A DNA stretch of 64,000 nt from Coniferiporia sulphurascens (Eukaryota; Basidiomycota; Agaricomycetes; Hymenochaetales; Hymenochaetaceae), in the NCBI GenBank assembly GCA_002794785.1, contig NBBA01000002.1:2790001-2854000 (forward strand), given 5' to 3'. Positions 1-64,000 of the stretch are shown piece after piece; positions within the stretch are counted from its first letter, which is position 1, and each line of letters opens with the position of its first letter. The notes under the pieces were generated by a model that was given only the letters and a program-made list of their open reading frames with translations, searched no databases and was not told the origin of the DNA. A program made the position numbers and the translations under genes.

Positions 1-1249
1 CATCATAGTAGAGTCTATCACCATCACATCCTTGTTGATTTGCATATAAGTAGACTCCTCCAAGCTGGATCAAAGATGACGATGGTGAGTAGCATGTCAG
101 GAAATACCTGGGTCAGTCACTGGAATTTCATTCTCACTTTCAGAGTAGCCTCCTTGATGAGCTCCACTCGCGTGTACAGCTTCCGGAGCTCATGATGACT
201 TCCACTTGAATTGGTGAAGACTTCAACACCATCAAGGCCCATGAGAATATGAGGACTAGGTTCCGTCAATAATTTCAGCGCCTATTAAGCTGAAACCATG
301 TCCTAACCTTGCGGGGGTGAACAGTTCCTCACACAGCTCAACACCAATGCAGGTATCTACTGTGCTAACCACTGCATCTCCGAAGGGCACCTTGAGCTGT
401 GTATATTTTTTTTCAGTACAGAATCGTGTGTATTTTGAAGACTTTTGGATACCTGGCCGGTGATTGCTTGAATCATGCGGGGTAGGTAATGGTCTTCCAC
501 CTGTCGATGCTTCGACCAGGGTGTAAAGTATCGCATTTCCCGGTAGTTTCCATCATTCGCAAGCCACATCTTCGGACGAATCATGAGGATCTTGCGGTTA
601 TGGATGATTACACGACAGTTGTAGTTGACATTCTTGTGTACGACTGGCCTGTATGCGCGGGCATCAATTCCGTGGATTCTGGAATATTACTTGTTTTAAG
701 CAAATGCATACATTCCAATGTCGCATAAAATGTCAGAGGTATCGTCGGATTGAAGAAGTTTGGCGAGGATCTCCCACGAATGGAGCACCGTATCGCCTGC
801 ATCAAGTAAATCATCGAACTGAGTGCAGATTAGTGCGGCAGTAGCTCCTTTTCCCACCTTCCAAAAAGTGGTCAAGGCAGCCGTACCCCCTGTGTGTATA
901 GTTGGTGCATCTCATCCGCAGACTGGAGGTGGACAGGACTCACGGAATCTCCAGCTCAGGGCCGACCCTCAGAGTCGCACCACGCTGTCTTGCTATACGA
1001 ATACTCTGCAGTATTCTTTCGTAGTTCCCCTTGATTTTTCAAGGGGTGAATATGATATCGAACATCAAAATCGAGCTCGACTCACCTCAAAATCGAGTGC
1101 CCACTGATTCAAAGAACTTGGCGGGGGTTCAGGGCCCGCAAAGCTTACACGGAGACCGAACTCACCATCTGCAGTTTTCTTCCCTCAGTTAGCAATTCGC
1201 GCAAGTTGAATTATGAACTCAACGTTGCAAAGGTAATGAGGTGACCCAT
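1..1249 (-). CDS. QNS1: Glutamine-dependent NAD+ synthetase, N-terminal part (cut by window edge)
   Basis: Catalyses the last step of NAD+ synthesis, amidating deamido-NAD+ with ammonia released from glutamine by an N-terminal nitrilase-type domain. On the minus strand the exons spell the conserved start MGHLITFAT, then [74 protein letters not shown] and [20 protein letters not shown], all hallmarks of the eukaryotic Qns1 amidase domain. The catalytic Glu lies in RVGPELE and the catalytic Lys in RPKMW. The start ATG is at 1249-1247. At least six exons are visible, with introns of about 50-90 nt. The first join needs a GTTGAG donor to give ATSLNQW, so exon 1 is slightly uncertain. The active-site Cys region and the whole synthetase domain lie left of the window. 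No break is seen in the visible part. Confidence 0.9.
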
Positions 1250-1439
1250 CTCTAAAGGAACAAGGAACCAGTGTTTGCAGGTGCACTACTATGAAATCGG
1301 TTGGAGTTAAAAGAGAAATGGTAGGCGCGTCAGGCACGTGGTTATCTTATCTTTACACATCATCGCGCCAGGCTCAGTCTATCTCCACCAGCATCATGAT
1401 GATATCGAACCCGTTGCAGACTTGAAAACACCCAAGTCA

Positions 1440-2515
1440 ATGTATCTCTCACTGCCCAACGAAATCTGGACTGTTATCGCCAAACATGCCGTTTCTCGTG
1501 GTATTCTTCCGCACTCATTCAATCCGTCGCCCGACAACTTCGAAATCGTCAAAGGCTTTTCTTTGACCTCACCTCTGTTTGCAGCAGTAGTCAATTCACT
1601 AAGTTACGAAAAGGTTTTCCTGCAAAAATGTTCCGAAATTCTGGACTGGGAGAACTCGTCCCAACGCGTCAGGTCTGTGGGCTTGTGTCCTCAAAAAGTA
1701 CTTCGAAGTGACTTCAATTTGCCGACCTACATAGACACCTGCAAGTCTTACATTTTTGTCATAACGACGATCCGAACGATCTATTTTTCAACTCACTGTC
1801 GCATTTTACACACTTAACCTCCCTTTCACTGCCTACTAAAGACGTCTTTTTGACGCTTACGAGGCTGCAAGGTTTCCCGTTTGCGCCCGTTCTTAGTCGC
1901 CTGGATCTTAGGTCTCCGTTTTCTGCGATGCCCTTGAATAATATAACGTTATGCTTCCCGCAGCTCGCTGAGCTTAGACTTGGAGCAGAAATTCTTGCGC
2001 AATCGAGAGAACCGTCGCTATTTGACGAGCATCACAGGAGTGTGGAACAGCTCGCCGTGAGTCTTCCTTAGTTCATGAAATTTGACGAGTGACAGTCTCT
2101 CATATTAGTTAATGAGTAGAAAGAGCTAGTGGCATTTTTATCAAACTCGTCGAACTTGCGACTTGTCTCTATTCATGCCGCACTAGATGACACCGCCGCT
2201 TTCGATCGCCAGCTCCTTATCCATCAAGGCTCTCTTGCACATCTTGAGCCCTCAGAAGGGTACGAGCGTCATTACGCAGATTGTCCGCTCTGCACAGAGA
2301 GTTACGACCACGACGATGTAGCACGCAACGAGAATTTCGCCACACGGATTTTGGCTGAGAGCCTTCCTCATCTTACAACGGTACTGTGGGCGAACGCCTG
2401 GCTGAGGACTCGAGATGAGGAGTCGGGACAAAGGTGCATATCCATCGACAGAAAGGTGACTGGTTCTGTCCCGGAAATCTTACTATTGAGAGATGATAGT
2501 AGGGTGGTTGACTGA
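1440..2515 (+). CDS. F-box-like protein
   Basis: Probable substrate adaptor of an SCF ubiquitin ligase, judged only from the N-terminus. The first residues, MYLSLPNEIWTVIAKHAVSR, followed by an FSLTSPLFAAVVNSLSYEKVF segment, fit the F-box-like pattern LPxEIWxxI...LxxxSLxxPxFxxxVxxxLYxxV common in mushroom genomes. The remainder is leucine-rich (SRLDLRSP, ITLCFPQLAELRLGAEIL) and ends with LPHLTTVLWANAWLRTRDEE before a TGA at 2513. Introns interrupt the reading near 1670-1850 and 2060-2130; the exact joins are not settled. The gene diverges from QNS1, with about 190 bp between start codons. No target can be inferred. Confidence 0.55.
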
Positions 2516-4152
2516 ACTGCTTGGTATGCTGACATTTCGCCCTTCACCGATTGACACCTTCACAAAACTCACGAAAATATAGAACTGGAAGAGCATGTGT
2601 GTACAAATACTGGATAGAGCTTGATACAACCCGGCGAAATACGAAGTGCGCGAGGCAACAATACGTTGTTTCAATATAGCTCGAATCGTGCCAATACTTC
2701 CCTCTCTATCACGAACCTGGTAATGGCAGACTACCTGGTCCGATTAACCCTAACACCTCTTGTTTTACTTAATGAATGGATAAGTCTCGCATCCGATGTG
2801 TATAGTCCCAGGATCAAAAAAAGTTTTAACAAAGAAACCCTGACCTTTGAACTCCATCTAGTCTTCAATATTTGACGGATTATACCAAAAAAGAGGTAAT
2901 TCTTTCAACGTTGCTGCCACGACTTAGGATGCGATCAGTAAGTCTGCAAAAACAAAAATGAAGGTACGCATATTGATTTTAAACGTTAGACCCTAATCGC
3001 TAATCGTACAAAAAATATGCAACGTGAGGGCTATCACTAATGCAATCCGTATAACGACAACGCATATACCAATACTGTCTCGAATATACCCTAGTAATGG
3101 TTTATCCTGGAGATGAAAAGCGACTACGAAAGACCTGAAAACTTGCGTGGTATTGATGACTGTATCTTCCGGATAATCAAAATTTAAAGCATGATCAAGC
3201 GTACTAGGAACTATCAACCTCAGCCGACAGGATTCTTGCTTGTTCTATGATAATTGCGTATTTGTGGAATATCGGGGAGTCAGAGAAGCCTTGCGATTCC
3301 TCTTTTCAAGCCCTTTGTCAGTCTACCTTGCTAGAGTTACTTTGTTGTGTCGACACTGAAGCTCAGAGACCGCTCCTACGTGCAGGCGTCTGGTGAAACC
3401 GCTCTCGACATCCGAGAATCCATGGACGAATGAAAGCCCTATGAATTATTCGGGGATGATTGGCAACTGGTCCCCCATTCCTTTAGACCAAATGCAAGAA
3501 TGCCGTCAAGAATTGAAAGTATACCCCACCTGAAAATAGGCTGAAGAGCCGACAATGGTTTCTGGAACTATGTTCTGTCATTCGGGCGTGAATTAGAAGC
3601 GATTCTGGTGGGCACGAACGCAGAAGTCGGTCAAAAGTATGTCCTCTTTTCGCTCTATGAACTAAGTGTCACAATTGGAGCTCTGACTAGAAATAATTAT
3701 GAAATGCACATGGGGGGATATCAGTCGGACGGTGTGGAGGAGTAGAGTGAGTTCATAATGGCGTGGCTTCGCGCTCCATAAGACAATAATGTGCATGTTG
3801 ATTACCAGTACTTACTACTACTGACGTTCGTACCTTGCATGTGTTTTGCACTTACATATACGTCTCCTTATACTCTGTATTCTCGGTTTTCTACGGTTCT
3901 TTTGCATCCGAGACTCGATACTCGTGTCGGTGTCAGCCCCAGACACGTTTAACTGGGGACCATTCATTGTTCTGAAGAGAGGTACTTAGATAAATATACT
4001 ATTTCTCCTCCTTACTATGACTTCCTTCGACTTACTTCAACTTTTTTTGCGTGTCGCTGGTGTGACTCGGAAACACCTGCAAACTCACCGAAGTTGTCTA
4101 CTATGTATGACAATAAAAGGTAGCCCTTTCCCATTCACTACCCACTGATTTA
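2516..4152. other. Intergenic region without a supported gene
   Basis: About 1.6 kb between the F-box-like gene and the amino acid transporter, both on the plus strand. It is AT-rich with only short, stop-rich frames. I see no gene, repeat or RNA. It should hold the transcript end of the first gene and the promoter of the second. Confidence 0.5.
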
Positions 4153-4269
4153 TTGTACAATGCAGGCCTCCCCCGGTGCAGGACCCAGTCGCACTTTCCT
4201 ACACATGTCCGATTATTGGAATATAAATGTTTGCTTGTGGACAAATCGAGTGTCTGCGACTCTGTGTAT

Positions 4270-6325
4270 ATGCGCTCCAATTACGTAAAATTGACGTTTT
4301 CCCGCGTTTCGGTTGCGCCTTCCGCGCATGCCGCGCTTCGACCTCCCGAATCAGACCGTGACTCTGTTCGTTCGTTCCAGGCGAGCATACTGGACTGGAT
4401 TACTCACGGAGGTACTGCAGGGCAACCTCGTACCTTTGCTCGCGTACCAACGCCACGGGGTACCGAAGAAATATCAAGTTTGAACACATACGAGATGCCA
4501 GTGGTACAGACATACGGCGTGGCTGACCACGACGGCACGCAAGAACATACGCAGGGGGAGATCCAGGAAGGAGAGGGCAGCGCGTTATTGGGCTCAGATG
4601 GGGTATCAAAGCCAGATGGCGGCGCTGGACTAACAGGCAGTGTGGGGAACCTGGCAAATACCATCATCGGGAGCGGTGAGTTTCGCGATAGGCGATGCAG
4701 AAATATATATCACTAATTATCATCGTTTACTCCTAGGTATGTTGACGTTCCCGTTGGTAAGCACCACATAAAAGGGCGTGTTTTTCCAGGTAAATTCGTG
4801 CTGAGCTATAGCCGGTATGGCAAATTATAGGCTATGGCGTCTGCTGGAATTATTCCCGGAATGATTAGCTGTGCTGTATGTGGCTTCATCGCGTCGTTTG
4901 GGCTATATTTGCTTTCGCGCTGTGCGACGTACACCGCACACCGTAGGGCGAGCTTCTTCGCTGTTGCGAAGCTTACGTACCCCAACGCGGCTGTCTTCTT
5001 TGATGCGGCAATTGCGACGAAGTGCTTTGGCGTTTCGATTAGGTATGCACATCTTATTGGCAAGGTACGGTTATTAAACTCACGCACTGTTAAGCTATTT
5101 GATTATTATCAAATCCTTAATGCCAAGCGTTGTGCGGTCGCTGTATCACGATTTGACCTCTGTAAACACCGAACCGCCTGCATGGGCAGTCTCTGGTCGC
5201 TTCTGGATCACCTTATTCATGGTGGTCCTCATACCACTTTGCTTTTTACGTAGGCTGGATAGCTTGAGACATACGAGCTATGTAGCGCTATTTTCCGTAG
5301 GTAAGTCAGCGATATGCGTTTTAGTCTGACCCTTTGGTAATGGTCTTCCAGCGTACCTTATCCTGATTGTCATCGTTTGCTACTTCAATCCGCCGGAGGG
5401 AAGCACATCACCCGGCGATATACATTTCGTTCATTTTACGCCGAGCTTTATTTCGACGTTCCCAGTGCAGGTGTTTGCATTCACGTGCGCGCAGAATGTA
5501 GCTTCAGTATCCTATACTCCTACTTGTCTCTGTACTAACAACCGGATACTAGCTTTTCCCCATTTTCAACGAGCTTGCAACAAACAGCCAAAAGCGTATG
5601 AATATTGTCATAGGTAGCTCGATTGGGTCCGCTACGCTTACTTATGAGATTATCGCGGTCTTTGGATATTTGACTTTCGGATCGAAGGTAAGACTTCTGT
5701 GCGGTCTACGTGTTCCATCTCATTACGATTGTTGCATAGGTTGGAGCAAATATAATCGCCATGTATCCTTCGACGTCGCTTTTTATCGCCGTCGGACAGC
5801 TCGCAATTGTTATTCTTGTCCTTTTTTCGTACCCGCTACAGGTCCACCCTTGCCGCAATTGTTTGGACAAAGTATTCCACAGCGGCGAGCACGTCAATGA
5901 CTACAAACCCGCGGAAGAAGGCGACGAGAACGATGTGGACGACGAACACGCGGCACACGAGATGAGTTCGCGGAAGCATGCTGTGCTGACTGCAGGTGTT
6001 ATTGGGTTTGGATTTATCATCGCATTCTTCGTGAGCGATTTACAGCTTGGTGAATAACCGTCCTTCACATCTCCCTGGTGATCAGCACTGATCGGGCCGT
6101 ACAGTTTTATCATTCGTTGGATCCACGGGATCGACCACAATATCGTTTATCCTCCCGGGACTGTTTTTCTGGAAGGTTAGCTAAGCGCCCATTTTATTCG
6201 TGTTCGTTGAGCTGATGCGCGATCTTTGCTAGCTTACACGAGATGACACAAGTGTTAGCAAGACACTGAACCGCGCCGCACTTGCCCTCGCAATTTATGG
6301 AGTATTCATATTCATATTCTGGTGA
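4270..6325 (+). CDS. Vacuolar-type amino acid transporter (AAAP family, Avt5/Avt6-like)
   Basis: Polytopic amino acid/proton symporter of the AAAP (SLC38-like) family, probably moving amino acids out of the vacuole. After a disordered acidic N-terminus the protein reads GLTGSVGNLANTIIGSG, then MLTFPLAMASAGIIPGMI, the family's first two membrane segments. Later segments include YLIIIKSLMPSVVRSLYHD, FWITLFMVVLIPLCFLRRLD and the TLTYEIIAVFGYLTFGSKV block. The C-terminus LTRDDTSVSKTLNRAALALA with a final hydrophobic helix is typical for Avt proteins. Introns occur at 4676-4736, 4757-4830 and several later places; the exon at 4737-4756 is only 20 nt. The last intron ends at a gctag near 6230. An upstream ATG at 4160 lies in another frame and could belong to an extra 5' exon, so the start is uncertain. 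Family confidence is high; substrate direction is inferred. Confidence 0.85.
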
Positions 6326-6969
6326 GCATATGTGGTCTGAAACTATGCGCAGGCGCTGATGTGTTTCAAACTTTCCTTTGTGCGCAGCTTGAGCTTTAAC
6401 ATCTACCAAGTGGTCGCACCATCCGGTAAATGAGTCATCACCGATGGGGTTGCTGCGAGGCTGCGGATGGTCTGTACAGATAGACATGTCCATTGATATA
6501 TTCGGCCTATTGCCCTTTTATACCGTACTTGTACGTATTATATGAGCTGCGGAATTATTCGTAGAAATCCCCAACTTCCGAGTCCTCCTCGGCCGGAGAC
6601 CCTGACCGGCCGGCTATTAATGCCTATTACGGCTGTGTAGTAGTCTTTGCCGTTACTTCAGCACTGTCTTCAGGACGTCGACGACTACCAGTGCTCGTTT
6701 TAGGGCTCAAGCAATGTTGCCCTATTACAACGTCTGACCCACCAACACTTCACCAACATTGACGAAACCAACGCGCATAACATTCTTTCCCGTAAAAATC
6801 GCTCCCAAAGTCGCCCGAAACAACAGTATGTCGCGCCGTACGTGTCCTTGTGCCCCTCGAGTCGTCTTGTTCTGGCCCACTGAAACTGTTCCTTGACCTC
6901 GCTGCGCATTCCGCAGAAGAACTTGACTACTGCATCTCTCCAGACCAAGCGACGCAGTCCGACACGGCC
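6326..6969. other. Intergenic region, 3' end of transporter gene and promoter of R3H gene
   Basis: About 640 bp with no supported coding region. The frame of the next gene is open back to about 6850 but has no ATG before 6970. Confidence 0.5.
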
Positions 6970-9900
6970 ATGCCAAGCTCGTCGCGTGCGAGCTCGAGCT
7001 CCAACCCCGACGAAAATGGCGTTGCTGACGTCTCCGACCACCCCATAAGTTTGCCTCCTCAATCAGTCTCCTCATCTTCTTCGCAGATATCACTGCTCCA
7101 GTGCGATGCCCAGCCACGGACGGATGGCCTTGCGGACAGCAGTGGCTCGTCAACTCCGGATGTTGACCCACAGATCCTTGAGGCGCTCCGAAGCAAAGAT
7201 CGCTTATTCGTGCTCAAGCTTAGCGAACAGATGGAAGCGCTGATAAAGGAACGACAGTGAGTATTTCGTCGTCGTACTCTGTCTCTCCGTATAGTTTTGT
7301 TTGAGGAGGCCGCGGGACGAAAGTGCTTAAGCGCCCAGAGGCTCTCGTGTGCGCTCAGAACCATCAGAATGTTTAGAGTACGATGAATTGATGCTGAGGC
7401 GCAGTTATTACTGCGAAAGGGCATTACGCAATTGTATAAGAACGCTAACGAAAATCGTCTGTTCACTGTAGCTCTCGTTCAAAAATTCATCTGTCCCCCG
7501 AGAACCAGTACCAACGGCTCCTGGTTCATCGTTGCGCGGCCTACTATAAGTTAACTTTCGAGAACGAGCCTACTGCTCGAGAGAAGTCTAGTATTCGGGA
7601 TATGGCTGTCCTGGTCACCATAGAAAGTAAAATGTAAGTATTTTGGAGAGCACGCGTTACCCAGCCCCGTTCGTGGAAGCTAATTGAATTTGCGAAGACC
7701 ACCTCGTAGAATCTCGGAACTCGTGCCTGCTGAACAGACAGCTCACCCTACCTTTAAAATCATGCGCCGATCTGAGCAGGACCGTCGGCGTCAGAAGACT
7801 TCCATCTCTCGACCCGGTTCCATCGCTGGCGAAGACGGCGAGTTATCTGATCCCGGCCCGTCAGAGACGGGGAGTATGGGGAGTCGGAGCACAACTAGCA
7901 AGAAGCGCATGACGATCGCCGAGCGCGAGGCCGCATATCAAGAGGCGCGTTCGCGCATTTTCATGGACTTTGAAGAGAAAGAGAAGGCGAAAGAGCGCGA
8001 TACGAGTGCATCTTCTTCAACATTCAGCCTCATATCTGCATCGGGATCTGGTTCACAAAGTGGAGGGGCTGGAGGCAGCGTCAGTGATATCGATGACAAC
8101 GTGAGTACGGCGCCAACAGAAAGCGAATGGTCGATTCCATTGACGGACGTCGGGCGAGGTGGTGGTGACTCTGGTATGAGTTCTGCAGGTTCGACTTGCT
8201 CATTTCACTCCGTTGCTCCATCGTTCAACGGCCACATTGGGGAGCGTCCGTCGGGAACTGCCTCTCCTGCCATTACTTACCCTTCGTTGTACGACCCATC
8301 CGCGCATGCACCTGTGTACGACCATGGAGGATACATGACCCCTCCAGGTGGTTATATGGCTTCGCCTTACCCTCTGTATGGTTATCCTCACCCACCTCAT
8401 GGTGTGGCGCAAGTACCTGGGCCTGGTTCTTACCTTGCGCCCTATCCGTACTATCACCCTCAATACCCGTACGGCCCTCCTCACCTTCATCATCATTCCA
8501 GCTCGGATCCTACGAGTCCAGTAGCCGCGCCCGTTGACAGCTACCCTCACCATTCCACAGCTATGCCATACATGGGACCGAGTCCGTACGGATGGATGCC
8601 GCCACATGCGACAAACCCTCAGCACCACCATTCACCTTCAGAAAATCACACCTCGCCCATCTCTGGCCCGCACCACGTACACACTCCGCCTGTCCAGGGT
8701 GCTCACCCGTTGCCGTACCCAGCTCATCAGTATCCGTACATGGCTTCGCCAGGGCCGGTATCGTATGGCGGCTATCCTTCGTACTTCCAGCCACCCTCAC
8801 AATCCCATCCGCCTCTTGTTCATCCGAACTCCCAGCCGATCTACCCTATCGAGCTTCCACCAATAAATGGGCACGCACCTGAGCAGAACACATCAGGTGG
8901 GTTGTCAAATGGAAACGGCAGTCCGTCTCCTACCCTCTCCCGACATAGCAACAGCAGCGGGAATAGCAATGGACAACACCATATGAGTGGTAATGGAAGT
9001 AAGCGTGGGCCTCCCCCGGCTCGCACCGCATGGAGCTATGGTCCTGGAGTTGGTTTGCACGCAGCTACTCCAGGCGTTGGCGTGCACTTTGGGTCTGGTG
9101 GCAACAGCGGCGAAACCGTTGGTCCTCGTCTGAGCTCAGCGATTAGAAGAACCTCTGGGGCATCGTCTAGTGGCAACACGAACAGAATGCAAGGGGACGA
9201 GACGTCCTCTACGATAGTGAGTCACCTTTTTGACTGACAAAGTTTGTTTCGGGTCCGCTAACACTAAATTTGTGTGACTCCTTAATTCCCGTGCTTCTTG
9301 TCGGCCGTATTTTCCAGTCATCGTCAGCTAGTTCGACATCATCTCAGCGGACTTTCACGCCAACGACATCGAAACACCCGCTGCCTGCTAGACCCGATTG
9401 GGCAGCTGGGATGAAGGCGCAACCCACGCTGCATCCTCCCACACGGGCTAGGCACGATAGTAACAACAACTCGCGTAACATGTCACCCGCTCGTCCACAC
9501 CAGCAACAGAACCATCATCAGTCACAACCAGCTCCCCAGCAGTTGGAACCGATCTTCTTGCAAGCGACAGACTTCCCACCGCTCTCATCCATATCGAATG
9601 CGCCAGCAGATAGACGACCTACCGTCGGAGGCGCATGGTCTAACCCAAGTCCCGCTGCCCGGGCGATTCTTCCGTCGAACTCGGGACCAGCGAGTCATAC
9701 CCCGGGGAACACGTACGGTACCGCGCTTTTTAATCATAATATGCCGAATGGAACCGGCGTCGCCAACAGGTTAGAGGACGACGAGCGTGGGTTCGAACGT
9801 CCGCCTCCGAAGACCAGCGCGGAACTCTTCAACCCAAAAAGCGGGGCAAAGCGGTCCACCCTACCCATCTCGAACCAGGCCCCATTTCAGGACAAGGCCG

Positions 9901-10172
9901 AGAAGGAAAAAATAGAGAAAGAGCGCGCGCGTGGAGAGATTGTCGCAAGCGCAATTCTTGCTGACAAGATTGCGTCGATAAAGCTCCAAGATCAGTCGGA
10001 CGGTGACGGTGGGGAGACCAGCGCAAACGGTAACGGCGATCTGGGGGAGCTATCACACCAGTCTTTGGCTTCCTCGTCAAGCACCATGAGTGGGGACGCA
10101 GGTGGGAGCGCGGACGGCGGTGGTATTAGGGATGAGGCCATCGCGGCGGTCGCTCCCGCTGGATCATTATAA
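6970..10172 (+). CDS. R3H and SUZ domain RNA-binding protein
   Basis: Predicted cytoplasmic single-stranded nucleic acid binder of the encore/R3HDM/ARPP21 type. Exons are 6970-7256, 7472-7633, 7698-9216 and 9318-10172, all with clean GTRAGT donors and in-phase joins. Residues from about 80 hold the R3H domain, including YQRLLVHRCAAYYKL (the R-x3-H core is RLLVH) and IRDMAVLVTIESK. SUZ-like motifs follow: FKIMRRSEQDRRRQKTS, and KKRMTIAEREAAYQEAR leading into IFMDFEEKEKAKERD. The long C-terminal half is disordered, first rich in Pro, Tyr and His (many PYP, HPH, GPP repeats), then in Ser and Asn. It contains LQATDFPPLSS, which resembles the DFPxL motifs of other RNA-binding proteins. A role in mRNA translation or stability is inferred from the family. 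Confidence 0.85.
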
Positions 10173-12085
10173 GGAATGACTCACATCGCTTTCATCTCAA
10201 CGAATCAACTTCCTCGTCCCTCCTTTTTCTATTACAGCTCTCCGTGCTCTTTTTTCGCTGAGCGCTGCGAGCATGATATTATACTTCTCTCCTTCGCAAC
10301 CCACACTCACCAGCTAACTCTCGTTCGCTATCTGTCAAATACGGCCCCGTCTCCTTCACCACTGCAACTGCGCACGTCTCTCTCATAACTCGTAGCATAT
10401 CTCCGGCATCCTCGCGTGGGCACTCTCTGTGTTGTATTACATCTCACGTTTCCCTCTCTCTTCCTCTCTTTTTTTCTTTCCAGATCCTGGGCCTTGTTTG
10501 ATATACATAATGAAGACTCTTTCTTTTTCTTATAGAACAAAAGGGCCCCCTGGAAATGAAAGAAATGTCGCTTTATCTTGTGTCTTTAATATATATTGTT
10601 GTTCGAAGGGTGCAAAGCTGGGGGTTGTCGGGTTGACTGAATTTTCTAACTGCGCTTTACAGGGTTTCTTCCTTCTTTCCATTCCATGGAGTCGAGATGG
10701 ACTGCGCCGCAGTAGCGCTATGATGCTGATGTGTTGATTGACGTTGGGGGTCCCCAGACCATACAGTAGTACGAGCAGTATCACCGCACTTGAAACGTCC
10801 CTCGGGCCCGGGTGCGCTACTGCGCGTGAGGTTATCATGGTGCACTTGCTGATTTACTGCCGAGGGGGAAGTGGTTTAGCCGGGAGGCTTAGGTAGCCGC
10901 CGGCGGTCCGCGGCTGCGGACGTTAAGAGGCTTCGAAAAGAAGAGGCCCGGGGCCGGGGCAGGTACGGTGATGCGCGGGCGAAGCTCAAGTGGAGACGAC
11001 TTACTACAGGAGAGGAGGGATAGGTCACGGTAGTGGTGGCTGGCTACTACTACTATTTCTTCTGCCGTTCTTTCATATTGGTACTACCAGTAAGTACTCA
11101 GGCTGCCACTTTGGCGCCTTTGGCTGGGACGCGAGGAAGTCGGCCGTAATTATTCTTGGACCGGGGGGACGGATGAATATAATTATTAATAAATTAGACG
11201 CAGTAGTGGTAGTGAAGTGTTGGGCAGATCCTCCGTGTTGTCTCCGAAATAAGTTCGCTCCGGAGATTCGGATTAACGGACGGTATTAATTGGTTTACTA
11301 ATTGCCCTCCGAGTCAGGCCGAAGGCCAAATTAAAGTCATCAAGTTAGTGTGCACCAGTACTGTGCCAGTGCCGCAGTGATCACCGTGACGGTACTACTA
11401 ATACAAGCCGAACCTTGGCCAGCCTGACCGCTTCTCGTGGAGTCGTACTACTGCGAATCGTACAGTATGTGCTCATGGTATGTTAACGCGACTCGAATGG
11501 ACAGCAAACTGAAGTCCGAGTCGAGCCTGCCAGTCACGGTAGTTATTAATATCAAGGACACGCCGCCGGAACACTCAGGTAAACGTCAATAAACGGACCC
11601 TCAGGCTCTCAAGTTATAGTAGTACGAATCACGAATCACGAATCATGATCGTCTCCCTGGATCCTCCATGACTAGTACATGCAGTGTCACGGTACTGCCA
11701 TCATGTACACGTATACCATTGTCCCAAGATCAGTTCCCCTCTTTTTAGTCAAAGATTAACGTATCCGAGTCGATGTTAAAGCGTAAAGTGTATACGTCGG
11801 ACTCCGTCGGATACGCATATACATAACTTGGAAGCTGACTCGGACTCGGACGAGCCACATTGCTGAGTCGCGATTATCTAAACTTCGGCTGGGAGTGTAC
11901 TATATGGGATCATAATATTGTTCACTCGTGAGCAAGGAGGGAAGGAGGGGAGGGAGGGATCCTAGTACAGGGATCCTCGTTCTGGAGGGGTTACTACCAC
12001 TACTAATAGTAGTAGTACTGACAGGAGTCGGCTGTGAGAAGCACTAGTACTGTAGTAGGCCAATATTAAACTTGAATTTGAATTT

Positions 12086-12112
12086 GCCGTTTCCGTTTCC
12101 GTTTCCGTTTCC
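12086..12112. repeat. (TTTCCG)n tandem array
   Basis: Four near-perfect consecutive copies of the hexamer TTTCCG, preceded by GAATTT direct copies. Confidence 0.8.
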
Positions 12113-12270
12113 CGGACTCTCCATACTCGATTCATAATTCACTCATTAATTCATTCCTTCATCATGGTGATTGTATTCCCAAATATCCCTATTCCCATTC
12201 CCACTGGCAGCGGCATTGGTAATAACTCATTTTTCGAAGCTAGACTCGGACGTGTAGTACTACAGTATCA

Positions 12271-12332
12271 CGGTGGCGGTGGCGGTGGCGGTAATTCACA
12301 TCCAAGTCCAAGTCCAAGTCCAAGTCCAAGTC
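12271..12332. repeat. Adjacent (GGTGGC)n and (TCCAAG)n arrays
   Basis: A GGTGGC array at 12272-12292 is followed after about 9 nt by five copies of TCCAAG at 12301-12332. The Gly-rich and Ser-Pro frames they create are by-products. Confidence 0.8.
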
Positions 12333-12437
12333 ACAGTGAAAACCAACAATTAATAGCCTTGTCGAGCACCAGCTGGTGCCAGCCTGAGTACCAGCGCCAC
12401 TAGTAGTAGCAGTGCAAAGTTCGGCATGTTTAGATCG

Positions 12438-12515
12438 ATCAGAGTCAGAGTCGGAGTCGGAATCGGACTCCGAGTCCGAGTCTCATCATGGTCATGATCA
12501 TGATCACGAATCACG
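12438..12515. repeat. (GAGTCG/GACTCC)n and (CATGAT)n array
   Basis: GAGTCG-type repeats switch midway to the complementary sense (GACTCCGAGTCC), giving an inverted layout, and are followed by CATGGTCATGATCATGATCACG. Confidence 0.75.
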
Positions 12516-13131
12516 ATGGACCCACAACGCCTACAAGTTCACACACACCATACGGTACTGCAACTTGAACTTGAACTCCATAGCACTAGCACTGTATCTA
12601 TCGGGCAGCGGCACGGCCCGGTCTAAGCAATGACGTGTCTAATCTAGATGTTAGATAGGGGTGAGGGTGAGGGCAGGCACAGGGATGGGGACCATGGTGG
12701 GGCGGGACGGATGGGACGTGTCTACTATATGGAGGCTGGCATACTGCACGAATCGAGGACGGAAGAGGAAAATGAAGAAGAAGAAAAGAAGAACGAAGAG
12801 AAGCCATATAGTACCCGGGAAGGAGGAGGAAGGGGAGGAAGAGCTCCACAAGAGAGAAAAAAGAAAAAAACGCAAGTGCGGTGAGGAGGACATATAAGTT
12901 ACAGCAACGTATCATGAAAAACGACTTCAGACAATTTCAAAAAAGCAGAATTGGATCCGCGACAGCACTACTAAAGGGTGAATATTGATGGAACCCCATT
13001 TCTATTTATAGGGTATAGGGTACCCCTGAGAGATCGAAGATAGAGATGTTCAAGTCAAAGTTAAAAGACATATCCAAAAAAAAGCACGCGCGGGAGATCG
13101 GGACGCAGTGCGTGTGCAGTAGTGTGCGCTT

Positions 13132-13854
13132 TCAGGACCGTGAGGTTCCTGCGGAAGACTGGCGGGTTGCCCGGAGCGGGAAGCGTGGAAACGACTCGGC
13201 TGGGGAGGGCGGGGGCGACGTAAAGACGGATGCAGACCGTGACGCACCGGCAGACGCAGACGCAGACGCAGACCGTGACACAGACACAGACACGGTCGCG
13301 CTCAGGGCCGAGTTGGCAGAAACGGACTCGGACGCAGACGCGGAACGCGAAGCGGACTTTGCGCGCTGCATATACCGCGGCATGTCGTGCGCCGTCGTCC
13401 CGCGCGAGCTGGTAGCGCTTTCCTCCGAGCCCGCCGTCGCGAGGGTGGGGCTGGCGCCGACGCCAGGGCGGCGTTGCCCCGGCCCTACGACGCCGACGCC
13501 GACGGTGGTAGCCGAGCCGGATTTAGACACAGGTGCGGAGCTCGGTCCGAAGTCTGCTGCAGAGCCGTTGGCAGTGGCGGGGGGCAGCGGGGTGATCTTT
13601 TCCCTGTCGGGGCGGGGCGCGAGGTAGGGTGTGCGCTTGCGGGTGTGCCAGAGGACGTAGAAGATGAGGACGAGGAGGGCGGCGGAGACTGCGCCGGCGA
13701 CGATGCCCGCGATGAGCGCGGCGTCGGGAGCCTTTGCGGATGCGTCGGAGCCCGGGTCCGATGGGGTGGTTGTCTGTGTTGTGGAGTTGTCTGTGCCTGC
13801 GTCTGCGTCTGCCCGCCGCCAGGGCGCGAGTGGGAGGGGTCCCGACGTGTACAT
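13132..13854 (-). CDS. Serine/alanine-rich single-pass membrane protein
   Basis: A 240-residue open frame. The N-terminal 45 residues are Ser/Thr/Asp-rich (TDNSTTQTTTPSDPGSDASA), followed by one strong membrane segment at about 47-69 (AALIAGIVAGAVSAALLVLI), a basic stop-transfer HTRKR, and a cytoplasmic tail dominated by SASASES, SVSVSRSAS and ASASAGASRSAS repeats made from GCAGAC-type DNA repeats. The layout (short O-glycosylatable ectodomain, one helix, basic tail) is seen in many fungal wall-sensor-like proteins, but there is no diagnostic domain. There is no clear signal peptide at the chosen ATG, so an upstream exon beyond 13854 may be missing. It diverges from the P-loop NTPase gene. 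Confidence 0.55.
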   Translation of the reverse strand: MYTSGPLPLAPWRRADADAGTDNSTTQTTTPSDPGSDASAKAPDAALIAGIVAGAVSAALLVLIFYVLWHTRKRTPYLAPRPDREKITPLPPATANGSAADFGPSSAPVSKSGSATTVGVGVVGPGQRRPGVGASPTLATAGSEESATSSRGTTAHDMPRYMQRAKSASRSASASESVSANSALSATVSVSVSRSASASASAGASRSASVFTSPPPSPAESFPRFPLRATRQSSAGTSRS

Positions 13855-14354
13855 GGAGTTGGGAGGAGTGGAGAGGTAGCCGGCGCCTGAGACTTTAGCG
13901 GTAGAGATTGGGCTGAGGGGTGGCTATTAGTACAGCAGGTCCGAAATTAAATGAAAGGTACTATAGGCGAGGGAGCCGCGCGGGTGGTACGAGGAAGGCA
14001 AGCGAGCTGGAATTTGCGAGAGGAAGCACAGCAGCGCATTGAACAGAGAAGAGGGAAGAAGAGGGAGAAGAGAATGCAGGTCGTCGTCGCCATCGTCGTC
14101 TGCCTCGTGGAGAAGTCGAGGCCCTGTCGCTATGAATATCCATGAGAGCGAATGAATAATACTGGCCTCTCGCATTATATTACTATCGAGTCCGGGGTGC
14201 CGCGCCACCGACGGAGCTGCACACGTGACAGCGCCTTTCAATACAGTTTATTTGGTTCCGCAAATCACGCGATCACTAGCGAGTCTTGGCCTGACTCGCT
14301 TTCGGTCCCGCCAAGCCTCAAAAGGTCGCCGCCTGTCCGTCCGCCGCTCGCTCC

Positions 14355-15116
14355 ATGGCTGCCCTCAACGGCGACGGCTGTGGCGTCTACAGGATCCGCG
14401 TCGTCGGAAACAGCGGTGACGTGTCCCCTGCTCCACCCACACTGTATGACCGCTCACCCGCAGGCCCCACTTAGGCACAGGCAAGGCGAGCACACCCGTA
14501 CTGGACGCCTACTAATCTAAGCGCTGACCGACGCACGCAGTCCACCCTCGCAGACGAGCTCGCAGCTCTGCTCGGCGTCCCCGCCATCCACCTCGACACC
14601 CTCTTCTGGAACCCCGGCTGGGTCGAGTCCCCCGACGACGTCTTCCAGACCCGCCTCAGTGCAGCCCTCGCTGCAGACGCGTGCGCGCGCGGCTGGGTCG
14701 TCGACGGCGCGTACGACCGAAGACTCTCCGGCCAGCTCGACAGCGCAACAGACATCATCTGTGCGTCTCCCTTTCCTGCCTCACCTCCGCGCCTCCTTCA
14801 TCCCAACTCGAAAGCAGGGCTCGACACGCCTTTCCTCCTGTACTTCCCGCGTCTCCTCGTGCGCACGCTCCTGCGCCTCCTGCGCCGCCGCCCGCAGTGC
14901 GCCCCGGGCTGCGACGAGTCCGCGCGCGAGGTGTTCTTCTCGCGCGAGAGTATCATCCTGTGGGCGCTCTCGAACCACGCGCCCGCGCGCCGTAAGGGCC
15001 TCGCGCGCCTCCGGGACGACCCCGTGCGCGTGCGCCGGATCGGCGGGTGGGGCGGAGAACTGAGGGCGTGGAAGGCGGACGTGGCGCGCCTGGTCGGGAG
15101 GGGAGCCACTTCGTAA
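14355..15116 (+). CDS. P-loop NTPase, FlaR/topology-modulation-like small kinase family
   Basis: Small nucleotide-binding protein related to the adenylate-kinase-like family annotated in bacteria as topology modulation protein. Exons are 14355-14415, 14475-14485, 14541-14760 and 14818-15116. Joined, they give a Walker A motif (Gly-Asn-Ser-Gly-Thr-Gly-Lys-Ser-Thr) at about residues 18-26, then LADELAALLGVPAIHLDTLF, WNPGWVESPDDVFQ, GWVVDGAYDRR and a DIIWLDTPFLLYFPRLLVRT strand. These are the family's ordered motifs. The C-terminal third has Arg-rich helices (the family's lid region, FFSRESIILWALSN) and ends at TAA 15114. The second exon is an 11-nt microexon and the intron after it starts with GC. 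The substrate is unknown. Confidence 0.8.
14475..14485 (+). other. 11-nt microexon of the P-loop NTPase gene, followed by a GC-AG intron
   Basis: The sequence GCACAGGCAAG sits between a TTAG acceptor and a GCGAGC donor. It completes a split Gly codon and adds Thr-Gly-Lys, exactly the part of Walker A missing between the flanking exons. Without it the P-loop would be broken. Confidence 0.75.
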
Positions 15117-15462
15117 TACTGTAGTAGTTTTGGGGGCGTGTATTCCCTTTTCTTTTTTTACGCACCCCCATGCAGTTGAGGATATTTCTGGGCGGGCTAT
15201 GTATAACTTTTAATGTCCTTTTGGTTCTGTATAAAGACCGAAATTAACGGCACCCCTCAAGGGCATTAGGCAGAAGACTGGGACTCCGTGCAAAAGAGGT
15301 CTTTAATCTTTGAAGAACCAGGACTAAACTTAGAATATATAAATAAGTAAAAGGAGATCTCCTTCTTTTTGGAGTGGCCTGGCGAAACGCGTCGGGAAAG
15401 CGCAAGTCAAGTCTCGTCAAAGCTCCGACGAACGTGTTTTCCGCGCTTGCTCTCTCTCAGCC

Positions 15463-16298
15463 ATGACGCCCCCGCGCCGCACACTCTCCTCGCGCCCGCT
15501 CGACCTCCTCTACTTCACGTTCTTCCTGGTCAGTCGCCCGCTCGCTTGCACCTACCACTCACTCAGCCGACTGACTCGATCGGACGCACCCACCCCGTCG
15601 GACTCGCCAACCGTGACGCATCGCACACCGGCAGACACACATCCCTGCAACGCTCCTCCTAGACCTGCAGGCGCTCTACCCACGCGCGCTCGTCCCCGCG
15701 CCGCTCGCGCGCCTCCCGGAGCTCTACCTCGCCTTTGTCCCCGACCCGCTCATCGCAGGCGCGCGCGACTTAGATGGCGGCCCTGCGTGGGTGTGGTTCC
15801 GCACGTTTTTGGTGCTTGAGGCGTGCGTTACTTTTTTTTTGTTTTTTTTTTGTTTTTGGAAAGAGGTGGAGAGTGTTGATTGCTGAGGTTTTGCTCGGAC
15901 AGCGTCTTCCAGCTCCCTGTGTTCTGCATCGGCCTGCACGCGCTCTGGCGAGGTGCGTCTTCTTCGATCCTACTAGCACTCTCGTCGTCATCGCCATTAT
16001 CATCCTCACACGTCCTCTCCCTCTCCCTCAAAAAAAAACAGACGCGAACACACGCACACTGCACGTCCTCCTCCTAACCTACGCAGCCTCAACAGCAACG
16101 ACCGTGCTCCCCTGCCTCACCACGCTCCTCGCCGCCCCAGAGGCGGCCCTGACGGCCCCGCAGCGCGCGCTGCTGCTCGCGGCGTACGTGCCGTATTTCC
16201 TCGTGCCGCTCGTTATGGGTGCGGATATGGCGCTGCGCCTCGTCGCGCCCGCGCATGGATTTGGATCCGGGTCCGGAGTGGGGGTGAAGAAGGAGTAG
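15463..16298 (+). CDS. TMEM97/EXPERA-type membrane protein
   Basis: Four-helix membrane protein of the EXPERA family (TMEM97/sigma-2 receptor, EBP, TM6SF2), whose members bind or isomerise sterols in the ER or affect mitochondrial import. Exons 15463-15528, 15635-15822, 15903-15952 and 16042-16298 join in phase. The product starts RRTLSSRPLDLLYFTFFL, then THIPATLLLDLQALYPR, the helix-1/loop pattern with D and H/T near the membrane; WVWFRTFLVLEAVFQLPVFC forms helix 2, LHVLLLTYAASTATTVLPCL helix 3 and LLLAAYVPYFLVPLVMGADM helix 4. The length of about 186 residues fits TMEM97. A short Gly/Ser-rich tail ends in KKE, a possible ER retrieval-like end. The function is inferred from the family. Confidence 0.8.
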
Positions 16299-17110
16299 TG
16301 GTTCGTGCTTGTTTGAGGATATGGATGCGCGCGGTGAGCGCGGACGCAGACGCGTCGCTCGTCCCTTCATCTAAATCGAGTGCGCCGGTCCAGTCTCATT
16401 ATTCTCGTCTCGTCTCATCTCACTCCAAAATCTTAGTTTATGCCGTCCCACAAGATACAGCATCTTTTTTGGTTGCTTTTTCTTTTCCTTCAATTTCCTA
16501 CATGTATCTAGCCAGGCCCAATCTCGATCTCAATTCAGTAACCATTAACGCACCACTGGCACCAATACGACTTGGAGGTTCTCCGCTCCCGCTCAGAGTA
16601 CTTCTAGAGGGGATATAACCGGGCTGAGAAAAAGGAACACTGGCCGTGACTATCGTGGGGTTGGATACTGGTATTAATATTGGATACCGCAGGATATGTT
16701 TTTACATGTGGTGTTACAGTAACATGATATCCTGTCCTCCGACCTCTGAGTCAGTTTATAAATACTGCGCCCACCCGGGGGGGCCTACGTTATACATACC
16801 GTCCTAGTAGTGTCAAAAACAACTTTTTTTCACTACAATTAAATTTTAAAAAAGGGAAGGGGGGCACTTCGGGCCGGCGTCATGCGTGTCGTGGTCGCAT
16901 ACTGTAAATATAAATGGGAACGCTGATCACCAGACCACTAAATGTAAAATTAAACTCCGAGTCGGCATACGCCACAGCCCTTGCCCAACGTTAACGGTAG
17001 AAATATTAATTCGCACGTAGCCATAGGGTTAAACGTCGGCCAGCGAACTCGGAGTCGGAAAGGACAATATTTAACATCGCTCCTGCTCTTCCTCCAACAA
17101 GTTCACTATT
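16299..17110. other. Intergenic region left of the MITE
   Basis: No gene seen. Contains GAGTCGG words similar to those in the 10.7-12.9 kb stretch. Confidence 0.45.
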
Positions 17111-17558
17111 AGGGGCTATCAAACCTCAGTTTAAGGCTTTGTTTGAGGCCTTGTTTGAGTGCTTGGTTTAAGCTGCTGTTTGAGCTCCAAAACAGCAAAA
17201 CAAGCAAAACAGCGAAACGAGAAAAGTTCTCGTTTTGCTGTTTAAGCCCTTGTTTGAGCCCAACTCAAACAAGGTTTCGCGTACTAAATTTTTTTGGGCA
17301 TGTTTTCAAGTCCGACAATTTGTCATAGGCCCAGACCCCCATTTGAAAGGATTCTGATTTTATGTAATATTGTAACTTATGCTCTGCCGACATGCCGAGG
17401 AACTACCCAAGGGGCTCAAAACTCAAAACAAAGGCTCAAACGACGAGTCAAACAGGGAGTATCAAAGTTAAACCTTGTTCTAGGCTCGGTTTTGACCACT
17501 TAAACAAGACCTAAAACACGTCTTAAACAAGGCCTTAAACTGAGGTTTGATAACCCCT
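17111..17558. mobile_element. Non-autonomous DNA transposon (MITE) with long terminal inverted repeats
   Basis: The left end AGGGGCTATCAAACCTCAGT and the right end, read in reverse complement, AGGGGTTATCAAACCTCAGT match at 19 of 20 positions, and the similarity continues with gaps for about 60 bp (TTTAAGGC, TTGTTT, TTTAAG). A possible 3-bp target duplication ATT flanks it (17108-17110 and 17559-17561). The interior carries repeated CAAAC/GTTTG words and a hairpin at 17207-17243 with 17-bp arms around AAG. It has no transposase frame. The size and structure fit a MITE; the superfamily is not established. Confidence 0.75.
17207..17243. repeat. Internal hairpin of the MITE
   Basis: Arms AAACAGCGAAACGAGAA and TTCTCGTTTTGCTGTTT are reverse complements apart from one G-T type mismatch, with a 3-nt loop. 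Confidence 0.8.
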
Positions 17559-18159
17559 ATTTTACTGGCACCGGTTATTCGATGCTTCCGAAGCATCATC
17601 ATTACATGTAATTAATAAAACGCCCTTTTTTCAAATTCGCAAAATCGCGAAAACATTAATAAATCAGGTTGCGGAGGTCTGTTCTAGTAAATCACCAATA
17701 TAATGAACTCGTACTACCAACTTCGGCTTCTTCTTCTTCTTCCTCTTCTTCGGAACGGTACGGAAGTACTCTGGCCCGGACTCGGACTACAGAGTATTTG
17801 CATCTAAAACTTCTCTAATCATTACACTTCCCCAGATTCATGTGTAGAACAACAGGTGCTGGTAAGTATGGAATCGTGTTGAAATGTGTAGTACCCCAAG
17901 TCCGTCCGTTCGTCGATTCATGAGCTCGTTCGATATGTGAAGATGAAAAGGGAAGCAGGGCGACGTAGACAAATTTTTAACATCTTCCGGGTGACAGAGG
18001 AAATGGAAGGAAAGGCTAAACGTGGGGAAAATTGGATGAAGGGGAATGGGGGAATGCAAAGGGAGAAATACATGCAGAGGGAGGCTGAATCTAAGCAAGA
18101 CAAACGTAAAAAGTATCGTATACCCCAATATACAGCTCCAGAACAGGTCGATAGCACGT
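17559..18159. other. Intergenic region right of the MITE
   Basis: No gene seen. AT-rich, with a CTTCTT run at 17725-17755; it should contain the 3' UTR of the ZIP transporter gene. Confidence 0.45.
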
Positions 18160-19530
18160 TCATGCCCAGCGTCCGAGGAGCGCCATGACACCGGCTCCAA
18201 AGATCATGCATACACACGCATACGCAAGTTTGCGGTCGTTCGCTGCGCGCATCTCGGGGTTGAACAAAAACTCATGTGCGAGCAGCTCGACAAGACCGGT
18301 GTAAATGAGCACGCCTGCGCTCAGCGAGTCGAGTACGCCAGATACGATCGAAGCGAGAGCTGAGTCCGGGTTGTATGTTGAGCGTACGCCAAGCCCCGCG
18401 GCGATTCCGATAGGTGTGGTCAGCCCGTACAGCATCGCTGCACAGTAAGCGACGTAATTGTATTTTGCCGGCAGATCGAGGTAGGCAAGCCGAGAGCCCA
18501 GTCCGAGACCCTCAAATGTCTCTGTTAATGCAGAAAAATAATACCGTCATCTTGATTGATCTTATTCGCACGAGGGACACAAGACATACGGTGGAAGATG
18601 ATGACAACGAAGAGGACCTTGAATTCCGAGGAGACTGCGAGCGTGAGCCCGATGAGGATACTGTGCAGCAGGATACCAAACTCGAGGATGAAGATGCCCA
18701 CGATCTGCGCAAGCGCATCGCTGGAAGCTCCGCTCAGTATATGGTGCGAGTGTGTGTGATGCGAATGAGATGTATCATTCTTTTCAATGTCGGAACTCGC
18801 TCCTTCCGCCGAGACAGTGTCTGGCTCCTGTTCAGGGATACGGCTAGTGGTCAGGACAGAGCGCTCGGGTCCATGTGCAGCGTGCGAGATGCCTTGCTCG
18901 TGGCCATGGGCATCTTAAAATATAAGGTTAGATCAGTATCAGCGCATCGGCTGCATACAAACAAAGCGCACCATACGATATGCCGAGCTTGGCGAGCCTG
19001 GAGGTGCCCCATCGGAAGGCAATGAGCTCGACAAAAAATATAACGAATATGCTAAGCATACAGAGCGCAAGCGCCCAGGGCTATACGTGGGGAAGTCAGA
19101 ACATCGTGGCCAGGGGTTAAGGGGAAGTGGATTACGCACGTATTCCTGCCAGGTGCCCGATAGACACGACGAACCGAGCTCGCTGGTCGCAGGATCGAGG
19201 AGATGTATAAAGGCTGTAGCGATGATGACTCCCGATCCAAAATACTTGGCAAAACTAGACGGTTGCCATCCGTCGTCAGCTAATCGATCGCAATTCGCGG
19301 ATGAAGGAAACGACGTACTCAAATGCGGATTTGGGGACGAAATTGCGCATGCGACTACGGCGCACGACAGTAGGAAAGAGGGCACCGGTCATTGAAGTGA
19401 ACATGACGATGAAGATGGATGCGACACGAAGGCCAAAGAGGCTATCGTCCCCGCCGCCGTCGCCGCAATTAACGGCACCATCGTCGCGAGTGGTTAGTAG
19501 AACCGGGGCGGTGTGGATCGTGGCTGGCAT
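18160..19530 (-). CDS. ZIP family zinc/iron transporter
   Basis: Plasma-membrane-type ZIP (SLC39) transporter importing zinc, similar to yeast Zrt1/Zrt2. Five minus-strand exons: 19319-19530, 19140-19254, 18972-19080, 18590-18913 and 18160-18521. Visible segments: FGLRVASIFIVMFTSMTGAL (TM1), FAKYFGSGVIIATAFIHLLD (TM2), PWALALCMLSIFVIFFVELI (TM3), a His-rich cytosolic loop SHSHHTHSHHILSG, the signature ILLHSILIGLTLAVSSEFKV (TM4, with the metal-binding H-S and G), FHQTFEGLGLGSRLA (TM5, H-Q-x-F-E-G), then TM6-8 ending GAGVMALLGRWA. This is the full set expected of the family and nothing is missing. The start is the first ATG of the open first exon. Confidence 0.93.
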
Positions 19531-20216
19531 CGTCGAAGGGAGCTACAGCGAGTTATGGGCGCTGCTGTTGGTGCGATAGGGAAGAAGGAGGGAGAAGTTG
19601 CCACATATAAAGGTGGAGAGTGAGGGAGGGGTATAACCAATGAGGACTCATAGAAAATAAACCTGGATGACTGCTCGGGTACTCACTACCCTCCTCTCAT
19701 GTCCGTATAAGGAAATAGATGTCCACTTCCCGTTTCGGAACCACTAGCAGCACTCTGGGGTTAGCGCCTGCAGACCGTACTCTGTGAGTTTCTGTCGAGA
19801 GGTAAATTGAACCTAGGAAGGACAAGCAGCAAAACAATGTACAGAGGATATGCGGCCATACTACTGTGAGGGTTTCGGAAACGTAGGTCGGTATCGGCTG
19901 ACCGTGTGTGCCGCACGGTGAGTACCGTCGCAGAACCAGTGAACAGGATGTGACTGGCTGATAGGAGAATCGAGTTGCAACCACCTGGTTACGTCGTGGG
20001 AGGGACGAGCTTTTCACGCACTCAATGACTGGTGCATCTCCAAGTCCCCTTTTCTCCTATTTCGGTATGAAGTTTGTCAGCTGACGTTATAGCGTGCCAA
20101 GTCACATGATGCCATGGTCGCGACTTTTCACAAGTGCACGTGACTTAGAGCTGAGAGCACGTGGTGGTTGGTCTCGTTCTACCGACACCCTCGCCGCCGG
20201 TTGTGTTCAGAACAGC
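19531..20216. promoter_or_regulatory. Shared divergent intergenic region of ZIP transporter and ZNHIT2-like genes
   Basis: About 690 bp between two divergent start codons, so both promoters lie here. I do not see a recognisable zinc-response element. The frame upstream of 20217 is open but uses no convincing start. Confidence 0.45.
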
Positions 20217-21689
20217 ATGTATGCGAGCACAGTTTCGACCAGCAGCACCTCGACAGCACCAGAACAAGACAAAGCAACATGCGCAATGTAGTCAGCCATC
20301 TCCCCTTTCGATCGCGCACGCTGTATCTGACATAAGAATACAGATGCCGCAGACAGGTCTCGCGGTACACTTGCCCGTCGTGCAACATACCCTACTGCTC
20401 GCTCGCCTGCTTCCGTTCTGATGGCCATGCACAATGCTCCGAGTCCTTCTACAAGCGTGAACTCGAGTCTGAGATCCGCTCGCAGCCGTCCGCCGGTGCG
20501 GATGAGCGCCGCCGCATGATGGAAATGCTTAAAAAATTCGAGGAGGATGCGCAGGAGCTTGACGAACCCCTTGAGGATGGCGAAGATGACGCTGAGGATG
20601 ATCTCGCGGAGAAATTTGCCGACGTAAACCTTGGTAGGTATTGACGCATATGTGATTCTGGCCAGATTTCTTAATTTGTTTTAGACTCCGTGTCGTATGA
20701 CGAACTGTGGAGCCTGCTAAGTCCCGCGCAGCGAGAGACCTTTCTGAGCACAGTGCGCGACCCAAAATCGGAAGCTGCACAGGAACTCTTGTCCAGTGCG
20801 GATTTACAGGACGATATCACACTGCCGTGGTGGGACGCGCCCGAGATAACCGAAGACGAGGACGAAATCCATGGCACGTCGTTGAAATCCTACGGGAAAC
20901 GACCTGCGTCGGCGCAGCTTCCTGAAGCGCTTCTGCGTCGCCCATCAGGGCCTGATGCTGGTCCATCGTTGCTGTATAATATTTGCGCCGTTCTGTATGT
21001 TTACTCTTCTATTTCAGAAAAGAAATACTAATCGAATCGGGCTGAAATAGAGTCGCATACGCATACGCCACGCGCCGCCTCGGTGTCTCACCACTCGCAG
21101 GGGCCGACGACGATGCTGCACGTTCTCTCGTGCGCCCGCTCGTGCCGTTCCTTTCGGACAGACACGCACGCACACTCTTCGAGAGCATGGACGCCGTCGT
21201 GGCGGACCTATGGCCTCGACTCGTTGACGGCGATTCTCAGAAGAAAGGGCAAGCGCACGCGCATCGTTCGTATTATTCCTGCGCGACGCCGCACGTCTAC
21301 TCGCACCGCGCCGTGTAGCCGTACTCCTCGGTAGCGAAAACGGAGCCGACGCGGGCCGTACTACCGGCGGTCTTGGCTTTGATCCTGAGACGCACCCGCA
21401 GCGCGACGCCTTGTGTGCGCTTTCGGATTTGGGTGTGTTGTTCATGCGTGGGGGACGCGTGACGCCGGCATCTGCGAAGCTGCAGTTCTACGCGGCGCAT
21501 GTTGCGGCGCTGCCTGCACCTTTGCTTGCTGCGTTTAGTGCGGAGGTTGCGGCCCGGGCTGGGAGTATTGAGGCTGAGGGCGAGGGTGAGGGTGAGGTTG
21601 AAGCTAAAAGCAATCGTCCTTCAGCTGGAGGAGAGGAGGATGCGGAGCCGCAGGTGTTAAGAAGGGGGCCTGTTATTGAGGAGCTGTAG
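20217..21689 (+). CDS. HIT-type zinc finger protein, ZNHIT2-like
   Basis: Probable assembly factor acting with the R2TP/HSP90 machinery, as known for ZNHIT2. Exons 20217-20287, 20344-20633, 20685-20994, 21051-21265 and 21319-21689. The zf-HIT finger is formed across the first intron: TCAICRRQVSRYTCPSCNIP then YCSLACFRSDGHAQCSESFY, giving CxxC, CxxC, CxxxC and HxxxC pairs as in the family. An acidic coiled stretch follows (MMEMLKKFEEDAQELDEPLE), then SYDELWSLLSPAQRETFLST and LPWWDAPEI, both conserved in ZNHIT2. The C-terminus is alpha-helical (LLYNICAVLVAYAYATRRLG) with a short acidic end EEL. The join at 21265/21319 is the least certain. Confidence 0.82.
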
Positions 21690-22396
21690 GTGGAGTTCGG
21701 AGGTGCGATTTGAGTTGTTTTTTGTGTATTGGTAAGTGCATTGTTTTCTTTTTCAATTCAGTATTACGATTTCCATGGTGTTCAACCTGACGTGTGGTTA
21801 GTTGCTGCTGTAGGTGTGCTATGGTTCGCCATGGAGATACAGGTCAAAAAGAGGAAGATTGATGGAGGATACTGTAGCTGAGCAAGTCAGGGCCTGCAAG
21901 AGGACAGTGGGAAGTGTAAGGCGCGCTTGGAAGTCGCAAGTGGAACATAAGAGGGAGTCGGTTGTGTTCTAGTGGCCCTTGGCATTCGAGTTTAGGGAAG
22001 ACGAACGAGTGGCTCCTATTAATGGTTCCGTTCGCACGAAGAAAGGCGATGAGGATCGGGACAGAGGAGGAGTTTATGCCTCGGGTTATGAGTGCGTACG
22101 CTCACTCTTGAATTTGCTTCGATCTCTTTTTCACAATCATAATTACACTTCGGGCACAAAAGACTGACGTATGTTTAAGGTCCTACTTTATCTTTTCTGC
22201 GAATTTTCGGAAAAAGGAAAGGGGGCATGGAAGTACATATCGGAAGAAAGCATAATGGACAGCGTATCACACACGAAGAAACGAAATGAATCAAGAAATT
22301 TTCTTACACACAGTAACGATATTCAATATCCCCGTCAAGCAACGCCGGGTGGCAAAACTTACATCCTCTATTCATACTCAGTCCGCTTTGGTAGGG
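21690..22396. other. Intergenic region between convergent genes
   Basis: About 700 bp separating the ends of the ZNHIT2-like gene and the first MLKL-like gene. No gene or repeat seen. Confidence 0.45.
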
Positions 22397-24065
22397 TCAC
22401 GCGTTATCTTGGGTTGGACGGTATGCATACTCTAGTGTGGCACGAATGCCGGTGGCTTCGAGCATGGCTTCGCCCGTGCTAATGTTCGATACTTTCTCTT
22501 GTACGACAGTCAGGGCTGGACCATCTACAAGCACACTTGCACGTGTCGTGCTTGTGCTGGGAGCAGATTGAATTGCATCGTGCTGGGACTGGTACAGCAC
22601 AGTGGTCCTCAGCCTGCCACTGAAGAGAAGTTGATCAAAACTGGACGTACCTGCCACTGGAGACTTTCATAAGAAGGCGGTGCGTCCAACCCCGACTTTG
22701 GCACAGATCCGACGTGCACCCGACTTGCAGATGCTACTGTATATGCAGACTTTTCATGTGCGTGTTTCTGGTAAAGGCGGGGATCTGAGGTATCCTCGTA
22801 CTCCTCGAATTCCGCCAGCACTTCAACATCGACCCACTCATCAATCCTCGAGCTACTAGTGGATGAAGATGTGCCAAGGTTGCTGGCACGAACACGCCTT
22901 TCCGGTCTGTAGTACGGTTCCCTGGCCTCCTTCCGTGCTTTGCGGTGGTGCTGAATGTGGGGACGCTTCCGCGGTGCCTGCACAACATTGGGCGCTGTTG
23001 GAGGCTGCTGCTCGCGCCGCTTCCGTGGTCGCGATTGGTCTGCGGAGTCCACGCTACTTGCGCTGTCCTTCCAGGACATCGGTGGCGCAGGCGTCCTGCT
23101 TCTGGTGCGTTTGCCTAGCGTTGCGTGTGCTGCACTGTCTGTGCTGAGCAGATTTCCTCGCGCTGGTCGTCCTCGCTCGCTGGAGGAAGCATTGACCTCA
23201 AGAACGTTTTTAGACGACTCAGCCGCTGTGGGAATGGATTTTGCCAGTTCTTCCACCCTGGCCACAAGTTGCGCCTGTACTAAGATGTGGTCTTTAAGAG
23301 TGGAACGAATCTCTTCCGTAAATATCCTAGTCTGCTTGCTCTCCTTCATGTTATGTGCGGTGGCTTTGAACTGATGAAGGAGCTCTCTGCGTCAATTTAT
23401 CGGCCCGGGTTAGTCAGCATAAGCATCTTTTACGCACCATGAACTCTGATTTCGCATCCTCAAGTCGTTTCGTGAGCTTTGCTATCTCGGCGGGAAGGTT
23501 GCGGTGGGTGACGTGATTCAAGAGCTTATCACGCGCTTTTCGGAGGCTGCCCACAAGTCCTTTTTTCTCTCTTTTTTGTGGTGCTTTTTTTCGGGAGGCG
23601 ATGAAGTTATTGATATCGTGGGCGACCCTAAGGTGCGGTGATTAGCCTGGAAATGGCAGGCCGAAAACTGGAGATCGGATGTCTAGGGATGGTTCGCTTA
23701 CTTCTCCACTCTTTCGAGGTTGGCCACTAGCGGCTGCCTCACCGCGTCGTCTATGTCATTGCACTTCAGGCTGGCACCTATGAACGAAATGATATCGCAA
23801 GCTTTAAGTTCGAGCTCCTTCTCGGCTTTGCGGGCCTCGTGGATACTCTGCGAGGAAAGACTTTTAGACTGTGGGGCTGGTTATCCTTTGCTGCATACTG
23901 TACCTCTATCTGTACAGCGATAGACGTGCCAACGGAAAAGATCGCTTGCAGCTGCTGGCCCGCGAAAGGGACGGCCCCGACGATCTTCGTCAGTAACTCA
24001 AGCGTCCACCTGACATCGGAGAGCCGTGAAGTGTCGCCGCTGGCGGCGGCGGCCTGGGGCGTCAT
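22397..24065 (-). CDS. MLKL/HeLo-like helical domain protein with disordered tail (paralog A)
   Basis: Five minus-strand exons, 23904-24065, 23702-23847, 23438-23627, 22651-23382 and 22397-22588, join without a stop to about 473 residues. The N-terminal 170 residues are helical and resemble the stand-alone N-terminal domains (MLKL-type four-helix or HeLo-like) found in many mushroom STAND proteins: LELLTKIVGAVPFAGQQLQA, HEARKAEKELELKACDIISF, then VAHDINNFIASRKKAPQKRE and a coiled KLTKRLEDAKSEF. The rest is Ser/Arg-rich and disordered with a nuclear-signal-like RPRKRREQQ, an acidic EEYEDTSDP and PPSYESLQWQ. The last exon carries LVDGPALTVVQEK and EYAYRPTQDNA, shared with paralog B. In related proteins such domains permeabilise membranes during cell death; here that is inference only. 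Confidence 0.6.
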
Positions 24066-24838
24066 GCTTGACCCGAGCCCCCTTTCTGAGTCTGGGATCG
24101 TGGTTCCTCGCTCGTTGTGATGAGCGCACACGCTCGGTTTTTGTGAAGCGGAGCATTTGTTCCGAGTGAATGTGGCGCGGCACGTTTACCCATTGAACAG
24201 GCTTCCCTGCATTCGAAGACGGGCGCCTATCCGAGTCTGTTGTCGGATTACTGGCCCGGTCCGTATCGGGAGCATCTTATCGTGCCTGCTCTGCTAATTG
24301 CAGCGCGGTGAACAGGCGTGACGCTGGGCAAAGGGTCAAAGTGCCCTCTGCTCCTTGGCTTGCGAGGGCCTTACATAGACTACTTGCAGGGGCGCCAGCA
24401 CCGGCTCGATCGTTTTGCGGGTCTGCGTTTTGCGGAAGGTGCCGGGCTATGCTCGGTGCTACCTGCGCCTGCTGGCAATGCCCGAGCTTCGACGAACACG
24501 CTCCGACCTTTTTGAGAAATAGGCGCTCGTCCGTGGGAGGTTCCCGCGATAGGTGTGCCGATGTGATGTAGCCGAAGCAGGATTATACTGTGTGTATACG
24601 TTTACGCTTGATTCGGCTCTTCCTAAGAATGTACATATTTTTACTATTCACAAGGATTCTGTCAGTGCGTTCTTGTGTACGGTGTTTCGCTTCGGATACG
24701 CAAGAAAAATAAATAAATGAAAGCATAGACGGACATGCTAGAAGCGGGTAACTCGGTGAAGAGGAGGAACGAGGGGAGGGGCAAACAGTCGCAACTTCTT
24801 ATCCTTACTTCTCTGCTGCTAGACGACTCCGGCGGATT
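24066..24838. other. Upstream region of MLKL-like gene A, a relic of which is copied near 42 kb
   Basis: Holds the promoter of gene A. The block TTGAACAGGCTTCCCTGCAT at 24193-24212 recurs before gene B (about 26587) and in the relic at 41.9 kb. Confidence 0.5.
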
Positions 24839-26582
24839 CATGCACCTTCAGTTGTCCGGCGGTACGCGTATTCGGATCTGCCAGCGGTTTTGAGGTCAGG
24901 ATCAACAGGTTCACCCTTTTCCTGTACCACAGCTAAGGGCGAACCAGCTACCAACTGCTTTGACGACGGGGTGTGCTGTAAAAAGAGGTGTGGTTAGGAC
25001 GAAGTCATGTCTTGAGGGGAGGTCAAGGATAGCTGAACATACCGGTTGGGGACAAATCTTTCGGAGTAGTCGCGTGCGAAGCTTTGGGACTTTCGGGAAG
25101 AATCACGGGTAGGGATATTCTCCACAGACGCCTCTGGAGGTACGATGTCGTCCTTGTCCTGTGCGTTCTCGGGCTTTGAGCCTCCAGCTTCAGCCGATGA
25201 AGATGTGCCGCTCCCTTCTGTACGCGAGAGTGTGGGCTGACTTCGGGGGTCAAGACGCGGCATCCGTGTGTCGGGCGACAAAGAGTGCGGCTTCTTGTGT
25301 CGCTTGTGTGGGTGAGGCTGCTCCTTGGCTTCGATGCTGTCCGTACGACTTTCCTCGACGTCCGGTGTAGGTGTCGCACTTCTGGGATGCTTCCCTAGCG
25401 TCGTGTGTGACTCGCTTGTGCTGGCTGGGTGATCCTCCGGGATGGAAGCAAGGCTCTTGTGTGATCTGTCCGTGGACCGCCCCCGTTCACCAGAAGACTC
25501 TTTGATTATAGAGTGGTTTCCAGGCGACTCAGCCGTCGCGGGAAGAGAGCGTGCTAGACGGTTGAGCGTGGCGTGCATTTCGGCCATCTCTACCTTCATC
25601 CTTTCCATGTCCGTCTTCATGTCCGTGACGTCCGTCTTCACCTCTTTCACATCTGTCTTTACAACTTCCAAAATTCCCATCGTCTGTTTGGCATCTATCA
25701 TTATCTCCATAGCTGCCCCTATCTACAAAAAAGGAAACATTTACGTTGTCAGCTGATAAGCCATGTCCAACTAATAACTGACAGTACCGATAACGTACGT
25801 TAAAGTTCTGTTTCGCCTCCAGGAGCTCTTTCTTGAGTTTCTTCACCTCAAGAAGCATGTTGTTCCCGGCCGGTAACAGTTTTAGTTGCTTGATGCCGTT
25901 GCTCCATGCCCTTTTTGCTCCTTTCAGGAAACCCCTTTTTTCTTCCTTTATTGACGCAGTCCCTTGTTGGTCTTTTCTTCTTTTTCCTAAAATGCATGCA
26001 TGGACGTGTTACGCGACTCTGCATTGTAGCAATCAGCATATAGCTAGTTACCGTACAGAAAGGGGAGGATTTGGTACTTAAGGGAATATGCTTACCTTCC
26101 GAGTTTTTCCAGTTTCCCCATCAAATGTTGCTTTCCTAGATCATCTATGGTATTGTCCAAGTACAGACGCAAAATATGAGCCGATATTTCCCTGAGTAGA
26201 TCGGCAGACTCTATTAAGAGTGTATTCTCTTTCTTAGCAGCACGGTGTCTCATCTACAGAAAAGATACATTAGACTGGGTGTCATTTGTCTATATTGCAA
26301 TACCTTTATCTCCTTGGTGATGACTAGAGCTAACTCAAGGAAAAGTTTCGGCAGGGCGCCAAAAACGGGAACGGTTTTAAAGGCTCTCCGAACCATCTTG
26401 AGCATCTCTATAATGTTGGAGAGTCGCTGGTCATCGTCGTCACTGATGGCCTTCGTCGCTGTACTACTAGTTGTTAGGCTTGTTTGGGAGGTCATGACCT
26501 TTTGCTCGAGACGGGGAACAACCATGCCCGGGCTTTTAAGGCGATTCTGGTGGACCTGCTGAAGGTGGTATGATTCCATCAT
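24839..26582 (-). CDS. MLKL/HeLo-like helical domain protein with disordered tail (paralog B), last exon out of frame
   Basis: Tandem paralog of gene A in the same orientation. Exon 1 (26304-26582) starts MMESYHLQQV and holds RLSNIIEMLKMVRRAFKTVP and LFLELALVITKEIK. Exon 2 (26096-26253) has RAAKKENTLLIESADLLREI, exon 3 ends EVKKLKKELLEAKQNFN, and exon 4 contains a regular coiled coil, VVKTDVKEVKTDVTDMKTDM, then a Ser/Pro-rich disordered tail. A last exon shows LVAGSPLAVVQEKGE and SEYAYRRTTEGA, matching gene A's C-terminus. However, the only good intron before it (GTATGT at about 25043 to TTTTACAG at about 24980, with a CTAAC branch site) joins in the wrong phase and gives a stop after about 10 residues. 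Either the tail was lost or a sequence error or unusual splice exists. The family call is the same as for A. Confidence 0.5.
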
Positions 26583-27638
26583 CCATTGGACAGGCTTCCC
26601 TGCTCTGGATCATGATTCTGAAACTGTTTGGAACAGCGCTACCAGCGGCCCGGTCTTCATCTGCATTCTGCCGGGACTTTGCACCCGGCGCATTGGCGCT
26701 ACGCTCGCGCTGATACATTCATTTGTATGCAGTTTGTGGATAGACCGGTGCTTCTTTTACTATCAGCCGCTCGTCTGTGAGAGCATTGCACTACAGCGAG
26801 GCGCAGTTTCCAGTTCTGTGTCAAAGGCTGCGTTGGCACATGACGGTGGACCTTGGTACCTTGTTGACTGGCGGCTAAATTTTCCGGTTGAGCCGTACAT
26901 TTTTCTTGTCCGGTTTTCAGTCCAAACCAGCTAGTAAGAAGCTATACTAATCACTGATAAGCAAATTTGAATCCTCAGTTCAGCTAAGTCACCAAGAGGA
27001 CATGAATTTGTGGCTGACCACTTTTATCGGACAGATGTGCTTTGTAGAGGTGCGATTTCCTCCGCTTTTATCATCCGTCCTTTGCTCAAACGCTTTCAAA
27101 CAGTTTGAGGATGTTAGATATGGAACCGAATGGATTGAATGAGCTGTATAGGCATAACTGCAACAGCCCGGTGAAAGGAGGGATCCGTCTTTCGTACAGC
27201 ATGATTAGGCGACTGGAATGGAGGCATTCAGGGGAAGCGAATGGATCGGACACGATTATGGAACACCGCGTGTTGTCTTGACTTTTTTTGCTATCAGACG
27301 CCCTTCGAGTTCCCAGCTTGCCAGTACTAGTCATGGTGGAATACAATACAAAAGTAAGTAAGAATCCGAAAATGGCGGTATGATTGCCAACACAAGTTTC
27401 AGACTCAGATTCAGCCCAGACGGATCCTGCCGGTTCACTCGCCAATGATATTAATGGCCCACTACTTCACCAAACGGCGTAGATACGCGTGTGGGTACAC
27501 GAACTGGGGTAGGCTCATGCGTATATATATCCAGACTCATGAGCACCCCGTCGCTCGCACCTGGCGTCGTGCAGTCCAACTGTCTCCTTAATGCAACCTA
27601 CGAACACCGAGTCGCCAGCGCAGTCAAGGGAAAACTAG
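26583..27638. other. Intergenic region carrying duplicated blocks
   Basis: No supported gene. Words such as TTTTTTTGCTATCAGACG (27284) and CAGACTCAGATTCAGCCCAG (27400-27419) recur before S4 at 38150 and 38285, so this region was copied along with the Smr genes. Confidence 0.5.
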
Positions 27639-27652
27639 TTACTAGGACGGCC
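27639..27652 (+). promoter_or_regulatory. Shared upstream element of S1 (TTACTAGGACGGCC)
   Basis: Copy of the GGACG-type element found before S1-S5, about 90 bp before the S1 ATG. Confidence 0.4.
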
Positions 27653-27737
27653 AGGCTAGCCATTGATAGAATCAGCTTTGAAGCTCTTTATTCAGACGTG
27701 CCATTCCTAGCTTCGCAACTACCCTAGTCCCGCCATC

Positions 27738-28947
27738 ATGTGGAGCATGTACCTGTTGATCCTTGCAGCGGTTATCCTCTGGTGGATATTCTGCCAACTT
27801 GATGATGGCGGGGCCGCGCAACAGTCTTCATCTCGCTGGACAAGTGTAGGAACAAGCGGGAATCATTATCCTCATTACCAGGCCACGGATTCTTCGCGCC
27901 CGACCTCCCACAACCAAGCGTCCACAAACTCCCATTATGCAAGACTTGCGGAAGCCGAGCGCACCCTTCCATCCAGGGCCCCGAACAAGCCGGTCTACTC
28001 GGCTCAGCCATATCCTCAGTATCATCAACCGCACTTTGTCTCTCCTGCGCACAACACGAGGCCACCGCCCCGCAACCCACAATCACACGGTAAGGAACGC
28101 TTGTTTAGAGTGTTTTTTGTGACTGACCATACGGTGTCCCTCTCCCAACAAATCTGTACTGCGAAGATGGCGGGCCAACGCGTGCTAGGGTTCTTCGTAC
28201 TTTATTTCCAAATATCCCTAATATTAAAAATGGGGACTCGAATCGTGGCGCATATGGTGATTACGACGCTGCACTGTACTTTTGTTTCCCCTTGACAATA
28301 TCATACAGATACGAATGATACTAATACCGGCAAAGCCCATACTTTACCATACATGGGGCAGGATGAAAATCCTGTATCGACGCCATTTGTCAATGAATCT
28401 CCCGGAGTACGATACCGCGAGTTGGCGAGGGGTGAAGCGAAGTTGCGGAAGATCGCATTCGAGAACTCACAACGGTCATTTCGCTTGGGAAACAGAGCTG
28501 AGGCTAAACGAGTGAGTCAGTGCGTCTTGTATTTTGAGGGCCCTGCCAATGTTTTGGACGCCTTGCCTATAGCTCAGCGAGAAAGGAAAGCGTCATGATG
28601 AGAAGGTCAAACAATATAACGTTCTAGCAGCGGCAGATATTTTTGCACACAACAATCCGGGATGCAACTCTGAGTCGACCTCCTCTACGCCGCTTCTGCG
28701 GTGTGATTTACATGGCTTGTACGTTAAGGAGGCGTCACAGTATACACGGAATCATCTTGCTCGTTGCCGGAAGGCCGGGATCAAGAAGACGACGCTGATT
28801 GTTGGGAAAGGCTCTCATAGCAAGGGAGGGGATGCAAAAATAAAGCCAGCAATAATGAAGATGATGACGAATACTTCTGATGTAGTTGCCGCCTTCCATG
28901 GGACGAATGAGGGACGAATTATTGTGGAATTCTCAAAGGTCGACTAG
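27738..28947 (+). CDS. Membrane-anchored DUF1771-Smr domain protein S1
   Basis: Exons 27738-28089, 28309-28511 and 28573-28947 give 309 residues in frame. An N-terminal anchor (MYLLILAAVILWWIFCQL, residues 4-21) is followed by a polar Ser/His/Pro/Tyr-rich linker, the DUF1771 helix RYRELARGEAKLRKIAFENS with RAEAKRLSEKGKRHDEKVKQ (about 152-205), and a C-terminal Smr domain (about 228-305). The Smr domain has the two family motifs, CDLHGLYVKEA and LIVGKGSHSKGGDAKIKPAI, and ends GRIIVEFSKVD. Smr domains are nicking or RNA endonuclease modules in MutS2 and several eukaryotic proteins. With the anchor, the Smr domain should face the cytosol (inferred). First of six related genes. Confidence 0.8.
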
Positions 28948-31495
28948 TATGTTTCCATCTTTTTTGTATTTTCGCAGAGTTTTATTAGGCCACTTTCAGT
29001 ACAAGCTGTAGTCCAGTAGTCGTAGTACAAAGTGCAGTGTATTAGTCTATGGTGCCTGTATTTTTTACTTTTGTGTCCGATTCACTATGTATTCCAAACC
29101 CCCTTGTTCCCTGCTGTTTACTTATCGTATATACATAGAGCTGCGACGTTGGATGCTCCTTTTACTCTGATATATATTTCAGAATTATTAGAATCCAGAC
29201 ACGCTGAAATTTTCGCTGAAATTCCGCCAATTCGTGCCAGTCGCTCGAGGGGCAAATCATAGAGCCGAGGATTTACCCCGACCGCAGATCGTCCCAATAC
29301 GGAAAATGCTGATCCAATGCTGTGACCTTTGGTGGCGAACCGCTCATGCCGGGCCGAGAGTTCTAAAAGAGAGTGGTTGCCGAGAACCCGGCACCGTTTA
29401 CTTCAACTACTGTAGTAGTTGGACCCCAACTTTATATTAAGTTACGATATGAACACTCAGTCAGGTCCCACATGACTGATCAGATTCCACACCGGAGCGT
29501 TAGTTGGTACTCCTACAACCGTAGGCAGAGTCAGTGCCCCAATTTGGCTTTTTCGGATGGGCATCGTTCTGTAACTTGAAAGAGTTGTATCAACTTTTTT
29601 TGGCTGTTTAACATCCGTGAGCCGCTCGATTCTGCATCCGCCGCTTACGCGGTATTCAAGCATTTCAAACCTGCAGTCGGGCTTGAGCACGGCAAGCTAA
29701 TAAAAGTCGTTCGCTCCGACAATGGAGGAGAGTTCGTAAACGATAAATTAGCTCAATTCTTTCCTGAAGCGGGAATTACGCACGAAACGACAACTCCGCA
29801 GACGCAATGGAAAATGCACATACTGGGGACTCCTCTCGCGCAGGATGAGGCCCCAGGCGGTGCCCAGAAAACAGCGTCGTGTGGCTATTTGCTCGTTCAC
29901 AAACGCGTCACCCCCAAACACCGCCGTCGACGTCTGCGGAGTGCGCAAAGCCATCATGCGGGATCTCTGAGAAGCTCACTCGGCGCGCCGCGCGCGTTGC
30001 GTCGTTCGCGGCAGGAAGGGGGATCGGCCGGACGAGGAAGAAGCCGGGGATCATCGGAAAAGACGTTCCCAGGGCGAGAAAGAGAAGGAATGAAGACGTG
30101 TCACCGGGGAATAACACATGTGCGAAGGTAGAAAAAAAAGAGGCTGAAAGGCCGAAGCCTGAGAGTGCCAGACCCGTCTTCGATGCTCTCTGCAGAACCA
30201 GTCAGAGATAAAGACAGCGGTGAAGGCAGATAATGATGCCTACCATTGCGTCAGGAAAGCTCTTCGCGGTGGCGTTTACGCTGCTCGTCAGTCCCTCATT
30301 CCCTCCTGCGCAGTCAAGAACGAACACGCGACAATAACAGCGAGCACTACTTGTGACAACCTCTCCGCACTTACATCCGCTTGAGCGGCATCGGGCCCGT
30401 TATAAAAATGGCGAATGCTTGAATATCCAATAAACAAGAAGATAAACCCGCATGCAAGCAATCTTCACGAGAATAACCACTCTTCAGTTCACTAGCCCTG
30501 AGCACAAGATTACACTTACATCCGAGGGTCTCTGCGGTCAACTATCTTTCCCCACTGTATACGCCGACTGCATAGGGGAAGAACTTGTCGGCAAAGCGAC
30601 AAAGACGAGAAAGACATAAAGCGCACTGTTTCCCGCAAGTCCTGTTCGAAATTAATGACTCTGGGTATTATTGAAAACACTAATACATACCAATGACATT
30701 TAGTTTGGTGTGAGATATACGAAGCCGGGAAGCGGGTTGTGGCGCATCAGATGCGAAATGTCAATTCAAGTTACCGTTAGAGGCACTCATATTCGATACG
30801 ATTCGCGTATCATATTCAGCATACCAGAGTAGACCTTAGCATGCAAGTCAACTCAGTCCTTCTGTTACGGTCGACGACGACACGTAGTTTGTGCCTGAGC
30901 TCAAGGATCATTGTGAGCCGAGGCGCCGACAGCACCTTCGGTGCCGTTCCACGACCCCCTGTCCTTGAGGCCATTTAAATTTAGTAAGCTGAAAGGCGCC
31001 CAAGCTACAGCATATGAGATAGGAGTATGTAGATTTGAACGGCCAACGAGCTGGAAGAATGTGAAAGATAAGTACTGCGGCGAGCCGAGGACGGAAATAG
31101 TCTGCTGCTAAAGTCGCAGTACGCGTTCTACAGCCGCTGAGGAAATGACAAATATTAATTACGTAACTTAATACAGTTACTTTCAAGGGCTTACTGATAC
31201 GTTTGTAAGCGCAGTAAAGCATCTCAATTTCTTCAAAGCAACATTACGTAATCCGAGGCGCTCAGTCGACGCGCAATTCCAATTCGGCAACATGACACTG
31301 CAGAGGCAAACGCGTCCTGTCGGCACCGTTCATATGAATTAATGAGCTAATTGAAGCGAGTCAGCCCTGTTCCTATGGCTTCAAGATCAATCATCGCAAT
31401 TTCCGGTATAAAGACTCGGTCCTGAATCCATATACGCCAGCTTTCAATCAGTGTCCAGTGCAGCGGTTACCGTCGAACACCTCATCTCAGTGATC
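28948..31495. other. Intergenic region with shared 3' blocks and a retroelement fragment
   Basis: The first 450 bp hold blocks shared with the flanks of S4 and S5 (GTTTACTTATCGTATATACA at about 29118; GCAGATCGTCCCAATACGG at 29283). A block at 29495-29630 recurs at 34170-34310. A Copia integrase fragment follows. From 29.8 to 30.2 kb there is an Arg/Lys-rich open frame I cannot identify; from 30.2 to 31.5 kb I see nothing. Confidence 0.5.
29610..29815 (+). mobile_element. Ty1/copia integrase fragment
   Basis: Translates to FKHFKPAVGLEHGKLIKVVR, then SDNGGEFVNDKLAQFFPEAG and ITHETTTPQTQW, the conserved part of the Copia integrase core including the second catalytic Asp (SDNGGEF). No LTRs, protease or reverse transcriptase are seen nearby and the frame is short, so it is a relic. 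Confidence 0.8.
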
Positions 31496-33644
31496 ATGCT
31501 TTCAAAGTTGCCGACGACTATTCCTTTCAATCTATCCGCTGTCGATGTCTTCGGTCTTGCTATTGGATCATGGCTGTTATACAAACTCTCCCAGACTGCG
31601 CGCATGCGTGCAAAGACGACAAAGCTGCGCGGTCCCCCTGCGTCTAGTTGGCTCTTCGGTGTCTCCCAAGAGGTCTTCCAGGGCGATTCCGCTGCCACAT
31701 ACTACGAAAAGTGGGCCGACGAGTACGGGCCAGTATACCAGATCCCAGGGCCCTTCGGTTCCCGCCGCACTGTCTTGACCGACGCGAAGGCTATCACCCA
31801 CTTCTACTCCAAAGAGACCTTCGGCTATGTGAACAGCACGTTCACCAAAATGGCTATATCCAATCTAGTAAGAGATTTCCCTACCCTTTATGAACCATGA
31901 CTCTTATGCATCAATGAAGATCGGGAAGGGACTCCTTTGGGCGGAAGGCGAAACCCATAAACGGTGGCTACTGATCTATATGCAAATCGAAATGATGGTG
32001 GTCTCACGAAACGCCTCACTAGACAGCGCAAGACTCTCAACCCTGCTTTTAGCAATGCCGCCATCCGGGATTTAGTACCAGTTTTCTACGATTCTGCCTA
32101 TAAGGTTGGCCTATCAGAGGATGTAAGAAACGTTTCCCCTGATGTTTCGTTTTTCCAGGTCAAGAACGCATGGGACGCACTTTTTCCCTCCTCTGGCTCC
32201 GAAGAAGTCATCGTAAATGTTCAGAAATGGTAAGCCACAGGTCCCATGCATTTTTTTTCGCAAGTCGACATTTGATATTGCAGGATGAACTCCGTTTCGC
32301 TTGATACTATCGGGATCACAGGCTTTGGCCACGATTTCGGTGCTCTCGAGGGTCGCCACTCAGACATCGTGGAAATATTCGACTCCTTTGGCACGCACCC
32401 CCCTCGAGGTATTGCCATCATCGTTCTACTCCTCGGCCCTGTGCTCCCCTTCCTCTTCAAACTCCCTACGTTCCACCAGCGTAGGGTTCAAAAGCTACAC
32501 AAAGCAATAGGAGTGATCGCGGATACTCTTTTGGAAAAGAGCCGAGCGGAAAAGGAAGCTGGATTGATTGGTGACACCGGTCGGTCCATGATGGGTTCCC
32601 TACGTATGTTTTTGCTTTGAAGATGTTCATCGTGCTGATTGCCGTCTAGTTAAGGCAGAGAGTTCGCAATCTGATCTAAGACTTTCCAGTGAAGAAGTCC
32701 TGGCCCAGGTATTTCAGATCCGTACTTAACGTCCCTTCATACTTCCTAAGCCATTTTTAGATGAAAGTGTTAATATTGGCAGGCTACGAGACGACTTCCA
32801 GTTAGTGCTTTTGTATCTTTCTCTTTCGTGTTCCACGACTGACGAACGAACTTACAGTTAGTCTCACGTGGGCGCTCATTGAGCTCGCCCTGAACCCGGA
32901 AAAGCAGGACAAATTGCGCGCGGAACTTTCTGAATTCGCGGGGAGCGACCCTTCGTTCGAGCAGCTAACCAACGGTCTTCCCTATCTTGACAGCGTTACC
33001 CGCGAGACGCTTCGTCTGCACTCTCCCGTCGGCCAAACCAATCGCCTAGTACGGATATTCGCAATATAGGCACAGTGCGTTTAGTTAACTGCTTGTTTTC
33101 TTTCCTCTACCATAGGCTGCGTATGACGACGTCATCCCGCTCAATACACCCGTCACAACCGCATCTGGGGCGAGCGTTGACCGTATAACCATTGCGGGTG
33201 GGGCTGCGCTCGTAGTACCCATCCGGGCAGTCAATAAATCCGAAACGATCTGGGGAGAGGACGCAAAGGAGTTCAAGCCCGAGCGCTGGTTGGACGGCGA
33301 GGCTGGTCTGACGGTTAAAGCTAAGGAGATGCAGGGCTACCACCATTTGCTAACGTTCGTCGACGGACCGAGATCATGCCTGGGGCGCAATTTTGCGATT
33401 GCTGAGTTCAAGGTGCGTTTGGTTTTCGCGGTGGCTAGTGCGATCCTTACTTTTGACTGATCTTGCCTTTCCTTGTCTCCCTTTTTACTAGTCTGTCCTT
33501 TCCGTGCTCGTACGCAACTATGTCTTCGCCATGCGCGACGGACCTGACACCAAGCTCGACCGGGTCACGACGATCCTACCCCGTCCCAAAGTCGCGGGCG
33601 AGGAAGGGTACGCCTTGCCGATGCGTGTGCGACGCGTAGAGTAG
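31496..33644 (+). CDS. Cytochrome P450 monooxygenase
   Basis: Haem-thiolate monooxygenase anchored in the ER. Ten or so exons; several joins were checked (for example HKR/QRKTLNPAFSNAAIRDL and VKNAWDALF). After a membrane segment near VFGLAIGSWLLYKLSQT and a Pro-rich hinge (LRGPPASSWLFG), the protein has the C-helix region EGETHKR, an I-helix ILAGYETTS (A-G-x-E-T-T), the K-helix ETLR (ExxR), PERW, and the haem loop FVDGPRSCLGRNFAIAEF with the Cys ligand. The length, about 550 residues, is normal. The CYP family number and the substrate cannot be assigned. It sits inside the Smr array between S1 and S2, on the same strand. Confidence 0.9.
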
Positions 33645-34521
33645 GATTTTGTTCAGGATAGGATGGTACGATGATCTCCTTTATTGTTGTTGAAGGTAAT
33701 ATGCCGGTGTAACAGATCGACAAATTATACAAGGGTTGCTGATATGCTTGAGTACGCACGAGTAATGGGTCATCAACGGGCCTCATGTATGTATCAGGTA
33801 CGCGCAACAGGTCAAATATGCCCGCGATCTCGGAGCGAAGCTTTCCCATTAAGTATTTCTTGCGGGACTCGAAGTCTTCAGGGTCAAGGTCAAGTTCAAG
33901 TTCAAATTCAAGCGCGGGGGCTGATCACCTATCATTTATTTTGTGGCTTCTAAATTATGTCATGTCTATATGTAAGCACATGTAAGCAAGTAACGAAATG
34001 GGAAGATGGCTACTTCAAGTTAGCTGGTTTGCCATGTGCGAAGTTACATAGATTTTCTGTAGATACTTTTCTGGTTACGGAGGCCTGCTTTTCTATAAAG
34101 CACTGCCTACATGACGCTAGATGATCACTGCAGCAATTAGATAACTGTGTCCCACATGACTGTTCAGATACCACACGCAGCTACTACCGGGGCGTTGGTC
34201 GGTACACCTGCGACACCAGTGCTCCAGCTTGGTATTTTCGGATGGGCATCGTTCTATAAAGAGTTGTATCGAGTTTGTTTGGCTGGTAAACGTCCGTGAG
34301 CAGTTTGACTTTGTAATGAATATCATTTCTGTCCTAGGTTCAAGTCTGATTGAGAGTGCCAAGGTCTCGTTAATACTGGTAGTTATTGGTTGCAGGGTTT
34401 CACTAAAAAAAACGTGCGTTAGTGGTGTAGTACCGAGGTAAAGTAGTATAACGAAACTCTCATGGCCCAGAGTCGTCATGGAAGAGTATGCAGTTTCTGA
34501 TGCGCTCAAGAAGTCAGGGCA
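33645..34521. other. Intergenic region with a block duplicated from 29.5 kb
   Basis: Contains (TTCAAG/GTCAAG) short repeats at 33883-33915. Positions 34170-34310 match 29495-29630 (ACACCTGCGACACCAGTG..., TTTTCGGATGGGCATCGTTC). No gene. Confidence 0.5.
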
Positions 34522-34533
34522 CCGTCCTAATTA
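34522..34533 (+). promoter_or_regulatory. Shared upstream element of S2 (CCGTCCTAATTA)
   Basis: Half of the palindrome seen before S5, about 90 bp before the S2 ATG. Confidence 0.4.
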
Positions 34534-34616
34534 CCAATATTAATGCAAGCGAATTGAGGCTTCATACTCAGGCGTGCCATCAGTCCAGTTTCTCGCTCAC
34601 CTGATTCCTACCACCA

Positions 34617-35972
34617 TGACCTCTCGGTGGATTCGTGCTGCTGCCCACGTGGCCGGCCTCTCGAGCGCAACGCCCTTGTTCATTTTTGCAGCATCGGCCA
34701 CCATTTGTGTGTCAAGCATAGTTCTTCCGGCCCTCTGGAAGAAGTTTACGAGTCTGATGAAGACGCAAAAACAAGCAGTGGTGACGGTGCCAGTGAAGAG
34801 GCCGTATTAACGACGGACAGAGACGTAAAGCATGCGCACTGCTGTGAACACTGTCTTCGCTATCACCCTGAAGCCTCCCCGTGCCTGGAACGCTCCCTGC
34901 ATGACCAAGTGTCTACATTCACCCACCGTACTGAATGCAAGGATACAATGTCCCTGCATCCCTCCAGGGTCGTCATCCAGCCGCTTTACTCTTCCGACTC
35001 TCACTCCAACTTGCACGCTGAAGGCTCTGCATGCCTCAACCAATTGTCCCAGGCTCCACATACCCATGGTGAGAACACTTATTCGGGGCTTTTTATGCCT
35101 GGAGCTTAGCTTAGAGCTAACTTGGGGTGCACTGGGTAGATATGTATGATAAGCCTCTCTCAGTGGATCAGAACCAGGAACATATTTTCTCGCATGAAAC
35201 AAATACACATGACAGTGTAGATCATGTTTTATTGCCAATTGTCGCGAATAGTACGATTGAAGATTTGTGCCATGGATCATATGGTGATTGCAATCTTGTA
35301 CTATATTACTCCCGCTTGACGATACCGATATAAAGGACTATTTAATCATGACTGCAGTGTTGCTCCTGACGGTCCATACAACCACCCACTTAAAAGCAAT
35401 CTGCATACAAAACCGTTCGGGCGTTATCCAAGAGAGAGGTATCGCGTAATGGCAAACGAAGAGGCGATATTGCAGACCGATGCTCTCAGGTACTCCCGTC
35501 TATGTTTTGAAGTGGACGAAACTGCTGAGGGTAAACGTGTAAGTCTGCACCTTATATCACATCTGAAACCTTGCAAACGTTCAGAGCGCCTTGTCTATAG
35601 CTCAAAAAAAAGGGGAAACGCCATGGGAAAATGCTCAAACAATACAATGCTCAAGCTGCAGCGGAGATTTTTGCGCACTACAATCCGAAATACTCCTCCA
35701 ACCCCACGTCTCCTCCACCTCGGAAGTGCGATCTGCATGAACTACACATCCAGGAGGCTTTATCGTATGTGCAGGGCCATCTTGACCGTTGTCGGAAAGC
35801 CGATCTTGAGAATACGATACTGATTGTCGGAAGAGGCACCCATAGTCTATCAGGGGATGCAAAAATAAAGCCAGCGATAATGAAGTGGTTAGCAAAAATC
35901 CCTGATGTGGTTGCCACCATCCATACTAAAAACAAAGGACGGGTTGACGTGGAATTTATAAGGGCTAATTAG
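34617..35972 (+). pseudogene. DUF1771-Smr paralog S2 with apparent frame breaks
   Basis: The N-terminal exon starts MTSRWIRAAAHVAGLSSATP and has a membrane helix (LFIFAASATICVSSIVLPAL). The linker that matches its paralogs (ESDEDAKTSSGDGASEEAV) continues in a different frame, so a one-base shift lies near 34740. A second exon (35140-35283, YDKPLSVDQNQEH) matches exon 2 of S5, but its donor phase does not fit the next exon, which reads RYRVMANEEAILQTDALRYS (a degraded DUF1771). The last exon 35601-35972 is intact, with KKKGKRHGKMLKQYNAQAAA, CDLHELHIQEAL and LIVGRGTHSLSGDAKIKPAI. The Smr end looks conserved while the front looks decayed. A missed splice or sequence error is possible. Confidence 0.55.
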
Positions 35973-36272
35973 CGTGCCCGTGGTCCTCTGTGGATCATAA
36001 TGTAATGCATTTGTATATACTTATTTATGTACGTAGACATATGTAAGCTCGGAGATTACCGATCCAGCTTCAGACTAAGAAACGGCTCAGACAGATGCTA
36101 AAGTACGTGGCTCACTAATTAATAAAGGCCACCGCTTCACCAGATAATTATGCCGATTTGATACATAAGCGGAGGCAAAACCGAGGCGAATCAATAAATA
36201 TACCCGGTTGGCAACTCAATGGCCTCATTGCAACTTGCAGACGCCGACACACTCATACTGTGTGTAGATAAA

Positions 36273-36286
36273 TTAGGACGTCATCG
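36273..36286 (+). promoter_or_regulatory. Shared upstream element of S3 (TTAGGACGTCATCG)
   Basis: TTAGGACG copy about 75 bp before the S3 ATG. A second shared word, GACGCCGACRC, precedes it here and before S5. Confidence 0.4.
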
Positions 36287-36349
36287 ACGTGAAGGTACAT
36301 ATTCGGACATGACGCTTTCAACTTCGGCATTCACTCTAGTCCTACCCTC

Positions 36350-37395
36350 ATGTTTGCTCTTGCGCGCGCTCTGCCTCTAGTCGCCCTCGCGGGGGCGGCG
36401 ACGTTTGCTCTCCTTGCAGATTACTGGAACAGTCGTCGTGGACCTGGTGATGACAAGGATGCAGGTGCCGACGATGCGAGTGAGGAGGCTGGACTATCGA
36501 CTTCTTCTTATATGGCAGAGCACCGCCGACAGGATTTTTACTGTGACTACTGCAACGACTACCACGCTACGAGCTTCCTAGTCCAAGCCTGCCGAATCGG
36601 ATCATTTTCACAGGGAGTCCATGATGACGCCGGCAGGGACCCATACCATGGCGCATATAGTAAGCACGACGTCGTACCGTTGGCTCTTTCCCCTTGACAA
36701 TAATGCCATGCAGGAGAGCCCACGTACCGTACTGCCACGGATACCAATCCTACTAATGACTTACGCAACTGTTCCCATCAAGTCTCGCTGGAATATGCAG
36801 AGCAGGAGTACAGATATTATCCACTTGAGCCAGTCGAAACCGAGCTTAGGCAAGGGGAGAAGTATCGCGAAATGGCAGGGATTGAGGCAGGGCTACGGAA
36901 TACCGCTTATGAGGAATCCCAGCAATCTTTTAAGTCAGGAAGTAGAGCCATGGCTAAACAAGTGAGTCAGCATGTTACGCATTGTTGGAAATCTTGCCAA
37001 CATTTTGGGTGTGTCACGTACAGCTCAGTAACAAAGGAAAGCTTCATGATGAGAAGGTCAAAAAATATAATGCCCTCGCAGCAGCAGCATTTTTCGCGTA
37101 TCACAACCCGGGATATCACTCCAGCTCGGCATCTCTGCCGTTGGCGCAATGTGATCTGCATGGGCTATACGTCGAGGAAGCTTTGCAGTTCGCGCGGGTC
37201 CATCTCGCCCATTGTCGGAAAACCGGACTCAACATCACAACGCTAATCGTCGGAAAAGGCTCTCACAGCCAGACAGGGGGAGCAAAGATCAAACCGGCAA
37301 TGATGCGAATGCTCGCGGATACGCCTGGTTTGAGGGCCACCTCACATGAGATCAACGAGGGACGCATTGTTGTAGAGATATTGAGGTCTTGTTAG
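36350..37395 (+). CDS. Membrane-anchored DUF1771-Smr domain protein S3
   Basis: Exons 36350-36659, 36714-36961 and 37024-37395 join in phase to 309 residues, the same length as S1. The membrane segment is ARALPLVALAGAATFALLAD (residues 5-24). The linker is acidic (DDKDAGADDASEEAG) and then has an unusual Cys/His/Tyr patch, DFYCDYCNDYHATSFLVQAC. DUF1771 reads KYREMAGIEAGLRNTAYEES, and the Smr domain CDLHGLYVEEALQFARVHLA and LIVGKGSHSQTGGAKIKPAM, ending GRIVVEILRSC. All Smr motifs are present. The CxxC pair in the linker is not seen in S1 or S4; S2 has a similar HCCEHC. A possible metal site is conjecture. Confidence 0.8.
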
Positions 37396-38646
37396 TACGC
37401 AGTTACTACTTCAAGTGATTGTCGAAGTTTTTTCCGTACAGCTCCATTAGTTTACTAGTTACCGTTTTTCTGCTTTCCGTAATGCCTTCCTATTACAAGT
37501 CAATAAGTAAATATCGATTGTAGTCGATGATGTTTGTGTTTTTTGGGCGTCTTCACTAACTGTAGTTCCGTTAATTCCTTCTATTTACCTATGTACAAAA
37601 ACTGCGGCAGTAACGCATAAACCTCGAATTCTTGGAGCCGAACAGGCGAGCTCTATTTTGTACTTACACCGCAGATCCTCTTAGTTTGGGAAGTGTGGAC
37701 CTTGTGCTGCGATTTGCGGCACAGACTAGAATTAATGTCTGAGAACTTGGCTCACAACTACCACCGGCAATTTTATAAAAAATTTGACCGTGGAGACCTT
37801 GCATCCTGTACACATGTCATACCGAATGAACAAGTAGTAGGTTTCTGGTTCCATTATAATGGTTGGTGAGTTGTGAGATCCTCAATTTTCAGCGGAACCA
37901 AATTTCGAGCTGAATACCAAGAGTTGAGAAGGTAAAATCCGCGATGCTTTATGTTTATAAATTTTGATCTGGATTGACCTTTCATGCCGGTTAAATGGCC
38001 TACGCAGCTCTTGTTATTCTTCCGGGCTAACCTCAGACCGCAAACCTTGAAGTTTCCCGGAAGGCAACGAAGTGCATCTAAAGGGTCTTGGAATGCTGGC
38101 AGGACGCACGTCTCCGTTCGGCTGTTTCTCCGTACTCAGCCGAACCTTGACCTTTTTTTGCTATCGGATGGTCATCTGTGGGAGCGCTGGTGCTGCGCCA
38201 TCGAGATCATAGGATAAGTCTAATTTGGTCTGGTGCAAAGCGCACAAAAGTGTTGTAACGAGATCATCAACTCCATTTCAAACTCAGATTTGGCTCAGAT
38301 GGATGCCGCAGCCGCAGCCGGATCCTGTGTGCAGAACTACTGGATACACTAAACATGTACTCTTTGATGTGTATCTACAGCTTTGAAATACAACCGCGCA
38401 TAATGGCGCCCACCGCTTAGCGAGGGGGGGATGCTGCTGCACGTTACATGCACTTTTGTCAACCCCAGCTGACGACCATCACTTAACTTGATCTCTGTAG
38501 TTGCGGCTGCTTACAAAATTAGGAAGAACTAGTAAGTGCATTTGGGTTTTGGGCGTCTTATCATCCGTGCTTAATTACATTTGATTGATTTGACAGATTA
38601 CCGCAGTCTTACCGCAGCAAACAAACGTTCATGCATCCTGGATGAA
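37396..38646. other. Intergenic region with duplicated blocks
   Basis: No gene. Two short blocks (TTTTTTTGCTATCGGATGG at about 38151; CTCAGATTTGGCTCAGATGG at 38284) match the region upstream of S1. Confidence 0.5.
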
Positions 38647-38661
38647 TTAGGTTCGTCCTAG
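38647..38661 (+). promoter_or_regulatory. Shared upstream element of S4 (TTAGGTTCGTCCTAG)
   Basis: Imperfect palindrome about 85 bp before the S4 ATG, closest in form to the S5 copy. Confidence 0.45.
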
Positions 38662-38740
38662 CCGCCGAGAAGAGTCAAACTGAAGCTGCATTATAAAGAC
38701 ATGCCTTCGTCAACGTCGCGCCCACTTTAGCCCTGCCACC

Positions 38741-39917
38741 ATGTGGATTCTACTCGCTCTAGTAGCGGCTGTCGTCCTCTGGTGGATATTTTACGAGCCA
38801 GATGACAAGGACGGGAATGCCTTTGGTAAAACCACACTACCGACTCCATCCCTCTGGACAGACCACTGCCATCATTCCTACTCTGGCGTAGATTCCAGGT
38901 GCTTAACACGCCCTTCCCCAGGACAGACATCCACATACCTCTATAATACGAGGCATAGAGGAACACAGAGCAGTCTATCCCCTAGAGTTGCCACTAAGCC
39001 GGTTTACTCAACTCGGCCCTATCCCCAGTACTCTTACCAATCATATTTAGGGGCAAGTACTCCGAAGTCCAATATTAATGGTAAGAAATGCCCCTTCGGG
39101 ATTGTTCACCGCTTATAGCCTATTTTGTTAACTGACTCAGAGCACAATGAACAGATCCATACAATGGACCACCTAAAGCAACTCTCTATCGAGAAGAGAA
39201 TCCGTTGCATGGCAGATAGTGGCCTGATAGTGATGATCATGCATTATCAGAAAGAGGCTCGGACATTACTGACGAGGACGGGTACCAAGGTGAGTATAGT
39301 ACTTACAATACTACAATACCCTCTTGTTTCTACTTGACGGTGCCGTCACGCAGATTACACCCTAGAGCCAGAAAGACCTGGGGAGTGGTGCCGCGGAATG
39401 GCGAGGACTGAGGCAAAATTGTGGAAGACCGCCATCAAGGAGTCCCAACTGGCTTTCCACTCGGGCAGGAAAGCCGAGGCCAAACGCGTAAGTTGGCGCT
39501 TCTACAGTAGTATCTCCATAAATCTTATTAATTTTCTGGATGTTTTGGCTGTAGCTCAGCGAAATAGGAAAAGACCACGGCAAAAAGGTCAGGGAATTTA
39601 ACGCTCGTGCAGCGGCAGAGATTTTTGCGTGCAACAATCCAGATTACAAATCCAGCTCTCCATTTCTGCCCTTCTCACAATGCGATTTACATAGCCTATA
39701 CGTCGAAGAGGCTTTGCAGTACGCGTTGAATCATCTTTCCCGCTGCCGGTGGGCCGGAATCAAGAATACGATGTTGATTGTTGGAAAAGGCTCCCACAGT
39801 CAGGCAGGGGGTGCAAAGATTAAACCAGCGATAATGGAGATGCTGGAGAATGTTTGCGATGTCGAAGCCAATATGCATGAGACAAACGATGGACGTATTG
39901 TTGTACAGTTTTTGTGA
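38741..39917 (+). CDS. Membrane-anchored DUF1771-Smr domain protein S4
   Basis: Exons 38741-39080, 39354-39487 and 39555-39917 give about 278 residues. The anchor MWILLALVAAVVLWWIFYEP is nearly identical in style to S1. The linker has Ser/Thr/Tyr and repeated KPVYSTRPYPQY, as in S1 (NKPVYSAQPYPQY). DUF1771 reads WCRGMARTEAKLWKTAIKES with RKAEAKRLSEIGKDHGKK, and Smr CDLHSLYVEEALQYALNHLS and LIVGKGSHSQAGGAKIKPAI, ending GRIVVQFL. The open stretch 39125-39295 inside intron 1 corresponds to exon 2 of S5 but no longer joins in phase, so I skip it. Confidence 0.75.
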
Positions 39918-40889
39918 GACTTTTAGTGCGTCTTCATTCTTTTCTGTATCCTTTGGAGAATCTATCAGAGCTGCTTTCTATACAAGCTGTAACAACGTAA
40001 AATACGTCTTCCTCTGCCATCTAACTATGTTGGCGCCCTCTAAAGGCGCAAAGGATACCATATGTGTAAAGTAGTCTATGACTCTATGGTATCAGATTTT
40101 TCGGTGTCCTATTATTACTGATTCTGTTGTTTACTTATCGTGTATACATACGAGCTGCCCTTCTGTATGCTCCTATTTCTGACGTCTACATACACCAAAT
40201 GCTTGAAGCCAAACATGACTAACACTTGTCCCGAGGCTCAACCGACTCGGGCCTCCAGCTCGGCGGCAAACCATGAACTTGAAGCGAACATCCGCAAATC
40301 GTCCCAAATTCGGTAACTTACCCACCACTATGATCCGCGGCGCGGGCCGGTATGGTTGTTCCTCCCGTTTCCTGAACAGCACTTTCACTCGGTGGCCTTC
40401 CCAAGTCTTGCAGCTCGTCCGGGAGACGTCCTCATCTCATACAGATATGGATTACAGCCTAGAATTTGTGATTAGTCAAGAAGGACACGCGAATAGGAGA
40501 TTCAAACCGATAGCAGAGAGCCAGCACGCACTGAGTCGCCCGGTATTGACAACCGGAGAAGATAGAGGCATACATGATCGCGCATATCTTGTTCGCTTAT
40601 AGGATGCTACACTAGAAACTGAGCATGTCCTCGGAGACTCGGGCACTTCTGCGTGCTTAAGTTTCAAGATATATTTGCGTGTCCGGTGACTCTGGTCATG
40701 TTTAGTACGCGCTTTGGAAGCCCCCATGGTGTCCATATTTTTGTTCAGAGATGTGTTGAGGGCAATTCCCGAGGCTTTTGGGACCAAGCTATTCGAGACG
40801 GTTGAAGTATGAGCTTGATGCTGAGTTCGGCCGTTCGGAGTTAAAAAAAGGGTTCAAAGCATTTTTTCTTGATTTAGAAATTGGAAAGC
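39918..40889. other. Intergenic region with 3' blocks shared with S1 and S5
   Basis: TTTACTTATCGTGTATACATA (about 40132) and CGCAAATCGTCCCAAATTCGG (40292) match the S1 3' flank at 29118 and 29283. No gene. Confidence 0.5.
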
Positions 40890-41480
40890 GAAGACGCGTC
40901 CGAGCCGTGCAACCCTAACCTGCTCTCCGCAATGGCGCTCTCTCCGACCGTATCCTGCCTAGAATCTCTAGTCGCAAGTTGGCAGCTAATTTGAGGGGCA
41001 GGCGTGTAATGCGAATACCTTTACTTGGTGTCCGCGGGTGTACGGAACGGTGTACAAGACCGATGTCGGTGGCGGTCCCGCGGGTTGTCAGTGGCAATCG
41101 TGGGCGCTTTAGGTGTGCCTCATTTCTAGATTGTATCGACTGCAATTAAACATCGCTTAACCATATTATAGGGCGTGCATTCGGTCTGTTGACGAGCTTT
41201 TGTAAATGACTTCGGTGGAAATCAGTGATTCCGGCTGCGCACGCCAATTGAGCCCGCCTAGGACACATTTTTCGAACCGCGTGGGCTCGATCACGGGCGG
41301 CGGACGCTGTAAGGCTAGTGGGTGGGTACATGATTGAGATAATGTGAAGAAGTGGCGGGTCATACGCACCGTGGCGAGATTCTGAGGTGCGGCGTGGCCT
41401 CGTACTGTTCACTCGAGACTGGAAACCGGATATCGGGCCTTTTGCTGACTTTTCTACTACGAGATTGACCATCAGGTGTT
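40890..41480 (+). pseudogene. Decayed copy of the COQ6 5' region
   Basis: Runs collinear with 49240-49800 of COQ6. Matching stretches include GCGTCCGAGCCGTGCAACC, TGTCCGCGGGTGTACGGA, GGTGTACAAGACCGATGTC, GGTCCCGCGGGTTG, CGAACCGCGTGGGCTCGATC and ACGGGCGGCG. Compared with COQ6 it has many substitutions and small deletions and no open frame through the FAD motif, so it cannot encode the enzyme. Confidence 0.7.
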
Positions 41481-41499
41481 TGCTTCATCGCGTCGTCGG

Positions 41500-42220
41500 T
41501 GCCGTCGCACTTCTGTTATGGACCTTCGAGCCGAGATCTGAATACTTCTTGACTCTAAAGGCCTCGCAAGATCCTTGTAGAGAGGATACGCCGTAAATCT
41601 GATCGGATTCCGGTTGTCGCTAGCTGCGTGCCCCTGTCTCTAAAGTGCGGACGTGCCATGGAAGGGATTGTCTGCGTCCAGACGAGCTTCATCAGCAACT
41701 CAAGTGCCCTCTGACTTCAGAAGGTCTCAGATGTCGCTGATGGCAGCAGTGGTCAAGGGCGCCATTTTCTAAACTGGATCTCTCTATGGGATCCTTGTCC
41801 CCCGCTTGCTACGATGAGCCTGCGCGCCTTCACCTTATGAGGTAGCCCTTTTGAACTGAGTGAATATATCAAAATGCATTTATTCATGGGGAAACTTCCC
41901 TGCATTAGAAGACGATCTTGCAGGCGCTTATCTGAGGCGAGGCCGTACCGTCCATCGGCCGGTAACGGTGACTTATTACTGGCTCTTCGCGCGATACAGT
42001 ACCTACGCTTACCGCAGGGCAATGAATGGGCAAGAATCTCGCAAGCGCGACACTGGGGAAAGACCCTCTCCGGCTCGAGAGGTGTTGTACATAAACTACC
42101 TGCAACATCGGCACCGGGTTCTGGCCTGCCGCGTGCCTGCGCCCCCTCCGAGGCCGCCGGCTGATGCCCACTAGCGGCGCTTCGGGCTTCGACGTACACG
42201 CTCACGGCTTCTAAATGGAT
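41500..42220 (-). pseudogene. Decayed copy of the 5' half and promoter of an MLKL-like gene
   Basis: Matches gene A over about 23.83-24.50 kb in the same orientation: CTTCATCAGCAACTCAAG (41686) with CTTCGTCAGTAACTCAAG (23984), GATGTCGCTGATGGCAGC with the SGDTSR region, CTTCCCTGCATTAGAAGACG (41895) with CTTCCCTGCATTCGAAGACG, and GCTTCGACGTACACGCTC (42187) with GCTTCGACGAACACGCTC. Frames are broken throughout. Confidence 0.65.
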
Positions 42221-42664
42221 GCTGCTTTGAAAACCCTTTCGACTGACTTCCTCCTAGCATCCCGGTATCGGAGACTGTCCCATCGGAGTGCTGCAACAGA
42301 ATGCTGCCTTGACTGGAGACGGTCTGATCCGTTTCGCTGTTCGAACGTAGTTGAGAGGGAAGCACGGAGGGATTACATCACACTCTCTAGCGATAGAGCC
42401 CGAATGGCATGCTGCCTTTGATACCCAGTTCTCAGTTTTCTTATTTCCCTGTAATTGGATAGGCCTTCCTTTTATCGACGCGTATGCCGATCATACGTAC
42501 TGGACTATATATGAGATAAGTACTTTGAGGGAAAATTTACGGGCGGGCCGGGGCCCTTAGATTAGAGATGCTAGGCTTCTGTTTGATGCGAACCCGGTCT
42601 GGCGCCGCAAGTGCTCGCCTCGTTGCAAACGCCGACGCGCTGCCAGTGAGACTCGAGGGATAAA
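42221..42664. other. Intergenic region upstream of S5
   Basis: No gene. The last 60 bp include AACGCCGACGCGCTGCC, also seen before S3 (GACGCCGACACACT). Confidence 0.45.
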
Positions 42665-42679
42665 TTAGGACGGTCCTAA
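42665..42679 (+). promoter_or_regulatory. Palindromic upstream element of S5 (TTAGGACGGTCCTAA)
   Basis: Two 7-bp arms, TTAGGAC and GTCCTAA, around one G. Best-preserved of five copies, 72 bp before the S5 ATG; typical of a dimeric regulator's site (inference). Confidence 0.55.
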
Positions 42680-42750
42680 CCGCTTATAGATCGAATTGAA
42701 GTCATACACTCGGGCACGCCCTCTTCGATTCGCGTTCACTTCCTACCGCC

Positions 42751-44164
42751 ATGCTCGCTCTCGACACCAAGGGGCGGGCCGCGCCCTATCTCCTTCTTGC
42801 AGCGGCGGCCTCTGTTTCTGTGTCAGGCGCGCTCCTCTGGAGCCTTTGGAGGCGCTTCCGTAGGCCTCGCGACGAAGGGCGCGCGTCCAGCAGCGATGGC
42901 GGTAACGAGGCCGTGCCATCGCACGTGCCGCCGGCGCAGCCGATTTCACCCCATCGGGCGGACACACACGAACACGGGCACCACCACCACCACCATCGTT
43001 CTTCCAGCTCGAAGCCCTCGCGCTCGACCCGTTCCTCAACCAAGAGGGCACCCACGGCCCTCCATGCGGGTCACGGCGAGACCGAACGTCTTTTACCCTC
43101 CAGGGCCGCCACCCAGCCTGTCTACTCATCCCACTCTCACACTCATCCCCATCATTCGCATACCGACAGCTCCGCACATCACGAACACTCGTCCCAGATC
43201 TTGCAGTTCCATGGTAAGAGGCGTTTATTTGGAATGTTCCGTTCCGAGGGATTGTTAATCTTTCTGACTTTTGAAACGCGACTACTAGTTACACATGATG
43301 AGCCCCTCTCGATAGATCAGTATCAGGAGGAAAATCCGACGCGTGAAAGGAGGATGCGCGGTAGTGCCAATCCTACTTTATCCCCGGGAGCCTCCGGCCA
43401 TCATAGCAGAGACTCGTATCATCATGGTAAGTGCGGTGTCACTATTATATGCAATATCTGTCTGACAACGCTGTTACGCAGGAGGATCCATCCATCGCGC
43501 TGTCACGGATAGCGCAGTCGTCGATGACTTCAGCCGACGTTTGCACCAGAACTCTCTCAATATTTTGTCGGGAGTCGAATTTGGAGGGCCAGTTGATGCC
43601 GTGTATGATGGCCCCGGAAAGCATTATCGTGAACTGGCGAGGGATGCGTTGAGAATGAGGAAGGTTGCCTTGGAAAACTCCCAACGGTCTTTTCGCTCAG
43701 GCAGAAAAGCCGAGGCTAGACAGGCAAGTCTATCCCCGCTCAGGAATTTCTGTATTTTCGAAAAAGTCGCCAATATGCTTTATCTGTAGCTCAGCGAAGA
43801 AGGAAAGCAGCATGAGGATAGGGCCAGACAATATAACGCCCAAGCTGCAGCAGAGATTTTTCAATGCTACAACCCAAGATACTACTCTACCTCCTCGACG
43901 TCACCGCAGTTTTCGCGGTGCGATTTGCATGGATTGCACGTGGAAGAGGCCCTACAGTATGCACGGGAGCATCTCAACCGCTGTCGGCAAGCCAGGGTCG
44001 AGAAGACGATGCTGATCGTTGGGAAAGGCTCTCATAGCCAAGCAGGTGGCGCGAGGATCAAGCCGGCAATAATGCAGATGATGGCAAATACCGGCGGGGT
44101 GATAGCCGCGCTGCATGAGAAGAACGAGGGATGCATCGTTGTAGAGTTTTCGAGAGGCTATTAA
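42751..44164 (+). CDS. Membrane-anchored DUF1771-Smr domain protein S5, longest of the close paralogs
   Basis: Exons 42751-43213, 43289-43426, 43482-43723 and 43790-44164 join in phase to about 405 residues. The anchor is YLLLAAAASVSVSGALLWSL (residues 13-32), followed by RRFRRPRDE, a positive stop. The linker is His/Ser-rich (HEHGHHHHHHRSSSS, SHSHTHPHHSHTD). Exon 2 (THDEPLSIDQYQEENPTRER) is intact only here and in S2. DUF1771 reads HYRELARDALRMRKVALENS; Smr reads CDLHGLHVEEALQYAREHLN and LIVGKGSHSQAGGARIKPAI, ending EGCIVVEFSRGY. The intron after exon 3 starts with GCAAGT where the other paralogs have GTRAGT, a GC-AG intron. Probably closest to the ancestral gene. Confidence 0.82.
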
Positions 44165-45128
44165 TGCGTCTCTCCCTTTTTGTTTTCTTGCAAAATCTGT
44201 CGAGGACTCCATCTTCTCTGTGAGCTGTAATCTTGTATATATACCGTCTGATGTTATCTCGTTTACCGCATTGTTTTCTCGTAGTTATTAGCAGAATGAA
44301 CGCCGCATGATATATCTTTATAGTAGTGCCTGCGTCCTCGACAGGAAGTGCTGTGTACATATTGCATTCAGTACTATTTTAATCCTGTCGGGCCTTGCCG
44401 TTCGTTGGCCCGATTAACAGACGCGCTATACAAGGTCGCCTTGATTTCCTCCCCATTATTACGGATCTCTCACACTTGATGAAACAGCATTAGAATCTAC
44501 GTGTATAGAACCTTGATGAGGTTCAGGAATCGCTTTCTTTTTTACTCGGGTCCTGAGTCCTGTCCGATCCCGCGGCCCGGGATCTGCCTCGCAGATCATC
44601 CCAATTTGAGAAATGGCGATCTTTTTTCTACGAGGCTTTTTGCCCCACACGTTCTTTTGTCGGAACCAATTCAAGTCTAACTTTCGGCGGGAGCTTGGCA
44701 GACTATGAACCTCTTTATATCAGTATGGTTTCCTGCTTTTGGGGGGCATTTCTAGTAGTTTGTGTACTACTTCTCAGGTCAGCGTCTACTATTGGTATTT
44801 CCGTCTTTAGCTCAGTTACGGGCGAACATCGTCCTAAAGGTCCTAGTAAATTCTACTACCAGTACTCAGGTCTGTGGTTCCCTACGCAGTCGATTATAGT
44901 CTTATCAAGCACCCGAAAGCCCGGTCATTTGTGATGCAGCTCAGGACCGACAAATACGAACTACATGTATATCCCACCTCATTTCAGTCTGGGCCGAACG
45001 CGTACGTCATATATTGGTAACATCGATATTAGTATAACCAACGCCAATTACCGCTTTATCTCGAACCATAAAATACTATTGGGCTGTGGCCTGCCACGAA
45101 CGGCCGGGCTCCCAACATCGCCACCCCG
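44165..45128. other. Intergenic region between S5 and S6
   Basis: GCAGATCATCCCAATTTGAG at 44595 matches the S1 and S4 3' blocks. CGTCCTAAAGGTCCTAGTAA at about 44830 resembles the shared upstream element but lies about 300 bp from S6. No gene. Confidence 0.45.
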
Positions 45129-46762
45129 ATGGTGGACGTACTATACCGCCAATTCTCCACCTTTTTGTCTCGATACGACGTCCTGCAGCCAGTCCGAGTC
45201 CCGGTGGTTCGTCGACTTCAAATTAGTGGAACGGTTTTGCGCTCGCTGAGTCACTCGGCTTCGGTTCTCCTGAGACTTGTTTCTGCCACCCTTGCGCTCT
45301 GGCTGTGTCTGCACGCGCTGGAATCCTCTGGACTGTTTGCGCGTCTTTCGAAGAACGAGGGAGGGAGCGTAGCCATTCATTCCCATCAGACGTTTCTGCG
45401 CGATGTTAAGAAGAGCGAGGATATGCCAGTAAATGCGGACGCGTTCGAACCTGACGGGAACAAAGAGCTGCCGATGCACCCAACCCAACATCTATCCACC
45501 GAGGCTACCTCCGTTGAGCAAACTCCGGATTTGGAAGGTCGGGACTCGGAGCAATGTCCCAGTGCGATTGCAGTCACGCCGGTTTCTAATCATGGACGTA
45601 GATATATAAATTTCAAAAAGGGTATGCATCTAAATCGCTTAAGTTGCTATACGGGGTTAAATGTATGGATACACGGTTTTTTTTAGGAGTGCTGCACTTA
45701 GCGGACGAAGACGATCCCGGAACCTTTGAAGAGGAGCTCCGGTTGCGTGGTTGTAAACGCTCGGAGGTCAGGTCGGACGGCACAGCTCAAGACGACCTGG
45801 AGGCTAGCCGGGCTTCTGTAAACTCTGGGCAGGGAATACGGGTGTACCAATCGCAGAAGGTACACTTTGAGTTGCCATCGCTTAGTACCGAGTCTAAGTT
45901 CCCTGGTTTCAAAAGCCCTTGCGTTCACGTCTCGGACGTTTCTCTCCCCCATGGTCCCTGGGAGGCTACTGCGTCAAAAGAGCTGAGGGGCAATAATGAC
46001 TCGGATGGCCCGGAATCGACCAATTTTCAGGCTGCAGCAGCCGATATCCCTTCAGACGAGGTTACTCTAGAAGGACAAGAACTAACAAGTGAAAAGGATA
46101 AAAGTAGTGGATACGAGCACTCGTTTCCGTTGCCAGCCTCATCTAGCTTTAGCCACTCAGGGAAGTCGAGTCAGAATATTATGGATTCAACACACAGCGG
46201 CGAGCTCGGGACCTTTGATTCCTTGGACGCTCTCCTCCCCCCATCCATGCATAGCTCAGAAAGGGGACTGGACTACGAGTCTGATACAGGATCAGGTGTA
46301 ACCAAGGACTCTCCCACCGCCCGAAGCTCTGGTGTTTCCCACCTGACCCGACTTACCCAGAAGGCAAGGTCGCTACACAGGCTGGCCTTTCAGCACGAAA
46401 AAAATGCCGAACAACTAAGATTCCGAGCACACTGCATTACTTTCTTGGCCCATAACCGTCAATACAACACGTACAGCCCTGCGGGCCTTGCACAATTAGA
46501 CCTACATCAGCTACCAGTTGACGAAGCACTGGTATTCACGAAGCTGCATTTAAATAAGTGCAGGCGGAAGGGTATAACCACGACTAGGATTGTCACTGGG
46601 CGTGGTCTTCATAGTCCCCATGGGAAGCCGAGAATCAAGCCTATGGTCGAGGAGGAACTGAAGCTCCATACGGACTTGAAAACCTGGCAGTTAAATCCCG
46701 GATCCGTCGGCATAGTGTTCTTACGCGACGAGACACTGGCTGGGAAGGTGTCCTCCACTTAA
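45129..46762 (+). CDS. Divergent long Smr-domain protein S6
   Basis: Two exons, 45129-45597 and 45687-46762, give about 514 residues. A hydrophobic segment at about 42-62 (SVLLRLVSATLALWLCLHAL) suggests a membrane anchor after a basic N-terminus. A long acidic, Ser-rich disordered region follows. A helical LTQKARSLHRLAFQHEKNAE stretch stands where DUF1771 is in the paralogs, then comes Smr with LDLHQLPVDEALVFTKLHLN and RIVTGRGLHSPHGKPRIKPM. The DLH and G-R-G-x-H motifs are kept, but the glycine after DLH is Gln. It converges on TRM82 with 180 bp between stops. It may be the founder or an older relative of S1-S5; which is not settled. Confidence 0.75.
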
Positions 46763-46943
46763 GCTGAGGTCGTATGACCCAGTTCTCCTCTTTTTTTAAG
46801 TCGATTTGTAGTACTCCTTGACAAAAATTTTGTACTGCTTCACATCCGTACGCCGATCCCTTTGTTTCCATTTTCCTATACTCTTTTGTGAAAGAGACAA
46901 GATCAGAATACGACAATTGAATACAACATTTTACAGAACGAAA

Positions 46944-49091
46944 TTACTCGGCGTCCGCTGCGTTCTCGCTCTTCTGTCTCTTCATACTATGCTCCTGCTC
47001 AGGTGCTTCACTGTGGTCCCGCTTGCCCGTCAGTGCCGCCTGGCGAGCTAAGACTGCCTTTTTAGCCTTCAGACGCCCGAGCTCCTTGCCGGACAACTGC
47101 CCGCCCGTAGCCTCTGAGAGCGGTGCGTCTTCGTCCATTGCGTTGTGCTCGACATCGACGTTCTTCGGTAGGATCGTCAGTGCGGAGTAGAGGTCGAGCT
47201 GCTTGAGCGTTTCCGGGGATGCTGTGGAGCCAGAATGAACATGTGATTTAAAAGGTCTTCTGTGAGATTTTTTAGCTTACCTTCAAGTCGGCTCGTCGTG
47301 TTAAGCGTGTTTGCAAGCGCTTGATGTGCGCTTTCGTCAGTCAAAATTAACTGTGGAGATTAAGATGTGAGCGGGCCGTTCTTGTTCTCTGTGCGGGAAA
47401 AACTCACTTCGTCGCCGATTAATTTGACGATTCTGACCGACTTCGACTCATCCGCCCGGGACGATCCGCCCGACGTCCATGATGCGTCCACGCTGACCCA
47501 TATCTCGTCTGCGTTAGGCCAGATCGCAAAGTCGAGGACGGGCTGACCGAGGTTGACGCTACGGACGTCTGGTGAAGACGTCTCGGGTGATGAATCCGAG
47601 AGGTCAGGGAATTTGCAGTAAAACAGCGCTGTTGCTCTGATGAAGAGGAGGGAGGGAGAAAAATAAGATTAATGAGACTGGTGTAAAAGTGCGCTCAGGA
47701 CAAACCCGTGCGCGGAAAAAACCAATAACTTCGAGGACGCCACTTCGAAAGCCAGGATTTTTTGCACTGCTAGCACCGGCGCTAGACTTGAGGCACCATC
47801 CTCGTCTTTCGTGTCGGCTTCTTCTGCTAAGGCGCTGGTCTTGACTTCTTCCGAAACTTTCTCGTCCACCTCCATACCGTCCTCTCCGTTATCATGAGCA
47901 CTTCCCTCTGCCGCTGCTTCGGAATCGCCCCTTTCTTTGCCCTTGCCTTTCTTCCTGCTTTTCCGCTTCTTTCTCGAGCTCAATTTTGCTGCGCCATCGC
48001 CCTCCACCTCTGCCTCCTCCTCGTCGTCTTCACCCTCCGTCTGGCGAGATTTTGTTCGTACGACTTTCATGAATGGCATTATCGCGCCGGCAATTTCGAT
48101 TTCGCGTACGGCTTTGCCTTCCATCCAGTTCCATATTTTCAGCATCGGATCACCACCTCCAGAAATTAGTAGCGATGGGTCCCACAACGGTATATGGAGA
48201 GCTGAGACGAATCTGTGAGAATCAAGACATGAGGAGAGCCACTCGGATTAGATAAATAGGAATGTACTTTTTGTGCCCAAGACAGTATCGCTCGATGGTA
48301 TACGCTTCGGGATACCAACTGACTCGGATGTGTTCGTCTCTGTCCGCCGTGATGATGTACTTTTCATCCTTCGAAAGGAGGAGAGTCGTGAGGAGGGAGA
48401 CGTGTCCCAGTAAGAGGCTTCCGTCAGACACGCGTTTGGCACTCTTTGTTACTGGTTTTGCATCTTTAGAGGTTGAGGCATTTACAGGAGTTCCTTGGTC
48501 CGGGGAGACTAGTAACGGATAGCTGTATCGCGCGTCAGCCCCCGACCAATTTGCCCTTATTATGATAAAAAACACCGACCTATGCACGTCCCCAAACTTG
48601 TCGGAGTTAAGCACTGTCTGTGCGTCGTGTGTGAAGCATACGTCGGTCGGTTTTTTAGGCGCCTCCCTGCACTCGCGAACATCCAACGGTGGAGGTTACT
48701 ACTGGAGCATTCAGCGGAACTCGACTGTGCACGGACACACCTCTCACTCACGACGCGCAGCCCTGGGATCTCCCACACGCGAATCGTCTTGTCGCTCGTC
48801 GCTGTAACGAGATGCGTGAAGCTCTCGTCAACGCTGGCTGCTACGACCGGGCCTGATTTGACCACTTTTTCCCTCCGTTCGTTTGTCGTAGTTGTGTAGA
48901 GGACAGTCCCTGTGCTGATCGAGAAAGAATTAAGGTAAGTGTAATACACAAATAGCAAGGGCGTCGTACGATGACTCCAAGACTTGGATATGGCCGTCTG
49001 CGGCTAGCGCAATCGAGTGAGCGCCGTGTAGGAAGAGCTTAACGTAAGGAAGATGGCTTGTATGCATAGTCGTCGTTGAACCGGAGTCCAT
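46944..49091 (-). CDS. TRM82: tRNA (guanine-N7-)-methyltransferase non-catalytic subunit, WD40 protein
   Basis: Partner of Trm8 in the nuclear complex that makes m7G46 in tRNA (WDR4 in animals). Minus-strand exons starting MDSGSTTTMHTSHLPYVKLF carry WD40 repeats: VDESFTHLVTATSDKTIRVW, PKKPTDVCFTHDAQTVLNSD with KFGDVHRYPLL, then GHVSLLTTLLLSKDEKYIIT followed by ADRDEHIRVSWYP and YTIERYCLGHKKFV, the clearest Trm82 signature, and LWDPSLLISGGGDPMLKIWN. A highly charged insertion (KKRKSRKKGKGKERGDSEA and an acidic run) interrupts a blade near residues 280-350. The C-terminus is Lys/Arg-rich (KELGRLKAKKAVLARQAALT) and ends at the TAA on 46944-46946. Exon edges are approximate. Confidence 0.9.
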
Positions 49092-49312
49092 TTTTCTAGA
49101 GCAACACAGGGGAGAGATAGGAATGAATTATAACCAAACAATTTCGCCGTAGGCTTTCTTAAGGTCGTGGTCAATATAGATGTCTGACGGCGAGGACGGA
49201 GAACAAGTATCGCCAGGAAAAATATGACCACAAAATGCGGAATCCGGATTTGGAACGCGACGGCGCGTCTTCCGATTTCTCGCGCGACCTGAAGCTGTCC
49301 CTTTACGATGAC

Positions 49313-51335
49313 ATGTGCTTGCTCATTTCCCCTAGGAACCTAAGCTTGAGAGTTGGAAGCCGCGTAGGACGAGCACGCTTGTATCACAGGAGGCGATACT
49401 CTGCGTCCGCGGGTGCGCAGAGTGGTGTACAAGACTGTGACGTTGTCATAGTAGGGGGCGGGCCCGCGGGATTGGCATTTGCGAATGCTTTAGGTGCGCA
49501 CTGCTTGTACTTTGTGTTGACTTCAATGCAGCTTTGCTTATTTCCTCAATAGTTTCACATCAGCCCGTCAAGGAATCTTTGCGAATAGCTTTGGTAGAAG
49601 CTAGTGATTTGGGCCGTGTCCGCCAATGGAGTCTGCCCGAAAACGAGTTCTCGAACCGCGTGAGCTCGATCACGAACGCGTCAAGGAAATTTCTGACTGG
49701 TGCGTGGGTGCATTCTTGATGAATTACATATATACTCAACATGGTCTTACAGACACGGGTGCATGGGATAATGTGGAGGAGTCGCGGGTTACGCGCATTG
49801 AAGAGATGCAGGTCGCTCAGTGCTATCTTCGACCGTGGTATTATCCTAACAGAAAATGGATTTGCAGGTCTGGGATGGGATATCTGACGCTCGTATTAAC
49901 TTCAATGCTAGCGATGTCGGATTCGGATACAACAACGGACAGGCACCACACATGGCAACCATGACCGAGAACTTGAATTTGCAGCGGGCACTCTTACGTA
50001 CCTTGGAGACCTCAGGTGCTGTGGAAATAATGGATAGAACAAAGGTCGACAGTATCGAAAGTGATGTGGAACGAGGCGGTTGGCCACTTGTGCACACATC
50101 AAATGGCGGGGTCCTGCGTGCGAGATTACTCGTGAGCATTCATTATAAACCTTCTTACCCACTTGAATTCTAAATCGTCCATCCTTAGGTTGGTGCTGAT
50201 GGGCCCAATTCCCCTGTTCGCTCATATGCTGGAATAGAGTCCTACGGGTGGGCATATGATACACGAGCAATCGTTGCGACACTCAACCACGCACCACGCC
50301 TTCCAGGCCTGCAAAACCCTAATACAACGGCGTACCAAAGGTTCCTACCGACGGGGCCCATAGCATTCCTCCCTTTGTCTCCGACTGCATCCTCCATGGT
50401 CTGGTCGACAAAGCCAAGCCTGGCCACGGCACTGGCTGCGGTAGACCCACAAGCTCTCGTACACATGATTAATGCGGCATTCAGGTTGCCTGAAGTTTCA
50501 GTGCGACATCTCCATAGGATCATACTTGAGGGGGGCGAACAGACTTTGCCAGGGGCATTGTTGGATGAGATACAGTGGCGCGAGCTCTCTCATGACATTG
50601 ACCAGTACTCGGCATATTCCTCACACACGTCTGATGCTGTCGGGATCCCACCGAATGACGCGGAAAGTCTCCCTCCGGTAGTCACGTCTATCCAGCCTGG
50701 CACAGTAGCTTCTTTCCCTCTGCGCCTGACCCACGCAGACTCGTACATTGGTGAAGGCGAGCGCGGCAGCCGGACGGTTTTGTTAGGAGATGCCGCACAC
50801 ACCATTCACCCGCTCGCAGGTCAGGGGCTGAACATGGGACTTGCGGATGCCCAATCTCTGGCGGAGTGTATCCATTCGGCTGTCCTTGTTGGTGGTGATA
50901 TTGGTGCGTCTGATCGTATTTTCCCTATCATCACTAGCCCTGAAGGAGACTGCCGTAGGTTCGCGAACAGCGTTGCTTCCGTATGCACGTGGACGCTATT
51001 TTGAGAACCACAAGCTCCTTTCGGCCACGGATAAGCTGCACAAGTTATACGGTATGACACTCCCACCAGTTGTTTGGGCTCGTTCTGTCGGTCTTGAGGT
51101 TGTAAACGAGCTCGACGCGCTTAAGGCTGCGGTGATGATGTCAGCTGGGTCTTCTGGGACGAGTGCGGTGAAGCAGCGCTTTGAGCGACAGGAGGCGTCG
51201 CCCTGGGCTGCGGCTGCGAGGGGCGTGGAGCTCGTCGGAAGTGTCGTGGACTCCGCGGGACTTGTTGGAAGGACAGTCGGGGGCGTTGTAGCCACAGGCC
51301 TCAGTAACCTGTTAAACTCGGCCGGACGACGATAG
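49313..51335 (+). CDS. COQ6: Ubiquinone biosynthesis monooxygenase (FAD-dependent hydroxylase)
   Basis: Mitochondrial C5-hydroxylase of coenzyme Q synthesis. I choose ATG 49313, whose N-terminus MCLLISPRNLSLRVGSRVGR with RRRYSASA is a typical mitochondrial targeting peptide; an in-frame ATG at 49235 is possible. Domains: DVVIVGGGPAGLAFANAL (FAD Rossmann GxGxxG), LRIALVEASDLGRVRQW, FGYNNGQAPHMATMTENLNL, LLVGADGPNSPVRSYAGIES (DG motif), IAFLPLSPTASSMVWSTKP, and RTVLLGDAAHTIHPLAGQGL NMGLADAQ (GD motif). At least six introns, including 49493-49551 and the one between EEMQ and VWDG near 49820-49867. A decayed copy of its 5' part lies at 40.9-41.5 kb. It diverges from TRM82 with about 220 bp between starts. 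Confidence 0.92.
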
Positions 51336-52527
51336 TAACGTTGTTACCTGGTCTTTTTTTGTCATTTTGACATGTTATGAGTCAATAATCCCCATTCCCC
51401 TAAAGAGTTTGTCAAAATTTCTGTGTGATTATGCGAACTGCTCGTGCATGGGCACGACCGAATAGTAAAGGGCCAGGGCACACTGGAACAAATGATGGAG
51501 CGTCGGGCAAAGATCGGGCCAAGGTTCTGCCCTGAGGACGTAACCTGTCAGACGTCGCTAGGATTGGAAACGAGGGCAGAAAAACCAGTAAAGATGATGT
51601 TTCGTCCGTCGACGGTGTGCGGACGCAATATCTTTCGTAATTTTCTATTGTTTTTGCAAAAGCGCGAGTGCGATAACGGCGGACCCGAGACCACCGACTG
51701 CCCGCGCAATTAAATCTCGAAAATAGCGCGAAATACCGCCGCGTGCCGCTTATCAATTTCTTTTGGAGATTAAGCTTGCAGACAAGGATCTCCTTTATAG
51801 GAAGGTTGTGGGTCCCAGCAGACGGCCGGTTGACCGCCGGTACGTACACCTCTCGACCGGGACGCCACAACTGATCCTACGCGGGAGCTGATCTCTGTTT
51901 GGCTATATGACTTTGAATTTCATACTCGCGTCCGCGAATACGAAGAGACTCATGTCGGCCTGGATACGGGCGTCGGCGGAGAATGCCGGCTCACAAACCG
52001 ACTGTTAACAGACCCCAGAGTGGCTGCAATCGGCCTCTGAACTTCAGGATCTCGTGCTCTCGAGTTTTTTCCATGTCCCTTTGACTATCTAGATTGGCGA
52101 ACTTGGCTTCTTTTATTAAGATTGGCGGGAATATTCCTTAGAGGTTAATGTCCATATGTTGAATTTTCAACCTTCCCGAACGGGCTAGACGTCGACATTC
52201 CATATTTGGATCCCTTTGTCTTCCCTTTACTCTGTCCTACCAAGTTTAGCGGAGGACACCTTGTTCCCTGACTGCGATCTACAGCGAGGCTTCTCTGCGG
52301 ACCTGAAGCGATTGGTTTTTGAACGTATATAATGCGCCGTCGAACAGCCCGGTGACGGACCTTTTCATTTTATTTCCCTTCGTTCTTTCTCTCTTTTGGT
52401 TCATCGCCGTCCGCTTCATTATTCTACTACACTGAGACCCTCCTGCTGTGCGGGTTTTCTTCGCAACACTTCGAATGCTCAAGAGTGGCTACGGAGACAG
52501 ATACTTCAACTTTACGACATCACGACG
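51336..52527. other. Intergenic region without a supported gene
   Basis: About 1.2 kb. Both strands have medium-length open frames (for example minus 51870-51412) with no recognisable domain. A decayed retroelement is possible but I cannot show it. The last 200 bp (pyrimidine-rich from 52370) look like the promoter of the next gene. Confidence 0.4.
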
Positions 52528-54455
52528 ATGAAACTCGTCTCCGCGGCCCTGGGGGCCGTATTCGTAGTTTTCTTGACGATTTTGCCTGCGGCGGCGCAAA
52601 CGGGAGGAACAACCGGCACGTTCATCCAGAACTCGGACCCTAGTATCGTGTACTCTCCGGAAGTGTGCACAATACAAAATGGGCAGAATTGCTTTGGAGC
52701 TTGGTAAGTAGTGGAAAGCTCTTCGGAGAGTAATGTTTACACTTCACTAAATCACATAATTAAACTTCAAAGGTGGGACACGGGCCTGGAAGATGGAACT
52801 TTGGTTAAAACGACTGCTGGACCAAGTTCGTCTTACAATAATGTTCAGTTCGTCGTTCGTCAGCCGGAGGTCTTGCATTTTATGAACCTGGTTTATCTTC
52901 ACAGGACAACTTTGACAGTCTCGTTTCGCGGCACAAGCCTTGAAGTCCACGGACTCCGGGATCCGTATGGTGCAAACGTGATTTTGCAGCTTGATAGTAC
53001 TGCGGGCGCTGTCAACACATCCACAGGGATGGGCGGCGCAGTACAACAGCCATCGCTTCTAGCTTACTACGACGATCTTGACGCCCAGACAGTGCATACA
53101 TTGTCTCTCGGGTGGTTGGGGAACGTTGTAAACGATGATGGTGACACCAACTCGTATGCGTATTTCGACCACCTGGTAATTGCTGACTTCCAAGCTGTGT
53201 ATGTGCTCTTCCGCTTGAAAATTTCCGTTAGACGGCTTACTTACTCCGCAATCTATTTAGGGGAAACCCCACGACAACAACAGCATCAATGCAGGCATCC
53301 CCCACAACGTCACTGCCTCCAGATTCCGAAGGCCCTTCTGAGCCGAAGCTAGCTCCGGGTGCAATCGCCGGCATCGTCGTTGTGCTCCTTCTATTAGTTT
53401 TGCTGGTTTTTGGATCCTGCTATTTCTTGCAGCACCAGTGGCGCTTCTTATTCCGCAAAAGAAAGCGTCTTCAGCGCGTCAATCTTACGGTGGACTCGCA
53501 CGACGATATCCAAGGGCGTCAGACGTGTAGGCCTGCGTCTCCTGCGATGTCAATCTTGAAGGCGCACCCGCATACATCCCTTCCACCGGCGTACTTTGCG
53601 AAGTGGCAGGCAAAGGGTGGATCGGGGTACGGGGCAGGGGACGGTTACGGGGGGATAAGCTATCTAGATTTGGAGTCTGGAACGACACATGACGGCGAGA
53701 GCGAGAGTCAGAGTGATACCCCCGGGAGAGATTTGTCCAGTTCCACGCCGAAACAGAGCGAGCGGAAGGACATGCAGCTCGGAGACCCTGAACGAGAGGG
53801 GAAGAGTGGACGCGCTCGCTTTCCGGCACCGCTTCTTCCGCTCTTGATCCCGAGGAAGGCACCTCCGCGAGAGTCGACTCTGATCTATCCTCCTCGTGCG
53901 CATCAAGGCACTAGCCTCGCGTCTGGCTCCAAGTCGCCCTCGCAAGTCGGCGAATTGCACGTGCAGGATCCACAGGAGGAGGCCCAGAAGAGTCCGCGCA
54001 CGCCATATACGTCGTACAGAGTAACCACTGCCACACGCACTGTCGCCCGCCTGCAGAGTGCACAAGTTGTTCAACCCGCCGCGGCTCGCAGTAGTGGCCG
54101 CGAGTCTCGACACAAATCCAGGGCAAACGCGAGCGGCAGCTCGCCGGGGAAATCTGGGGTTTCGAAGGTTGGACCGGCTGTTCGCTTGCCGCCACTTCCA
54201 CCACTACCGAACCCTTTCGAAGAAAAAGGGCGGCTTTCAAGGGTCGTTAAAGGAGCCCGGGTCAGGAAGTCTCGCGCCCCCACTGCAGTTCACGAAGGTA
54301 CCACGACAGCGTCTCCTCCTCGCAACCTTGGCTTTCTTGCGGCAGATCCCACCGTGGCGTCGAGCAGTCTGAGCTTTTGGTCGCTAGACACGCGCAAAAG
54401 TTCCGCAAACATCAGCCTGGGCAGCCTTCCGCCGCCGTACGCCTTGAACCCGTAA
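52528..54455 (+). CDS. Type I membrane protein with signal peptide and long basic cytoplasmic tail
   Basis: Signal peptide MKLVSAALGAVFVVFLTILP with an AAAQT cleavage-like site. The ectodomain of about 190 residues is probably beta-rich (TLTVSFRGTSLEVHGLRDPY, VHTLSLGWLGNVVNDDGDTN, YAYFDHLVIADFQAVGNPTT); one Cys pair, CTIQNGQNC, lies near the start. A Ser/Thr/Pro stalk leads to the membrane helix GAIAGIVVVLLLLVLLVFGS and a basic RKRKRLQRVNL. The tail of more than 300 residues is disordered, rich in Ser, Pro and Arg. Exons: 52528-52706, a split second exon with an intron between VQ and TTLTVSF (donor GTTCGT near 52845), a join at VGNPTTTT, and a last long exon to 54455. This architecture is common in mushroom genomes but its function is unknown. 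Confidence 0.7.
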
Positions 54456-54930
54456 TCACGATCCTTACGATCCTACTGAAACGTCAAATTTAGTTTATCT
54501 TGCGAACCTAACACGCTTACCACCATCATTGCATATGTATAGTAATGCACACCATTTCTGGGTCTTCTTGCTTTCTCCATACTACTGCTCGTGCTGTCGT
54601 CCCTCGTTACCACCATCTGTACCTCATCTTGCTCTTTACTTCCGGACCCACTTTGCCATATTCGGACTTCATATATCCTATTCGCTAGATTGCAAAGGAC
54701 CATCACCCCTTCGCTTTCGTAGCAGCCATGTATATATACATACCCACATCGTACATTTGTTTTAGCGAGCGCTGTAGCTTTAGATACCTTGTCTTGTTCG
54801 GTCATAATAACATTAATGCGTGTAATTGAGTGGGGTTACAAATGAAATGCAGTCAACTGCGTAGATAACAATATGTATGAACGAATTTCAGTAGCAATAG
54901 CAATAGTCCTGACGTACGAAAACCCAAGAT
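54456..54930. other. Intergenic region between convergent genes
   Basis: About 475 bp, AT-rich, with the 3' ends of two convergent transcripts. No gene. Confidence 0.5.
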
Positions 54931-55551
54931 CTAATCGCAACTCCCGTCGCTCGGTCCATCCTTCCATCGCTCGTCTGTGCTCTTCAGCGAGCAGTCAAAA
55001 ACAGGCTTCCCAAGCCGTTCGTTCACTTCATTATGACGCATGCACAACCAGCGGCTTAGCCCCGCGCGTCCGCTCACGTCGGGCGGGTGCCGCTGCATCT
55101 CCTCGCCAAGGTGTGTTGCACACCACGAACACGGGTACAGAACGGGCAGCGCGAAGAGCAGACCCAGCATGCGCGTGCGCTGTGCGGGGGACGGCGTCTC
55201 GGGGTAGTAGGCGGCTGTTGTGTGCAGGAACGTCCACGTCGCGCGCCCGAGCTGTTCTACGTCGGGTGGACAGCCCTCGGGAGGCGTGTCTGGACGCGTG
55301 GGTGCGGCGGGCGCGGAAGTCGTGCCTGCGAGAGCGCCCATCGTACCGGCGATAGCGGCGAAAGATGCATCGCTGCTGGAGTTCTTTGAAGACGACGGCG
55401 CTGAGGACGCGCTCGGGTTCGACGCGCTTTGTTTTGGGATGCGCCAGTTGCGGAACGAGGTGCAGATCTTGCAGGGCTTGCCGTCGGGACCAATGATCAT
55501 CCCAGGTGGAAGCTTTCCACGCGTCCCTTGGGCCTGGCCGACGTCAGGCAT
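54931..55551 (-). CDS. ERV1: FAD-linked sulfhydryl oxidase (Erv1/ALR)
   Basis: Mitochondrial intermembrane space oxidase that reoxidises Mia40 and passes electrons to cytochrome c. Single exon of 206 residues, start ATG at 55551. The N-terminal shuttle pair is KPCKICTSFRNWR (CxxC). After a Ser/Ala-rich flexible linker the Erv fold begins: CPPDVEQLGRATWTFLHTTA AYYPETPSP (W-T-F-L-H-T FAD-binding helix), then the active-site YPCSWCATHLGEEM and WLCMRHNEVNERLGKPVFDC (C-x-x-H-N-x-V-N FAD contacts). The paired Cys of the C-terminal C(x16)C disulphide are in LCMRHNEVNERLGKPVFDC. All expected cysteines are present. The linker is longer than in yeast Erv1. Confidence 0.93.
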   Translation of the reverse strand: MPDVGQAQGTRGKLPPGMIIGPDGKPCKICTSFRNWRIPKQSASNPSASSAPSSSKNSSSDASFAAIAGTMGALAGTTSAPAAPTRPDTPPEGCPPDVEQLGRATWTFLHTTAAYYPETPSPAQRTRMLGLLFALPVLYPCSWCATHLGEEMQRHPPDVSGRAGLSRWLCMRHNEVNERLGKPVFDCSLKSTDERWKDGPSDGSCD

Positions 55552-55918
55552 TGTGGTCGCTCACTGGAGGAAGAGTACTTGAGTACGCGAAGGGTGCTGA
55601 GAAATATGGTAGAGCGTTAGTCACCCGCACGTGTTCCGGCGCGCCCAGGGATTCTAAGGGAATATTCGCCCTATGTTGGGTCAAAGTTTTATGCTAAAAA
55701 GCTTTAAGCAAACAAGAGCGAGCCCGGGAGGTGACACAGCAAGCTTGAGGCTTGTTAAAGCTCTTGCACATGAAAGGCAAGGTCATCTTTTATTATATTA
55801 CAAATATTTGGTCCTTGGATTTCATCTAGTAATTCGGCAAAGTTGCGACACATGCACTGCAGTGTGCACCGTAGATAATGTTAGTGCTCTGGATTTCCGC
55901 AGGCGGATCCTCTGCGCA
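55552..55918. other. Short intergenic region
   Basis: About 370 bp between the ERV1 start and the end of the phosphoglycerate-mutase-like gene. No gene; it holds the ERV1 promoter. Confidence 0.45.
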
Positions 55919-57404
55919 TCAAGACACTTCGGTAATGGTGCACCCTACGATCATTGGAAGTACGCCTTGGTGGCGGGTAGCCAGAATTCGGTCGCCGTTA
56001 GGAGCGTGTCATGCACTGGGGTCAGAGGAGACATGGCAGACATACCTCCAGTAGTCAGTGCAACGGGGAAATGGTTTGTTGCTTTAACGAGGCCATTTAT
56101 AAACCCGCTGTGAGCAGTAATGGATATGACTGAGAGGTATCAGCAGACATGCGTTGGCACGCATATTGAACCGGGACAGCCCACCTAACTCCTCGTCCCG
56201 CTCAAAAATGTAATCAAGTACCAGAAGAGCCCGTTTCGTGACGTGTGCTTGCTCCTCACGAACTTCAGGGTCGTGTAGCTCGTCTTCTTCGGTGAATCCC
56301 TCCTCAATATCGAACTCGGGGAAAGATTCCTGAAGGTACGAGAGAGGGCGTCGTTTGTCGCAAGAATGCACGCCGTACATCTCTCTACAGTTCTGTCAAA
56401 GATGATCTCGAATCTTTAGCGACTCTAGCACGTTCGAAGAAATAATGCATGCAGTGCCGGGAAACGAGTCCTGCTGCGTACCTCGAGAATCAGGGGTTTC
56501 CTCTCGGCGAAATCGACGACTCCGGAGAATGTGAGTTGACACGTCTGTAGTGCGCGTGTCATCGGGCTACAATAAAGCTTATCCGGGAGCGGCACGTCTG
56601 CGTCGATTTCTTGCTTCCATACGGCTTGCACGTCGCGTGCTTGGTCTTCTCCCAACGCGGTCAGGAGTGGGTCGGCTGCACAGATACGTGTAAGTGTCCG
56701 TGTTAAGATCTTGTAGACGATATAATGCTCACGGCCCCAGACGATCTCCCCGTCGCCGTCAAACTTTGCCCAGTACCTATTAGCAGATGACGACCTTTCA
56801 ACTCAATTCTGTACTCTGCTTCAGGTTACTTACTCTTCCCAAAGCTTCAGTCACACAAGAAGAAATAATAAATTGCGGTCGGCCGTTTCGCTCCAAAATG
56901 TTGGGCATCACCTTTGTTCCATACTTCAACTCCGCTAGATTGTCTGACATATCAGTACGGTGGGGAGGACATTAGTACGCTAAACTGGCGATTCAGAGGA
57001 AGCTCATCACTCACGGAATCCTTGGCCATGTCTACCTGTGATAATAAGTTTGTATGTCACACCGTATGGCGCGTCTGCATTAAGCTTCTTCAAGGAGGCG
57101 AGTAGTTTGGGCCAGCGATCGACAGAAGAGTCTATGAGGCCGAGTCTCGCAGGGACCTGAACAAAACACATTCAAAAGGCAGGGTCACCTCAATTAGACG
57201 GAGCTGTACTGGTTACAAAAAGATTTGATCTAACCGCGACGGAGATGTCAAAGCCTTCGTCCTGAACGAAAAAACCTTTAACAATCTGGAACATACGTTA
57301 TCGTCAGTGACTACTTTTATTGGATCATTCAATCCATGAACCAAGGTTTTGAGTTTTGAATTAGGAGAGGAGCTCACTTCGTAAGACCTTGTAGATCCAG
57401 CCAT
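55919..57404 (-). CDS. Histidine phosphatase / phosphoglycerate mutase family protein
   Basis: Phosphohydrolase-like enzyme of the fungal PMU1 type. The minus-strand start is MAGSTRSYEVSSSPNSKLKT. Key pieces: YGVTYKLIITGRHGQGF (catalytic RHG), YWAKFDGDGEIVWGPDPLLT, ALGEDQARDVQAVWKQEI, LPDKLYCSPMTRALQTCQLT, ENCREMYGVHSCDKRRPLSY, and ISITAHSGFINGLVKATNHF, which holds the second catalytic His. The last exon gives TGGVLPMIVGCTITEVS and stops at 55919-55921. There are seven or more introns. The stretch between RHGQGF and YWAKFD (about 56790-57010) contains at least two introns and perhaps an 11-nt exon (CTTTGGGAAGA) and is not fully resolved. The substrate is unknown. Confidence 0.82.
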
Positions 57405-57729
57405 CGATTCTACGGTTTTTTTCTACCTGGTGAGATTACTAGCAAATTCTGAGTCTTCAGAGTCGCAACCTCCGCCAGAGCAAAACGACGGGTATGAAAC
57501 TGTAGCCGGACAGACTGTCACAAAAAATGCTGATTTCTTGCACAATCCGGCGAGTACTAGTCACAATATATCATGCAAGTGCAGAACTCGAAGCTCGCTT
57601 AAGTGACGTGTATGCAAGCTCAAGCACGTGCGTGGAGACACAAGGAGAATATTTCACGTGACATCCGGATTAATTGCACATTGTTGGCGAGTCTCCGGGT
57701 CCGAGGACTGACTAGTCAGCAGAGCCTCG
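57405..57729. other. Short intergenic region
   Basis: About 325 bp between the phosphoglycerate-mutase-like start and the end of the unidentified gene. Nothing else seen. Confidence 0.45.
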
Positions 57730-58691
57730 TCATCCTTCATCTTCGGAAATATCCAGCCCAAAACCGCGAGTGAAATCAGGTCGACTCTCCACCCGAGACG
57801 GTACAGAAGGCACACTGAGCTGAGCAGGGACTCTCCCCTGAGGCTCACATATTCCGATTGGCGATGGAACCTTAGCAGCATCAACATCCTCCTCATCCTC
57901 ATTAACACGTGCAGGCACGTTCACGGGTCCGAAGGTTGTATGTATTGGCGACTGGAAATGAGAAAGCGACATGCTCTGGCTATGAGTGTCTCGCATGCGA
58001 GGAAGCTGGGAGTTCGGAGATGCGGGGTTGAAAGCGGGTTGGGGAGAGGCCAAAAGGGAGTTTGATGAACTCTGTTGCTGCTGCAGCTTAATAAGCTTGA
58101 ACATCAGTAATACAATCAGCGGGGGACGATATCTGTTATGCATCCCTTAGCGTATATGAACTATGTATGAATAGATTAGATGACGAACCGAGGCGGCATC
58201 GCCCATGGGGGGCATAGATATCCGACCTTCGTTCAATACCGAGCTTTTCTAGCTTCTCATCAATTTCTCGCTGCCGCATTTCGTCCCAATATGCTTAAAA
58301 AAGCGTGGAAGAGTTGTTTTTTTCCGGAATTCCGCGAGCATACAAATGAATGCACGTACCCTTTCCGGTAGGAAAATATCAAGAGTAGCGGGTAGATGCC
58401 GTCTGTGGTTTTCGTCACTGAATCGTCAGGGTACAACTCCATAGATATTGTCTCCGGGGGAGCGAAGTCGGGAAAACTCTCGAGTTCAGACATTGCACTG
58501 GCAACGGGTTGGCGCGACCAAAGTGACTTCTTGACCCCGCCCTCCGATTTACTCCTCCATTGGTATCCGTCTCTAGTGGTAATTTCACAGGCGCCTTCTT
58601 CAGCTTCAACTTTTTTTGAAAGGACACCGCAGCGGGCGTAAGAGGGCTGACTTTGCGATTTGGTCCACCGAGCATGGCCTTCGGCGTACAC
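57730..58691 (-). CDS. Unidentified protein with a short charged helix and disordered tail
   Basis: I do not recognise this gene. The best-supported reading has an N-terminal part with CEITTRDGYQWRSKSEGGVK, SAMSELESFPDFAPPETISM and ELYPDDSVTKTTDGIYPLLL. An intron (GTACGT near 58360 to TTTTTAAG near 58300) joins it to a charged helix, YWDEMRQREIDEKLEKLGIE RRSDIY. A second intron leads to YRPPLIVLLMFKLIKLQQQQ and a Ser/Pro-rich tail ending DFTRGFGLDISEDEG at 57730. The start is uncertain: an overlapping frame begins MLGGPNRKVSPLTPAAVSFQ and looks equally protein-like, so a 5' intron probably links the two. No function is proposed. Confidence 0.4.
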
Positions 58692-59958
58692 TCAATCATG
58701 ATACTTGGGGGGTCCGCCTATTTAAGTACTTAACGAGTTCAAGGGATTCATTGGTCTTGTGCATCGAGGTAAGAACTTGTGAGGTTTAAGCGGTGCACAG
58801 CTTGAACCCGCGAGCTTCTTCGAAAATTTCCGTGAAAAAATATTCAAGCTAGAGTCGGAAGACATGTGCAGTGCATGTGGTGCGCGAGCCTCGAGGAACC
58901 TTTATGATTATGTCAGCATGATGTGGCTTGTCCGGGTGGCTCGATCTTCCGAGTCGTACGGATATCGGGCTAGCATAACTTCGTGCACCTGTACGGACTT
59001 TCGTCCCTTGTTCGCATACGCTACTTTGCTCATGCTCGGAGATTCGGAGGTCACACATCTACGCTGGAACATCGTCGTGAGGCGCCTTCTATAATTATTT
59101 TATTCGAGAAGGTTTCATCTTAGAATTTTGAAATGCACAGTCGTGCTAGACAACATGAATTCCTTGCAGACTGACTATATCACAGCCTTCATGTGCTCTT
59201 TATTTCCGCCAGTACGCACTCAGTACAACCAAATTCAACGCCGCCGTTCTTAGCTACTACCCAGCTACCCAGCATCCGACACACGAGACGCAAGGACCCA
59301 AATTACTGTCACCTAGGTTCTTTGATTCGAGACCCAATGGATGGAGGTCACTTCGTGAGCGAGCCCAGTTCGCAACACCAGCATGTAATCGTAAGGAATA
59401 TTCTGTCCACACAACCGATCGCCTAAATGCTCATGACTTCGGTTTGATCAATAACCTTAAAAGATAAAGATTGCACTCACGATGGTGAGACAGGAGCTTT
59501 TCAACTAAATCCGGAAGTCTTTCCGTTTCGCGAGCCCCATAGATAAACGGAGGATCTAATCAAAGCTTATGCACGCCCTGGTCCTGGATTACTAGCATCG
59601 GAATGCACGTTGGTCAAGGCCAGGGCGCCGCGGCGGCGCGCGAATGCCGTGCTTCGGCCAAGAATTTGCGTTCATTCCAGTCAGCTCTTGCCGCGCTGCC
59701 CGCACGTAGACGAGCTCGCTTATACCGACTTGTAAAATCGAAGCAAGTGGTACATGTGCTTCATGAGCAGCCTGAGGGTGTGCAGCACTCGCCCCAGTCA
59801 TCAAGAACTACGAAAGCAGCCAGGCTGCATGAAGTGGTCTGATTAGGGCCGGTCTATGCGTGAGAAAGTCACCGGCACGGTCGGCCGCGCACTGGCGACA
59901 GACAGCGCGTTCCACGGCGTTCATCGCATCGACGACGACGACGACGACGACACCGGTA
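58692..59958. other. Intergenic region and leader of the RhoGEF gene
   Basis: About 1.27 kb between divergent genes. A short open frame at 58864-59094 has no recognisable domain. A (GAC)n run lies at 59930-59951, just before the chosen RhoGEF ATG; the frame is open upstream but has no ATG. Confidence 0.45.
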
Positions 59959-62900
59959 ATGGACCGCCCGCTCGGCGCACCCCCCGACAAGCGCAATGCG
60001 GCCTACGAGTCTATCTTTGGCCGTCCGAGCGCTACGCACCATCAGTATCCTCGCCCGCCTCCACCGGCTTCAGCGGCTTATGCTCAAGGTTACCAGCAAC
60101 TTGACTATGCCAACCAAAACTACTATTACCAGCAGCAGTACGATCCTCGCTATGACGCGCAAGTAGCATATACGCAGGCAGTCCAGCAGCAGTACTCACA
60201 GCAGCAGTATGCGCCGCCGTCAGCTTATCGACAACAGCCATATTACGCCGCTCAGCAAGTCCAGCAGCAACAACATCAGCAACAACAGCAGCCGCAACAG
60301 CAACACTATATGGCGAATACCCAGCTGGCGTATAATCGACTCGCCCCCTCGGAACACTATGCGCAATCGACTGCCAGCTCGTCACGCTCAGTAGGCGTCA
60401 TCGCCCCTCAGCCGCCGCTCCAGGAGCCAGTCGACCCGAAAATCGAAGCTTTAATACGGACGGGGTTGACCCCTGCTCAAGCATACCAGGCGCAAGTTTA
60501 CTCCGGAAACCCGTCAACACAGCAAGCTGTTTCCCAGCAACGTACTAGTGGGGCTCCCGGAGTAACCCCTGGGCGTCCCGTATCCACTGGGCCGCCTGAA
60601 GGAAGGGCTCATCGCGGTGCACATGAGTCTCTGGGGCATCAGCCCCCTTTGCTCGGATTCGAGCCACCGGATTCACGACTGAATTTAGACTTTTCAGGCG
60701 AGGAAGGCATTAGACCAGGGAAAAGGCAGGGCGACGATGGTCGTGATGGGCAAAGCCTAGCAAACACAAGTGAATGTCACGAACTGATTTTAACGAAACT
60801 CTTTCTAACGGACATGAAGTGACAGACTCCTCGCAAGTTTATCAGGACAATCGATATTCTGACGCCTCCTTTGATTTCCCGGGCGTGGCCGGTCCATCAT
60901 CGCGACCGTACCCTCTTCAACTCGATACCGCGTTGACGACTGGTATTGTGGTGGTGGACTCCCACTCTCCGGCATCGTCGACCTATATTGATGCTAACTC
61001 CCCGCGTCCATCTTCCCCAAGGCGTTCGACTGACTCTACTCGTACGTTACCTTTACAAATAGGTGCCCGACGAGAACGTACAGCTCAGGACAGGTCGCGC
61101 TCCATGTCGGCCACTTCGTCCCAGGCGAGAAGCATCCTTGGAGAAATCAAACAAGGGGCTCGAGCAACTTTGCCCTTTACTCCAAGCCCAAATGGGTCGC
61201 CAACCGTTAATCCAGGCCACTCCCGACGGACACCCATTGTATATCCAGCATTACTCTCGCGTATTGCCGAGGCCTTCCGTGAGCGTATAACTCTTATGGA
61301 GCGTGTAAAGGACGGTTTGGCATACAAGGACGCGTTCGATGGCCGAGAAGCAGTGGACAAAATTGCGTACATTATCAAAACAACCGATCGAAATCTTGCT
61401 CTGCTCCTTGGGCGAGCGTTGGATGCGCAGAAGTTCTTTCACGATGTCACTTACGATCATCGACTCCGGGATAGCCAGAACGAGCTATACCAGTTCCGTA
61501 CTGCGATACCTACACCATTCGTGAGTGGGGATGTTGGGACAATACATGGTGATAGCAACGGAACCATACGGTCCTCTCCGAACGAGTTGGCTTCCTCGGT
61601 TGTAGGGGGCGCGCAGATACAGGATGAGACTCAGGCAGATGACAATTCAGAATCACATATTCCTGGACCTAGCGCAAGCACTATGTCTTCGGACGAAGTT
61701 CGCTTGCCGTCTGGCGTCTTCACCCTGCTTACGGATTGTTACTCACCAACCTGCTCAAGAGACGCCCTCTGTTATAGTATCGCCTGCCCAAGGAGGCTGG
61801 AACAACAAGCCCGATTGAACATGAAACCTCAGCCTGGCCTCAAGCGGAGCATCAGTAAGGAATCATTGGGTGATCTGGTGGTGAGCTTATCAATGCTGGT
61901 GATCTTGTTTCACAATGCTATAATGTGCTCTATTAGGAACCTGGGACATTGTGGGTCCACTCCGTACCCAAAGAAATTGTCGACAGTGTATCAGACACGG
62001 AAAAGAAGCGTCAAGAAGCGATTAACGAGGTCATTTATACTGAACGCGATTTTGTTAGGGACATGGAATATCTGCGAGATGTACGTGCTTCGCTCCGTTT
62101 TTGCGAATATGGATATGCATTAACTCATTTTATTTCCATCACGAATTTCTATCATGAAGGTTTGGATTGCTCCGCTCAAGAAGTCGGATATCATTCCGGA
62201 GCATCGACGCTTGGACTTCCTTGAACAGGTTTTCTGGAATATACATGACATCATCGCCGTAAACAACAAACTGCGCGATGCTTTCAACAAGCGACAAAAA
62301 TCGTTTGCCATCGTGGAGCGTATCGGCGATATACTGTTGGATGTCGTGCCGCAATTCGCTCCTTTCGTATCTTACGGCAGTCATCAGCTGTATGGCAAGT
62401 ACGAGTTTGAAAAGGAAAAAAGCAGTAATCCTGCGTTTCAGAAGTTTGTTGATGTAAGCAACAAGTTAATTTACCCGAATAGTGTATGCTCATTCATTCT
62501 TTTAGGAAACTGAGAGACTTCCGGAATCGCGCAAGCTTGAGCTGAACGGTTACTTGACCAAGCCCACTACACGTCTAGCTCGCTATCCACTTCTTCTTGG
62601 TGTAGTTCTTAAGTACACGCCAGACGATAACCCAGACAAGAAGGACTTACAACAGGTGATTGTACTTGTAAAAGAATTCTTGGAGAAGGTCAATATCGAG
62701 AGTGGGAAGACGGAAAATCGCTTCAGTTTGCTGCAGCTTGACCAGCAGCTCGTTTTCCGTCCAGGAGAGGAAGTGGTTAGTGCCAGCACAATGGTCTAAA
62801 CGGGATTTGACCCTTATTTCATGCAGGATCTACGCTTGAAAGAGGAGGGTCGCGAACTCGTGTATAAAGGCAACTTGAAGAGACGCGGTGGCGCGCAGGG

Positions 62901-64000
62901 CGACAGCGGAGATCTGCAGTTGCTCTTGTTTGATCATGCGCTACTCATGGTCAAGCAGAAGGACAAACATAAGCATGAGCAGCACAAAGTATATCGCCGC
63001 GTACGTGTTCCTACTTTGTTGTCAGGTCTGGTATTAATCGATCTACGCATTTCAGCCGATACCTCTAGAGCTTCTCCTCGTTTCCGCACCAGATGAGTTG
63101 GGTACTAGTACAATTCGCCACTCCAACGGGAAGATGCACAAAGCTCTTACAAAGCGCAACTCGTTTAATAAAAATCTGCCACTGCCGCCGCCTACCATTG
63201 TTACTGCGAAGTCGAACAGTAAAGATGGTTTTTCTATGACCTTCGTGCATCTTGGTAGGAAGTATTACCAGATCACCTTGTGGGCAAACACACAGATGAA
63301 CCGTAAGAAGTGGCTTGATGTTATCCACAAACAGCAGGAGGCTATGCGAGAACGTAGTCTGGTTTTTGACACTGTTACACTTTGTGAGGGCTTCTTTATC
63401 GGTCCAAACAAGGTCAATTGCGCAGCTCCTTTCGGTAAGCGAAAACTTCTTTTTGAGTGGACACAGACTTGATCAACTGGATCCTATAGACAATGGAAGA
63501 AGGATGGCATACGGGACGAACGACGGTGTTTACTTTTCAAATTTCAGGGAGTACAATCGCCATCCCGTACGCGTTCTTGGGCTTCCTGACGTCACACAAA
63601 TCGATGTCCTGGAGGAGTTCCAGCTTCTCATCGTTTTGTCAGGTTTGCATTCTTACACAGGTGTTACACATGCATATATCTCATGACTTCTTTAGAACAC
63701 TCCGTGATTACCTTCCCCCTGGAGGCACTTAGCGAGCACGACCCACTAAACGGTCTCCGTCGCGCAAAGCGCATCTCGTCGCACACTTCATTCTTCAAAG
63801 CGGGTATATGCCTTGGAAAAACGCTGGTATGCGTCGTGAAGGCTAGCCAGTTATCGAGCACAATCAAGGTGCTGGAACCCATTGAATATGCGGTGCGCGG
63901 CAAGAATAAGCCGACATTCAAGAAGCTCATACAGGGTGGCAACGACACGCTACGGCTATTCAGGGTTGGTTCATTTACCTGCGGCTCGTGTCGTTCCAAG
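59959..64000 (+). CDS. ROM2: Rho1 guanine nucleotide exchange factor, Rom1/Rom2 type (cut by window edge)
   Basis: Activates Rho1 in the cell wall integrity pathway at the plasma membrane. The N-terminus MDRPLGAPPDKRNAAYESIF is followed by a Tyr/Gln-rich low-complexity region with polyQ runs encoded by CAGCAG. Then come a Ser/Pro-rich part, a DEP domain (LLSRIAEAFRERITLMERVK, DAFDGREAVDKIAYIIKTTD RNLALLLGRAL), the DH domain (KKRQEAINEVIYTERDFVRD MEYLRD, FLEQVFWNIHDIIAVNNKLR, YLTKPTTRLARYPLLLGVVL), a PH domain (LQLLLFDHALLMVKQKDKHK to WLDVIHKQQEAM), and the start of a citron homology domain (AYGTNDGVYFSNFREYNRHP, HSVITFPLEALSEHDPL). Introns are short and in phase where checked (60767-60817, the end of DH near 62450-62508). 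The CNH domain continues beyond 64000. Confidence 0.92.
60250..60305 (+). repeat. CAG/CAA-type repeat encoding polyglutamine in the RhoGEF
   Basis: Mixed CAG/CAA codons give Gln runs broken by His and Pro; codon mixing suggests selection at protein level rather than a fresh expansion. Confidence 0.7.

What the first reader, a model, noticed from the sequence alone, without database searches (positions are those of the whole stretch)
27738..46762. Tandem family of six membrane-anchored Smr-domain genes
Six plus-strand genes within 19 kb share one architecture: an N-terminal membrane helix, a low-complexity linker, a DUF1771 helix and a C-terminal Smr domain with DLHxL and VGKGSHS-type motifs (S6: TGRGLHS). 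The anchors and linkers differ strongly between copies (acidic, His-rich, Tyr/Pro-rich) while the Smr ends are nearly uniform. Smr domains are nucleases in known proteins. A recently expanded set of Smr nucleases held at a membrane, with fast-changing linkers, is not a system I know. The pattern would suit recognition or defence functions, but that is inference.
Basis: partly seen in the sequence, partly recalled or inferred. Interest (0 to 1): 0.88.

Follow-up and report, generated by a model that had tools for sequence, protein, structure and literature searches.

The report
Tandem membrane-anchored Ypl199c-like Smr nuclease genes
A fungus carries a row of old, diverged gene copies for a predicted RNA-cutting enzyme tied to membranes; the enzyme family is known and a membrane tether looks typical of it, so this is a lineage-specific variant and not evidence of a new defence system.

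Summary
The tandem array is real and larger than reported: six plus-strand Smr genes lie in the window and three more about 66 kb upstream. Four (S1, S3, S4, S5) have a membrane helix, linker, DUF1771 and Smr domain. In S2 the anchor is out of frame with its linker; S6 has an internal helix and no DUF1771 match. The copies are not recent: dS between Smr exons is 0.96-1.56, dN/dS 0.17-0.28. S1, S3, S4, S5 pair one-to-one with Coniferiporia weirii M0805_004608, 004606, 004605, 004604. Linkers change faster than domains, but the His-rich S5 linker is 86% conserved, so an arms race is not supported. The family is the fungal DUF1771-Smr kind. Yeast Ypl199c is its best-known member: S-acylated, near the 40S head, supporting nonstop decay. 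Of 55 other relatives, 49 carry a putative tether signature, against 3.3 in shuffles. Most likely these are membrane-bound mRNA-surveillance endonucleases whose tether became a transmembrane helix and which multiplied by birth-and-death. Nuclease activity, topology and substrate are inferred.

The parts
27738..28947 (+). S1: anchor helix (residues about 1-19), Ser/His/Tyr/Pro linker, DUF1771, Smr; exons 27738-28089, 28309-28511, 28573-28947; 309 aa. A remnant of a second linker exon lies in intron 1.
   Evidence: Splice models; Pfam DUF1771 56.9 and Smr 37.7 bits; ortholog P0001; helix
34616..35972 (+). S2: hydrophobic helix at the start, but its frame stops at about 34808 and the linker continues in another frame; last exon 35601-35972 (Smr, VGRGTHS) intact. 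Probably a decaying copy.
   Evidence: Frames; Smr 40.4 bits
36350..37395 (+). S3: anchor, acidic/Cys/Tyr linker, DUF1771, Smr; exons 36350-36659, 36714-36961, 37024-37395; 309 aa
   Evidence: Pfam DUF1771 55.1 and Smr 29.9 bits; ortholog P0004
38741..39917 (+). S4: anchor, linker, DUF1771, Smr; exons 38741-39080, 39354-39487, 39555-39917; 278 aa. A decayed linker exon with an in-frame stop lies in intron 1.
   Evidence: alternatives; Pfam DUF1771 57.3 and Smr 31.8 bits; ortholog P0002
42751..44164 (+). S5: anchor followed by WRRFRRPR, His-rich linker, DUF1771, Smr; exons 42751-43213, 43289-43426, 43482-43723, 43790-44164; 405 aa; third intron is GC-AG. The most conserved copy.
   Evidence: Pfam DUF1771 51.8 and Smr 35.9 bits; 96% Smr and 86% linker identity to P0003
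45129..46762 (+). S6: divergent copy, internal hydrophobic stretch (46-64), long Ser/acidic linker, Smr with TGRGLHS, no DUF1771 match; exons 45129-45621, 45687-46762; 522 aa
   Evidence: Smr 34.4 bits and no DUF1771; no homologue at E 0.001
28573..28947 (+). S1 last exon (end of DUF1771 plus Smr domain), the conserved exon unit shared with 35601-35972, 37024-37395, 39555-39917 and 43790-44164
   Evidence: Same intron position in S1-S5; dN/dS

Best explanation
S1-S5 are a tandem, birth-and-death family of fungal DUF1771-Smr proteins (Ypl199c kind) in which the usual lipid tether or short hydrophobic helix has become an N-terminal transmembrane anchor; S6 is a distant Smr cousin. The anchor holds the protein in a membrane, probably the ER, with linker and Smr domain in the cytosol, as in P450-type N-terminal anchors. 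The flexible linker lets the DUF1771-Smr head reach membrane-bound ribosomes, where the D-x-H and GKGxHS residues cut mRNA on stalled ribosomes. Different anchors and linkers would place the copies at different sites. SHOWN here: family, architecture by prediction, orthology, age, purifying selection on the Smr exon, tether signatures in relatives. INFERRED: membrane identity, topology, nuclease activity, ribosome target, division of labour.
For: Pfam DUF1771+Smr in four full models. Profile match to human N4BP2 2vkc over the end of DUF1771 plus Smr, E 4.1e-14. AlphaFold model of the S1 ortholog: helix 2-20 (pLDDT 76-82), linker without structure (mostly 38-52), DUF1771 helix pair 96-98, Smr fold 80-96 except the block 311-320 with the GKGSHS loop at 66. 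The top three Foldseek matches are Smr proteins, none below E 0.001, best 1.6e-3. DLH and GKG/GRGxHS in all six; in yeast Cue2, alanine at D348, H350 or R402 had modest effects, the combined D348/H350 change abolished cleavage, and R402K had no discernible effect in an overexpression reporter (PMC6598757, passages). Tether as family trait: 49 of 55 other homologues show a CaaX-like end (19), hydrophobic N-terminus (27) or hydrophobic Cys-bearing tail (10); shuffle mean 3.3, maximum 7 of 55 in 200 rounds. Ypl199c is listed as S-acylated by Akr1 (PMC5364179, passages), is near Rps3 and supports nonstop decay redundantly with Cue2 (PMC8583833, passages), and interacts with the sensor Wsc2 (PMC7466973, passages). 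dN/dS 0.17-0.28. S5 has a strongly positive flank after its helix.
Against: No expression, localisation or nuclease data. Charge flanks suggest a topology only for S5 and the S2 helix; S1, S3 and S4 are ambiguous. The proteins show no CUE domain, the ubiquitin reader of Cue2/NONU-1, so how they would find stalled ribosomes is open. S6 does not fit (no DUF1771). The loop with GKGSHS is the least sure part of the modelled domain. The genome keeps other Smr genes, one with a typical DUF1771 (C3:1213310), so the tandem copies may do something else.
Confidence: 0.5

Rival explanations
1. Membrane-held antiviral or anti-transposon nucleases: the copies cut foreign RNA at membrane replication sites, and linkers diversify under conflict.
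For: Tandem array, copies with different anchors and linkers, an integrase-like fragment inside the array (29580-30131, below Pfam's cut-off), one decaying copy.
Against: Old copies with one-to-one orthologs, purifying selection on Smr exons, an 86% conserved S5 linker. No defence protein among the 7 of 20 neighbouring ORFs that Pfam named. No copy-number difference between species shown.
Confidence: 0.08
2. Neutral birth-and-death: one constrained copy (S5) carries the function while S1, S3, S4 drift and S2 and S6 decay or have gone elsewhere; the array has no collective role.
For: Very unequal tip lengths to the orthologs: S5 0.033+0.025, S1 0.034+0.091, S3 0.13+0.18, S4 0.14+0.11. S2 frame break. 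Linker exon 2 decayed in S1 and S4.
Against: S1, S3 and S4 keep open frames, active residues and anchors, and so do their C. weirii partners; pairwise dN/dS is 0.17-0.28.
Confidence: 0.25
3. The proteins are non-nucleolytic RNA or ribosome binders at membranes, such as tethers or septal-pore factors, the Smr fold serving only to bind.
For: B. subtilis MutS2 splits stalled ribosomes without mRNA cleavage (PMC10897456, title and start of abstract in search listings). SppC of a septal-pore-plugging study has CUE, DUF1771 and Smr (PMC10023807, passages).
Against: D-x-H and GKG/GRGxHS are kept in all six copies. SppC carries a CUE domain, which these proteins lack.
Confidence: 0.12

Closest known systems
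Saccharomyces cerevisiae Ypl199c (DUF1771-Smr; S-acylated by Akr1; nonstop decay)
   Same: DUF1771 with a family-2 Smr domain (PMC3200294 table); membrane tether
   Different: Lipid tether instead of a transmembrane helix; no long N-terminal linker and single copy (recalled). I recall no CUE domain in Ypl199c, though one passage says that NONU-1 and its homologs have CUE domains (PMC9870110)
Agaricomycete DUF1771-domain proteins (Suillus, Pisolithus, Jaapia; Armillaria P0009 and P0058)
   Same: Hydrophobic N-terminus, often Pro/Gln-rich linker, DUF1771, Smr with GKGxHS; the two Armillaria proteins have a TM-grade start, P0058 checked by Pfam
   Different: Most have a short amphipathic or Cys-bearing N-terminus or a CaaX-like end; they fall outside S1-S5 in the tree (branch 94/96, just under the program's mark of 95)
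Cue2 / NONU-1 / N4BP2 (no-go and nonstop decay endonucleases and their human relative)
   Same: Smr domain with D-x-H and GxGxHS; N4BP2 also has DUF1771 (PMC3200294, passages)
   Different: CUE domains not found here; no transmembrane anchor known to me (recalled)
Coniferiporia weirii M0805_004604, 004605, 004606, 004608
   Same: One-to-one orthologs of S5, S4, S3, S1, each on a contig of 75,963 bases with neighbouring locus tags, so presumably one contig
   Different: The C. weirii S1 keeps a linker stretch whose remnant lies in intron 1 here; no S2 or S6 ortholog was returned (all of limited reach)

Membership tests
Fungal DUF1771-Smr (Ypl199c kind, family-2 Smr) | Smr domain over curated cut-off | tested here: met
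   6 of 6 genes, 29.9-40.4 bits against 25.7
Fungal DUF1771-Smr (Ypl199c kind, family-2 Smr) | DUF1771 directly before Smr, S1, S3, S4, S5 | tested here: met
   51.8-57.3 bits against 28.7 in the four full models
Fungal DUF1771-Smr (Ypl199c kind, family-2 Smr) | DUF1771 directly before Smr, S2 | tested here: inconclusive
   Only the last exon was given (second half of the domain): 24.0 bits, under the cut-off
Fungal DUF1771-Smr (Ypl199c kind, family-2 Smr) | DUF1771 directly before Smr, S6 | tested here: not met
   No DUF1771 match up to E 0.1; S6 is filed only as an Smr protein
Fungal DUF1771-Smr (Ypl199c kind, family-2 Smr) | LDxH and TGxG-type motifs of family 2 (PMC3200294) | tested here: met
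   DLH and VGKG, VGRG or TGRG followed by xHS in 6 of 6; C replaces the L before D, and V the T, in five of six
Fungal DUF1771-Smr (Ypl199c kind, family-2 Smr) | Membrane tether | tested here: met
   By prediction only: TM-grade helix in S1, S3, S4, S5, weaker case in S6, out of frame in S2; tether signature in 49 of 55 relatives
Fungal DUF1771-Smr (Ypl199c kind, family-2 Smr) | Endonuclease activity, nonstop-decay role | not testable with these tools
   Residues conserved; no assay possible
Cue2 / NONU-1 | CUE domains | tested here: not met
   No CUE match in full models of S1, S3, S5, S6 and S4, up to E 0.1
Ire1-type membrane endoribonuclease | Kinase and RNase (KEN) domains | tested here: not met
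   No such Pfam match; only a comparison of mode of work
Rapidly diversifying defence or recognition family | Recent expansion and positive selection | tested here: not met
   dS 0.96-1.56, dN/dS 0.17-0.28 on Smr exons; one-to-one orthologs. Linker dN/dS was not tested: no C. weirii DNA was at hand

The most novel reading that the evidence does not exclude
Membrane tethering is an ancestral, working part of the fungal DUF1771-Smr family, and this fungal lineage has turned it into a set of transmembrane endoribonucleases, each anchor and linker assigning the same cutting head to a different membrane pool of ribosomes, ER-bound ones first: an organelle-specific branch of nonstop/no-go decay, comparable in logic to Ire1-dependent decay but with an unrelated nuclease.
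Probability: 0.25. Interest if true: 0.65.

Novelty: new variant of a known kind. Interest (0 to 1): 0.4.

Why it matters
Ypl199c-type proteins support nonstop mRNA decay, yet why they should be tied to membranes is not explained in the passages I read. The finding that most relatives sampled carry a tether signature, and that one lineage has transmembrane helices there and multiplied the gene, makes a testable claim: these nucleases act on membrane-bound ribosomes. If true, mRNA surveillance has a dedicated membrane branch in fungi.

Tried and rejected
Recent expansion and arms race: rejected on dS, orthology and linker conservation. Loss of nuclease function through R-to-K in VGKG: rejected, K is the usual residue in the family (51 of 55) and R402K had no discernible effect on Cue2 in an overexpression reporter. 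Secreted-protein reading of the N-termini: not favoured, since WWIFC or WRRFRRPR follow the helix with no obvious cleavage site (by eye, no predictor run). I first called the gene at C2:2080759 Cue2-like by eye; Pfam finds no CUE domain in its long frame, only a weak DUF1771 (16.1 bits, under the cut-off), so I withdraw that name; it stays as a row label.

Led nowhere: whole-protein search with S6 returned nothing at E 0.001 (only the 7,992 candidates sharing most words were scored). The alignment search was swamped: 7,995 candidates scored, 7 hits at the E 1e-10 that I had set, and P0003 was not among them, so it says nothing on breadth. Absence of other Hymenochaetales among the hits is therefore weak evidence. 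The Smr tree has few columns (130) and its bootstrap had not settled; S6 and the C2:2080759 gene sit on long branches and their place is unsure; one homologue (P0056) was dropped by my motif filter, so 58 of 59 homologues are in it. The upstream element is not above chance by count (8 found, 5.9 expected). dN/dS of linkers between species could not be computed. The middle of S4 allowed 78 splice models under my settings, of which 15 were printed; I chose the exon-skipping model because it parallels S1. PADLOC gave no match. Searches for print on such arrays or family: (listings, and passages of ten papers); nothing seen there describes one.

Full report
What is there. The window is G000:C2:2790001-2854000 of a 39.3-Mb assembly in 31 contigs. 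A six-frame search of that genome with Pfam Smr gives 12 matches, all over the cut-off: six in the window, three in tandem at C2:2747314-2751237, and single ones at C2:2080759, C3:186670 and C3:1213310 (such counts are lower bounds). The nine array genes are all on the plus strand. tblastn at E 0.001 with nine queries (four full models and five last exons) against the window and nine neighbouring stretches found no other member (stretches L009 and L021-L028).

Gene models. S1, S3, S5 and S6 splice cleanly, and S4 does if a decayed linker exon is skipped. S1, S3, S4 and S5 share an intron inside DUF1771 (A-K/R-R/Q, then LS) and the same last-exon unit; the S2 last exon starts at the same place. 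S5 has an extra linker exon of 138 bases, flanked by introns of one phase. In S1 a stretch in intron 1 is still readable and resembles the linker of its C. weirii ortholog, but I see no AG acceptor at its start; in S4 the matching stretch contains a stop. Because phases match, such an exon can be lost without harm to the domain frame, one simple way in which linkers came to differ. In S2 the helix frame and the linker frame differ.

Domains and fold. Smr is over cut-off in six of six; DUF1771 is over cut-off in the four full models S1, S3, S4, S5; S6 has none. A profile of seven cluster proteins matches human N4BP2 structures (2vkc E 4.1e-14, 2d9i 4.3e-10, 3fau 6.3e-10). AlphaFold on the C. 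weirii ortholog of S1 (35-sequence alignment) gives helix 2-20, a linker without structure, a DUF1771 helix pair and an Smr fold; overall pLDDT 67.9, pTM 0.50, and only 66 for the block 311-320 that holds the GKGSHS loop. Foldseek's first three of 529 matches at E up to 10 are a MutS2 model, YdaL and an Smr domain, at E 1.6e-3 to 1.3e-2, none under 0.001; the rest of the 50 rows shown begin with rubrerythrins and were not followed up.

Anchors. The best 19-residue window means are 2.15 (S1), 2.11 (S2 helix frame), 1.85 (S3), 2.07 (S4), 1.88 (S5) and 1.93 (S6). Shuffles of the stretch examined (first 90 residues, or 64 for S2) reach these in at most 0.2% of 2,000 cases for S1, S3, S4, S5, 3.1% for the S2 piece and 19.5% for S6. 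Only S5 and the S2 piece show a clear positive charge after the helix (net +4 each), suggesting a cytosolic C-terminal part; for the others this is inference. The S1 and S4 N-termini resemble P450-type ER anchors (recalled).

Age and selection. Among 57 homologues of S1 at E 0.001 (of 1,517 candidates) the best four are Coniferiporia weirii proteins with neighbouring locus tags. In the Smr tree of 69 rows they pair with S1, S3, S5 and S4. Identity S5/P0003 is 87% anchor, 86% linker, 90% DUF1771, 96% Smr; S1/P0001 56, 66, 90, 85%; S3/P0004 69, 43, 79, 69%; S4/P0002 60% over 88 residues of the first exon and 73% in the last exon (gap columns not counted). Paralogs S1, S3, S5 here are 20-50% in anchors, 22-33% in linkers and 60-65% in Smr. 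Ten pairwise comparisons of the last exons of S1-S5 give dS 0.96-1.56 and dN 0.25-0.37, ratio 0.17-0.28 (Nei-Gojobori; dS near saturation). So the duplications behind S1, S3, S4, S5 predate the split from C. weirii, with constraint on the Smr part.

The tether is a family trait. I asked of the 55 homologues outside C. weirii (53, two) whether they carry a CaaX-like end, a hydrophobic N-terminus or a hydrophobic Cys-bearing tail (thresholds mine): 19, 27 and 10, together 49 of 55; shuffled sequences give 3.3 on average and at most 7 of 55 in 200 rounds. Two of the six misses (P0005, P0014) still end in FLFKCLKQCF. Homologues are related, so 49 is not 49 independent events, and some are incomplete at an end (P0053, P0057). 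The genome's own gene at C3:1213310 appears to begin MAFLESLFRFVLNALCG (open frame read by eye). Five of the 55 reach 1.6 in their first 40 residues: the two Armillaria proteins (1.81, 2.65) and P0021, P0044, P0056 (1.63-1.71). The Armillaria pair falls outside S1-S5 (branch 94/96), which suggests, without proving, separate origins of such anchors.

Literature seen, as passages only: Cue2 (PMC6598757; PMC9841427), Ypl199c (PMC8583833; PMC7466973; PMC5364179; PMC9870110), Smr review (PMC3200294), SppC (PMC10023807), and two without bearing on the verdict (PMC4556806, PMC4574140). Nothing was read in full. The passage in PMC9870110 credits NONU-1 and its homologs with CUE domains, which these proteins lack.

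Verdict. A real tandem family, correctly seen in outline, belonging to a known kind and older and more ordinary in evolution than proposed. The new points are the transmembrane form, the tandem multiplication with a dispensable linker exon, and the family-wide tether signature.

Noticed in passing
G000:C2:2746000-2751500 (L009): Three more Smr genes (U1-U3) in tandem on the same strand: U1 with GRGNHS and coiled-coil-like and acidic parts (by eye), U2 GQGKHS, U3 GRGIHS. Their full gene models were not built, so anchors are untested. A cysteine-rich, RBR-like frame lies next to them on the minus strand (by eye).
   Followed up: partly
window 27640, 34523 (minus), 36271, 42663: ATTAGGACG-like element about 80-100 bases before the starts of S1 (one mismatch), S2, S3 and S5 (palindromic AATTAGGACGGTCCTAA at S5); not above chance by count, but positioned alike.
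   Followed up: partly
window 29580-30131: Integrase-like fragment (rve, 25.2 bits, below cut-off) between S1 and a P450 gene.
   Followed up: no
window 31412-33457: Cytochrome P450 gene within the array between S1 and S2: Pfam match in 33116-33457 (56.2 bits); the front part is assigned by eye.
   Followed up: no
window 43724-43789: GC-AG intron in S5 at the position where S1-S4 have GT-AG introns.
   Followed up: yes
G000:C2:2405648-2405836 (L014): Strong DUF1771 match (62.7 bits) without an Smr match nearby in the same genome.
   Followed up: no
G000:C2:2080759 (L010): An Smr gene with a long N-terminal part, TGRGTHS and only a weak DUF1771 match; no CUE domain by Pfam.
   Followed up: partly
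window 7684-9237, 47669-48247, 50189-51004, 54931-55560, 60774-62123: Neighbours: SUZ-domain protein, WD40-like frame (19.4 bits, far below its cut-off), FAD-binding protein, Erv1/Alr protein, DEP-domain protein; 13 of 20 ORFs scanned had no Pfam match.
   Followed up: partly
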